Below the pieces are notes generated by a model. That model was not told the origin of the DNA. It worked only from the letters and a program-made list of their open reading frames with translations, and did no database searches. From Maricaulis sp. (GTDB lineage Bacteria > Pseudomonadota > Alphaproteobacteria > Caulobacterales > Maricaulaceae), in the NCBI GenBank assembly GCA_029251785.1, contig JAQXCQ010000004.1:1-44839 (forward strand): a DNA stretch of 44,839 bases, written 5' to 3'. This document shows positions 1 to 44,839 of this stretch, in pieces (within the stretch, counting starts at the first letter, position 1; each line of letters starts with the position of its first letter). The position numbers were made by a program, and so were the translations under genes.

Positions 1-218
1 GCCATCTCGAAACTGCCCTGGGTGCGTGTTGACGCTTCGAAGAACAGATTAAGCAGGGTCAGCCCCTTGAGCGCGTCGCTGGACTTGTCTGGCGTCCGGT
101 TGATCTGCAGCCAGTGTTCGGCCCGTTCAAACAATTGCGAAATATCAAGGGGATTGAGGTCTGCCACCGAGAGAAGGTGGCGGTGGGGAAACTCGTAGGA
201 GAAGTCCGCGCGCGTCAT
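1..218 (-). CDS. pyrB: Aspartate carbamoyltransferase catalytic chain, N-terminal part (cut by window edge)
   Basis: Condenses carbamoyl phosphate with aspartate in de novo pyrimidine synthesis, in the cytoplasm. The minus-strand frame opens with ATG at 218 and stays open to base 1, giving 72 residues of a protein usually about 310 long. Visible are a short N-terminal helix region and then the carbamoyl-phosphate-binding signature LFFEASTRTQGSFEMA (about residues 58-73, STRT at 63-66), which is diagnostic of the transcarbamylase family. The glutamine after STRT and the wording of the flanks fit the alphaproteobacterial aspartate enzyme better than ornithine transcarbamylase. The rest of the gene lies beyond the left edge. 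ruvX, which I recall as a close upstream neighbour of pyrB in Caulobacter-type genomes, lies on the same strand 5.3 kb away, with unrelated genes in between. Confidence 0.9.
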   Translation of the reverse strand, partial: MTRADFSYEFPHRHLLSVADLNPLDISQLFERAEHWLQINRTPDKSSDALKGLTLLNLFFEASTRTQGSFEM

Positions 219-434
219 CCGATTTCCATACCTGAAAAGCTTGGCGCGGTATAAGGGCGCGAGGGCACAAGGGCAAGCCTTGTGATTGTAGGGCGGTCAA
301 CGAAGTCAATTCCCGAAGCGCACGCGATTAGTCGCCTGCAAGAAATTGGAATAAATCAATTGAGGTGCGAAGACTGGATCATGGCCTGATCCGGTGTCAT
401 ATGAGCGGTGTGGCGAGGTGTCTGGAGTAGAAAG

Positions 435-899
435 ATGACAATGCTCTACTATCGTTCGGAACGGTTTGACTTCGAAGTGGCCGTTTCGAATAGTCACACC
501 GAATACAAATCAAAAACCGAGTCTTTTGAGCTCAAGCAGATACACGGAGATAATTGGCATCCCCACATTGTTGCTGGGCACAATTTTGACGCGGTTTTTA
601 CCGATGCCGAATTGATTGTTGTAACAGGCGAAGGGTGTTGGCGCCGGCCTGCTGACTGGCTGATTTGGTCAGTTTTCGAGATTGAAGCAGGCATTTTGTT
701 GGTTGAGGAGTTGCGGGCGGTAACTTTGACCTTGGGTGGAGAGCAAATCGCAGAAACGATGTTCCCTGGTATTCCTCACACATTCGATATTTCTCGCGGG
801 AAATTTCGCTTTACTGATTTTGATCAGCGACGAAAGCTCATATACGATTTGCCGACCTTGGAAATATTAGAAGACCTAACGCTCGAATCGTCAACGTGA
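435..899 (+). CDS. Hypothetical protein, AT-rich orphan
   Basis: I do not recognise this 154-residue protein. I start it at the ATG at 435 because GGAG at 424-427 is well placed before it; an in-frame ATG at 408 would add nine residues without a good ribosome site. The product is soluble-looking and acidic, with no signal peptide or membrane segment. Its middle, around WLIWSVFEIEAGILLVEEL, reads as alternating beta strands, and FPGIPHTFDI and FRFTDFDQRRK are candidate conserved stretches. The codon use is visibly more A/T-rich than its neighbours. Together with its position beside a toxin-antitoxin pair in an interrupted ruvX-pyrB interval, this suggests horizontal acquisition. It could be an immunity or anti-phage accessory protein, but nothing seen here shows that. 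Confidence 0.55.
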   Translation: MTMLYYRSERFDFEVAVSNSHTEYKSKTESFELKQIHGDNWHPHIVAGHNFDAVFTDAELIVVTGEGCWRRPADWLIWSVFEIEAGILLVEELRAVTLTLGGEQIAETMFPGIPHTFDISRGKFRFTDFDQRRKLIYDLPTLEILEDLTLESST

Positions 900-931
900 T
901 CGGAGCATGCTTTGGGAGTGAGCAGCAGCCC

Positions 932-1480
932 TCACATCAACAGCTTCCTGATCGTCTCAACCGGCATGAACAAGCGTAGCTTATGACTGGGCAGCGCCTG
1001 AAACCCATAGCGCATGTAGAGACTGAGCCGTTTATCTGTCAGCGCTGCGTCACCGCAATCGAGCACATCCATCATCACCACCGCCAGACCAATCTGCTTT
1101 GACGCGCCCGCGATACGGATCAGGGCGTCAACCAGCAAGTCTCCGCCCCAGCCATGGCCCCCATGGCGCTGGTCGACGCCGATCATTGAAATATAGGCGG
1201 CCGGGATATGTCCGTGCCGGGGGCGGGCTCTGGCAAAGCGCTTCGGTAAGTCCTGATAATCCACACTATGCGCATTGATCGCGTAAAACCCGATCAGCTC
1301 TGGTGAGGTGTCACCACACAACACAAACACGCGGGTATTATTAGCACGGTTTAGCTTTGAGGCGGTTTGGCGGAAGAAATTATCAACGGCATCAACGCCG
1401 CAATCGAAGCCGGCCCGGTCATGCCGGTTCGGGGCGAAGGCTTCGATGCGTGTCTGGACATCGGCGCTGAGCTTGCTCAC
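932..1480 (-). CDS. GNAT acetyltransferase toxin (TacT/AtaT-like) of a type II toxin-antitoxin pair
   Basis: 182-residue GNAT-fold protein of the family whose toxins acetylate the aminoacyl group of charged tRNA and block translation. Features seen: the N-terminal family signature FDCGVDAVDNFFR (25-37), an RVFVL strand (50-54), the acetyl-CoA pyrophosphate loop QRHGGHGWG (104-112), and the terminal LYMRYGF (154-160), whose Tyr155 is at the position of the catalytic tyrosine in TacT-like toxins. The start is GTG at 1480. Its GTGA overlaps the stop of the upstream antitoxin gene by four bases, so the pair is translationally coupled. No frameshift or missing motif is visible, so the toxin is probably functional. 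The tRNA target is an inference from the family; a non-toxic acetyltransferase remains possible. Confidence 0.85.
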   Translation of the reverse strand: MSKLSADVQTRIEAFAPNRHDRAGFDCGVDAVDNFFRQTASKLNRANNTRVFVLCGDTSPELIGFYAINAHSVDYQDLPKRFARARPRHGHIPAAYISMIGVDQRHGGHGWGGDLLVDALIRIAGASKQIGLAVVMMDVLDCGDAALTDKRLSLYMRYGFQALPSHKLRLFMPVETIRKLLM

Positions 1481-1785
1481 TTCGGCGTGGATCGATTTTT
1501 GTACCGGTCAAAGGCGGTCTGAAGGGCGTCACTTGGCTCGGCTGGTGCCTCCAGCGCGTCAAAGAAAGCCTGGTGATCCTCCACTTGGAGATGCGTCTGT
1601 TCGTGTGACGAGATTGTTTCCAGCGCAGCCTTGTAGGCCGCATTCATCGTGAAGGCAGAATCGTCCAGCCCCGATAGAGCCGCAGCCCGCTGGATGGCCT
1701 CCTTGATCCGAGGCTTGGTGCGAAAATTCATCCGCTCGGAATTACGCTCCGGCGTTGAGCCGTCTTCATGATCGAAAGGTTGCAT
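1477..1785 (-). CDS. DUF1778 ribbon-helix-helix antitoxin
   Basis: 102-residue partner of the GNAT toxin. The N-terminal half (about residues 15-55) has the DUF1778 ribbon-helix-helix pattern: MNFRTKPRIKEAIQRAAALS followed by a helix with FTMNAAYKAALE. The C-terminal tail (HQAFFDALEAPAEPSDALQTAF) is the usual toxin-binding segment of this family. The chosen ATG at 1785 is preceded by GAGG with an eight-base spacer. An upstream in-frame ATG at 1869 would run translation through the palindromic operator and is unlikely. The protein is expected to dimerise, neutralise the acetyltransferase and repress its own promoter through the palindrome just upstream. Confidence 0.85.
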   Translation of the reverse strand: MQPFDHEDGSTPERNSERMNFRTKPRIKEAIQRAAALSGLDDSAFTMNAAYKAALETISSHEQTHLQVEDHQAFFDALEAPAEPSDALQTAFDRYKNRSTPK

Positions 1786-1814
1786 GGGTTTGACCTCGTT
1801 GGTGATGCAATGAA

Positions 1815-1835
1815 TGTACGCCAATATGGCGTACA
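1815..1835. promoter_or_regulatory. Perfect palindrome, probable operator of the toxin-antitoxin operon
   Basis: TGTACGCCA-ATA-TGGCGTACA is a perfect inverted repeat with nine-base arms and a three-base centre. It lies 30 bases upstream of the antitoxin start. On the minus strand a TTGTGT/TATATT pair with 18-base spacing lies just upstream and would place the palindrome at about the transcription start. Ribbon-helix-helix antitoxins of this family bind such sites for autorepression; the binding here is inferred. Confidence 0.7.
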
Positions 1836-1913
1836 GATCAATATAGTTGAGTTGTGGCATCGCACACAAATCTGTCTTGACGCCCGTGACGAGTTAACGT
1901 CTGCTGACTTCCC

Positions 1914-2861
1914 ATGAAAACTATCGCTACCCTCGCCGCCGCTCTTCTCGTCTCCTCTGCCGCGATCGCTCAGGAGGCGCCGCCCCAATCCTGTCAGGTT
2001 GAACTGATTGTTCTTGGTGTCGGGCAGGATGGTGGTGCGCCGCAGCTGGGCCGTAATGATGATCCTGCCTGGGCGGACCCATCGCTGCAGCTACGCGCGA
2101 CATCACTGGCTGTGGCCGATCGAGCGTCGGGCGAGCGCTGGCTATTTGAGGCGACACCGGATCTTCGCCATCAACTACACCATCTCGATACCGCATTCCC
2201 GGTAGAGGAGAGCCCCGGCCTTACGGGTGTGTTTCTCAGCCATGCGCATATCGGCCATTACACCGGCCTGATGTTCTTTGGCCATGAGAGCATGGGCGCA
2301 CAGGGCGTGCCTGTATGGGCCTTGCCGTCCATGGAAGCCTTCTTATTCTCCAATGGCCCCTGGGACCAGCTGGTGCGCTACGAGAACATCTCGCTGCAAA
2401 ACATGAAGCCCGGTGAACCCGCCGTGTTTGATTCGCTTAGCGTCACAGCTTTCGAAGTGCCGCACCGCCAGGAATACACCGAGGTCGCCGGCTTTCGCAT
2501 TGAGGGACCGGACCGCTCGGCGCTATTCCTTCCCGATATTGATAGCTGGGAAGAGTTTGATGAGTTGGGTACACGCATCGAAGATCTGATCGCATCCGTG
2601 GACGTCGCCTATCTGGACGCCACCTTCTTTGCCAATGGCGAAATCCCCGGGCGCGACATGTCGGGCTTTCCACATCCGATGATCACGCACTCGATGGACC
2701 GGTTTGCGGATTTGTCGGAGGAAGAGAAGGCCAAGGTTCACTTCATCCACTTCAATCACACCAATCAGGTTCGTATTCCCGATAGTCCGGAGCGCGCGGC
2801 GGTGATCGAGGCCGGGTTTAATCTGGCCTATACGGATGAACGCTTCTGCCTGGGTGACTAG
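1914..2861 (+). CDS. Exported PqqB-like metallo-beta-lactamase-fold protein
   Basis: 315 residues. A signal peptide (1-19, ending AIA before QEAPP) sends it to the periplasm. The mature part resembles the PqqB-like branch of the metallo-beta-lactamase superfamily: LIVLGVGQDGGAPQLG near 31-46 corresponds to the glycine-rich opening of PqqB, and the metal motif reads HAHIGH (His110, His112, His115) instead of HxHxDH. Later candidate ligands are FLPDIDSW and HFIHFNHTN. The aspartate of the classic motif is replaced by glycine, so a mononuclear site or altered chemistry is possible. The substrate is unknown. No other pqq gene is nearby, so I do not call it PqqB. The stop overlaps the stop of the convergent transporter by three bases (CTAG). 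Confidence 0.75.
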   Translation: MKTIATLAAALLVSSAAIAQEAPPQSCQVELIVLGVGQDGGAPQLGRNDDPAWADPSLQLRATSLAVADRASGERWLFEATPDLRHQLHHLDTAFPVEESPGLTGVFLSHAHIGHYTGLMFFGHESMGAQGVPVWALPSMEAFLFSNGPWDQLVRYENISLQNMKPGEPAVFDSLSVTAFEVPHRQEYTEVAGFRIEGPDRSALFLPDIDSWEEFDELGTRIEDLIASVDVAYLDATFFANGEIPGRDMSGFPHPMITHSMDRFADLSEEEKAKVHFIHFNHTNQVRIPDSPERAAVIEAGFNLAYTDERFCLGD

Positions 2862-3775
2862 CCCAGCACGGCCAGCCAAAATGGAATGGTGATAAAGCAG
2901 AACAGTGCCGACGCGGTGATGTCACCAGCGGAATAGGGCGCATCACCGCCCATTTGTTTGGCCAGTACGTAGGCGGATGCGGCACCCGGAGAAGCACCCG
3001 TGAGCACCAGCACCATTAACGGCACGCCCTCAATGCCAAGCGCTATGCCAAAGCCGTAAAACACCAGCGGTGCGATCATCAGCTTGAGGAAGACAGAGAA
3101 GCCCAACAGGCGAGGCCGGGCCTTCATCGCTGTGAAGTTTAGACCAGCACCAACAGCCAAGAGTATGAGCGGCAGGGCAGCCTGTCCCATCATCGAAACG
3201 GTGCGCCAGGCCGGTTCGGGTATCTGTACGCCAAACACATTGACCAGCCCGCCTGCGGCCGAACCCACAATCAGCGGATTGGTGATAATGCGGTAAATGA
3301 CCGATGACCATTTCGGCTTGGCTCCGTCGCCCCATACAGACAGCACAGCCACGCATTCCATATTCACCAGGGGTATGGAGGCCGCCATGACCAAGGCCAC
3401 CAAAACTTCTCCCTCAGTGCCAAAAAGCGAGATAGCGAGTGCCATGATCAATAGACCATTCCAGCGCGCCGTGGCCTGGAACAGGCTCGTATATGTGGCG
3501 TCGGGAATACGCAGGATAGGCTTCATTGCGAGTGTCAGCGCCGCCATGCCCAAGAAGCCAAGAATGGCCGCCCCCATGAAGGGCCCCAATTGCAAGGAGG
3601 ACAGATCCGCCCGTGCGATGGAGGTGAACAGGATTGCCGGTGATAGGCCGAGATAGGCCAGTCGCGAGATCGGTCCCCATTGTGCCTCCGGTATCATCCC
3701 CGAGCGTCGCAAGCCCCAACCGATCAAGATCATGCCAAAGACCGGGGCGAGGGCGATAAACAGGGACTCAGACAT
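2858..3775 (-). CDS. AEC-family (auxin efflux carrier type) membrane transporter
   Basis: 305-residue inner-membrane protein made almost entirely of hydrophobic helices, about ten, in two halves as in the AEC/BART superfamily. Recognisable segments are the start (FIALAPVFGMILIGWGLRR), the central ATARWNGLLIMALAISLFG and the C-terminal LVLTGASPGAASAYVLAKQMGGD, which matches the proline/glycine-broken crossing helices of these carriers. Family members export organic acids, amino acids or auxin-like compounds; the substrate cannot be read from sequence. It converges on the MBL-fold gene and diverges from the LytTR gene, so it is probably its own transcription unit. Confidence 0.88.
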   Translation of the reverse strand: MSESLFIALAPVFGMILIGWGLRRSGMIPEAQWGPISRLAYLGLSPAILFTSIARADLSSLQLGPFMGAAILGFLGMAALTLAMKPILRIPDATYTSLFQATARWNGLLIMALAISLFGTEGEVLVALVMAASIPLVNMECVAVLSVWGDGAKPKWSSVIYRIITNPLIVGSAAGGLVNVFGVQIPEPAWRTVSMMGQAALPLILLAVGAGLNFTAMKARPRLLGFSVFLKLMIAPLVFYGFGIALGIEGVPLMVLVLTGASPGAASAYVLAKQMGGDAPYSAGDITASALFCFITIPFWLAVLG

Positions 3776-3959
3776 GGCATCTCCGGGAGCGGTTCAACAT
3801 GTAGTCCAACCATAGGCCGGCTTCCCGGGCGCGACTATGCCCGAAAACCCAAACCTGCTTTCGATAATTGCCGGGCGACCATGGGAATGCGTCGCCTTGC
3901 TGCAAAACCGGACCACTCCTAAGCTTGCGATTCCCATTCGCCCGTCCGGAACTCTCTGA

Positions 3960-4733
3960 ATGTCCTTCCAGCCCCGCTTTCTGCGTCAGACTGATATCCG
4001 ACGAAGCGCCGTAATCGCGCTGGGGCTGACAGCGTTTTTGGCTATTCTACGTCCCTTCGATATCAACCCGCAGGGATGGGGTGGTTGGATGGCCTTGCTC
4101 GGTCTCGCACCGGTGAACTTTGCGCTGCTATTGATCGCCCATCAGGTGCCCGCGAGCGTGCTTGGCCTAGAGCGTCGCATCTGGGTCTTTCCTGCGGTAA
4201 TTGCGGGTAATGCAGCCTATGTCTCGTTGATCAGCGGGCTGGAGGCGCCGGGTCTTTGGTTGTGGCAGATATTGGCGGTCGGCGCGATTGTGCTCGGAGC
4301 GGTGACGATCTTCATTCGCCTGGAGACCTATCGTACGGAGCTCGGGGCCTTGAAAGAGAGAAGCGGCAAGCCAACCGAACACGAACCGATCCGTCTCACC
4401 GCGGAGACAGGCAGCGATCTGGTTCAATTGCGCACTCACCAAATTCCCACCCTTCGCGCCGAAGCCAATTATGTCGAAATTGTCTGGCGCGAAGAAACCG
4501 GCATCAAGAGCAAGTTTCTGCGCAATACCCTCACTGAGCTGATCGGGCAGGCCGGCGACAAGGTCCTGATGCGCGTGCATCGCTCCTGGGCCGTCAATCT
4601 GGACCAGGCGGTCACGATCTCAGGCACGTCTCATCGGTTGGAGATCGACCTTGGCGATGCCGTCTTGGTCCCGGTCTCACGCGCTTATGTGCAGCAGGTT
4701 CAACAAGCGGTGATTGACCGAAAGCCGGCATAA
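3960..4733 (+). CDS. Membrane-anchored LytTR-domain transcriptional regulator
   Basis: 257 residues. Four hydrophobic segments (about 17-33, 41-60, 74-93, 99-119) are followed by a charged linker and a C-terminal LytTR DNA-binding domain (about 152-252). Typical LytTR wording is visible: RAEANYVEIVW at 166-176 and LMRVHRSWAVNL at 203-214. There is no receiver domain, so activity is presumably set by something sensed in or by the membrane part, or by a partner membrane protein. The next gene, on the same strand 109 bases on, is a polytopic membrane protein, and a nine-base direct repeat lies between them. Likely regulator of itself or of that neighbour. The start has a weak ribosome site (CCGGA about ten bases upstream). 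Confidence 0.85.
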   Translation: MSFQPRFLRQTDIRRSAVIALGLTAFLAILRPFDINPQGWGGWMALLGLAPVNFALLLIAHQVPASVLGLERRIWVFPAVIAGNAAYVSLISGLEAPGLWLWQILAVGAIVLGAVTIFIRLETYRTELGALKERSGKPTEHEPIRLTAETGSDLVQLRTHQIPTLRAEANYVEIVWREETGIKSKFLRNTLTELIGQAGDKVLMRVHRSWAVNLDQAVTISGTSHRLEIDLGDAVLVPVSRAYVQQVQQAVIDRKPA

Positions 4734-4739
4734 ATAGCC

Positions 4740-4773
4740 CGGTCAAACCATCCGTCCCTGCCGGCGGTCAAAC
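4740..4773 (+). repeat. Nine-base direct repeat, candidate LytTR operator
   Basis: CGGTCAAAC occurs at 4740-4748 and 4765-4773, and CGTCCC follows each copy at 4753-4758 and 4773-4778. The repeats sit between the LytTR gene and the downstream membrane-protein gene, about 70 bases before its start. LytTR proteins bind paired direct repeats about two helical turns apart. The 25-base period of the long repeat is a little wide and the 20-base period of CGTCCC closer to the usual value. The function is inferred. Confidence 0.4.
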
Positions 4774-4842
4774 GTCCCGCTCGCCTGTACCTGCGAGGAA
4801 TAGTCTCCCAGAGCTGTCGCATCAGTTTTGACAGGAGATCAC

Positions 4843-5562
4843 ATGTCCAACCTACTTAAAATCGGCGGAGCCAGCATGTTTGGCGGTGCCATCCTCATGT
4901 TCGGCCGCATGGCACCGATATTCGCCAACCTTCCCGAAGAGCTCGAAAGTTTCCCGCCGGTTGGCTCAGAGCAACTCGTCATTCTTGCGCGCGGGGTCGG
5001 CCCCCTTTGGCAGCTGGCCCACGGGCTGGGCGCGCTGGCGCTGATCATGCTGGCCTTTGGCTTTTATGCGCACTGGCGGACGGCTCGGGATCGCAATTTT
5101 GGTTTGGTCGCAAACATAATGATCGGTGCGGCGGCTATGGGGCTCGGGCTGTTCACAATCGCGATGCTGATAGATGGCTGGGGCGTGACTGGCGCAATTG
5201 CCGCCTGGGACGCCGGAATTGGTTCATTCGTCGCGATTGAACAAACCCATGCACAGGCTGTCTTCCTCTACACCTGGGGGAATTTCCTTATCTTTATTGC
5301 TGTGGCTACGTTGGGCTCACTGATCATAGATCGCGCCTTCCACGTTCGTTTGTGGGGCCTTATTGGCCTTGCACTAGGCGTCTTGGCGGATACTGGCTTC
5401 CTGTTCGGCCTAATGGGCGATCACTGGAATGATCGACTGGGTATGACAGTTATGCTGTTCGGGATGGTCTGGATGGCCGTTACAGGTTTGATGGCTGTAT
5501 TCAGCCGCAAGCCCCGCGATGAAAACGCCTCTAGGAAGCCGGAGGTGTCTCCAGCGACTTGA
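4843..5562 (+). CDS. Polytopic membrane protein of unknown function
   Basis: 239 residues starting at ATG 4843, preceded by AGGAG five bases upstream; an in-frame TTG at 4828 is less likely. About six hydrophobic helices can be seen, for example ISGG-type start IGGASMFGGAILMFG, LAHGLGALALIMLAFGFYAHW, NIMIGAAAMGLGLFTIAMLI, YTWGNFLIFIAVATLGSLI, LWGLIGLALGVLADTGFLFG and MTVMLFGMVWMAVTGLMAVF. A charged cytoplasmic tail rich in Lys, Arg and Pro follows. I do not recognise the family. Its position directly after the membrane-tethered LytTR regulator suggests it is the target gene or a sensory partner. The 3' end runs 32 bases into the 3' end of the oppositely oriented ruvX. Confidence 0.7.
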   Translation: MSNLLKIGGASMFGGAILMFGRMAPIFANLPEELESFPPVGSEQLVILARGVGPLWQLAHGLGALALIMLAFGFYAHWRTARDRNFGLVANIMIGAAAMGLGLFTIAMLIDGWGVTGAIAAWDAGIGSFVAIEQTHAQAVFLYTWGNFLIFIAVATLGSLIIDRAFHVRLWGLIGLALGVLADTGFLFGLMGDHWNDRLGMTVMLFGMVWMAVTGLMAVFSRKPRDENASRKPEVSPAT

Positions 5563-5989
5563 TTGCGCTTTGCAGGATCACGGCGGCGGCGTGGGCATCG
5601 ATGACCGATTTGAGGTCCTTGTGTTTCACGCCGCTCTTAAGGAGCGCCTCTTCTGCCGTAAAGGTAGAGAGGCGTTCGTCCTGGAAGAAGACGGGTATGT
5701 CGCGAATGCGCATCAGATTGCGGCCCAGGGCCCGAACGGAATGCGCCCGCGGGCCTTCACTGTCGTCCATATTGAGCGGCAGGCCAATCACCAGACCGAC
5801 CGCCTTGCGCTCATCATAGATCTCGAAAATACGGGCGGCATCGGGCGTGAACTTCACCCGCTGCAGTGTTTCCACAGCCGTCGGCATCAGACGCGAGGCG
5901 CCGATCGCGGCGATCCCGATCGTCTTCGTCCCCGGATCGAGCCCCAGCAAAGGGCCGTCGGGAAATTCATTTAGCGGCATCTCAGGCAT
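5531..5989 (-). CDS. ruvX: Putative Holliday junction resolvase-like / pre-16S rRNA nuclease, YqgF family
   Basis: 152-residue RNase H-fold enzyme, within the normal length for RuvX/YqgF. Motifs seen: GLDPGTKTIGIA (16-27) with the first catalytic Asp18, GLPLNMD with the family's substrate-loop arginine following (GPRA), FQDERLST, and IDAHAAAVIL with the last acidic residue. In E. coli YqgF is implicated in 5' maturation of 16S rRNA. The gene diverges from gatC across a 100-base gap. Its end overlaps the upstream membrane-protein gene by 32 bases tail-to-tail. Confidence 0.92.
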   Translation of the reverse strand: MPEMPLNEFPDGPLLGLDPGTKTIGIAAIGASRLMPTAVETLQRVKFTPDAARIFEIYDERKAVGLVIGLPLNMDDSEGPRAHSVRALGRNLMRIRDIPVFFQDERLSTFTAEEALLKSGVKHKDLKSVIDAHAAAVILQSAIKSLETPPAS

Positions 5990-6089
5990 GGGCGCTGGAT
6001 GCGATGCCTGCGTTCAGCCGTCAAGCTTTCTTGCGCGCATGCGAGGGCATTGCTACTCAGTCCGCTTCGAATATCCGGAGTGAATAACC

Positions 6090-6377
6090 ATGTCCGTCAC
6101 CGCTGACGACGTCCGCCGCATTGCCCGGCTGGCACGCATTGCAGAACCTACCGATCGTATCGACACCCTTGTCGGCGAACTCAACGGCATTCTCGACTGG
6201 ATCGAGATGCTCAATGAGGTCGACGTAGAAGGCGTGGAGCCAATGACCACACCGGTTAAATTTGAGCTCCCCCAACGCAAAGATGTCGTCAATGACGGTG
6301 ATGTCCGCGACAAGGTTCTCGCCAATGCCCCGAAGTCTGATGAAGGCTTCTTTGTTGTTCCCAAGTCGGTGGAGTAG
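6090..6377 (+). CDS. gatC: Asp-tRNA(Asn)/Glu-tRNA(Gln) amidotransferase subunit C
   Basis: 95-residue small subunit that wraps GatA and stabilises the GatCAB complex, which makes Gln-tRNA(Gln) and/or Asn-tRNA(Asn) from mischarged precursors. Family wording is clear: the opening VTADDVRRIARLARI, the LNGILDWIEMLNEVDVEGVEPM segment and the C-terminal VRDKVLANAPKSDEGFFVVPKSVE. It is first in the gat operon and gatA follows six bases after its stop, so co-translation is likely. Confidence 0.96.
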   Translation: MSVTADDVRRIARLARIAEPTDRIDTLVGELNGILDWIEMLNEVDVEGVEPMTTPVKFELPQRKDVVNDGDVRDKVLANAPKSDEGFFVVPKSVE

Positions 6378-6383
6378 GGATCT

Positions 6384-7856
6384 ATGAGCGATCTTCTCAA
6401 ATTATCCCTGAGCGAAGTCACCACCAAGCTCAAGGCGCGCGAAGTGTCATCGGTCGAGCTGGCAACCGAAGCCCTGTCTGCCGCCAAGGCGGCTCAGCCA
6501 GCGCTGAACGCGTTCACGGCCTTCGATGTCGACAAGACGCTGGCCATGGCGGCTGCGTCTGACGCGAAGCTGGCGGCCGGAGAGGGCGGTGCCCTTGAAG
6601 GCGCGCCACTTGCGATCAAGGATCTGTTTGCCGTCGAGGGCGTTTCAACGACGGCATCTTCTAATATTCTCAAGGGCTTTGAGCCGACATACGAATCCAC
6701 CGTCACAAAATCATTGTGGAATGCGGGCGGTGTCTTTCTCGCCAAGACCTCCATGGACGAATTCGCTATGGGCTCTTCCAACGAGACCGCGAATACGGGA
6801 CCCGTCGTCAACCCATGGAAGGGCACGACAGACGGTAATTTGACACCAGGTGGCTCATCCGGCGGTTCTGCCTCGGCTTTGGCGGCTGATCTTTGCTTTG
6901 GTTCGACCGGCACCGATACGGGCGGCTCAATTCGCCAGCCGGCATCCTTCACAGGCACCGTTGGCGTAAAGGGCACATATGGCCGTACATCGCGCTGGGG
7001 CGTGGTGGCCTTTGCTTCATCGCTGGATCACCCGGGCCCATTCGGCAAGACCGTAAAAGACAGCGCTATGCTTTTGCAGGCGATGTCGGGCCATGATCCC
7101 AAGGATTCTACCTCTCTACCAAACGCTGTGCCGGATTTCGTCGCAGCCGTCGGCAAGTCGGTTAAGGGGCTGCGCATCGGCGTGCCCAAGGAATACCGGC
7201 TTGATGAAATGCCTGAGGAAATCGCCAAGGTCTGGGATCAGGGCGTGCAATGGCTCAAGGCGGCCGGTTGCGAGATTGTCGATATTTCGCTGCCACACAC
7301 AAAATACGCGCTGCCTGCCTATTACATCGTTGCTCCCGCCGAGGCCTCCTCAAACCTGGCCCGCTATGACGGCATGCGCTTCGGTGTGCGTCAGGACGGT
7401 GAGGATCTCACCAGCGTTTACGAGAATACGCGGGCCGCTGGCTTCGGCGAAGAAGTGCAGCGCCGCATCATGATCGGCACATATGTGCTGTCGGCGGGCT
7501 ATTACGATGCCTATTATCTGCGCGCCCAGAAAGTCCGCACGCGTATCCTGCAGGACTTCGACAATGCCTATCAAAAATGCGACGCGATCCTCACGCCGTC
7601 CGCACCGTCATCCGCGTTTGGCATCGGCACCAAGTCCGATGACCCGATCGAGATGTATCTCAATGACGTGTTCACAGTGACGGCTAACCTCGCCGGTGTG
7701 CCCGCCATGTCAGTGCCCGCCGGATTGGACAGTTCAGGCTTGCCGCTGGGGCTGCAGATCATCACCAAGGCGCTCGACGAGGAAACCATGTTCTCCGTCG
7801 GCGCGGCTATTGAGGATGCGGCCGGGTTTAACGCCAAGCCGGAGAAGTGGTGGTAG
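6384..7856 (+). CDS. gatA: Asp-tRNA(Asn)/Glu-tRNA(Gln) amidotransferase subunit A
   Basis: 490-residue amidase-signature enzyme that hydrolyses glutamine and passes ammonia to GatB. The catalytic Ser-cisSer-Lys triad is intact by motif: Lys79 in APLAIKDLF, the cis-serine in [11 protein letters not shown] (about 158) and the nucleophile Ser182 in [12 protein letters not shown]. The length and C-terminal [21 protein letters not shown] are typical. The stop lies three bases before the start of a small membrane-protein gene, so the operon continues. Confidence 0.97.
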
Positions 7857-7859
7857 GGG

Positions 7860-8138
7860 ATGACGGATAACGAGTCATTGCCTCAAAAGGGGCATCAAGA
7901 ATCCAGCGGTGCGGACCGCATCATGAACACTGTCATCCTCGCGGTGATCGCGGTCTCATGTCTGGGATTTGGCTTCCCGCTTATGGCGCTGGGCGTCGAT
8001 CAAATCCTGTTGATGGGGGCCGGCGAAGGCTCTGTTGTGATGTTGATGTTGACGATCATTGTCGGCGTGGCGTTCTGGGCCATGGGTGGCGCGATGATCT
8101 GGTCGCTATACAAGATGTGGTTTCGTAAAAATGACTGA
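7860..8138 (+). CDS. Small two-helix membrane protein within the gat operon
   Basis: 92 residues. A polar N-terminus of about 20 residues is followed by two hydrophobic segments (about 23-46 and 57-80) and a short basic tail ending KMWFRKND. It begins four bases after the gatA stop and overlaps the next gene by eight bases, so it belongs to the gat transcript. I do not recognise a family. Nothing in it suggests a role in tRNA amidation; it may simply be co-transcribed. Confidence 0.7.
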   Translation: MTDNESLPQKGHQESSGADRIMNTVILAVIAVSCLGFGFPLMALGVDQILLMGAGEGSVVMLMLTIIVGVAFWAMGGAMIWSLYKMWFRKND

Positions 8139-8430
8139 ACCAACGATGCCAAGCAGAACGCCGCCAAAGGCTGTGGCTCTGATCCGCCCGTGCATTTATG
8201 CCGGAGCGTTGATCTCTATCCTGGGCGCCTCCCTTGTGTCCGGGCGCTTTGATTTCGGCTTCGATGTGTTCTGGAACATCATGGTTTTGACGCTCGGCGT
8301 GGCCATTATGATTTTCGGCGTGCTGGCAGCGATTGCCTGGCGCATTGCCAAAACTGCCAATGAGACAGCAATTGCCGAGGCCGAAGCCGGTATCGTGCGA
8401 GATCTGTCCGACGACGAAGACGACGACTGA
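8131..8430 (+). CDS. Small two-helix membrane protein with acidic tail, within the gat operon
   Basis: 99 residues, two membrane helices (about 18-37 and 48-71), then a cytoplasmic helix rich in Ala and Glu ([19 protein letters not shown]) and an acidic end SDDEDDD. Its start overlaps the previous gene by eight bases; a 53-base gap separates it from gatB. It resembles its neighbour in layout, so the two may form a heteromeric membrane pair. Function unknown. Confidence 0.7.
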
Positions 8431-8483
8431 ATTTATTTGGCTCGTTCGCGGGCCCAAAGACTGACGAAAAAAGGACGATCGAA

Positions 8484-9980
8484 ATGAGCGATCACACTTA
8501 TCGCCTGACCGGTGAAACCGGTGACTGGGAAGTTGTCATGGGGCTTGAAGTCCATGCGCAAGTGGTCTCCAAGGCCAAGCTGTTTTCCGGCTCGGCGACC
8601 GCCTTTGGCGGCGCGCCCAATACCCAGGTGAGCCTTGTTGATGCGGCCATGCCCGGCATGCTGCCCGTGATCAATGAGGAAGTGGTGTCCCAGGCCGTCC
8701 GTACCGGTTTGGGCATGGGCTCCAAGATCAATCTATATTCGCGCTTTGATCGCAAGAATTACTTCTATCCCGACCTGCCACAGGGCTATCAAATCTCGCA
8801 GTTTGAATTCCCGATCGTTGGCGAAGGCGAGCTGGAATGCGAGCGCGAGGATGGCTCCCGCTTCAATGTCGGTATTGAGCGCCTGCACCTGGAACAGGAT
8901 GCCGGCAAGTCGATTCATGATCTTGATCCCAATTCTACCTATGTCGATCTAAATCGCTCTGGTGTGGCGCTGATGGAGATCGTCTCCAAGCCGTATATCC
9001 GCTCACCGGAAGAGGCCTCGGCCTATGTCACCAAATTACGCACATTGCTGCGCTATCTGGGAACCTGTGGCGGTGACATGGAAAAAGGCCAGCTGCGCGC
9101 CGACGTCAACGTCTCTGTGTGTCGCCCCGGCGATTACGAGAAATTCCGTGATGGGGGTGACGATTTCTCGCATCTTGGCACACGTTGCGAGATCAAGAAC
9201 GTCAACTCGCTCCGCTTTATTCGCCAGGCCTCAGAATATGAAGCCCGCCGCCAAATTGAAATCCTTGAAGAGGGTGGCAAGATTGATCAGGAAACGCGCC
9301 TGTTTGACTCCGTCACCGGTGTCACCCGTTCGATGCGCTCCAAGGAAGAAGCGCACGATTATCGCTACTTCCCAGACCCAGACCTGTTGCCGCTCGAGCT
9401 AACCGAGGACTTTGTCGATCAAATCCGCAGCGAACTTCCCGAGCTGCCCGACGCAAAGCGCCGCCGGTTTGTTGAAGATTTTGGTCTGTCAGAATATGAC
9501 GCTGGCGTTCTGGTCTCCGATCAGTCCCGTGCGGCATATTATGAAGCCGTTGCCGCCGGCCGTGACCCCAAATTGGCTGCGAACTGGGTCAATAATGAGC
9601 TGTTTGGTCGCTTGAACAAAGAGAGTTTGGGCATAGGCGAGACGCCGATTTCAGCGGACCAATTGGGCAAGCTGGTTGCCCTCATCAGTGACAAAACAAT
9701 CTCCGGCAAGATCGCCAAGGATGTCTTTGAAATCCTGTGGACGGATGGCGGCGATCCGGCACGGATCGTCGAAGATCGGGGCATGAAGCAGGTCACCGAC
9801 ACGGGAGCGATCGAAACAGTCATCGATCAATTGATCGCGGATAATCCCGATCAGGCCGCGCAGGTCAAAGAGAAGCCAAAGACCATGGGCTGGTTCGTTG
9901 GGCAGGTGATGAAAGCCATGCAGGGCAAGGCTAACCCGCAGGCTGTGAATGAAATTTTGCGTAAGAAATTTGAGCTGTGA
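8484..9980 (+). CDS. gatB: Asp-tRNA(Asn)/Glu-tRNA(Gln) amidotransferase subunit B
   Basis: 498-residue kinase/amidotransferase subunit. It activates the mischarged Glu or Asp on the tRNA with ATP and amidates it using ammonia from GatA. GatB hallmarks are present: [13 protein letters not shown] near the start, [47 protein letters not shown], and the tRNA-binding YqeY-like C-terminal domain ending [20 protein letters not shown]. It is preceded by a purine-rich site (AAAAAAGGACG). A stem-loop follows the stop. Confidence 0.97.
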
Positions 9981-10023
9981 TCTAAGTGATCCGATAACCA
10001 CATCTCACTCAATCTGATCTAGA

Positions 10024-10051
10024 AGCCAGCGCCTCCATGGATGCGCTGGCT
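10024..10051 (+). terminator. Stem-loop after gatB, possible terminator
   Basis: AGCCAGCGC (10024-10032) pairs perfectly with GCGCTGGCT (10043-10051) around a ten-base loop. It lies 44 bases after the gatB stop, but no T-run follows, so it could be a 3' stabilising hairpin or a weak terminator for the gat operon. Confidence 0.45.
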
Positions 10052-10137
10052 ATTACCAATCGGGCCATTTCTGATCGTCTCATCTTTGGACAAAAGCTAA
10101 ACGGGCCGAGTGATGAACTAGCCGTTTAACGCGGCAG

Positions 10138-11094
10138 TTATTTTAGCAAGCCGATCTCACGCAGCCGTTCCATTAGATAATCGTGGGCTGAAATGGGTTC
10201 AGGATATTTGTCCGGATTGTCTGCGCTTACACAGCCAGGCAGAGTTTTGATCATGTAATCTGGCCGGTAATGCAGGAAGAACGGCATCGAGTAGCGCGAT
10301 TTACCGCGCCGTGCGCCCTCAGGATTGATCACGCGATGCGTAGTGGAAGGCAGCACATCATTTGTGGACCGGGCCAACATATCGCCCATATTGACCGCGA
10401 GACAGCCTGCGGGCGGGTTCATGTCTATCCATTCGCCCGTGCGGGTTTTAACCTGCAATCCGCGTTCTTCGGCGCCGAGTAAGAGTGTAATCGTGTTGAT
10501 GTCTTCATGCGCTTCAGCGCGAATAGATTGGCTGGTATCACCTTCCGTCGGTGGATAGTGTAGCAGCCGCATCACGGAATTGCCGTCTCGCACTGTGTCG
10601 ACAAAGAAACCCTTGTTTAAACCCAAATCGATCGCAATTGCCGATAATACCTTCGCTCCGAGTGCATCAAAAGCCGCATAAAGGCCGTGTACGGTCTCTT
10701 TCCAGCCTTCGATCTCGGACGGGATGAGATTACCCGCCATCAGGTCCGCATAGGGATGGCCATTCGGCAGGTCCCGGCCAACATGCCAGAACTCCTTGAG
10801 GTCGACATGACTGGCACCCTTGGCGATTTCAGTGCCAAATGGTGTGTAACCGCGCGCGCCGTGCAGGTCGGTGCGAAAATAGCTGTTTTTGACGTCTGTC
10901 GGCAAAGCGAAAAATTCGGCCCCCAGCTTGACGGTCTGATCAATCAAATTCTGATCGAGCCCATGGTCAGATATCGCGGCGAAGCCAAATTCGCGAAAGC
11001 TCAGTCCCAGCTGACGCGCGAACGCTATTGGATCGCTGGCCTGTAATTTCATTGAAACGGGTTCAAACCGGGAAAGTGAGTCTGAGGCTGTCAT
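10138..11094 (-). CDS. 2-oxoglutarate/Fe(II)-dependent oxygenase, isopenicillin N synthase family
   Basis: 318 residues. The N-terminal DIOX_N part (about 10-130) contains FREFGFAAISDHG; the C-terminal 2OG-FeII domain (about 170-280) contains the iron ligands His196 and Asp198 (AHEDIN) and His253 (THRVINP), and the oxoglutarate-binding Arg267 in RYSMPFF. All catalytic residues are present. The typical length and the phrase LQVKTRTGEWIDMNPPAGCLAVNMGDML place it with bacterial isopenicillin-N-synthase-like oxygenases, whose substrates vary widely; the substrate here is unknown. The start has AAGG eight bases upstream. Monocistronic and divergent from the following GST gene. Confidence 0.9.
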   Translation of the reverse strand: MTASDSLSRFEPVSMKLQASDPIAFARQLGLSFREFGFAAISDHGLDQNLIDQTVKLGAEFFALPTDVKNSYFRTDLHGARGYTPFGTEIAKGASHVDLKEFWHVGRDLPNGHPYADLMAGNLIPSEIEGWKETVHGLYAAFDALGAKVLSAIAIDLGLNKGFFVDTVRDGNSVMRLLHYPPTEGDTSQSIRAEAHEDINTITLLLGAEERGLQVKTRTGEWIDMNPPAGCLAVNMGDMLARSTNDVLPSTTHRVINPEGARRGKSRYSMPFFLHYRPDYMIKTLPGCVSADNPDKYPEPISAHDYLMERLREIGLLK

Positions 11095-11253
11095 GGGTTT
11101 ACCTTCTTGTTGTTTAGACAGGAATAGGGCCTCGTTACTTCACTGCCAAGAGGCGCAACGTCGCAGGTGCACACGGTGCTGTGAAGATTTCAGACTTGAT
11201 CAGAACCACCGAGCGCCCATCTAATCACCCTGGCAATCATCAAGGACCGGCTC

Positions 11254-11979
11254 ATGTCTGCACCTATCGACCTATTTTATTGGCCCACACCGAACGGCTG
11301 GAAAGTCACCATCGCCCTGGAAGAGATGGGGCTTCCCTATACGGTCAACACCGTAAACATCGGGGCCGGAGAGCAATTTGAGCCGGCATTCTTGGCAATC
11401 AGTCCCAATAACCGCATGCCGGCGATTACCGACCCCGATGGGCCAGGCGGCAAGCCGATCTCAATATTCGAATCCGGGGCGATCCTGCAATATCTGGGTC
11501 GCAAGACAGGACTGTTCTATCCAACGGACGCGCGCGCTCGCGCCGAGGTAGACCAATGGTTGTTCTGGCAAATGGGCGGTTTAGGTCCCATGGCGGGCCA
11601 AGCTCACCATTTTCGCACCTACGCGAAGGCGATCGAGCCTGATGAAAGCAAGTTAGAATACGGCAAGATCCGTTACACCAACGAGGTCAATCGCCTCTAT
11701 GGTGTGCTGGAACGAGTATTGAGTGACGGTCGAAATTATGTCGCAGGCGATTATTCCATTGCCGATATGGCAATCTGGCCGTGGATTCTGCCCAAGGGGC
11801 AGGGGCAGGATTTGGCCGACTTCCCGAAGCTGTCGGCGTGGATGGACCGTGTCGGCGCGCGAGGTGCCGTGCAAAAGGGACGCGGAATTGGTCGCGAAAA
11901 GCGTCGGGCTCTCGATGAAGATTCCGAAGACATGAAAAAGGCGCGGGATATGCTGTTCGGTCAGACGGCGAAGGTCTGA
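11254..11979 (+). CDS. Glutathione S-transferase family protein, Nu-class (YfcG/YghU-like)
   Basis: 241 residues: an N-terminal thioredoxin-fold domain (about 4-85) with TPNGWKVTIALEE at 10-22 and FESGAILQYLGRK, then an all-helical C-terminal domain with WQMGGLGPMAGQAHHF, the sequence that marks Nu-class GSTs such as E. coli YfcG. These enzymes use glutathione through a Thr/Asn active site rather than Tyr/Cys, reduce disulfides and show peroxidase activity. The Thr-Pro-Asn at 10-12 is consistent with that. Long C-terminal charged tail. Upstream is a divergent oxygenase gene; downstream is an unrelated membrane protein. Confidence 0.9.
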   Translation: MSAPIDLFYWPTPNGWKVTIALEEMGLPYTVNTVNIGAGEQFEPAFLAISPNNRMPAITDPDGPGGKPISIFESGAILQYLGRKTGLFYPTDARARAEVDQWLFWQMGGLGPMAGQAHHFRTYAKAIEPDESKLEYGKIRYTNEVNRLYGVLERVLSDGRNYVAGDYSIADMAIWPWILPKGQGQDLADFPKLSAWMDRVGARGAVQKGRGIGREKRRALDEDSEDMKKARDMLFGQTAKV

Positions 11980-12077
11980 GCGCCTTCAGAAAAAGATTCG
12001 CGTCCTACGCGTAAGGTCTTGAATAATTTCCTCGGGCACGGAATGCTCCGGTCCGGGGAATTTCAGGGGCGGTAGGA

Positions 12078-13667
12078 ATGACAGACGTCCTGGACACAGG
12101 ATCGCAAGAGGCAATCGATACACCATCCGCGGATGTGTATCGACGCGCCGGATTGGCGGGACGGGAAGCGGAACGGCTGGCCTCAGCAGAGGCGGTGAGA
12201 CGGGAAACCCGGTCTCCCTGGGAAGCTGCGCCATTCGGAATTTTGATCTGGGCGGTGTGGCGGCTGATCTATAAAGGTTTCCAACCAGTCTGGCTTTTGG
12301 CGTCCCTGGCTCTTGTTGCCTGGTTTGCGACGCAGGGTGTGATCCAGTCGGGCGGAATTCGGAGTTTGACCGAGGACGGGCCGAGCCTTGAAACGCGAAT
12401 TCAGAATAGTCTCATGGCCGCCATACCATCTGAACAGGACGCGCAGGCATACTGGCAGTTACAAATGCAGGGCGCATTGGACGGCGATCGCAGGCGCCGC
12501 CCAGACATCGAAACCTACAGAGCTTGGGCCGCTATTGGTCCTGACCTGATAGGGCGAGAGCGGCTCTCGCTTCAAATTCTTGCGCAAGACTCGACAATAG
12601 CAGAGATGGATGCCCAGCTGCGCACAGGCCCGGCCTGGGACCGCGAGCGCGCCCTCGAATTGGCTTGGCGCTCATTGACCCAAGAAGCAGAACGACGCGA
12701 TCTGGAGCCTATGGGCCTGATCCTTGTCCCGGACGAGCTAAATGCGCGCTATCAGTCTTCACTCTTCATTTGGTCCATCGCTCAGACCAGCGCAGAAACT
12801 TTTTTTGAACGGCAAGCAACGGGTCAGCTTGAATTAACAAGTCTGTCCGGCTTGGTTCGCGAAGGCGCGGCCGATACTCGCCTTTATGGCGGAATGCGAC
12901 ATCTTGTGATGCAGACCTGCGCGCAGGCCCGCCAGACCGGTGATGCACTTGGCGACTGCAATGCCGGCATAATACCTGTGCGAGAGCTGGACAGCGTCCG
13001 TTATGCGCTTGCGGCCATTGAAGTCGGCGCCGTGAGGCTTAGTGTTCCAGAGCGAGCAGTGCGGGATGGTGCTGAAATATTGGGTGCAGCCTACGCTGCG
13101 GGACGATTGCATTCGGCAATGTCGTCCCAGCTTGATGATTGGTTGGCTCAATTGCTTCCCGCCGACCGGATAAATGAGCATGTTCGAAATTCAAGTGTGC
13201 GTCTGGATCTGGCCTATGCCGCGCCTATGCGGGCGTCAGGTGTCAGCGCGGATCAGATCGATTTGCGCATTGGTCCGGAAGCCGCTGGCCTGAGTCGATT
13301 GCTGGAAACAGTGTCGCGACTTAGGCGCTATTATTCGCCGACCGTCACAATTCGACTCCTGTCGGGGGTACGCTCCGCGGCCGATCTGGAGCAATTGCTC
13401 CGTCTCGCTCCGGTTGCCGGCGACCGGCTCCTTGGAATGCAGTTAATGCTGGGCGCGGATATTTACAGCCTCTTACAAGACGAACCCGCACCGGTGCAGC
13501 CAGAGCGCCGCATCTATCACGGTTTGATTGCCGGGTTAGTATCGTCGGCGATGGTCATATTGCTGACCATTTTGCGCCTGTCCACGCCTGTGCTGATACG
13601 TCGGGCCGGGTGGCTCAATGGGCTCGACGCATCACTGTCCCGTTTATTTCTTGGTAGGAAAACCTAA
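12078..13667 (+). CDS. Unknown membrane protein with a large periplasmic domain
   Basis: 529 residues, not recognised. An acidic, then Arg/Glu-rich cytoplasmic head (1-50) leads to hydrophobic segments at about 52-63 and 70-92, then a polar domain of about 400 residues with no catalytic motif I can see, and a single C-terminal helix (about 492-510) with a basic tail. The predicted topology is both ends inside and a big periplasmic domain. The domain is helical-looking and rich in Arg, Ala and Leu; two cysteines (in MQTCAQARQ and LGDCNAG) could form a disulfide. The layout resembles polysaccharide co-polymerases, and the gene lies just before the holdfast locus, but I see no sequence relation to Wzz. 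Start ATG 12078 follows a GGTAGGA ribosome site. Confidence 0.7.
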   Translation: MTDVLDTGSQEAIDTPSADVYRRAGLAGREAERLASAEAVRRETRSPWEAAPFGILIWAVWRLIYKGFQPVWLLASLALVAWFATQGVIQSGGIRSLTEDGPSLETRIQNSLMAAIPSEQDAQAYWQLQMQGALDGDRRRRPDIETYRAWAAIGPDLIGRERLSLQILAQDSTIAEMDAQLRTGPAWDRERALELAWRSLTQEAERRDLEPMGLILVPDELNARYQSSLFIWSIAQTSAETFFERQATGQLELTSLSGLVREGAADTRLYGGMRHLVMQTCAQARQTGDALGDCNAGIIPVRELDSVRYALAAIEVGAVRLSVPERAVRDGAEILGAAYAAGRLHSAMSSQLDDWLAQLLPADRINEHVRNSSVRLDLAYAAPMRASGVSADQIDLRIGPEAAGLSRLLETVSRLRRYYSPTVTIRLLSGVRSAADLEQLLRLAPVAGDRLLGMQLMLGADIYSLLQDEPAPVQPERRIYHGLIAGLVSSAMVILLTILRLSTPVLIRRAGWLNGLDASLSRLFLGRKT

Positions 13668-13825
13668 CGGAAATAAATACTTGCGGCGCTTTTTTCGTGT
13701 TTTCGTTAACCTTAAAGCAAGTCTCTTTGATCAGGATCACATTTGTTCGAGGGCATCTCGGGCAGGATGGTGGCGCGGACGACAGATCGAAAAGATCGGG
13801 TCCGCCGGTGTTAAGGGGAAGTATA

Positions 13826-14098
13826 ATGGCGTTTACCGACGTAGAGACTGAACAGGCCCATCAGGCCGCAACAACCGACGCAACAGGCGATGATCTGTGC
13901 AAGCTCGGTATTTTGTATTCCACGGGCCAGGGCGGTGAGATCGATTACGTCGAAGCTCACAAATGGTTCAATCTGGCAGCGATGCTCGGCTCCGAGCCGG
14001 CTAAATACTATCGCCAGGAAATTTCTGATCAAATGTCCGGTGGTCAAGTGGCTTCAGCCCAGCGCGCCGCGCGCGAATGGCTGGCGACACGCCACTAA
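13826..14098 (+). CDS. Small Sel1/TPR-repeat protein
   Basis: 90 residues. It contains one clear Sel1-like unit, LCKLGILYSTGQGGEIDYVEAHKWFNLAA, written here by its key residues Leu-Gly-Tyr-Gly and Ala-x-Lys-Trp; the second helix pair continues to the C-terminal SAQRAAREWLATRH. No signal peptide from the chosen ATG at 13826, which is preceded by AAGGGGA. An upstream in-frame ATG at 13697 would add an unlikely 43-residue stretch. Sel1 proteins are protein-protein adaptors. It converges on hfsD across a strong stem-loop. Confidence 0.8.
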   Translation: MAFTDVETEQAHQAATTDATGDDLCKLGILYSTGQGGEIDYVEAHKWFNLAAMLGSEPAKYYRQEISDQMSGGQVASAQRAAREWLATRH

Positions 14099-14109
14099 GA
14101 CAATTGCAC

Positions 14110-14157
14110 CAGATTGTCCGGATGCCGGCAGGCTTTGGCCTGCCGGCTCCCAATCTG
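14110..14157. terminator. Strong bidirectional stem-loop between the Sel1 gene and hfsD
   Basis: GCCGGCAGGC (14124-14133) pairs perfectly with GCCTGCCGGC (14138-14147) around TTTG, and an outer CAGATTG/CAATCTG pair (14110-14116 and 14151-14157) extends the structure. TATTTTAAAT follows on the plus side. It probably terminates both convergent transcripts. Confidence 0.7.
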
Positions 14158-14201
14158 TATTTTAAATATTGCTGCTATCGGCACCGCGATGGCGTCCGAA
14201 A

Positions 14202-14927
14202 TCAATTATTGATTTCGTTTGCTATGGCGTAAGAAAAGGCTTGGTCCAACGGGATGATCCCCGTGACATATTGCTCAACGAAGACGTTGATTTCAGCGAT
14301 GGTCGACCGAGGAACGAAGACGATGTCATGACGGCGTAATTGCAATTCGTCGACATTGCCGCGCCCTCTAAGGGCATCACTCACATCCACCGTTCGCATC
14401 ATCAGGCCGCCGCCTGGCATGCGCCTGAGCACGACGACCTTGCCGCGCGCAGCTGAATTCTGGAACCCGCCGGCCAGCATCACGGCTTCTAATGCGCCCA
14501 CCGGACCTGTCAGAGCGACCAGTCCGGGCGAATTGACCTCACCACCCACGATAATATTCTGCGGCCCGAGAGCGGCCCGTCTCACCTCAACGATCGGCGA
14601 GACCAACACACTTCTTGCGTAAGCATCGGCAATTACATTTGCGATCTCGTGATCAGTTCGATCGGCGACCATGACATTTGCCAGAAGCGGCAGGCTGACC
14701 CGGCCATCCGGCCCGATCAATGCCACGCGAGATAATTCCGGAGCGCTGTGAACGGTCACGTCGATACTGTCCCCCGGGAAAAACCGATATTCGGGGTCAG
14801 ATGCTTGCCAGGCCGCAAAATGCCCGCTGCCCCAATTGGCCGTGGGAATTTCGGCGGAAGGTGAGCTGGCACAGCCTGAAAGGCCCAGGCCGATGGATAA
14901 AGGTATGACCAGAGATAAAACGCGCAT
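14202..14927 (-). CDS. hfsD: Holdfast/polysaccharide export outer-membrane lipoprotein, Wza family
   Basis: 241 residues from ATG 14927 (AAAGGTG ribosome site); longer in-frame starts would bury the signal. A lipoprotein signal ends in LSGC with Cys19. Then come a Poly_export domain (about 40-120: YRFFPGDSIDVTVHSAPELS and VSLPLLANVMVADRTD) and an SLBB-type domain (about 125-200: IIVGGEVNSPGLVALTGPVGALEAVMLAGGF). The C-terminal residues (VEQYVTGIIPLDQAFSYAI) would cross the outer membrane as in Wza. It forms the exit channel for the polymer. HfsD identity rests on its divergent position next to the hfsA-hfsB-hfsC-type operon and the whole locus content. Confidence 0.85.
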   Translation of the reverse strand: MRVLSLVIPLSIGLGLSGCASSPSAEIPTANWGSGHFAAWQASDPEYRFFPGDSIDVTVHSAPELSRVALIGPDGRVSLPLLANVMVADRTDHEIANVIADAYARSVLVSPIVEVRRAALGPQNIIVGGEVNSPGLVALTGPVGALEAVMLAGGFQNSAARGKVVVLRRMPGGGLMMRTVDVSDALRGRGNVDELQLRRHDIVFVPRSTIAEINVFVEQYVTGIIPLDQAFSYAIANEINN

Positions 14928-14977
14928 GCTCGCACCTTTGTTCACGACGGTAAGAATAGATTTTTCTGCTGTTATGG

Positions 14978-14992
14978 ATAAGAAAAAATTAA
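14978..14992. promoter_or_regulatory. Candidate CtrA box between hfsD and hfsA
   Basis: ATAA-GAAAAAA-TTAA, which on the minus strand reads TTAA-N7-TTAT, one mismatch from the Caulobacter CtrA consensus TTAA-N7-TTAA. It lies in the 89-base divergent gap, 51 bases before the hfsD start and 25 before the hfsA start. In Caulobacter, holdfast production is tied to the cell cycle; direct control here is inferred. Confidence 0.35.
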
Positions 14993-15016
14993 GCGCGCAG
15001 ACCGTCTTATGCTGGG

Positions 15017-16561
15017 ATGACAACATCGTACTCGAATCAAGGCGACGAATTGCAATCATCAGGTCATCTGTCTGCGTCTTCGCGCGGGCAACTGGATTTG
15101 TTCGACGTCATCGCTTTGGCTTGGTCCGAGCGGGGTTTCATCGTCCTGGTGTTTGCCATTTTATTCGCAGCCGGCGCGACCGCTTCCGTGTTGTTGCTGA
15201 AGCCGAGTTATCAGGCGCATCTGCCGCTCATTGTCATGCTGGAAGATAATGCGGCACCCGCAACAGCCGGTTTGGGCGGTGCGTTCATGCTCGACCAAAT
15301 CATGCAATCCGAAAGCGAATTGCTCAATTCTGAAGCCGTTCGCCGCCGAGCGCTTGCGTCTATCGGACCGGCCGCAGTCCTTGGAGAAGCCGGTTTGATA
15401 AATGCCGAGCCGCTTGCCCTGCGTGCCATGCGGGAGGGTTTTACTGTCACACGCGCGCCCAATGCCACGGTGCTAACGGCCAGTTATAATGCTCCCTCAG
15501 CCGATACATCCGCCCGCGTGCTCAACGCCATCGTGGATGCCTACCTCATTTTTCGCGAGGACGTATTGGTTGAGGTTGGTTTTGAGGGGGTAGTCGAGCG
15601 ACGGCGCGCCGCCGATCTCGCGCTGGTCCAAACACAAAATGCTCTGGATGAGTTTCTAGCGACAAATGATTTGGTTAGTTTCGCCGCGGATCAAGCCGCC
15701 GCAGAAGCCAGTGTTGCCACACTCCAGGATCGCCTGCGTACCGCCCGGGTCGACCGCGATTCCGCTGCGGCGGGCGTAACGGCGTTGGGCACGCGCATCA
15801 GTAATGTTCCGTCACAAATCGAATTGTACACTGAAAACGGCGTCACCTCGACACTTCTGGATTTACGGGCGGAACGCGCGCGATTGTTGTCGCGATATCA
15901 GCCGACCGCGCCAGCCGTCATCGCGATAGATCGTGAGATAGCAGCGATGACGGCCTTTATCGCCACTGGAGCGCCGGCTGGTCAGGGCGTGATAAGGACC
16001 GGTCTGAACCCTGTCAGGCAGGCGATGGAGACGGATCTGGCTGTCCGGCAAACCAATGCGAGAACCGCAGCGGAGCGGGTCATTGAGCTTGAGCGTCAAT
16101 TACGGACTGCGCGCGCAGAAATCGCGCGATTGCGGCCATTGGAGTCTGAATTTACGTTGCTGACACAGAGCATCACCGCCGCAACAAGCGCAGCGGCTGG
16201 CCTCGCTTCACAGGAGGCGGCCGCAGCGGCACGTCGGTCCGGCACCGCCGGCGCGGCGGATTCTGTGCGGGTCTTCGAGCGGGCGTTGCCGCCATTCCAA
16301 GCGACATCGATGAAAAAACTTGGCATTATTGCGTCCTTCGTGATCGCTCTCGGCACAGCCATGTTTTTCGGTCTCATCCGCGGCTATTGGCGTGGGTATA
16401 TCGACGCGCGTGCGGCCCGTCCTGTGTCAGCACCGCGTCAGCCTTCAAATCCAGCTCAATCTGGGCCGGCTAGCGTGCCTTCAAATCCTGAAATTATGCC
16501 CGCCATCGATGAATTAGCAGATCTGCCTGTCTTGGCGCGCATTGGTGACCGCGCCGCGTAA
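15017..16561 (+). CDS. hfsA: Holdfast polysaccharide co-polymerase, Wzz/GumC type
   Basis: 514 residues with the two-helix Wzz topology: a cytoplasmic head including LDLFDVIALAWSERG, TM1 at about 41-61, a long periplasmic domain with alternating Ala/Glu/Arg-rich coiled-coil stretches (about 180-400), TM2 at about 435-455, and a Pro/Ser-rich cytoplasmic tail. The tail ends with ELADLPVLARIGDRAA, which resembles the linker that joins the co-polymerase to the tyrosine-kinase domain in fused Wzc/ExoP proteins. Here the ATPase-like partner is a separate gene starting about 40-70 bases on. Controls chain length and passes the polymer to HfsD. First gene of a plus-strand operon with hfsB and hfsC. 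Confidence 0.85.
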   Translation: MTTSYSNQGDELQSSGHLSASSRGQLDLFDVIALAWSERGFIVLVFAILFAAGATASVLLLKPSYQAHLPLIVMLEDNAAPATAGLGGAFMLDQIMQSESELLNSEAVRRRALASIGPAAVLGEAGLINAEPLALRAMREGFTVTRAPNATVLTASYNAPSADTSARVLNAIVDAYLIFREDVLVEVGFEGVVERRRAADLALVQTQNALDEFLATNDLVSFAADQAAAEASVATLQDRLRTARVDRDSAAAGVTALGTRISNVPSQIELYTENGVTSTLLDLRAERARLLSRYQPTAPAVIAIDREIAAMTAFIATGAPAGQGVIRTGLNPVRQAMETDLAVRQTNARTAAERVIELERQLRTARAEIARLRPLESEFTLLTQSITAATSAAAGLASQEAAAAARRSGTAGAADSVRVFERALPPFQATSMKKLGIIASFVIALGTAMFFGLIRGYWRGYIDARAARPVSAPRQPSNPAQSGPASVPSNPEIMPAIDELADLPVLARIGDRAA

Positions 16562-16631
16562 GCACAGCGTTAACCTCAATTCATCAGGTTAGTGACAAGT
16601 GATTCGAGGCGCGCCATGGGCGCTAGTGCAT

Positions 16632-17261
16632 ATGAATTTGACCAATGAATTGTCCCAGCTGATCGATCAGCTTGAGCCTATCGCCCGCCCGGGCGGGCAG
16701 GGCCGTGCGCTTATGGTGATGGGCGCAGGACGCGGTGACGGCGCGTCAACGATCGCGCGGGAAATCGCACGTCTGACGGCGCTGCGTTCGCAGCGTGGTG
16801 TCTGGCTATTTGACCTCGATTTCAGCACAAATCCCCAGGCCAAGGCCACCCGCGCTCATGGGGGCACCTATGACGCAACATTCGGTCGAACACCATTTTG
16901 GTCTGTGCAAACGGATGGTGGCCGCGCGCGAGTCGTTGCGCGTCAGACCGTGATTGAAAATTTATTTGTGACCGAATTACAGCGTGATGCCGGGCGGGTC
17001 AGTCAGATTGGGCTGCGACCCAGTGAGGCATATTGGCGTGCCGTGAGAGATTCGATCGATATCGCGATCATAGATGTGCCAGGCAATGCCACCGCGCCAC
17101 TATCAATGGTGGCGGATCTTGATGGTGTCATTCTGGTCGCCGACGAGCGGCAACGCAATTCAGCCGGGCTTCTCGCCCGACGCCAGGCCATCGAAAGCCG
17201 TGGTGGCGTAGTCGCCGGAATGATCCTGAACCGCTCGCCGGTGTCACGGCGGGCGGCATGA
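16632..17261 (+). CDS. hfsB: CpsD/BY-kinase-like ATPase partner with degenerate Walker A
   Basis: 209 residues from ATG 16632; a GTG at 16599 would add eleven residues, and neither has a convincing ribosome site. The fold is that of the CpsD/Wzc ATPase domain: a P-loop region VMGAGRGDGASTIAREIARL, a Walker A' strand VWLFDLDF (Asp-Leu-Asp), IDIAIIDVPG as the Walker B-like strand and GVILVADERQRNSAGLL. The lysine expected in the GK[ST] of the P-loop is Ala, and no tyrosine cluster follows at the C-terminus, which ends NRSPVSRRAA. So it is probably not a working tyrosine kinase and may act as a structural partner of HfsA. Its stop overlaps the start of hfsC by four bases (ATGA). Confidence 0.8.
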   Translation: MNLTNELSQLIDQLEPIARPGGQGRALMVMGAGRGDGASTIAREIARLTALRSQRGVWLFDLDFSTNPQAKATRAHGGTYDATFGRTPFWSVQTDGGRARVVARQTVIENLFVTELQRDAGRVSQIGLRPSEAYWRAVRDSIDIAIIDVPGNATAPLSMVADLDGVILVADERQRNSAGLLARRQAIESRGGVVAGMILNRSPVSRRAA

Positions 17262-18517
17262 GCCGTGCGGCGATAGTCGATCCGAATTTTCTTCGCCCTT
17301 GGCGTTCAGCCCCAACACTGGCAGGTACGGGTCTGCTCGAAGCCGGTCTGGCTATTCTCTGCCTGTTTTTATTCTCCCAAGGTTTGGTTGGGCCTCTCTT
17401 CGCCGATCCCGCTAACCCAGAGGCGTCCGCTATTCTAAGGCTGATATGGCTGCCAGTTTATGCTGTGACCGCGGTCTTGTTGATCGCCAGACCCGGGGCC
17501 GCACTTGAGGTCTTTGGGCGCAATCGTCTCATCCTCGCCCTGGTGGGGCTGACCTTGGTTTCGGTTATCTGGTCTGTCTCTCCGGATACCACTTTGCGTC
17601 GCAGTTTTGCGCTCATCATGACAACATTATTTGGTCTATGGCTGGCCTCACGCTGGTCCTGGACGGAATTAATCATCTTGATCGCATCCATGTTCGCGGG
17701 CCTGGTGGTTTTGAGTACAATCATGGCCCTGGCTGTTCCCTCTCTCGGGGTTGATCATGCCGTTCATGCGGGGGCCTGGAAGGGCATCTGGTGGGAAAAA
17801 AATACGCTGGGTGCCATGATGGCGTGGGGCTCACTCAGTTTTTGCGCGGCGGCCATGATGGACCGCAAACGCGCCCCGCTCTGGGCAGGCTTTGCCCTTT
17901 GGGCGACGGCATTGGTTCTCCTTTCGACCTCCAAAACAGCATTGCTGGCCTGGATGATTGGTCCGGCAGGTTTGATTGGCATATTGCTGTGTCGTCAAGG
18001 GTTTGGCTTCGCCACATTGATGATCTTCTTGCTGATAACCCTGTCTTCGACCCTCGGATTGCTTCTACTGATTGCGCCGGTAGAGGCCCTGCAGGCATTA
18101 GGACGAGACGCGACACTGACCGGGCGTACAGATATTTGGGGTGTGTTGGTCAATCAGGCGCTGGAAGCGCCATGGACCGGCTTCGGCTACAAGGCATATT
18201 GGGTCGCCGAGAATGGTCCGGTTTTCTGGGTCCGCCAAGCGACGGGCTGGGATGTTCCGACCGCCCACAATGGTTGGATTGAATTAGCGCTGGCAATCGG
18301 TATTCCGGGCGTTGTTGGCATGGCATTTCTATATGTACGGACCTTTGCCCGAGCGTTTGGTGGCCTGTTTCGAGGGCCGGAAGCCTATTGGTCGATCGCC
18401 TTCATCGCCATGATCGGAATTGTCTCCATCAGCGAAAGCAATCTGATGCAGCAAAATTCACTTGGCTGGGTTTTATTTGTTGCGACTTCGGCGAAATTGG
18501 CTTTGAGCCGTCATTAA
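17258..18517 (+). CDS. hfsC: Holdfast repeat-unit polymerase, O-antigen polymerase/ligase (Wzy) family
   Basis: 419-residue inner-membrane protein with about ten to eleven helices. The Wzy_C-type region is clear: a periplasmic loop with GRTDIWGVLVNQALEAPWTGFGYKAYW (key residues Gly-Arg-Thr-Asp-Ile-Trp) followed by VPTAHNGWIELALAIGIPG, where the His-Asn pair is typical. It would polymerise flipped lipid-linked repeat units in the periplasm. HfsC is assigned from the order hfsA-hfsB-hfsC and the locus; Caulobacter has a second polymerase (HfsI), so paralog choice is uncertain. The stop shares TTAA with the stop of the convergent glycosyltransferase gene. Confidence 0.82.
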   Translation: MSRAAIVDPNFLRPWRSAPTLAGTGLLEAGLAILCLFLFSQGLVGPLFADPANPEASAILRLIWLPVYAVTAVLLIARPGAALEVFGRNRLILALVGLTLVSVIWSVSPDTTLRRSFALIMTTLFGLWLASRWSWTELIILIASMFAGLVVLSTIMALAVPSLGVDHAVHAGAWKGIWWEKNTLGAMMAWGSLSFCAAAMMDRKRAPLWAGFALWATALVLLSTSKTALLAWMIGPAGLIGILLCRQGFGFATLMIFLLITLSSTLGLLLLIAPVEALQALGRDATLTGRTDIWGVLVNQALEAPWTGFGYKAYWVAENGPVFWVRQATGWDVPTAHNGWIELALAIGIPGVVGMAFLYVRTFARAFGGLFRGPEAYWSIAFIAMIGIVSISESNLMQQNSLGWVLFVATSAKLALSRH

Positions 18518-19431
18518 TCCGTCAGTGCCGCCGCGCCATAAAACTTCGGTTCAAATGGGCCGAACCAAACGATCTTGCCCGCGGCCTGGGCGGAGCGATC
18601 CACGAGGGAGGCCGCGACTGAAAGCCGAAATAAACTCGCCCCCAGTGCAAGCGGTAGGTAGACCGCCAATTGTCCCACCCCGATCCCCATCCACATCAAC
18701 GTGCGAACCCAGTCTCGTCTGTCGTGCATGACCGCATTTTGTGTCGCGCTCTGGCCGAAGGCAAAACTGCGCGCCAGCAGGCGCTTCCAGCTGGTTCGGT
18801 CGGGGGCAACGCATTCGATCGCATGCGCGCGGGCAGACCATGCGAATGTCGCACCTTGGTCCTCCAGGGCGGCGAAAAAAGCGTCATCTTCGCCACCGGT
18901 CTCGTTAAGCGCGGGTTTGAACGGCTCGTCTGAAAGCGAAAAAGCGTCGCGATCGATCAACGAGTTTCCGCATCCAAACGGTTTCGTGAGGGCCTCATCG
19001 TCCTCAGCACCAATACGGGAATACAGTCTTTGTGCGAGAGAGCGTCGCAGATGATTTTCCTCGTTCGTCTCGCCGCGAAGCGGGCCGAAAACGACCGTTC
19101 GGCCCAGAGCTCGAGCCGTATAAAGAAGCGATTCAAGCCAGTGCGGGCAGGCGATTTCATCATCGTCCAGAAAGGCGATATACCGCCCGGTTGCCGCCCT
19201 CATTCCAGCATTTCGAGCATTGGCGACGCCCGGTTCGGCCTCATGTACATAGGTCACATCAAAGCGAGCAACGGCCTGCATGTTGTCGATAATCGGGCGC
19301 GCACTGGCGTCTGGGTCATTATCGACCACCACAAGCTGATCAGGGGGGCAACTTTGCCCCAGCAAGCTGGTGATCGCTGCCCGCAAGCCAGCCGGCCGGC
19401 GGAACGTGGGTATGATTACAGATGTCGTCAT
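18514..19431 (-). CDS. GT2-family glycosyltransferase with C-terminal membrane segment (HfsL-like candidate)
   Basis: 305 residues, GT-A fold: TSVIIPTFRRPAGLRAAI at the start, VVDNDPD for the first nucleotide-sugar acid pair, EPGVANARNAGM, and the metal-binding triad FLDDDE at about 88-92. A GGEDDAFF motif supplies the catalytic-base acids. A hydrophobic stretch at about 245-275 anchors it to the inner membrane. It is the last gene of the hfsF-hfsG-hfsH block, overlapping hfsH by four bases (ATGA). Caulobacter holdfast synthesis needs several glycosyltransferases besides HfsE (HfsG, HfsJ, HfsL); this one is most simply the HfsL counterpart, but that is inference from context. Confidence 0.85.
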   Translation of the reverse strand: MTTSVIIPTFRRPAGLRAAITSLLGQSCPPDQLVVVDNDPDASARPIIDNMQAVARFDVTYVHEAEPGVANARNAGMRAATGRYIAFLDDDEIACPHWLESLLYTARALGRTVVFGPLRGETNEENHLRRSLAQRLYSRIGAEDDEALTKPFGCGNSLIDRDAFSLSDEPFKPALNETGGEDDAFFAALEDQGATFAWSARAHAIECVAPDRTSWKRLLARSFAFGQSATQNAVMHDRRDWVRTLMWMGIGVGQLAVYLPLALGASLFRLSVAASLVDRSAQAAGKIVWFGPFEPKFYGAAALTD

Positions 19432-20207
19432 GATGTCAGCCCCGATCGTGTTCCAAATTCTTTTGATGCGTCGCCGATTGTCATCACCCTTGCACCGCTG
19501 CGCTCCACCGCATCACAAACCGAACGAAGTTGGTCCGGTGTACAACCCCATTCGGATGGGTTTTCCTGCACATCGTGGGCGTAAAAGATCAACCATCCCG
19601 GATGCAGGATTAGCGCTTCAGTCGCCTCGACCGCCTTGGCGATTCCAGCAGGGCCACCATCAAGCGGCACGGAATTGAGCAGATTGAGGTCGACACTGCC
19701 GCGATTAATTCGTGATCGAACCCCCCGCAGGGTCGAAAAGCGTTCGTCGAGAAGACGCTTGGACGCTGCCGTCGCTTCCCCGTACGGAAACGCAAAGCTG
19801 GTCATGTCCTGTGTCAGGCCCATTTGCTTGAGAGCACTCTGATTATGTTCGACACTTTGCATAATGTCGCTGACATTCGCTTTCGAGCAGTCGAGGTGTT
19901 CGTATGTGTGGCAACCGATTTCATGCCCGGACGCTTCCAGGCGGTGCAAATCCTCTGCGTCAAACATTTCTCCATGATGGTTTAACTGTCCGGCAAACAC
20001 GGCACTGGCGTAGTAGGTTCCACGCCAGCCATGGTCTTCCAAGGCTTGCGCACCCTGGATAGCGGCTGATTTTGGAAAGTCGTCAAACGAGAAGCTGACA
20101 ATGGCATGATCAAGGTCAACCGAGATGGGTGTACGCGCGCTAAACCGCGCCCATTGTCGATTGACGCGGGACCAGATGCTGGATGAGGGAAGATAGGGTG
20201 CGTTCAT
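19428..20207 (-). CDS. hfsH: Polysaccharide deacetylase (NodB domain), holdfast deacetylase
   Basis: 259 residues. The NodB motifs can be read in order: SFSFDDFP (Asp42-Asp43), GCHTYEHLD with metal ligands His100 and His104, FAFPYGEA, and the C-terminal LIFYAHDVQ histidine. In Caulobacter HfsH partly deacetylates N-acetylhexosamine in holdfast, which makes it sticky and retained at the cell. No signal peptide is visible, so it acts in the cytoplasm, as expected for an enzyme working before flipping. ATG 20207 is preceded by GGAGG seven bases away and overlaps the upstream stop by one base (TAATG); an earlier ATG at 20240 is unlikely. Confidence 0.88.
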   Translation of the reverse strand: MNAPYLPSSSIWSRVNRQWARFSARTPISVDLDHAIVSFSFDDFPKSAAIQGAQALEDHGWRGTYYASAVFAGQLNHHGEMFDAEDLHRLEASGHEIGCHTYEHLDCSKANVSDIMQSVEHNQSALKQMGLTQDMTSFAFPYGEATAASKRLLDERFSTLRGVRSRINRGSVDLNLLNSVPLDGGPAGIAKAVEATEALILHPGWLIFYAHDVQENPSEWGCTPDQLRSVCDAVERSGARVMTIGDASKEFGTRSGLTS

Positions 20208-21151
20208 TAGATCGCCTCCGCTGTCCAGCTCGCGCGCCACAGTTTGAGTGCTGTCGTGCGAAGCCTTATCGGCAATTCATCGCGCCGGGCGGCCGTCGCC
20301 CACAGGCCGCGCAACAGGCGTTGGAACGGTACAATGCCCAGCATACGCGCCGCGCGGGCCCCGGGCAGTTCAGATAACTCAGGATGCTTCTCTAGGAGGC
20401 GCGCATAATTGGTCGCGCCTATTCGGAATTTGTCCAGGAGGGTATCGCTAGATTGCAAGCCGTCATGCCCGGCTGGATTGTCGACATGGATAAGGCAATA
20501 CCCCCGGTCGGCCCGGACCGCCCAGTCAACATCCTCCCAACCCCAACCCGTGAAGTCTTCGTCGAAGGGAACATCCTGCATAACAGCGGCACGCACGAGC
20601 AAATTGCTTGAGCAAAAAGCTGTCGCGCCGATCTCCTGACGCATGACGGCATCATTCTGATCGCTCACTTGAGACAAGGCCGCGTGGAGCGCGAGGCTCG
20701 GATCGGCCGGTTCGTGACTTTCATAGCCTCCAAATGCCGCATCAAAATCGTCCGCCTCTATCCGTTCAAGATAGGCATTTAAGAAGGCTTCATTTCCGGG
20801 GGCCATATCTGCGTCCAGATAGAGCAACCAGCGCCCCCGGGCGTGGCGCGCCAGCACATTCCGCCCGGCAGCTCGGCCCAGATTGCAATTCGATGCCAGC
20901 AATCGCGCTGGCGTGCTCAAGGCGCGAACAGTGCGTGCCACCGCAGCACGACCCGCCTTGTCAGGGCTGCCGTCGTCGAACAGGACAATTTCAATGTCGC
21001 GTCGCGCGCCAATCAACGCATTCAATGACGCAGCGAGTGGCGTTGGATCATCCCCATAAAACGGGATGAGAACCGACAGTGCGAAATCATCGCTGACAGA
21101 AGCCGCTCCATTGGCAAGCTCTTCGATGACGTGATCGGTGGGCTGAGTCAC
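20207..21151 (-). CDS. hfsG: GT2-family glycosyltransferase, HfsG position
   Basis: 314 residues from GTG 21151; its GTGA overlaps the flippase stop by four bases and GGAGG lies seven bases upstream, deciding the start against longer frames. GT-A motifs: LSVLIPFYGDD, IVLFDDGSPD (Asp59-Asp60), LLYLDADMAP (DAD 113-115) and GWGWEDVDWAVR, the galactosyl/chondroitin-type acceptor-side motif of GT2/GT7-like enzymes. No membrane helix. The gene order flippase, glycosyltransferase, deacetylase equals the Caulobacter hfsF-hfsG-hfsH order, which is why I use the symbol. It would add a sugar (in Caulobacter probably an N-acetylhexosamine) to the lipid-linked precursor. Confidence 0.78.
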   Translation of the reverse strand: MTQPTDHVIEELANGAASVSDDFALSVLIPFYGDDPTPLAASLNALIGARRDIEIVLFDDGSPDKAGRAAVARTVRALSTPARLLASNCNLGRAAGRNVLARHARGRWLLYLDADMAPGNEAFLNAYLERIEADDFDAAFGGYESHEPADPSLALHAALSQVSDQNDAVMRQEIGATAFCSSNLLVRAAVMQDVPFDEDFTGWGWEDVDWAVRADRGYCLIHVDNPAGHDGLQSSDTLLDKFRIGATNYARLLEKHPELSELPGARAARMLGIVPFQRLLRGLWATAARRDELPIRLRTTALKLWRASWTAEAI

Positions 21152-22605
21152 GGCTTTACCTCCGCGGGGTTGAGCAGGAAACGAGCCCGGGACAACCAGG
21201 TTCGGCATTGTGCGATATTCAGCATCAGGGCTGCGGCGACATAAATGAGAGCGCCTAACGAGGCTTGGACAAGAAGCATCAACCAAGCCGCCTCAAATTG
21301 TGGAAGCGCGAACACGGCGGCCGCCATAATCAGAGTTGCAATCGCGGCCTTGAGCCAGTCCATCCAGGGCAGGGGCAGTGCAAAATGTCGACGCCCGAGA
21401 ATGGCGCAAACCATCAGCGCGATTGTATAGGCAATCACCGTCGAAATGGCCGCGCCGACAATCCCCATCAATGGAATCAAAACCAGATTAAGAGTCAGAT
21501 TTAGTCCTGCCGCCAATGCCATGATTGTGGCCATCGCACTGGTTTTCCGGGTCAACGTAAACGCCTCATGAAAATAATAGGTCATCATTCCATTCATGAG
21601 GCCGGAAAGAGCGATCCAGGGTAGAATGCTCGCCGCCTCGGCTCGAAGACTTTCGCCGATAACAACGGTGGTTAGAGGTCCGGCTATGAGCGCGAGGCCC
21701 GCGGCCGCTGGGAAGGCGATCAGTGCCATCAAACCAGCCGCCTGCCCGGCGACTTCCTTCGCAGCGTCGGTGCCATTTTGTTCCAGCGCCCTGATCGTCA
21801 ATGGCCACACTGCTGCACCAAACCAGATAAAAATGATGTCGAGCAAACGGTCCGCCAATCCGTAACCGGCAGCATACATTCCAACAGCCCCTTGGCCGAG
21901 GAAGAGGGCGATCAGGAAACGGTCACCCACCGACAATAAGTGTTCAAAAACAAGAGAAAATGAAATGGGTACGCCATAGCGCGCGTAAGTTTTTGTCCGC
22001 ACTGATTGGTGGCGACCGCCGCGTGTCTTTCGCAGCATGACGGGTAAGTCCACGACGACCATAAGCGCTGCAGCGGCCGCGATCCCGGCGAAAATACCGG
22101 CTGCGCCCAAATCTGTCGTGAGTATTAGCCCAACACCGGCGAAGAAACCGACCATCAAGCCACTTGCTTCCAAAGCCGAATAACGCGTGATGTCTGCCGC
22201 GGCGCGGTGAGTCTCAAGCCCGATTTGGAGCAGGCCACGCAGCAACATGGAGGCAAGCGCAAAGGCCAATACGGTTTTGGTTTGTGCGTCGAGGGGCGCA
22301 AATACAATGACCAGCGTCAGCAAGCCGCCCACAACAACCGCCGCAAACCCAAAGGTGTTGTAAACTGTCAGCAAATGGTCCCTCAACCGGCCCCGACTGT
22401 CGGCCCGGGCATGAAATCGCGCCACCGCTGATTCAAGCCAGGTAAAGGATGCCATGTGAATGAGGGAGACGGCGGCAATGACCAGCGAGTACCGTCCGAA
22501 CTCTTCCGGCGACAATATCCGTGTAAATACCGCCACGCCGCCGAAGCCAACCAAGGCTTGAGCGGCTTGCACCGGTAGATAACCAAGTAAATGTCGTCCA
22601 AGCAT
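21148..22605 (-). CDS. hfsF: Holdfast polysaccharide flippase, Wzx/MATE-like
   Basis: 485 residues with about twelve to fourteen membrane helices, the typical Wzx length. Family wording at the N-terminus: MLGRHLLGYLPVQAAQALVG then AVFTRILSPEEFGRYSLV, as in Polysacc_synt-type flippases. The start at 22605 has GGAG six bases upstream. A much longer frame is open upstream, but it would cross the promoter region shared with hfsK and adds a non-membrane Arg/Lys-rich stretch, so I reject it. Flips the finished lipid-linked repeat to the periplasm. First gene of a four-gene minus-strand operon with overlaps of 4, 1 and 4 bases. Confidence 0.85.
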   Translation of the reverse strand: MLGRHLLGYLPVQAAQALVGFGGVAVFTRILSPEEFGRYSLVIAAVSLIHMASFTWLESAVARFHARADSRGRLRDHLLTVYNTFGFAAVVVGGLLTLVIVFAPLDAQTKTVLAFALASMLLRGLLQIGLETHRAAADITRYSALEASGLMVGFFAGVGLILTTDLGAAGIFAGIAAAAALMVVVDLPVMLRKTRGGRHQSVRTKTYARYGVPISFSLVFEHLLSVGDRFLIALFLGQGAVGMYAAGYGLADRLLDIIFIWFGAAVWPLTIRALEQNGTDAAKEVAGQAAGLMALIAFPAAAGLALIAGPLTTVVIGESLRAEAASILPWIALSGLMNGMMTYYFHEAFTLTRKTSAMATIMALAAGLNLTLNLVLIPLMGIVGAAISTVIAYTIALMVCAILGRRHFALPLPWMDWLKAAIATLIMAAAVFALPQFEAAWLMLLVQASLGALIYVAAALMLNIAQCRTWLSRARFLLNPAEVKP

Positions 22606-22773
22606 GGAACGCTCCGTTCGCCTCAGACGCGATACCTGCAAGATGAGTGCCGCGCCTGAGGCGATAATAGGTACAGATTTTGCGAGAGTTACCGCAGAAA
22701 ACCGGGTGTTAAGCCTCCCCGTATTAAGCATGTCCCAAACAGGGGCATAATGAGGCCAGAGGAGCGTGCCGGA

Positions 22774-23862
22774 ATGACGCGGCTGACTGTAGATATCAAA
22801 CGTCCCAGCGAGCTGTCTTCGCTTGAACGTGAGGCGTGGAAAACGTTTTGCGCGGCCAACCCGGTGCTTGGCAGCCCCTACTTTGCGCTCGAATTTGCCG
22901 AATGTTGCGAGGAGGCACGCGACGATACCCGGGTCCTGGTCATTTTGCGCGCCGCAAGGCCGGTTGGGTTCTTGCCATTGCAAATCGGAAAAATTGGCTG
23001 TGTTCGTCCGCTTGGCGGTCCCTTGGGTGATCTGCATGGCTTAATTTGCGAGCCGACGACTGAGCTGGATCTGCGCGAAGTCCTGGCCGCGGCGCATATC
23101 CCAATGTTCGACTTCAATAGCGGTCTCGTCAGCCAAGCCAGTTTTGCGGAAGCCGCCCACGATGTTGAAGGATCCTGGGTTATTGATCTTCAGGACGGAT
23201 TCGAGGCCTGGCAGGCGGCTCGGAAAAGCGTGGCTCCGAAGGTCATGAAAAATTTGCGAACCCGACGTCGTCGTCTCGAAGAATTGGAGGGGGGCTTCCG
23301 GTTTGTTATGGCGGATACCAGCGCCCACGCGTTCGAAACTTTGATTGAGTGGAAACGTGCTCAATATCATCGAACCAACGTATTTGACGTGTTTTCCGTC
23401 GATTGGACCCGGCGACTGCTCGAAGCAATACGCCGCCGCGAGAGCGACAGTTTTTACGGCGTTTGCTCATCGCTCTATATCGGAGACAAGATTGCCGCCG
23501 TCCATTTTGGGATGGCAACAGATCGGCTCTGCCATTACTGGTTCCCGGCCTATAGTGGTGATGCATCACACCTTAGTCCCGGGCTTTTATTGCTCGTAGA
23601 GATGTCGAAAACCGCCGCTGAACTTGGTTTGCAGGGTGTGGAATTGGGGCCAGGCAATTATGGGTTTAAAAAGGATTTGGCCAGTTATCAGGTCGGAATT
23701 GGCTCCGGCTATATCGGACAACCCTCCATGCAATTGATAACCCGTCAGCTCACGCAGGCCGTTGTGCGGGGGATTGAAACGGTCCCGATCGGCCCCATTC
23801 GAGATTGGCCCGGAAAAGCCGTTCGAAAGCTCGATCGTCTCGCTGGGTTTTACGCGGCGTGA
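22774..23862 (+). CDS. hfsK: FemAB/GNAT-like N-acyltransferase of holdfast synthesis
   Basis: 362 residues (an ATG at 22750 with AGGGG before it would add eight). The C-terminal half is an Acetyltransf_6/FemAB-like GNAT domain: VMKNLRTRRRRLEELEG, FETLIEWKRAQYHRTN, the acetyl-CoA-side strand YIGDKIAAVHFGM, HYWFPAYS and the terminal VELGPGNYGFKKDLASYQ. In Caulobacter HfsK is a predicted acyltransferase that modifies holdfast and affects its cohesion. It diverges from hfsF across about 170 bases, and the following glycosidase gene overlaps its stop by four bases, so the two are co-translated. Confidence 0.8.
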   Translation: MTRLTVDIKRPSELSSLEREAWKTFCAANPVLGSPYFALEFAECCEEARDDTRVLVILRAARPVGFLPLQIGKIGCVRPLGGPLGDLHGLICEPTTELDLREVLAAAHIPMFDFNSGLVSQASFAEAAHDVEGSWVIDLQDGFEAWQAARKSVAPKVMKNLRTRRRRLEELEGGFRFVMADTSAHAFETLIEWKRAQYHRTNVFDVFSVDWTRRLLEAIRRRESDSFYGVCSSLYIGDKIAAVHFGMATDRLCHYWFPAYSGDASHLSPGLLLLVEMSKTAAELGLQGVELGPGNYGFKKDLASYQVGIGSGYIGQPSMQLITRQLTQAVVRGIETVPIGPIRDWPGKAVRKLDRLAGFYAA

Positions 23863-25049
23863 TCGCGTTTAGTCGTAGAGCTGTTTTACTCGCCGGAGCT
23901 GCCTCGGTTTTTGGCGGGTCAGTGTCGACGGCGAAAATACTTCCTTCCAGCAAACTGGATCTTTGGAATAACGCGACCGGACCGCATCTGCGCGGCGCGG
24001 TTCTCGCTCAGAGGCGCGTCTACACCAGTCTTGATGGCTCTGTTTTTTTGGGCGACGGTGCCGTTGGCACACCCGTCACCGACGCGGCTTTGCAGGCCCT
24101 GGTACAGAGCGGCGCAAATCTGGTTATCCTCTCGCATCCTGGTACCTACACCGAACAGGCCCCCCATATTCCGGACCCCGCCATCGAGGCGCATCTCGAC
24201 GACATGATAGATCGTTGTGAGCAGGTGGGTTTATTCGCAGTCATCGGTTTGCGGACCGGCCCTGGACGCAGTGAGTTCACGTTTCACAAGGCGGATGCGG
24301 GCAGCTGGTTTGATGAAGCGATGATCGACGATTCTGTCTGGACATCTCAAGCAGCGCAAGATGGCTGGGCGCGAATGTGGGAAAGCTTGGCAACACGCTA
24401 TCGCCATCGCCCCAATGTTGCGGGCTATTTGATGATGGTGGAACCGAACGCCAATCAATCTGCGCCCGACGGGCAGGGCGGTATTCTGGACGAATGGGAT
24501 CCGGAACGTCTCGCTCGCTTTACCGATGGTCGGCTCAGCGACTGGCCCAGCCTCTCTCGTCGATTGGCACGGAGAATCCGATCGGTCGATCCCGAGACAC
24601 CGATCCTTGTGAGTCCCGACGGATTTGCCCATCGACGCTTCGCAAGCCTTTTGGATCTGAATGACACATCCGGCATGGTTTTGGCCGTGCATAACTATGC
24701 TCCGCGCCGATACACGCATCAGGCGCGAGAGGATGATCTTGATTTCGCACCGCACGAGGCGGACTTCGCGCCGATGAATGCCACACACTGGATGGTCGGT
24801 GAATTTGGCACGGCACGCTGGGCGCCCCGCGCGTCGGAATATCTGCGGCAACAGGTCTCTGCATTCGAACAGGCAGGCGCCGGCTGGGCCGTGTTTCGCT
24901 GGGATAGTGGTTGGCGCGTTTATGAGCGCCAGGAAAATATGTTCAACCCACTATACGGAGCTCAACCAGACAATACAGACCTCCCGCAAACCGCCCCAAT
25001 GTTGGAGATGCTGAGCACCCTTTGGGGCTCAAATACGCGACGTCCCTGA
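23859..25049 (+). CDS. Tat-exported GH5-like glycoside hydrolase coupled to hfsK
   Basis: 396 residues starting at GTG 23859, whose GTGA overlaps the hfsK stop. The N-terminus FSRRAVLLAGAASVFGG has a twin-arginine motif, a hydrophobic core and a small-residue end (VSTA), indicating Tat export. The mature part is a TIM-barrel of glycosidase clan A, closest to GH5 cellulase-like proteins: LRGAVLAQRR, ANLVILSHPGTYTE, the acid/base region GYLMMVEPNAN (Glu195) and the nucleophile region HWMVGEFGTARW (Glu315). Both glutamates are present about 120 residues apart, as expected. Note Val rather than the usual Asn before the acid/base Glu. Substrate unknown; the location suggests trimming or remodelling of the holdfast polymer in the periplasm. 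Confidence 0.85.
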   Translation: MIAFSRRAVLLAGAASVFGGSVSTAKILPSSKLDLWNNATGPHLRGAVLAQRRVYTSLDGSVFLGDGAVGTPVTDAALQALVQSGANLVILSHPGTYTEQAPHIPDPAIEAHLDDMIDRCEQVGLFAVIGLRTGPGRSEFTFHKADAGSWFDEAMIDDSVWTSQAAQDGWARMWESLATRYRHRPNVAGYLMMVEPNANQSAPDGQGGILDEWDPERLARFTDGRLSDWPSLSRRLARRIRSVDPETPILVSPDGFAHRRFASLLDLNDTSGMVLAVHNYAPRRYTHQAREDDLDFAPHEADFAPMNATHWMVGEFGTARWAPRASEYLRQQVSAFEQAGAGWAVFRWDSGWRVYERQENMFNPLYGAQPDNTDLPQTAPMLEMLSTLWGSNTRRP

Positions 25050-25063
25050 ACAAACAAGGCTGA

Positions 25064-26596
25064 TCAACGAATATTGATTTTGTCGCCCAACAGGGCAGGC
25101 AGTGTTTTCGCCATGATCCACAAGTCGAACAAGAAACCGGCTTTGGCAATATAGTCGATGTCCCATTGGATGCGCTCGCGTGCCGCCTCTGGAGTGTGTA
25201 ATGGTCCACGAGATCCATTGACCTGCGCCCAGCCAGTAATGCCCGGTTTGACGCGATGGCGGTGCGCATATTCCGCGACCAGATTGGATGTTTCGGTCCC
25301 GCCTGTCTTCATGCTGGGGGCATGTGGCCGGGGGCCAACCAGCGACATATCACCAGTGATAACGTTCCAAAATTGCGGCAATTCATCGAGGCTGGTTTTC
25401 CGCAAGAAATTTCCCAGACGGGTGACCCGCGGGTCGTCCAGTTCAACCTGCCGGACAGCCTTTGATGACTGCTTTGGGTCATGCCGCATGGTGCGAAACT
25501 TAAGCACAGTGATGCGTCGGCCATTGAAGCCTTCTCGTTGCTGGCGAAACAAGGATGGCCCGGAACTGTCAATTCGGACCGCCAGCGCAATCAAAGCCAT
25601 GACAGGCAGGGCACAGATCAAAAGTGCCGATCCAACGACCAAGTCCTGCGCACGCTTGGCGAACAGATGCCCAAGTCGTTCTTCTTCCCCGCTCATGCGT
25701 GTCGCGTGGACGCCTACCACGTCTTCCAAACTGGTCTGGCGCGGATCAAAGCCATCTTCATCCATCAGCAGACAAACTGGTTGGGGCAAGGCCCGCAGTT
25801 TTTCCAACATTGTCTTGACCCGGGCTTCGGCCCGCGGGGTGACCGTCAGAACAATCCGGTCGATCTGCGGCAAGAGTGACCAATCAAATAATTCACGCGT
25901 GTCACCGAGATAGGGCGCACCGGCGAGCTGAGCCGGACTCCGAGACTTGCGGTCATCGAAAACGCCGACAACATTGACTGAATCTGACCCTTCATTCGCA
26001 GCCAGCAGCTTGCGCGCATTGGCCGTCGCGCCGACCAGCACGATGTTGCGAGCCAGGCGGCCCGCCTTGCTCCAGTGCCGGATCAGACCGGCATAAAATA
26101 CGTGCAATATAGTCAGACTTGTTGCTGCAATCGCCGTGAAAACGGCAATCTCGGCAGATCCGCTCGACCCAATGCTGAGTGCCAGCATAGTGGTCAGCGC
26201 TCCAGCGACGCCGATCGCAATCAAGGCGCGCGCAATACGAAAGACGGCGGAGCGACCCGGAGTGATGTGATATTGCCCGGCGACAGTCAGCAACCAGGGG
26301 GTCACCAGTACAAATCCAAGCAGGGGCAACACATCTCGAATGGAGCTGGTTAGAAAATTACCCTCTGACAAAAAAAGTGTCGCCGCACCGGTCAGAACGT
26401 AGATGATTGCCAGATCAACACTTCTCAGCGTATGTCCAAGCGCCTTGCGATTGACCCGGTGCTCGGGTGTGCGCGATTGGGCCCGTATCTGGGCACGGGT
26501 CAGGGACGCTGCGTCATTGGTAAGCGGTCGAATTGTCTCGGACGTATCGTTTGCCGGACCATTTTGCACCGGTTGGCGTGAGCTTGAATATTTCAC
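25064..26596 (-). CDS. hfsE: Polyprenyl-phosphate hexose-1-phosphate transferase, initiating enzyme of holdfast synthesis
   Basis: 510 residues of the polyisoprenyl-phosphate hexose-1-phosphate transferase family (WbaP-like). An N-terminal set of about four membrane helices (about 55-185), a nucleotide-binding-like middle domain (RNIVLVGATANARKLL, VVGVFDDRKS) and a C-terminal catalytic domain (about 310-510) with a membrane helix, FRQQREGFNG, LKFRTM, RKTSLDELPQFWNVITGDMS, LVGPRPH and KPGITGWAQVNG are all visible. It transfers a sugar phosphate (glucose in Caulobacter, from published work as I recall it) to undecaprenyl phosphate. The gene is separate from the hfsF block and converges on the glycosidase gene with only a 14-base gap. 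Confidence 0.85.
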   Translation of the reverse strand: MKYSSSRQPVQNGPANDTSETIRPLTNDAASLTRAQIRAQSRTPEHRVNRKALGHTLRSVDLAIIYVLTGAATLFLSEGNFLTSSIRDVLPLLGFVLVTPWLLTVAGQYHITPGRSAVFRIARALIAIGVAGALTTMLALSIGSSGSAEIAVFTAIAATSLTILHVFYAGLIRHWSKAGRLARNIVLVGATANARKLLAANEGSDSVNVVGVFDDRKSRSPAQLAGAPYLGDTRELFDWSLLPQIDRIVLTVTPRAEARVKTMLEKLRALPQPVCLLMDEDGFDPRQTSLEDVVGVHATRMSGEEERLGHLFAKRAQDLVVGSALLICALPVMALIALAVRIDSSGPSLFRQQREGFNGRRITVLKFRTMRHDPKQSSKAVRQVELDDPRVTRLGNFLRKTSLDELPQFWNVITGDMSLVGPRPHAPSMKTGGTETSNLVAEYAHRHRVKPGITGWAQVNGSRGPLHTPEAARERIQWDIDYIAKAGFLFDLWIMAKTLPALLGDKINIR

Positions 26597-26833
26597 CGAT
26601 TACCCCTTTTCTGAGCCCCGGTATGCACCCACAAGCCCAATATTTCGTTGAAAGGTATGGTTAAATTTATCTTTCCAGCGACACAATTTGCGTCAATGGC
26701 CCATGGCTGCTGCATAAACCCGTCATCTTTACGATCAAAATTTAAAAGAATGCTGGCCAGCGAAGGGATGCAGGCATAAGACACCGCCGCCGGACGTCGC
26801 ACGCAGGGGTGCTGACGCCAAACGGATAATGCC

Positions 26834-28477
26834 ATGATCAAGACATCTCTCTCCGCCTTCGCGGATCGTATCTCCAGCACTGTTCGCAATCGCGGAGAGC
26901 GACCAGATCTGACCCTCGGTCAGTTTCGGATCGAGATTTTAGCAGGCCTGACCGTGGCGCTGGCGCTTGTGCCCGAAGCGGTCGCATTTGCATTTGTCGC
27001 GGAAGTTCCGCCATTGGCGGGCCTCTACGCTGCCTTTATCGTCGGTTTGATCACGGCCCTGTTTGGTGGCCGTCGCGGCATGATCTCTGGGGCTACGGGC
27101 GCGTTGGCCGTTGTGATGACCTCATTGGTGATCGAACACGGGATTGAATATCTGTTTGCGACTGTCGTTCTGATGGGAATTATTCAACTGGCGGCAGGGA
27201 TTTTCCGTCTGGGTAAATTTATTCGGATGGTACCGCATCCGGTGATGCTCGGCTTTGTGAATGGTCTGGCGATCGTCATTGGTCTGGCCCAAAAAGAACA
27301 ATTCATGGTGGTCAATGAATTGGGCGAACATGTGTGGATGAGCGGCATGCCACTCGTCTGGACGCTGGGCCTGGTTATCCTGACGATGAACATCATCTAT
27401 TTTACGCCCAAGATCACCAAGGTGATTCCCGCGCCTCTCATGGCGATCGGTGTGGTTGCAGCGCTTGTTATTCTGTTTGACCTACCGGTTCGTAATGTCG
27501 GCGATCTAGCCTCCATCGGGGGGCAATTGCCGACTTTCCATTCTCCATTTGGTGAGGGCGTTGGGCCCACCGGGTTCCCGCTCGCCCCGGTCAATTTTGA
27601 CACGCTGAAAATCATCCTGCCTTACTCATTTATCCTTGCCGCCATTGGCCTGATTGAAAGTCTGCTCACCCTCAACTTGGTCGGCGAAATGACAGGCCGC
27701 CGGGGTGGTGCCTCCCAGGAATGCCTGGCCCAGGGCGCGGCCAATGTCGTAACCGGTTTCTTTGGCGGCATGGGGGGCTGCGCGATGATTGGTCAGTCAA
27801 TGATCAACGTAAAATCCGGGGGACGTCTGCGGATTTCCGGGATTGCTGCATCGCTCTTCTTGCTGGCCTTTATTTTGTGGGGGTCTGGTTTGATCGAACA
27901 GATCCCGTTGGCAGCGCTTGTCGGCGTCATGTTTATGGTCGTGATCGGCACGTTTGCCTGGCAAAGCCTGCGCATCATGCGCCGCATTCCCAAATCCGAT
28001 GCCTTCGTAATCCTGCTGGTCACTGGCGTGACCGTCTACGCAGAATTGGCGACGGCAGTGATTGTTGGTGTGATTGTCTCCGCGCTTGTCTACGCTTGGA
28101 ACGCCGCAGCGCGGATCCATGCCCGCGTGGAAACACCAGACGAGAACACAAAGGTTTATCAGATCGAGGGGCCGCTATTCTTTGGCTCTGCGACGGGCTT
28201 TATGGAATTGTTCGATCCCGCAAGTGATCCAAAGCGTGTGGTGGTAGATTTCGCCGAAAGCCGTGTTGTGGATCAATCCGCATTGCAGGCCATCGAAGAT
28301 CTCGCGATCAAATACGATGCGGCAGGCAAAAAGCTCGAATTGCGTCATCTCAGCCCGGTCTGTCACCGGCTGCTAACCAAGGCGGGCCAGTTAATGGTCG
28401 ATAGCGATGATGATCCGGTTTACGGCATCGCCGTCGAGTATGAAATTCGTCTCGGCCGCATGGGCGGCGCGCATTAG
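26834..28477 (+). CDS. SulP-family anion transporter with STAS domain
   Basis: 547 residues. A short cytoplasmic start is followed by the SulP membrane core of ten or more helices (about 30-410), with LTVALALVPEAVAFAFVAEVPPLAGLYAAF as the family signature (Pro-Glu-Ala and Pro-Pro-Leu-Ala-Gly-Leu-Tyr), GLIESLLTLNLVGEMTG and GGCAMIGQSMIN. A C-terminal STAS domain (about 435-535) reads KVYQIEGPLFFGSATGFMELF and VVVDFAESRVVDQSALQAIEDL. It may move sulfate, bicarbonate or dicarboxylates in symport with H+ or Na+; the substrate cannot be decided. Own promoter expected in the 237-base gap behind the divergent hfsE. Confidence 0.92.
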   Translation: MIKTSLSAFADRISSTVRNRGERPDLTLGQFRIEILAGLTVALALVPEAVAFAFVAEVPPLAGLYAAFIVGLITALFGGRRGMISGATGALAVVMTSLVIEHGIEYLFATVVLMGIIQLAAGIFRLGKFIRMVPHPVMLGFVNGLAIVIGLAQKEQFMVVNELGEHVWMSGMPLVWTLGLVILTMNIIYFTPKITKVIPAPLMAIGVVAALVILFDLPVRNVGDLASIGGQLPTFHSPFGEGVGPTGFPLAPVNFDTLKIILPYSFILAAIGLIESLLTLNLVGEMTGRRGGASQECLAQGAANVVTGFFGGMGGCAMIGQSMINVKSGGRLRISGIAASLFLLAFILWGSGLIEQIPLAALVGVMFMVVIGTFAWQSLRIMRRIPKSDAFVILLVTGVTVYAELATAVIVGVIVSALVYAWNAAARIHARVETPDENTKVYQIEGPLFFGSATGFMELFDPASDPKRVVVDFAESRVVDQSALQAIEDLAIKYDAAGKKLELRHLSPVCHRLLTKAGQLMVDSDDDPVYGIAVEYEIRLGRMGGAH

Positions 28478-28594
28478 CAATTCCCCTGAGAGGGACCTCA
28501 CGAGAGTGTCATTCCTCTCACACAATGGTTAGTTTGCCGAACCGGTCGGTCCGGCCTAGTCTCCTGCAAGCAAACTTTCCAGCGGGGGAATTCC

Positions 28595-31500
28595 ATGTCC
28601 AAATTTATCGCGGCGCTCACAGCGTCAACCATTCTATGTTCCACGCCAGCTTTGGCCTGGCAGGACGCTGAGACAGAAGATGTCGCGGCTGAGGCGACCG
28701 AAGAATCATCGGCAACTGAAAACTGGGATGTCGCGAATCCGCCGCTTGAGACGCGGGAAATTCAGATCAATGTCACCGAAGGTACCTGGATGAGCCTGGA
28801 TGTCAGTCCGGACGGCCAGACGATTGCTTTTGACCTGCTCGGCGACGTCTACACCATGCCAATCACGGGCGGTGAGGCGACCAGTATTTCCTCGGGCCTG
28901 CCGTGGGAAATCCAGCCACGCTTCTCGCCAGATGGCAGCCAGATTGCGTTTATCAGTGATCGCGATGGTGGCGATAATATCTGGATTATGGGCGCTGACG
29001 GTTCTGATGCTCGGGCTCTGACCAGTGAGAGTTTCCGCCTCCTCAACAATCCTACCTGGAGCCCAGATGGCCGTTACATCGCGGCGCGTAAACATTTCAC
29101 CACTTCGCGCTCGGCCGGTACCGGCGAAATTTGGCTGTATCATGTGCTCGGCGGCGGCGGCGTGCAGATCGTCGAACGTCCTTCCGAGAGTTTCCAAAAA
29201 GAGCTCGGCGAGCCAATGTTTTCCGCTGACGGCCAATATATTTATTACACGCGCAATGTGACGTCGGGAAATACGTTTATCTACGCACAGGATTCCAACA
29301 CCGATCTATTCAACATAATGCGCTATGAAATGGCGACGGGTGAAACCGAAACCGCTGTATCGGGCGTTGGAGGCGCAGTACGCCCCGCGCCATCACCAGA
29401 CGGTCGTTTCATGGCTTTTGTACGTCGGGACCGCACGCAATCCGGCTTATACCTCAAGGATCTTGTTAGCGGCGAAGAGCGTCGCATCTATGACGACCTC
29501 GACCAGGACAACCAGGAAACCTGGGGCGTAACCGGCATGTATCCGAATATGGATTGGACACCGGATGGCGAAAATATCGTTTTCTGGGCGGGTGGGCAGA
29601 TTCATTCGCTGAACATCGCGTCCGGTGAGGCCACGATGATCCCATTCTCCGTCAGCGACACACGTGATGTCATCGACCCGCCGCGTCCGATGGTTGACGT
29701 CGCGCCTGATGAATTCCAGACGCAAATGCCGCGTTTCGCGCAAGCCTCACCGGATGGTGGTAGCGCCGTGTTTGAAAGCCTCGGCAAACTGTGGGTGCGA
29801 GATGCCGAAACCGGTGCCACTCGACGTCTGACGCGTGATACCAGCGATCGCCGGGAGCTCTTCCCGACCTGGTCGCGGGATGGTCGCACGATTGCATTCG
29901 TCACCTGGGATGATGAAGAGCTTGGTACGATCCGTACGATTGCCGCCCGCGGCGGTCGTGAACGCCTCCTAACGCGCGAACCGGGTCATTATCGTCGCCC
30001 AAGATTTTCGCCTGACGGATCAACGTTGGTCTTCCAAAAAGGCTCAGGTGGTTATCTGACGGCGCCGGAATGGTCCGAGACCACAGGCGTCTTCACGATC
30101 CCGGCTGCAGGCGGAGACGCCACCATGGTCACAAGCCGGGGTTCCTCGCCGCACTTTGGCGCCGAGAATGATCGAATTTTCGTGACCCGGGGAACCGATC
30201 TGGTTTCGATGGATCTGGGTGGCAATCATGAGCGCACCCACGCCAGCGGCGATATGGTCGCTGAATACCAGGTCGCGCCTGATGGCACGCACATGGCCTT
30301 TCACGAGAATTATGATGTCTATGTGACGCCGATGTTACCGGGCCCGCAATCAGTCTCGTCCGGTCGATCTGGAGGCGCGTTGCCGAAAGTTGAAGTGAGT
30401 GGCAATGGCTCGTCCTACATGCATTGGTCCAGCGATAGCCGGATAAATTGGAGCCTTGGAGCGACGCTATTTAGCGCCGAAATGGCGGACTTCCGTCCAA
30501 ATCCAAATGCTGATGAAGACGATGAGGGCTTTTCACCGCCAACCGAAGGCATGGACCTGTCCATGATGGCCACGTCTGATCGTCCTGAGGGTTTAACCGC
30601 CCTGGTCGGAGCCCGCATCATTACGATGCAAGAGGGCGCCGACGACATGATTGAATCCGGCGCGATCCTGATTGATGGCAACCGTATTGTCGCGATTGGT
30701 TCCACCGACTCTGTTGAAATACCTGACGGGGCCCGGATTGTTGATGTGTCCGGCAAGACTATCACACCAGGATTTATCGATGCTCACGCCCATGGCCCGC
30801 AGGGCACTGATGACATCATTCCTCAGCAGAATTGGTCGACGATTGCCCACCTGGCGCTCGGTGTAACCACAATCCACGACCCGTCCAGCCGGGCCAGCCA
30901 CATCTTCACCTCCAGTGAATATCAGCGAGCGGGCATGCAACTCGCGCCGCGGACCTATTCAACCGGTGAGGTCGTTTATGGAGCACGTGCTCCGGGCTTC
31001 TACGCCAGCATCGAGGACTACACCGATGCGGAGGAACACGTTTTCCGCCTGGCTGAACAGGGGGCCCACTCGATCAAGAACTACAACCAGCCTCGCCGCG
31101 AGCAGCGTCAGCAGGTTGTCGCCGCATCGATCGCAGCCAATGTCGCGGTCGTAGCGGAAGGTGGATCCAATTATCATATGGATATGGCCATGGTCGCCGA
31201 TGGCAACACCTCCATCGAACACAACCTGCCACCAGCGATGCTGTATGAAGATGTGCTGTCCATGTATTCGCAGACAGAAGTGGCCTACACACCGACCTTG
31301 ACCGTGACCTACGGGGGGTTGGCCGGTGACCCATATTGGCGCCAGGCGACCGATGTCTGGCTGCATCCGATCCTGTCACAGCATGTACCGCCCACGATTT
31401 TGCAATCGGGATCGGTTCGTCGCACGACTGCCCCGGAATCCGATTTCGTCGATGGCGTAAATGCCAATACCGCCCGATTATTGATGGATCGCGGCGTATT

Positions 31501-31828
31501 GGTTTCCATCGGTGCGCATGGCCAGCAAGAAGGTCTCGCGTCGCACTGGGAGATGTGGTCCTTCGTTCGGGGTGGCTTCACCCCGTGGCAGGCGCTGCGG
31601 GCCGCGACATTGGCACCCGCTCAACATCTCGGATTCGATAATGATCTGGGGTCCCTAGAAGTCGGCAAATTAGCCGATCTTGTCATCATGGATGCGAATC
31701 CGCTTGAGGACATTGGCAATACTGACGAAATCGACATGGTCATGCTCAATGGTCGCCTGTACGACGCGGACACGATGAATGAGGTTGTGACGGGTGATGC
31801 AGAGCGCGAGGCGTATTACTGGGAGTAG
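28595..31828 (+). CDS. Exported TolB-propeller / amidohydrolase fusion protein
   Basis: 1077 residues. Signal peptide 1-22 (ends ALA before WQDAE), then an acidic linker. Residues about 60-640 hold WD40/PD40-type beta-propeller blades, each with a SPDG-type turn: LDVSPDGQTIAF, PRFSPDGSQIAF, PTWSPDGRYIAA, PAPSPDGRFMAF, DWTPDGENIVF, PTWSRDGRTIAF and PRFSPDGSTLVF. Residues about 665-1060 form an amidohydrolase: KTITPGFIDAHAHGP (metal HxH), HSIKNYNQP (candidate bridging Lys), TSIEHNLPP and VSIGAHGQQEG. The last region has Gly-Ala-His where many relatives have Gly-Thr/Ser-Asp, so the metal site may differ. A periplasmic peptidase or hydrolase role is likely, substrate unknown. Rho-independent terminator follows. 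Confidence 0.88.
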   Translation: MSKFIAALTASTILCSTPALAWQDAETEDVAAEATEESSATENWDVANPPLETREIQINVTEGTWMSLDVSPDGQTIAFDLLGDVYTMPITGGEATSISSGLPWEIQPRFSPDGSQIAFISDRDGGDNIWIMGADGSDARALTSESFRLLNNPTWSPDGRYIAARKHFTTSRSAGTGEIWLYHVLGGGGVQIVERPSESFQKELGEPMFSADGQYIYYTRNVTSGNTFIYAQDSNTDLFNIMRYEMATGETETAVSGVGGAVRPAPSPDGRFMAFVRRDRTQSGLYLKDLVSGEERRIYDDLDQDNQETWGVTGMYPNMDWTPDGENIVFWAGGQIHSLNIASGEATMIPFSVSDTRDVIDPPRPMVDVAPDEFQTQMPRFAQASPDGGSAVFESLGKLWVRDAETGATRRLTRDTSDRRELFPTWSRDGRTIAFVTWDDEELGTIRTIAARGGRERLLTREPGHYRRPRFSPDGSTLVFQKGSGGYLTAPEWSETTGVFTIPAAGGDATMVTSRGSSPHFGAENDRIFVTRGTDLVSMDLGGNHERTHASGDMVAEYQVAPDGTHMAFHENYDVYVTPMLPGPQSVSSGRSGGALPKVEVSGNGSSYMHWSSDSRINWSLGATLFSAEMADFRPNPNADEDDEGFSPPTEGMDLSMMATSDRPEGLTALVGARIITMQEGADDMIESGAILIDGNRIVAIGSTDSVEIPDGARIVDVSGKTITPGFIDAHAHGPQGTDDIIPQQNWSTIAHLALGVTTIHDPSSRASHIFTSSEYQRAGMQLAPRTYSTGEVVYGARAPGFYASIEDYTDAEEHVFRLAEQGAHSIKNYNQPRREQRQQVVAASIAANVAVVAEGGSNYHMDMAMVADGNTSIEHNLPPAMLYEDVLSMYSQTEVAYTPTLTVTYGGLAGDPYWRQATDVWLHPILSQHVPPTILQSGSVRRTTAPESDFVDGVNANTARLLMDRGVLVSIGAHGQQEGLASHWEMWSFVRGGFTPWQALRAATLAPAQHLGFDNDLGSLEVGKLADLVIMDANPLEDIGNTDEIDMVMLNGRLYDADTMNEVVTGDAEREAYYWE

Positions 31829-31850
31829 CAGCCTCCTCATTCCGTCAAGA

Positions 31851-31881
31851 AAAGGCCCTTCCACTCTGGAGGGCCTTTTTT
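31851..31881 (+). terminator. Rho-independent terminator after the amidohydrolase gene
   Basis: AAGGCCCTTCCA pairs with TGGAGGGCCTT with one unpaired base, followed by a run of T. It lies 23 bases after the stop of the amidohydrolase gene. Confidence 0.85.
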
Positions 31882-32049
31882 GTGGGCGGTTCGGTCATGC
31901 CCGAATTTATCTGTTTGAGTTCGGTCTCTGTCGCAGCCACACACATCATTGGTGATCCAAAGTCAGTGACAAGATTATGGCGATCAGGCGAAGCGCGGCC
32001 TACCGTCTGCCGTGGGAGTAAAGCCGACGCTCAACAATAGGCGTTGCCG

Positions 32050-32742
32050 TCAATTTGCAACCACGTTCAGGCGCTCTCTTACGGACTTCAACCGTCTTCG
32101 CCCGACCGGCGCACGCTGTTGCCCCAAAACCAGTTCAAAGCCGCCTTCTACACCCTCCAGCGCCGTTGCGTGGTCTAGATTGGCTATGAAGGATCGATGC
32201 ACGCGCATGAAATTGGGCGGAAGGTTTTTTTCCAAAACAGCCCAAGTCTGGTCATGCAAAAGCTTTTTGGTGCTGGTGAGTTCAATCTCGCAATAATCAT
32301 CGGCTCCGCAAATGCGTACGATGCTTTGTAAGTCAACAAAATCAGCGCGGCCTGGATTGCGGACGACGAGATGTTTAGGGGGGGTGTTCTCGGCATAATC
32401 GACCCGATCTAATGCACGCGCGAGGCGGCCTTCATTCACCGGCTTGGGGACGAAGTCCAGGACCGCATGGCCAAAGGCCTCGATCGCCCGATCCGGGAAT
32501 GCCGAAACAACGATGATCCGGGCCGCGCCCAACTCCTGGTCCAGCAAGGCAAAGCCATCCTCGCCCGCTAGGTTGAGATCAAGAAAGATCAGGTCAAAAC
32601 TCTGAGAGGTAAGGGCTGATGTCGCGGTATCGAGCGAATGTGCTCGTGTGAAATCCAGCGATTTGTCTGGTTTTAATGCCCGGGTCAATCTTTCGAGCCG
32701 ACGTGCTGCGACGGCCTCGTCCTCAACGATCAGTATCTTCAT
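32050..32742 (-). CDS. LytTR-type response regulator
   Basis: 230 residues. Receiver domain 1-115 with acidic pocket IVEDE (Glu7, Asp8), phosphorylation site Asp55 in IFLDLNLAGEDG and switch/Lys region DFVPKPVNEG. Then a LytTR DNA-binding domain (about 125-228): VRICGADDYCEIEL, LLHDQTWAVLEKNLP and FMRVHRSFIANLDH. Its start overlaps the end of the adjacent sensor kinase gene by four bases (ATGA), so the two form a two-component system. Likely targets are its own operon and the divergent hydrolase genes, by position only. Confidence 0.92.
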   Translation of the reverse strand: MKILIVEDEAVAARRLERLTRALKPDKSLDFTRAHSLDTATSALTSQSFDLIFLDLNLAGEDGFALLDQELGAARIIVVSAFPDRAIEAFGHAVLDFVPKPVNEGRLARALDRVDYAENTPPKHLVVRNPGRADFVDLQSIVRICGADDYCEIELTSTKKLLHDQTWAVLEKNLPPNFMRVHRSFIANLDHATALEGVEGGFELVLGQQRAPVGRRRLKSVRERLNVVAN

Positions 32743-34442
32743 GCGGAACCTGCCGGCAAGCTGATGACACTGGTCCAGCCACCGTCAGGGTTTGCTCCAG
32801 TTTCAAAACTGGCTGTTCTCGCATAGGCCTGTTGCAGCTTGCCGCGGATATAAGCGTGACCCTTGCCAGTGCTTTCATTTTTTCGGCTCGACCCGCCGGG
32901 TGGGGTTGTAAAGCTCAAATTGTGGCCGGTATCTGTCGCCTCGATGTCCAATATAAAATTTCCGCCTTCGGCATAATGATTATGGCTGAAGGCATTCTCG
33001 GCCAGTGTATGCAAGATTCCGGGCGGAATTTGTAACAAACCGGTCGGTGTCTGGACTTCAAGAGTAAAGGGTACATCTGATCGATAGGACATAATCGTCA
33101 GATAACTTCTGACCAGATCGGTCTCGTTTTCCAGTGGAATTAAATCTCGGTCGCTAATTGTTGCCAGGCTTCGCATCTGGTCACCCAGCGCTTCAATCAG
33201 TTTAAGGCCAGATTTTGGATCGGATTCAATCCATTCCGAAAGGCAATTGAGGGTGTTCATTAGGAAATGCGGCGCGATACCGCGGCGAAGCAGCTCCAGC
33301 TCCAATTGAGACGATCGCCGTGTCGCTGCATCCCGCGCCTGCCGTTCCTGTCGCAAAATCAAGATTTGATCGATAAACAGGGCACCCATCAAAATACAAA
33401 CCGCGAAAAAGAAATCCCGATTAAGAAATTCGGCATTCTGAACGACGACGAGTGTTGCAAATCCGGCGAGCGCTGCGGCCGTCACACGAGCACTCACATC
33501 ACCTCTCCAGGCGGGCGCGGCGACGGCCAGCAAGGACACCAAAGATCCGATTAGCATCGCGACCAGTGGTTTGGCATCAAATCCCGGGGCGAAGGGGGCG
33601 AGCGTCAGAATTGGCAGTGCCCCGATTGCCAGGAACAGGCGTTGCCGATGCCGGGCGAAGCGATTCGAGATAAAGGCAATCAAGGTGATCGAAAAAGCGC
33701 CGCCAAACACACCCACCATTATCAATCGAGGAATGTGGAGCGTGTACGGATAGGCCACTAGCCCGCGCAGCGACTCTGCTGCGAGTTGTCCGACAGCAAA
33801 CAATGCCATCATCGACAACAATAAAGGGCCGATCTCCCGTCGTTCGACCGCAAACAAGCCTAGAAAGTAAAGCCCGGCCAGTAAAAGTGCTCCCGCACTC
33901 ATGATCGCGGGCAGGTAATAGCTTAAAATACCGGTGCGAACCGAGCCGTATGGCGCGATCGCGATGACGTGGGTCGGGTGTCTCGCCCGCAAAATTCCGT
34001 GATGACTGGACATATGAACGACCAGCGAATTTTCGCCGTCCAAAATCAGTTCCGACGGCAGATGAACCGTGTAGTCCATCAGGCCGGGTGTTTCAGTTGC
34101 CAGGTTTGCACCAGGTTGGCCGTTCGAACCCAGAAGGCGTCCGTTCCAATAGATTGATGACGCCGCCATCGCCGACACGGCAACCGCTCGGGGTTGGCCT
34201 GCCGGGTTTGGTAATGCCTCGGAATCGATCGTCATCCGAACCCAAATTTCGCGACCCTGCGCGTCAATGTCGTGCAGAGGGGTCTCGACGCAGTTTTCTC
34301 GACCACCGTTCGGTAAGGCCGCAGCGGCGTCCGCGGTTTCGCACACGTGAGCCCGTGTGATTGCCAGCATGCCGGGCCCAAGTTGCGCACGTGTTGGAGC
34401 CGACACCAGGGTCATCGGGATGAGTAAAATTATCAGGATCAA
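32739..34442 (-). CDS. Membrane sensor histidine kinase, LytS/YehU-type catalytic core
   Basis: 567 residues. Signal-like N-terminus (1-19), a periplasmic beta-rich domain (about 20-170, with SSIYWNGRLLGSNGQPG, a 7TMR-DISM-extracellular/galactose-binding-like pattern), about seven membrane helices (about 175-365), a short linker helix, and a His_kinase domain with ELLRRGIAPHFLMNTLNCLSEW, phosphoacceptor His392. The ATPase domain is present (LIPLENETDLVRSYLTIM, PPGILHTLAENAFSHNH) and ends GKGHAYIRGKLQQAY in place of the usual GxGL N-terminal lid motif. Together with the overlapping LytTR regulator it would sense an extracellular or envelope ligand. Divergent from the S33-like hydrolase gene. 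Confidence 0.88.
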   Translation of the reverse strand: MILIILLIPMTLVSAPTRAQLGPGMLAITRAHVCETADAAAALPNGGRENCVETPLHDIDAQGREIWVRMTIDSEALPNPAGQPRAVAVSAMAASSIYWNGRLLGSNGQPGANLATETPGLMDYTVHLPSELILDGENSLVVHMSSHHGILRARHPTHVIAIAPYGSVRTGILSYYLPAIMSAGALLLAGLYFLGLFAVERREIGPLLLSMMALFAVGQLAAESLRGLVAYPYTLHIPRLIMVGVFGGAFSITLIAFISNRFARHRQRLFLAIGALPILTLAPFAPGFDAKPLVAMLIGSLVSLLAVAAPAWRGDVSARVTAAALAGFATLVVVQNAEFLNRDFFFAVCILMGALFIDQILILRQERQARDAATRRSSQLELELLRRGIAPHFLMNTLNCLSEWIESDPKSGLKLIEALGDQMRSLATISDRDLIPLENETDLVRSYLTIMSYRSDVPFTLEVQTPTGLLQIPPGILHTLAENAFSHNHYAEGGNFILDIEATDTGHNLSFTTPPGGSSRKNESTGKGHAYIRGKLQQAYARTASFETGANPDGGWTSVISLPAGSA

Positions 34443-34488
34443 ACGAGTTATGGCTGCACTCTACTGTGTCTTACATGACTTGCCGATA

Positions 34489-34518
34489 CCGTTCACCGAC
34501 GCGCTGTGACCGCTGGCC
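34489..34518. promoter_or_regulatory. Imperfect direct repeats at 21-base spacing, weak LytTR-site candidate
   Basis: CCGTTCACC (34489-34497) and CCGCTGGCC (34510-34518) match at six of nine positions and start 21 bases apart, the spacing typical of LytTR sites. They lie in the divergent gap between the sensor kinase gene and the exported hydrolase gene. Weak evidence; could be chance. Confidence 0.2.
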
Positions 34519-34582
34519 GGGAGAGCGTATCTATTCGCCGATTTTGATTCCAACCAGGCTCATCGACAAATTGGAGCCTGAT

Positions 34583-36040
34583 ATGTTTAGAAAAATCCTC
34601 CCCGCCGCCACAGCCATCCTGGTTTCAGCTTTTGGTGTGGCCTGCGCCGACGACATTCCCCAACTCACCCTTGAACCTCATACGTTCGAATCCGCCGATG
34701 GACAAAGCGTCGACGCCGAACGTGGAACCTTCATGGTGCCCGAAAACCGGTCCGACCCGAACAGCCGCATGATCGAGCTGGGTTTCGTTCGCTTCCCGAC
34801 GACCTCGGACAATCCCGGCAATCCGATCGTCTATCTGGCGGGCGGGCCCGGCGGCTCTGGGACGTCGACCGCGCGCAATCGTCGCTGGGAAATTTTTATG
34901 GCCTTGCGCGAAGTGGCCGATGTCATCGCCTACGATCAGCGCGGAACCGGGATATCTCAATCTCTGCCCGAGTGTGTGGACCCGACCCCGCCCAGCACAG
35001 AATGGGCTCTGACCCGCGAAAACATGGTCGCATATTTCCGCGAGGAAACAGCGCGGTGTCTTGATTGGTGGCGCGATGAGGGGATCGATATCAATGCCTA
35101 CAACACGCTGGAAAGCGCCCACGATATAGACGATTTACGTCGCGTGCTCGAGGTCGATCAGATCGACCTCTGGGCCATCAGTTACGGCACACATCTGGGC
35201 ATGACTTACCTGAAGAATTACGAGCAAAATGCCGGTCGCGGCGTTTTCGCCGGCTATGAGGGACCGGACGACACCGTAAAACTGCCCTCCCGCAGCGATG
35301 CCATGTTTGCCGGGATTGAAGAATTGATCGCTGCTGACCCAGTCGCCAGTCAGGCGTATCCTGACCTGACAGGCATGATGCGCCGAGTGCATGCGCGCCT
35401 GGAAGAAGAACCGGTCGTCGTGACCTTTACCCCGCGCGGTTCCGAGGAGCCGGTAACGCTGACAATTGGCGCCTTTGCCATTCAGTGGCTGACCGTTGCG
35501 ATGGCCCGTGATCCGGGACCGGCGTCACAAGTTCCAGCCCTGTATATGGGCATGGATCATGGCAATTTCGACATGCCCGCCCAGATCATCAATCAGTATC
35601 TGTTTGGTGGCGTTGCCAGCATGAGAGCGATGTCAACGGCGATGGATCTGTCCTCCGGGGTTTCCCAGACCCGTCAGGCCCGTGTGGAAGTAGAGCGTCG
35701 GACCAGCCTGCTCAACGACGCCCTGAATTTCCCGATGCCACACCTGCTTGGTGTCGCGCCTGAGATGGATCTCGGTGCTGAGTTCCGCACGCCCGGTGAA
35801 GTGGACACACCAATCCTCTTCATCAACGGGACCCTCGACAGCCGGACCTACCCGGAGGCCGCGCAGGATGCCATGCAAACCCTGCCCAATGCGCATCAGA
35901 TGATTGTCCTGAATGGCGGACACAACATCTTCGAGGCCGATCCAGTCATGAACGATATTGTCTCAGCCTGGTTCCGTGGCGAGACCGTGCCGGACCAAAT
36001 CGAGTTTGACGCACCGGAATTTATGATCCCGGGGCGCTAA
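34583..36040 (+). CDS. Exported alpha/beta hydrolase, S33 peptidase / TAP-like
   Basis: 485 residues from ATG 34583 (GGAG six bases upstream); an in-frame ATG at 34466 gives a non-signal extension and is rejected. Signal peptide 1-23, ending ACA before DDIPQ. Hydrolase motifs: the oxyanion loop YLAGGPGGSGT (about 85-95), YDQRGTGISQ, the nucleophile elbow WAISYGTHLG with Ser200, and a C-terminal TAP-like part with FINGTLDSRTYPEAA (acid) and VLNGGHNIFEA (catalytic His). This arrangement fits proline-iminopeptidase-like or tripeptidyl aminopeptidase-like enzymes acting in the periplasm. It is followed by a terminator and then the penicillin-acylase-family gene. Confidence 0.88.
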   Translation: MFRKILPAATAILVSAFGVACADDIPQLTLEPHTFESADGQSVDAERGTFMVPENRSDPNSRMIELGFVRFPTTSDNPGNPIVYLAGGPGGSGTSTARNRRWEIFMALREVADVIAYDQRGTGISQSLPECVDPTPPSTEWALTRENMVAYFREETARCLDWWRDEGIDINAYNTLESAHDIDDLRRVLEVDQIDLWAISYGTHLGMTYLKNYEQNAGRGVFAGYEGPDDTVKLPSRSDAMFAGIEELIAADPVASQAYPDLTGMMRRVHARLEEEPVVVTFTPRGSEEPVTLTIGAFAIQWLTVAMARDPGPASQVPALYMGMDHGNFDMPAQIINQYLFGGVASMRAMSTAMDLSSGVSQTRQARVEVERRTSLLNDALNFPMPHLLGVAPEMDLGAEFRTPGEVDTPILFINGTLDSRTYPEAAQDAMQTLPNAHQMIVLNGGHNIFEADPVMNDIVSAWFRGETVPDQIEFDAPEFMIPGR

Positions 36041-36060
36041 GCCCACCGGTCAGTGCCAGG

Positions 36061-36090
36061 AAGGGCGGTCCTCGCGGGTCGCCCTTTTTT
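36061..36090 (+). terminator. Rho-independent terminator after the S33-like hydrolase gene
   Basis: AAGGGCG pairs with CGCCCTT around a 12-base loop and runs into TTTT. It lies 20 bases after the stop and 64 bases before the next start, so the acylase gene probably has its own promoter or relies on read-through. Confidence 0.8.
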
Positions 36091-36153
36091 GTGCGCGCGA
36101 TGAGCTTGTTCGAAATGGCGGGCATGATAAAGTGCGGGCAGGGGAGACCATTA

Positions 36154-38295
36154 ATGTCACGCACACGCTTGTCGATTTTCGCCACCGCACTGATCATTGC
36201 TCTAATTTTGTCCGCCGCCTTGATCTTGCCCGGTGGTGGCCCGGGGATGACGCTCGCGCAAGCACAGGCCGAGGCAGAGTCCCATGCCAGTGCCCGGATC
36301 GTTCGAAATGAATTTGGCATTCCGTCCATTTATGGCGATAGCGATGCAGATACCGCATTCGGGCTAGCCTATGCCCATGCCGAGGATGACTGGCAGACAA
36401 TCCAGGGCATGCTCGTCGCGGCCCGGGGCACGATGGCCCGATATCAGGGGCAAGACGCTGCTCCCATTGATTACCTCGTACAATTATTTCGCATCCGCGA
36501 GACGGTAGACGCGCGTTATCAGTCCGAGCTGACCGTGCAGACACGGGCGATGTTGGACGGTTACGCCCGCGGTTTGAATCTTTACGCCACTGAGCACCCC
36601 GATGAGACTTGGGATGACGTTCTTCCTATTCGCGGCGAGGATGTGGTGTCTGGATTCGTGCTTCGAACTCCCTTCATGTACGGGTTGGATGGTGCCCTCG
36701 CGGAATTGTTTAGTGATGAGCGACAGCATTCGATCTCGCTGAGCGATAGCGAAACCGCATTTCAAGTGATCGAGGGCGCACAGCTGCCTTTCGGCAGCAA
36801 CGCGCTTGCTGTCGCGCCCTCTCGTTCAGACGATGGCGCAACGCGCCTCTTGATCAATTCCCACCAGCCATTCGAAGGCCCGGTCGCCTGGTATGAAGCG
36901 AGCCTGTGGTCCGGTGAGGGCTGGAACATGACGGGCGCAACCTTTCCTGGAGCACCGCTCATTCTTCATGGATACAGCCGCGAGCTGGGTTGGGCCCATA
37001 CGGTCAACAAGCCGGATTTGGCCGACATATACGTGCTGGAGACGGACGGAGACCGTTATTTGCTCGATGGAGAATGGTTGGAGCTGGAACATGCGACGGC
37101 CCGACTCGACGTGCGCATATGGGGTCCGATCCGCTGGACGGTGTCGCGGGATTTGTGGTGGTCCCGTCATGGCCCCGTTATACGCACGGAACATGGTGAT
37201 TACGCCGTTCGCTATTCGGGAAATGATCAGGTCGGCGCCGTCGAGCAATGGTATCAAATGAACCGCGCGACCGACCTGGACAGTTGGATGGCGGCCATGA
37301 ACCGTAATGCCATTCCATCACTCAACGCGATCTATGCCGATGCCTCGGGCCACATCGCCTACGTCTATAATGCTCGTATGCCGAACCGGATCAACGGTTA
37401 TGATTGGACACAATACCTGCCGGGTGATCGCGCAGAACTGATTTGGGATAGCTATCACCCGCTGACCGCCATGCCGATCTATGTCGATCCGCAGAGCGGC
37501 TGGCTCCTCTCGACCAATCAGACCCCTTTTGACGTCAGCGATGAGAGCTCAAATTTGAGCCAAGATGATTATTCGGCAACATTCGGCATACCCCCGCGCT
37601 ACTCCAACCGTGCCCTGCGCGCCCTCCCATTGTTCCGGGCAGAAGAGACAATTTCTCGGGACGACATTTTGAGAATTAAGTTTGACAATTCCTATGCTAG
37701 GGAAGGCGCTGTCGGACGCCTTGTCGATCAAATTCTTGCGATGGATATGTCCGACGACCCAGAGCTGGAGATCGCACGCCAAAGCCTGGCCCAGTGGGAT
37801 TTGGCAACCAATATCACCAATCGACACGCCGCCCTTGGCGTGCTGACCGCTATTCGTTGCGTCGGTAATTTACACACTGACGATCCCTGGTTGATGGACC
37901 CGCGCCAGGCTTTCGCCGAAGCTGCCGCGGAGCTGCAAGACAGCTTTGGCCGACTCGATCCTGAATGGGGCGAGGTAAACCGCATGGTCCGTGGCGATGT
38001 TGATATTCCAGTCGATGGCGGACCTGATGTCATGCGGGCGATTTATGGGGCCTATCAATCCCTCGGCGAGGACGGTCGTATCCATGCGGCCGCTGGCGAT
38101 ACCTCCATCATGCTGGTCGAGTGGTTAGAAGATGGCTCATTGGTTGCGGATGCGATCCACCAATACGGATCCGCAACACTGGACATTGCATCACCTCACT
38201 ATGCTGATCAGGTGCAAATGTTTGCCGATCACGAATGGCGGCGTCTGCAGTTAGACATGCCGAATGAAGGGTATCACCCGGCGAGGCGCGACTAG
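36154..38295 (+). CDS. Penicillin acylase family (Ntn hydrolase, peptidase S45) precursor
   Basis: 713 residues from ATG 36154 (AGGGGAG seven bases upstream). An N-terminal signal/anchor (about 8-28) is followed by an alpha chain, a linker and a beta chain. The self-cleavage site is QLPFGSNALAV, so Ser215 would become the N-terminal nucleophile after cleavage of Gly214-Ser215. Supporting family residues are DEFGIPSIYG-like RNEFGIPSIYG (51-61), the LAYAHAEDDWQ motif (71-81) and the beta-chain HGYSRELGWAHTVNKPD. The SNxxAV start is intact and length is normal. Members hydrolyse amides including penicillins, N-acyl homoserine lactones or cyclic lipopeptides; the substrate is not predictable. Ends nine bases before the convergent GST-fold gene. 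Confidence 0.9.
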   Translation: MSRTRLSIFATALIIALILSAALILPGGGPGMTLAQAQAEAESHASARIVRNEFGIPSIYGDSDADTAFGLAYAHAEDDWQTIQGMLVAARGTMARYQGQDAAPIDYLVQLFRIRETVDARYQSELTVQTRAMLDGYARGLNLYATEHPDETWDDVLPIRGEDVVSGFVLRTPFMYGLDGALAELFSDERQHSISLSDSETAFQVIEGAQLPFGSNALAVAPSRSDDGATRLLINSHQPFEGPVAWYEASLWSGEGWNMTGATFPGAPLILHGYSRELGWAHTVNKPDLADIYVLETDGDRYLLDGEWLELEHATARLDVRIWGPIRWTVSRDLWWSRHGPVIRTEHGDYAVRYSGNDQVGAVEQWYQMNRATDLDSWMAAMNRNAIPSLNAIYADASGHIAYVYNARMPNRINGYDWTQYLPGDRAELIWDSYHPLTAMPIYVDPQSGWLLSTNQTPFDVSDESSNLSQDDYSATFGIPPRYSNRALRALPLFRAEETISRDDILRIKFDNSYAREGAVGRLVDQILAMDMSDDPELEIARQSLAQWDLATNITNRHAALGVLTAIRCVGNLHTDDPWLMDPRQAFAEAAAELQDSFGRLDPEWGEVNRMVRGDVDIPVDGGPDVMRAIYGAYQSLGEDGRIHAAAGDTSIMLVEWLEDGSLVADAIHQYGSATLDIASPHYADQVQMFADHEWRRLQLDMPNEGYHPARRD

Positions 38296-38304
38296 CGAAT
38301 TTGC

Positions 38305-38937
38305 TTAATTCTCTGGCTGCCAAGTGGTGTGACGAACCATGATCGTTTCGAATAATTCACTGCCTATATGATCTGCCAGCCAATGCTGCAGGGCGGGTAG
38401 CGGTAAGGTGTCAAACCAGTCGAGGTCGGTATTGGCAAATTGCCGGACGAACGGGAAAATCGCGATGTCGGCCAGGGAAATTTGAGCGCCAAATAATTGC
38501 CCATTTTCAGCAAGCAAGGAATCGAGGCGCGCCAGAAAACCGAGACCTCGATCACGGTGGTAATCGGGCGCATCATCGGGATGGCGATCAGCGTATTTGT
38601 AGCGGTCCAGATCTGTTTTGAACGGGCCGTCATTATCTGCAATCAAGCCAGCCACAGCATCCGTGCGGCCGGTTTGCGGTTTCAACCAGCCATGCGGATC
38701 ATTTTTGTTTAGAGCCCAGTGCATGATGTCCAGACTCTGCTCCAACACTGTTCCATCATGGGTGACCAGCACTGGAACGGTACCTTTTGGCGAAGCCGAG
38801 AGCATGGCCGCCGGCTTGTCGCGCAGTAAAACTTCGCGATGTTCGAGATCGATTTTGGCGGCATGCAGGGCCATCCGGGCACGCATCGCATACGGGCAGC
38901 GGCGGAAGCTATAGAGAATAGGCCGGGCGATACGCAT
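38305..38937 (-). CDS. Glutathione S-transferase-fold protein (glutaredoxin-2-like N-terminus)
   Basis: 210 residues. Thioredoxin-fold N-terminal domain (about 5-80) with LYSFRRCPYAMRARMALH, where Cys14 and the Pro-Tyr that follows make a single-cysteine glutaredoxin/GST site; PKGTVPVLVTHDG supplies the cis-proline loop and LEQSLDIMHW the glutathione gamma-glutamyl site. The rest is an all-helical GST_C domain with SLADIAIFPFVRQF. Probable thiol transferase or stress GST. ATG 38937 overlaps the trhO stop by one base (TGATG), so it is co-transcribed with trhO. Confidence 0.87.
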   Translation of the reverse strand: MRIARPILYSFRRCPYAMRARMALHAAKIDLEHREVLLRDKPAAMLSASPKGTVPVLVTHDGTVLEQSLDIMHWALNKNDPHGWLKPQTGRTDAVAGLIADNDGPFKTDLDRYKYADRHPDDAPDYHRDRGLGFLARLDSLLAENGQLFGAQISLADIAIFPFVRQFANTDLDWFDTLPLPALQHWLADHIGSELFETIMVRHTTWQPEN

Positions 38938-39863
38938 CAGCTATCACCCGCGTCGGCTGAACCGATATGGACCTGCCCGCGCGATTTCGCCAGCAATGCC
39001 TGTTTGTGGCGCTCGCGAAATCGTAATTTTTGCGCCTCGCTCGTCCGGTCATGACAATGCGGGCAGGCTTCGCCAGGAATGTATTTGTCTGACCGGAGGT
39101 CCTCCGGACTTAAGGGTTCGCGACAGCCGTGACACAGAGCGTAATCGCCCTGGACCAGTCCGTGCCCAACAGAGACGCGTTGATCAAAGACAAAGCATTC
39201 ACCTCGCCACAAGCTGTTCTCTTCCGGTATATTTTCCAGATATTTCAGGATGCCGCCCTTGAGATGATAGACGTCTTCAATACCCGCCTCGACCGCAAAA
39301 GAGGTCGATTTTTCGCAGCGTATTCCTCCGGTGCAATACATGGCGACGCGCGTATTTGGCTTATTTTCTCTAAACTTACGAAACCATTCGGGAAATTCCC
39401 GAAAGGTTAGCGTCTCTGGGTTGACCGCGCCTTCGAACTGGCCAATCCGTACTTCGTAATCATTGCGGGTATCGATGGTCACCACGTCTGGTGCGCTAAT
39501 CAGATCATTCCAGTCTTCTGGCTCAACATAATGACCAACCGCAGCCAATGGGTCGATGCCAGGCATGCCCATGGTCACAATCTCTTTTTTCAAACGCACT
39601 TTTAGGCGCAAGAAGGGTTGGCTATCGGCCCAGCTTTCCTTGTGCTCTAGCTCAGTACAGCCGGGCAGGGCTCGAAGGGTTGCCAGCACGGCCCGCACAC
39701 CGGCTTCAGGCCCCGCAATCGTGCCGTTCACACCTTCCGGGGCCAGAAGAATGGTGCCGAACACCGCGTTCCGCGAACAGGCTTGCTTGAGATGCGCCTG
39801 CATTGTCGCGTCATTATTCAGCGGTGTAAATTTATACAAGGCGGCGACGAGAAAGCGGGGCAT
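38937..39863 (-). CDS. trhO: tRNA uridine(34) hydroxylase, rhodanese-like
   Basis: 308 residues, length typical of TrhO/YceA. The N-terminal acylphosphatase-like part ([23 protein letters not shown]) precedes the rhodanese domain (about 115-225) with [21 protein letters not shown] and the active-site loop [14 protein letters not shown]-terminal zinc-ribbon-like segment has CHGC and CPHCHD. In E. coli TrhO makes 5-hydroxyuridine at U34 of several tRNAs in an oxygen-dependent step. Followed by the overlapping GST-fold gene. Confidence 0.95.
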
Positions 39864-39938
39864 GGGGCAATATCCTGATCTGATATCGCCCCTATAGCAA
39901 AACCTGCCGCGCCCGCGTAGCGCTGATGTGAGTTGGGC

Positions 39939-40322
39939 TCAGCCCAAAACCACATATCCACGGTGGTCCATGCAGTTGATGACGATGTCCTGTCGGTCGT
40001 CCTGCACATCACCATTCGCGTCCAGCCCCCCCAGAACGGCACCGGCAAGGGCGGCGTCGGCGACATCTTCTGCATCCGAATTATTGCTAAATAGACCAAA
40101 CAGCCCACCGAGAAGCGCGCCGGCCAACATGCCGGAGCGGCGCTCATCGCCAGTCCAGTCCCGCTCTCGGGCAATTTTTTGACACTCGGATAGATCCGCC
40201 TCATAGGCGCTGTCATAGGGGCCATCAACAATGGGGCGATAGGACGCGCCGGGACTAACACAGGCGGTTACAAACAGGCTGCCAGCCAACAGGGCGGCGA
40301 TCGTGTGGGTTTTCAAGCTCAT
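39939..40322 (-). CDS. Glycine-zipper-like lipoprotein of unknown function
   Basis: 127 residues. Lipoprotein signal with lipobox FVTAC, Cys21. A glycine-rich stretch GMLAGALLGGLFGLF and ALAGAVLGGL (about 64-100) is a glycine-zipper-like membrane-associating segment, interrupted by an acidic SNNSDAEDVAD. One cysteine near each end of the mature part (LSECQKIARERD and VINCMDHRGYVVLG) could bridge. The pattern DLSECQKIA near the N-terminus and C-terminal CMDHRGY is common in small alphaproteobacterial glycine-zipper lipoproteins. Probably an envelope-stress or outer-membrane structural lipoprotein. Confidence 0.8.
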   Translation of the reverse strand: MSLKTHTIAALLAGSLFVTACVSPGASYRPIVDGPYDSAYEADLSECQKIARERDWTGDERRSGMLAGALLGGLFGLFSNNSDAEDVADAALAGAVLGGLDANGDVQDDRQDIVINCMDHRGYVVLG

Positions 40323-40473
40323 TCCAATTCTGCCATTTAAATTGAGACAGGAAGGGAGCCCTCAATCTCCGGTGCCCCACACACGCACCTCCTGCACAGC
40401 GTCACCAGACGCTGCATCTCAAGGAAGTCATAGCTGACGGGGCCTCACTGTTCAGCGTTTTACACAAGCTGCA

Positions 40474-40782
40474 TCAGGATTGACTCATGCGCGCATTAAA
40501 GGCCGCCATTTGGGCATCGGTCGCCGGTTTTTGATACTTCGACTTCCATTCTGAATACGGCAAGCCATACACGCGGTCACGCGCCTTATCAGATGTAACT
40601 TCGATACCTTGATCATCTGCCGCGGCCTTATACCACTTGCCAAAACAATTGCGGCAGAACCCAGCCAAAATCATCAAATCGATGTTCTGGACGTCCTTAT
40701 TGGCGTCTAGATGAGAGAGTAGCCGGCGAAATACGGCCGCATCCAGCGCGTCCTGTTGGGATTGGGTGAGGGGCTCGGTCAT
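40474..40782 (-). CDS. DUF1244 family protein
   Basis: 102 residues, soluble, mostly helical. It matches the DUF1244 pattern across nearly its full length: AAVFRRLLSHLDANKDVQNI, LAGFCRNCFGKWYKAAAD and YGLPYSEWKSKYQ. The CxxC-like FCRNCFGKW is the conserved core and may bind metal or be redox active. Structures of this family have been solved, but I know no established function. Stands alone between the lipoprotein gene and a divergent secreted-protein gene. Confidence 0.88.
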   Translation of the reverse strand: MTEPLTQSQQDALDAAVFRRLLSHLDANKDVQNIDLMILAGFCRNCFGKWYKAAADDQGIEVTSDKARDRVYGLPYSEWKSKYQKPATDAQMAAFNARMSQS

Positions 40783-40996
40783 TGCAAGACTCCAAGGTTG
40801 TTCGGAAGGCGTATTTTGAGCCCATTCGGCGAGCGATCAACCGGCAAATCAGTCCTCAGCCTACATTCATGCCCGGGCGAATAATCTCAATGCATTGGAT
40901 GAATTGACGTGAAGTTTTGAAATTTTCCACGTGTTGCGTTTAAAAGTTGGATCGTCGCATCTCTGTGCGCGACCGATAGAAATAGTAGGGGTGACC

Positions 40997-41566
40997 ATGA
41001 TCAGGACCGCGCTTATCACCGCAATGGCGGTATCAAGTTTGTTACCGCTAACGTCATCGAACGCTCAGCCTCAACGCCCCTTTGACCGTCCGCAGCGTGA
41101 ACAAGTTCGCCCGGATGGCCCGATGGAAATGGTTCGGGAGCAAGACCGTCGCCGTGGTTGCCGCAATATTGATCTGGAAATTTTTGACCAAATGCTTGTG
41201 GCGAGCCAAGCCATCGACACCGAAAGCGGACAGGTGACATTCGGCTTCTACATGGAAACCGACAATATCGGTGAATGCATGGCGGGGCGGAGCCGCACGA
41301 AGGCTGTTCTCACGCTCGCAGGCGGTCGTTGGCTTGGGCAGGGCTGGATAGGTCTGGGGCCGATCGCCCCCGGTGGCAATCGGGCAAGTCAGATCACGAT
41401 CACGCTTCCCTATGCCGATTTGTTGGACGCGGATTGCACGTTGTCGCGCGATGATTGGGTGGTGACCGCCCATGCCGATTTTCAGACCCGTATTCGTGAA
41501 TCGGACGAAACCAATAACACCCAAACCTTTAGCTTCAGGTCAAGTTCGGAGAGCGTTTGCCCATAG
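40997..41566 (+). CDS. Secreted CARDB-like (Ig-fold) protein
   Basis: 189 residues from ATG 40997, preceded by AGGGGTG. Signal peptide 1-23 (ends SNA before QPQR), a Pro/Arg/Gln-rich spacer, then a beta-sandwich domain (about 60-188). The C-terminal WVVTAHADFQTRIRESDETNNTQTFSF has the Glu-x-Asp/Glu-x-Asn-Asn motif of CARDB domains, where acidic/Asn residues precede the last strand. Three or four cysteines (RGCRNID, GECMAG, DCTLS, VCP) could form two disulfides, fitting a periplasmic or secreted protein. Function unknown; CARDB domains usually mediate adhesion or binding. Confidence 0.7.
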   Translation: MIRTALITAMAVSSLLPLTSSNAQPQRPFDRPQREQVRPDGPMEMVREQDRRRGCRNIDLEIFDQMLVASQAIDTESGQVTFGFYMETDNIGECMAGRSRTKAVLTLAGGRWLGQGWIGLGPIAPGGNRASQITITLPYADLLDADCTLSRDDWVVTAHADFQTRIRESDETNNTQTFSFRSSSESVCP

Positions 41567-41589
41567 GCCAACGCGTGTGTTCGTTGGGG

Positions 41590-43467
41590 CTAGGTGTTGT
41601 TCTGATCAGGATCCGCGGCAATCTCCTCCGCCAATTCTTCATCCGCTGCATCCTCGGCCATCAGGTCGGCCAAGAGCAGATTCCGAGATTTGGCTTTCTC
41701 GATATAGGCATCATTGTCGAACATGCTGAGCTCGGCATCCCAGACATCAAATAATTGCTGCAGGCTTTCCTCATCATGCTTGGCAAACGCCGAGACATGC
41801 GCCTCGGCCACCGAGCGCGCATAACCCATCGTGGTCAGCGATTGCGTTGCAGCCTCTAGCGATGACCCGAACAATTCCCGGATCGGCATGTCTGCGCCTG
41901 CCGCCCGCAATTGATAGACATGTTCGCGACTGCGCGCCCGGGCAATGATCTTCACCCCCGGATGGCGATTTTTTACATGCCGCACAAGCTCCACCGAGCG
42001 TTCCATATCCGCTATGGCAATAACCAGTAGGCGCGCGCTGGCAATCCCGGCAGATTCGAGCAGATCCGGCCGCATAGCGTCGCCATAATAGACTTGCAGT
42101 CCGAATTTGCGCATGCCCTCAATATGGTCCGCGGCATAGTCCAGAACCACCGGCTTGTGCCCGGTCATCACCAAAAGGCGCTGCACGATTTGTCCAAACC
42201 GCCCCATGCCGACAATTATGACAGGTGCAGATTCGTCAATTTCATCGGGAGCTCTATCCGACGGCTGGGCGCCGGACATGCGTGGTGCGATGACACGCTC
42301 AAACAGCACGATCAGCAATGGAGTAGCCAGCATGGAAAGTGCGACGACCAGCGACAGGGTTTGCCCCAATGCCCCGGGCAACATGTGCGAGCCGCTGGCA
42401 ACGCCCAGCAATACGAAGCCAAACTCGCCGACCTGGGCAAGGCCAAGCGCAAACATCCATCGATCGCGTCGCCGCAGCCCAAACATCATCGCCAAAACAA
42501 CAAAAATTACGATTTTTAGAGCAACAACAGCAATCGTCAGTCCGAGAATAAAAAGCGGATTGGCGATCAACAGTGAGAATTCGATACCGGCTCCCACCGT
42601 GATGAAGAAAACCCCGAGCAAAATCCCCTTAAACGGCTCCAGATCGCTGACCAGCTCGTGGCGGTATTCACTTTCCGCCAAGAGAACGCCGGCGAGGAAG
42701 GTGCCGAGCGCCGCCGATAATCCCACATAGCCCATCAACAGGGTGATCAGGATAACCAGCACAAGCGCGCCCGCAGAAAACAGCTCACGCAGTCCGGTCC
42801 TGGCCAAAATTCTAAATGCCGGACGTGTTAGATATCGCCCTCCAACCACCACAAGCGCCACAGCCCCCAGGGTTGCGAGGGCCTGGCCCCAAGCGGGAAG
42901 TTGGGTGATGAGCTGAGAACTTCCATGTCCATCAGCATGGGTCATCTCTGTACCCGGGCTTATGAGCAAGGGCATAAGCGCAAGCATGGCAATGACGGCG
43001 ATATCCTGAAACAGCAATACCGAGAATGAGGCCTGGCCGCCATCCGTCCGCATCCAGCCCTTCTCGGCTAACGTCTGCAAGACGATCGCGGTTGATGACA
43101 GGGAAATTATCATTCCCACAACGATCGCCACGCGCCAGTCCAGCCCGAGTAATAAGCCAAGCAGAGTCGCTATGGCTATAGTCGACAGGACTTGAAGGCC
43201 GCCGAGCCCAAACAAACGGTGCCGCATTCGCCAAAGCAGGGAGGGTTGTAACTCCAGGCCGACAAGGAACAGCATCATCACCACCCCAAATTCGGCGAAG
43301 CGCTGAACCGAGCTGGCGTCAGATCCAATCCAGTTGAGCACCGGTGCAATGGCAATGCCCGCGATCAAATACCCCAGCACGGAGCCAAGGCCGAGCCGCT
43401 GCGCGATCGGCACAGCGATCAAACCCGCGCCCAAATAAATCGCAACCTGCACCAGAATGTCGTTCAT
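41590..43467 (-). CDS. Monovalent cation:proton antiporter, CPA2 (KefB/KefC-like)
   Basis: 625 residues from ATG 43467. About twelve membrane helices (1-385) of the Na_H_Exchanger/CPA2 type: LGLGSVLGYLIAGIAIAPVL, FGVVMMLFLVGLELQPSLLW, SLSSTAIVLQTLAEKG, LLFQDIAVIAMLALMPLL and LGTFLAGVLLAESEYRHEL. Then a TrkA-N/RCK domain (about 415-540) with the Rossmann motif VIIVGMGRFGQIVQRLL. The C-terminal tail is acidic. KefB/C-type proteins are glutathione-gated K+/H+ antiporters active in electrophile stress; no separate KefF/KefG ancillary gene is adjacent, so regulation may differ. Confidence 0.92.
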   Translation of the reverse strand: MNDILVQVAIYLGAGLIAVPIAQRLGLGSVLGYLIAGIAIAPVLNWIGSDASSVQRFAEFGVVMMLFLVGLELQPSLLWRMRHRLFGLGGLQVLSTIAIATLLGLLLGLDWRVAIVVGMIISLSSTAIVLQTLAEKGWMRTDGGQASFSVLLFQDIAVIAMLALMPLLISPGTEMTHADGHGSSQLITQLPAWGQALATLGAVALVVVGGRYLTRPAFRILARTGLRELFSAGALVLVILITLLMGYVGLSAALGTFLAGVLLAESEYRHELVSDLEPFKGILLGVFFITVGAGIEFSLLIANPLFILGLTIAVVALKIVIFVVLAMMFGLRRRDRWMFALGLAQVGEFGFVLLGVASGSHMLPGALGQTLSLVVALSMLATPLLIVLFERVIAPRMSGAQPSDRAPDEIDESAPVIIVGMGRFGQIVQRLLVMTGHKPVVLDYAADHIEGMRKFGLQVYYGDAMRPDLLESAGIASARLLVIAIADMERSVELVRHVKNRHPGVKIIARARSREHVYQLRAAGADMPIRELFGSSLEAATQSLTTMGYARSVAEAHVSAFAKHDEESLQQLFDVWDAELSMFDNDAYIEKAKSRNLLLADLMAEDAADEELAEEIAADPDQNNT

Positions 43468-43550
43468 GCATGCCCCCCGGAATGGAATCAAGTCGGCAGT
43501 GTCGCGTGTTTTGGCCATTAGCCGCAAGCCGTTGTGCAGGCCGGGTTTTG

Positions 43551-43566
43551 CCTCGTATCTACGAGG
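43551..43566. repeat. Perfect 16-base inverted repeat upstream of the Kef-type antiporter gene
   Basis: CCTCGTA-TC-TACGAGG is a perfect inverted repeat with seven-base arms. It lies 84 bases upstream of the antiporter start and 96 bases before the tRNA gene. It could be an operator for a dimeric regulator; no adjacent regulator gene is present. Confidence 0.4.
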
Positions 43567-43661
43567 AAATCAGCGCAGCGCGCTCTGCAAACTGTCAATG
43601 ACCGCCAATAAGCTCAGCTAAACACTTGAAGCACTCCGCCAGCTCTAATACACCCGGCGGT

Positions 43662-43751
43662 GGAGAGGTGGCCGAGTGGTCGAAGGCGCTCCCCTGCTAA
43701 GGGAGTAGGCTCGGAAGAGTCTCGAGGGTTCGAATCCCTTCCTCTCCGCCA
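43662..43751 (+). tRNA. tRNA-Ser(GCT), reads AGC/AGU codons
   Basis: Class II tRNA with a long variable arm. Acceptor GGAGAGG pairs with CCTCTCC, followed by discriminator G and an encoded CCA. The anticodon arm CTCCC-CTGCTAA-GGGAG puts GCT at 43696-43698. The variable arm is TAGGCTCGGAAGAGTCTC and the T-loop TTCGAAT sits in AGGG/CCCT. Complete and intact. Confidence 0.97.
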
Positions 43752-43800
43752 CTATCTCAACACGGTTTTTCTGTATCCTTGAGGAGTGCCAGCCGCACTG

Positions 43801-44499
43801 TCAGTCGGCGTCGCTTGTTTGTTCGGCCAGGACCAGGGTTTCGCGAGCATTCTCTAGGCTGTCGCTGATCGCGTATCTCAGCGCGCCTTGATAGATGACG
43901 AGCGCCTCGAGGTCGGATTCAGCCAGAGGGACCAGCTCCGGATCAAAGGACAGAGCCCGGCGCGAATCGTTCAGGGATGTGTAATCGACGGCGTCGAACA
44001 GCGCTGTCGATCCCGTCAGATGGCTCGCCGCCTCCGGCCACAGGTATTCATTGCGCTCGATGGTCTGATTGAACCGTGACAAGGCCGTCCGCAACTCCGT
44101 CGGCAGGAGAGAGAGTTCACCCGACGCGACCATCTCGGCGAATACGGCGGACCGTGTTGGTGGCCGGCCGACATGGCGGACGAGACCCAGCCAGTGCGTC
44201 ATCGTCTCTGGATCCGTCGTGGCGATCGTATCCTCCCGAATCGCTCGGATGACATTTTCGGTGGCCGCCTCATAGGCCGTCGCAATCTCCTCGGAGCTTA
44301 CCAGGGTAGCCTCAAGGGTTCGGAACTCTTCGGTGATGCGCCCCATAAGTTCGTTGGCGCGCGCATCCGCCTGGCGGCTCTCATTCCAGGCATTGACCTG
44401 GAAGCCGATCACCACGCCCGCGATCACGATCACAAACTCGACAGCGGCAGCAAACCAGTCCTGCTCGCGGATAGCCTTGGAGATATTACTTAGGATCAT
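43801..44499 (-). CDS. DUF6090-like single-pass membrane protein
   Basis: 232 residues. A cytoplasmic start of about 15 residues (REQDWF) leads to one membrane helix (AAAVEFVIVIAGVVIGFQVNAW, about 16-38, residues named by their ends) that continues into NESRQADARANELMGRITEEF, the signature arrangement of DUF6090-type proteins. The remainder is a helical periplasmic domain with conserved-looking stretches TYWL-like MTHWLGLV, FAEMVASGELSLLP and LRTALSRFNQTIERNEYL. Function unknown; usually a stand-alone gene. It starts about 50 bases from the tRNA-Ser end, on the other strand, and ends the recognisable content of the window. Confidence 0.75.
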   Translation of the reverse strand: MILSNISKAIREQDWFAAAVEFVIVIAGVVIGFQVNAWNESRQADARANELMGRITEEFRTLEATLVSSEEIATAYEAATENVIRAIREDTIATTDPETMTHWLGLVRHVGRPPTRSAVFAEMVASGELSLLPTELRTALSRFNQTIERNEYLWPEAASHLTGSTALFDAVDYTSLNDSRRALSFDPELVPLAESDLEALVIYQGALRYAISDSLENARETLVLAEQTSDAD

Positions 44500-44839
44500 G
44501 TTTTGCTCCCGATGATCGGTATCAACATTTAAGACAAAGCGCTGCTTGGCAATCGAATTATGGTGCCAGCGCGCTCACTCCATGAGAGCCCACGGCCTCC
44601 GGCCGCAGGAAGATTCAACGAACGAATGCTCACGCTCCCGGCCTGGTCGCAGAGGGCGGTCCAGGGTGTAGCCCGATCGGAAGACAAGCTCGTTCTTGTC
44701 TGACACCACCGCCACGATCTCATTACTGGTCGTCTTCGTCTTTGCGCGACGACGCGCTATTTGGCCGCAATACCACGTCCCGATCAGCATCCAACCGTGG
44801 CGCGGCGCGGCTTGTATCAAGCTCCGCATTCTCAAAACT
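44500..44839. other. Terminal 340 bases without a clear gene; doubtful open frame on the minus strand
   Basis: A minus-strand frame is open from the right edge to a stop at 44575 and would encode at least 87 residues, ending SCGRRPWALME. It has a basic, Arg/Lys-rich composition with no recognisable domain and no clear ribosome site inside the window. It might be the 3' end of a gene beyond the right edge, a remnant or a chance frame. Confidence 0.3.

Follow-up and report, generated by a model that had tools for sequence, protein, structure and literature searches.

A GH5-family glycosidase encoded in the holdfast locus of Maricaulis is a probable holdfast-processing enzyme

Does a glycosidase gene lying among the holdfast (hfs) genes of a Maricaulis species belong to the holdfast pathway, and where would its product act? 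The gene occupies positions 23859..25049 on the plus strand of the stretch of DNA that was analysed (44,839 nucleotides, hereafter the window), and encodes a GH5-family protein of 396 residues from a GTG start codon. A preliminary description had proposed a Tat-exported GH5-like glycosidase expressed in dependence on hfsK, which might trim or clear the holdfast polymer or release cells. The observation itself was confirmed, and the interpretation is partly supported.

The gene is surrounded by hfs genes. Upstream and overlapping it lies hfsK (22750..23862 from its listed start, plus strand), which encodes a GNAT-type acyltransferase (PF13480, E 2.6e-36; profile match 22783-23859). The Wzx-type flippase gene hfsF (21148..22605, minus strand) is divergent from hfsK; its start was taken at MLGRHLLG, and the profile match extends to 22632. 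Also on the minus strand are genes for the glycosyltransferase HfsG (20207..21208, start approximate), the polysaccharide deacetylase HfsH (19428..20240), a GT2 glycosyltransferase (18514..19431; PF00535, E 4.3e-28) and, convergent with the GH5 gene, the initiating sugar-phosphate transferase HfsE (25064..26596). The scores for hfsF (NF050818, 427.3 bits), hfsG (NF050819, 267 bits), hfsH (NF050820, 225 bits) and hfsE (NF050817, 473 bits) lie under the cut-offs of these models (700, 500, 400 and 750, respectively). An export/polymerisation block (14202..18517, strand unassigned) comprises a Wza-type gene (14202-14927, minus strand; a putative label given without a family scan), a Wzz-type gene (15017-16561; PF02706, 25.7 bits), a kinase-like gene (16599-17261; no Pfam match and weak NCBIfam matches) and a Wzy-type gene (17258-18517; PF04932, 48.5 bits).

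As previously described, the GH5 start codon and the hfsK stop codon overlap in the sequence GTGA (23859..23862, plus strand; the hfsK stop TGA is 23860-23862). Among 32 loci with both genes, four bases were common to the two in 28 and a single base in two, while in the remaining two loci the genes were 1 and 3 bases apart. The frame could also be read from a TTG farther upstream, at 23805; the overlapping GTG start is the conserved one. The overlap suggests translational coupling, but the claim that translation depends on hfsK, or is fused to it, was too strong, because two loci of the family (G071, G072) keep the GH5 gene without hfsK and because in genus g38 (family f2) the gene adjoins hfsF without an hfsK match. 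For the GH5 gene, which is under selection, dN/dS was 0.10-0.23, versus 0.10-0.21 for hfsK in the same 7 pairs (dS <0.6); values up to about 0.56 came from pairs with higher dS, which are less reliable. In the host genome, the gene itself was the single homologue match and the single PF00150 match.

The assignment to a glycosidase family held up. The protein scored 52.6 bits against PF00150 (Pfam cut-off 23.5, E 6e-14), and an NCBIfam scan gave no match up to E 0.1. An AlphaFold model built with 65 sequences had a mean pLDDT of 91.4 and a pTM of 0.89. The best five Foldseek matches were all titled GH5 (E 7e-18 to 7e-14, TMt 0.43-0.71), with a high rmsd (5.6-6.6 A) across these five. The protein is thus predicted to have the fold common to solved GH5 enzymes, as expected of a member of the family. 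BcsZ and PslG, which had also been proposed for structural comparison, were, like AlgL, absent from the sequence, profile and Foldseek matches listed for the window GH5.

The two catalytic glutamates had been placed correctly. E195 (codon 24441-24443) and the predicted nucleophile E315 (24801..24803, plus strand) align with both catalytic Glu residues of the solved GH5 enzyme TtEnd5A, E315 with the Glu of its GEF motif. E195, E315, H278, Y280 and W348 were invariant in all 35 homologues from the Maricaulaceae, the family of the window, and the first four of these were also invariant in a 65-row alignment, from which two external homologues that have lost catalytic Glu (L097, L128) were left out. 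Other residues are typical of GH5 without defining it, namely an Arg in strand 2, a His in strand 3 and an Asn before the acid/base Glu. In the 35 family proteins, the Arg site (position 90) is I, M, V, L or S, the His site (position 132) is Arg throughout, and the Asn site (position 194) is Val in 24, Asp in 8, Glu in 3 and Asn in none. In the window, the acid/base Glu follows a Val (V194-E195, 24438..24443, plus strand), where TtEnd5A has Asn. External rows had Arg132 in 44/44 and Val194 in 41/44 cases, and judging from the alignment the replacement of the three residues is an old change. Since these residues are typical and not defining, the placement in GH5 rests on score and fold; since they are replaced, the protein is not to be taken for a cellulase, and its specificity probably differs from that of cellulases. 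Val for Asn at position 194 was considered as a holdfast signature and rejected, as it is also present in the 41 external rows and in 12/12 rows from other Caulobacterales.

The N-terminus contains the stretch FSRRAVLL, in agreement with the twin-arginine signal proposed before (predicted region 23859..23935, plus strand, end approximate). R6-R7 was invariant in the 35 family homologues, all of which showed a twin Arg followed by a hydrophobic stretch when searched with a simple pattern. A twin Arg was also present in 12/12 rows from other Caulobacterales (11 genomes, two rows from one genome) and, by the same simple pattern, in 4/44 rows from elsewhere. A lipobox pattern was found in 9/10 rows from g38 and in no Maricaulaceae row. 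Residues 1-20 of the model had a pLDDT under 50. From these sequence patterns, the enzyme would be exported by the Tat system and reside in the periplasm.

Within the Maricaulaceae, a window-type GH5 gene was found in 36 of 137 genomes and 5 of 19 genera. The named carriers include Maricaulis salignorans, M. maris, Hyphobacterium indicum, Marinicauda pacifica, Alkalicaulis satelles, Glycocaulis albus and Oceanicaulis MAGs, and the 35 aligned family proteins form one clade (support 99/93). The gene lies directly 3' of hfsK in 33 of the 36 carriers, a count made up of the window, 31 of 34 fetched neighbourhoods and the unfetched G030, judged by coordinates. In G071 and G072, whose locus lacks hfsK, the gene and hfsF stand next to each other in divergent orientation; in G069, the contig breaks off at this point, and hfsK was located at an end of a different contig. 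All 34 fetched neighbourhoods contained hfs genes. Of the 137 genomes, 122 had HfsH and 125 had HfsF, and every carrier was positive for both, with GH5 in none of the 15 HfsH-negative and none of the 12 HfsF-negative genomes. The preliminary description had suggested a survey of hfsK neighbours in relatives, with absence from their hfs loci as the mark of a chance neighbour; the gene is present beside these loci. Within the hfs locus it is conserved, and it is not a chance neighbour.

The gene is nevertheless accessory and not part of the core holdfast machinery, because it was missing from 13 of the 49 HfsH-positive genomes of the five genera. Carriers make up the other 36, with 11 of 19 in the window's genus. 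Two of the 13 non-carriers are less than 70% complete (G068, G079), and the G068 locus was left out of the fetched set. The 20 fetched GH5-less hfs loci had hfsG, hfsH and hfsK in all cases and hfsF in 19. Presence and absence of the gene on an HfsH tree (52 rows) involved 8 changes, the simple reading being a single origin in the family with repeated loss; some regain by exchange is possible. We also considered whether another gene takes the place of GH5. The 20 GH5-less loci were inspected 3' of hfsK, and some of the ORFs of the loci outside the window's genus were covered by family scans. The idea was rejected, as hfsE comes right after hfsK in 5 of 7 GH5-less loci of the window's genus; in G074 and G075, also GH5-less members of this genus, an ATP-grasp-like gene lies 3' of hfsK (G074's gene alone was covered by the family scan).

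A second, canonical GH5 type (L181, L234-L246), which belongs to the same Pfam family, was found in 7 of the 13 non-carriers (G031, G062, G066, G070, G076, G079, G081) and in 1 of the 36 carriers of the window type (G089). Carrier G091 also had a PF00150 match, yet not of the second type. With G089 and G091 both counted, a PF00150 match other than the window type was present in 2/36 carriers versus 7/13 non-carriers (Fisher p 0.0005, a value that ignores kinship), and since five of the seven second-type cases form one clade of the HfsH tree, they amount to about three events. In those five, no hfs-type neighbours of the second-type gene were found within the fetched stretch. Six of the 13 non-carriers had no PF00150 match at 1e-6, and hence GH5 of neither type, so that holdfast genes persist without any GH5. 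In G031, the second-type gene lies in the hfs locus between hfsK and hfsE (PF00150, 164.7 bits), and its protein keeps the Arg, His and Asn usual for GH5. In G081, the source of the one fetched GH5-less locus without hfsF, this gene is located elsewhere, back-to-back with a second-type gene at a distance of 26 bases. A second-type gene is back-to-back with a Wzy gene in G049, and another GH5 gene lies about 1.6 kb downstream of a Wzy gene in G033. Second-type proteins are 39-63% identical to each other (G003, G004, G031, G049, G081, G122, G135) and about 20-25% identical to the window protein (seven proteins compared); by eye, their N-termini are lipoprotein-like. Strong PF00150 matches, of any GH5 type, occurred in the HfsH-negative genomes G015, G020, G021, G041 and G058, suggesting that other kinds of GH5 are not tied to the holdfast. 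Taken together, the distribution is suggestive of a partial replacement of one GH5 type by another in the same pathway.

Among 398 genomes sampled across the order, 44 gave strong matches (E below 1e-40), 33 of them in the window's family, 10 in genus g38 and 1 in family f4, and a further 19 gave weak matches (1.5e-16 up to the limit of 1e-10). In g38, 12 of 15 genomes had the GH5 gene, and these were the same 12 that had HfsF (at 1e-20); HfsH was found in 13. The GH5 gene was back-to-back with hfsF in all 10 fetched g38 loci, and the pairing extends to 12/12 with G445, judged by coordinates, and G444, where the pair is split by contig ends. No hfsK match was found near the pair in the fetched stretch. 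The one g38 HfsF that was scanned reached 414.9 bits versus 427.3 for the window's, both under the cut-off of 700. The main hfs locus of seven g38 carriers (L194-L199, L201) had matches to hfsE, hfsG, hfsH, wzy, kinase, wzz and wza, and hfsF was missing from it in all seven fetched, the GH5-hfsF pair lying outside. As the 12 pairs belong to one lineage, they count as one event.

A transfer of hfsF and GH5 as a unit between families was considered and is contradicted by the HfsF tree, in which g38 HfsF groups with its own family f2 (support 100/100). An EamA-like ORF adjoins hfsF in 9 of 13 f2 loci listed (30 fetched; by eye), as it does in g38, suggesting that the place of hfsF is older than the gain of GH5, or that GH5 was lost elsewhere in f2. 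The adjacency is thus either ancient and widely lost, or it arose more than once. Under both histories the GH5 gene is linked more closely to hfsF than to hfsK, and the flippase gene is its recurring partner. The association does not extend to all homologues: apart from GH5, loci from other phyla matched none of the 12 window-derived profiles, several of these loci having short flanks, and the exception outside the Caulobacterales was a single distant HfsE-like gene, located in L085 at about 8 kb on the upstream side.

We consider the window-type GH5 probably to be an undescribed holdfast-processing enzyme. The best explanation, with a probability of about 0.62, is a Tat-exported, periplasmic, retaining-type GH5 glycosidase that trims or clears holdfast polysaccharide in a manner similar to PslG, with another GH5 substituting in some relatives. 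In the Caulobacter model, as given in the available part of PMC6372794, lipid-linked units are flipped by HfsF and then polymerised on the periplasmic side. Since the GH5 protein carries a predicted export signal and is encoded beside the flippase gene, it most likely acts where the flipped units are polymerised. HfsF would carry lipid-linked units across the inner membrane, and the GH5 enzyme would then act in the periplasm on holdfast polysaccharide or polymer intermediates, cutting strands that are overlong, stuck or misdirected. Such cutting could set the chain length and keep the export path clear, as PslG may do for Psl, and in some relatives a different GH5 type would fill the same place. 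The holdfast as substrate, its cleavage and the quality-control role are what we infer from these data.

A more specific version would make the enzyme a partner of HfsF that edits the emerging lipid-linked repeat or the first polymer by removing or transferring a sugar. The remodelled -1 site would then serve a sugar out of the ordinary, such as an amino or acylated one, two distantly related GH5 types would have been recruited, and holdfast chemistry would differ by type. We regard this version as speculative and rather doubtful. If true, it would add to a Wzx/Wzy pathway a step not reported so far, after flipping and before polymerisation. With the core pathway unchanged, the holdfasts would then differ chemically between species that have the first GH5 type, the second or neither.

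Alternatively, the enzyme might act outside the cell, loosening the mature holdfast for detachment rather than serving synthesis. Dispersal has often been suggested for hydrolases of EPS loci (available part of PMC7710045), and the patchy presence of the gene between sister species would suit an ecological trait; however, the N-terminus predicts delivery to the periplasm only and the pairing with an inner-membrane flippase gene points to synthesis, which makes a release enzyme unlikely. Somewhat more unlikely still is a catalytically altered GH5 that serves as a glycan-binding scaffold or as a transglycosidase joining or capping holdfast chains. Transglycosylation is possible for retaining enzymes, the Arg/His/Asn sites are now a variable residue, Arg132 and Val/Asp/Glu194, and L097 and L128 have lost catalytic Glu; against such an alteration stand the four residues that are invariant in the 65-row alignment and W348, conserved in 35/35.

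We consider it improbable that the protein is an unrelated nutritional or housekeeping beta-glucanase that sits in the hfs locus by chance. The solved enzymes nearest to it are endoglucanases, its distant homologues (Chloroflexota, Aminicenantes and other groups) occur outside hfs-type loci, and HfsH-negative relatives carry other GH5 genes. A chance position is, however, difficult to reconcile with the stable position in carriers and the conserved stop-start overlap, the separate GH5-hfsF adjacency in g38, the presence of another GH5 type next to hfsF (G081) or hfsE (G031), and the joint absence of GH5, HfsH and HfsF from G393 and G407.

A holdfast-processing glycosidase would be of practical interest. 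Among natural underwater glues the holdfast is a strong one, and its chemistry remains poorly understood; an enzyme matched by selection to its polymer would serve directly for cutting the polymer and determining its structure. Close Maricaulis relatives in which GH5 is present, absent or apparently replaced lend themselves readily to comparing what it does to the glue.

In the literature searched, mostly without subscription papers and in part represented by incomplete texts, no glycosidase of the holdfast pathway was found described. Figure S1D of PMC5362036, according to the part of that paper available, draws the hfs clusters of Maricaulis, Oceanicaulis and Woodsholea, and the GH5 gene may appear there. 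The holdfast is sensitive to chitinase and lysozyme (available part of PMC6372794). The hfsK gene of Hirschia baltica is located away from the hfs locus, and deleting it left the biofilm unaffected (available part of PMC8449245).

Among known systems, the preliminary description had drawn its parallel to BcsZ and AlgL. These polymer-clearing enzymes of EPS loci belong to other families (GH8 in the case of BcsZ) and may be functional analogues at most; PslG and the GH5 enzyme CcsZ are the nearer precedents. PslG of the Pseudomonas aeruginosa psl locus is, like the protein described here, a glycosidase encoded in a Wzx/Wzy-type EPS locus, although we take it to be a GH39 enzyme and hence a member of another glycoside hydrolase family. 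According to the available part of PMC6813494, PslG is found mainly at the inner membrane and also in the periplasm and has two catalytic Glu, and its loss or inactivation lowered Psl, whereas an earlier study had found it dispensable. The best solved relative is the endoglucanase TtEnd5A of Thermogutta terrifontis (PDB 8ag9, 8anx, 8b3y; phmmer 6.2e-16, profile 3.3e-35, Foldseek 7.3e-18), which differs in its 19-21% identity, the Asn before the acid/base Glu and the His in the motif DLH. CcsZ (GH5_25, PDB 6uje; profile match 2.2e-21, Foldseek 3.5e-12) is likewise a GH5 enzyme encoded in a polysaccharide-synthesis locus, but that locus is for cellulose synthase in the Gram-positive Clostridioides difficile. 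Its residues H123, H124 and N163 lie in the -1 and -2 sites (available part of PMC7710045), and the His and Asn are replaced in the window GH5. As in the class of EPS-locus hydrolases represented by PslG, BcsZ and CcsZ, the GH5 gene lies within its locus and is conserved there in relatives, and with a holdfast role of the enzyme, the rule that a hydrolase is encoded in the EPS locus itself would also apply to holdfast loci of the Wzx/Wzy type.

In two hfs loci without a GH5 gene, those of genomes G074 and G075, the position between hfsK and hfsE was filled by an ATP-grasp-like gene (L177:7104-8315 and L178:6850-8118, respectively; the family scan was made on the G074 gene). No PF00150 (Pfam GH5 family) match was found in either genome at a threshold of 1e-6. 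Among the control genomes, that of Caulobacter vibrioides also gives a PF00150 match, counted at the genome level whatever its position relative to the hfs genes.

Four other genomes encode a second, canonical GH5 type close to an hfsF, hfsE or Wzy gene. It adjoins hfsF in G081 (L234:6825-9388), hfsE in G031 (L181:506-3141) and a Wzy gene in G049 (L235:7832-10246), and lies about 1.6 kb downstream of a Wzy gene in G033 (L245:1793-5754). Several of these proteins appeared lipoprotein-like on inspection by eye.

For another Caulobacterales family, f2, the analysis covered the main hfs loci of its genus g38 (L194-L199 and L201) and the HfsF loci of the family (L204-L233). Within the fetched 1.5 kb flanks, no hfsE, hfsG or hfsH was seen adjoining hfsF in this family. 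Inspection by eye placed an EamA-like gene next to hfsF in 9 of the 13 family loci inspected, out of 30 retrieved.

HfsF of G217 (L169) and Wzy of G073 (L038) were broken across two frames, and some HfsF matches contained an internal stop (the loci concerned by either defect are L169, L038 and L211, the last from G225). Assembly errors, decay or match overrun may account for these cases.

Pfam also identified window genes unrelated to the GH5 finding, namely GatB (8484-9980), a penicillin amidase (36091-38295) and a Na+/H+ exchanger with TrkA-N (41590-43527).

Many GH5 proteins of the Oceanicaulis/Glycocaulis type (L043-L064) carry a short conserved stretch, PxGLRL, directly after the signal region; none was seen in the Maricaulis GH5 sequences. 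Outside Caulobacterales (L078-L135), members of the window protein's unusual GH5 subfamily (FRTGPGRSEF, MVEPN) are spread over several phyla, among them Chloroflexota, Aminicenantes and Bipolaricaulota, and one comes from a Theionarchaea MAG. Among these external homologues, the acid/base glutamate (E195 in the window protein) is replaced by A in L128 and by G in L097, and L128 has also lost the other catalytic glutamate (E315). Judged by these substitutions, both are probably non-catalytic members.
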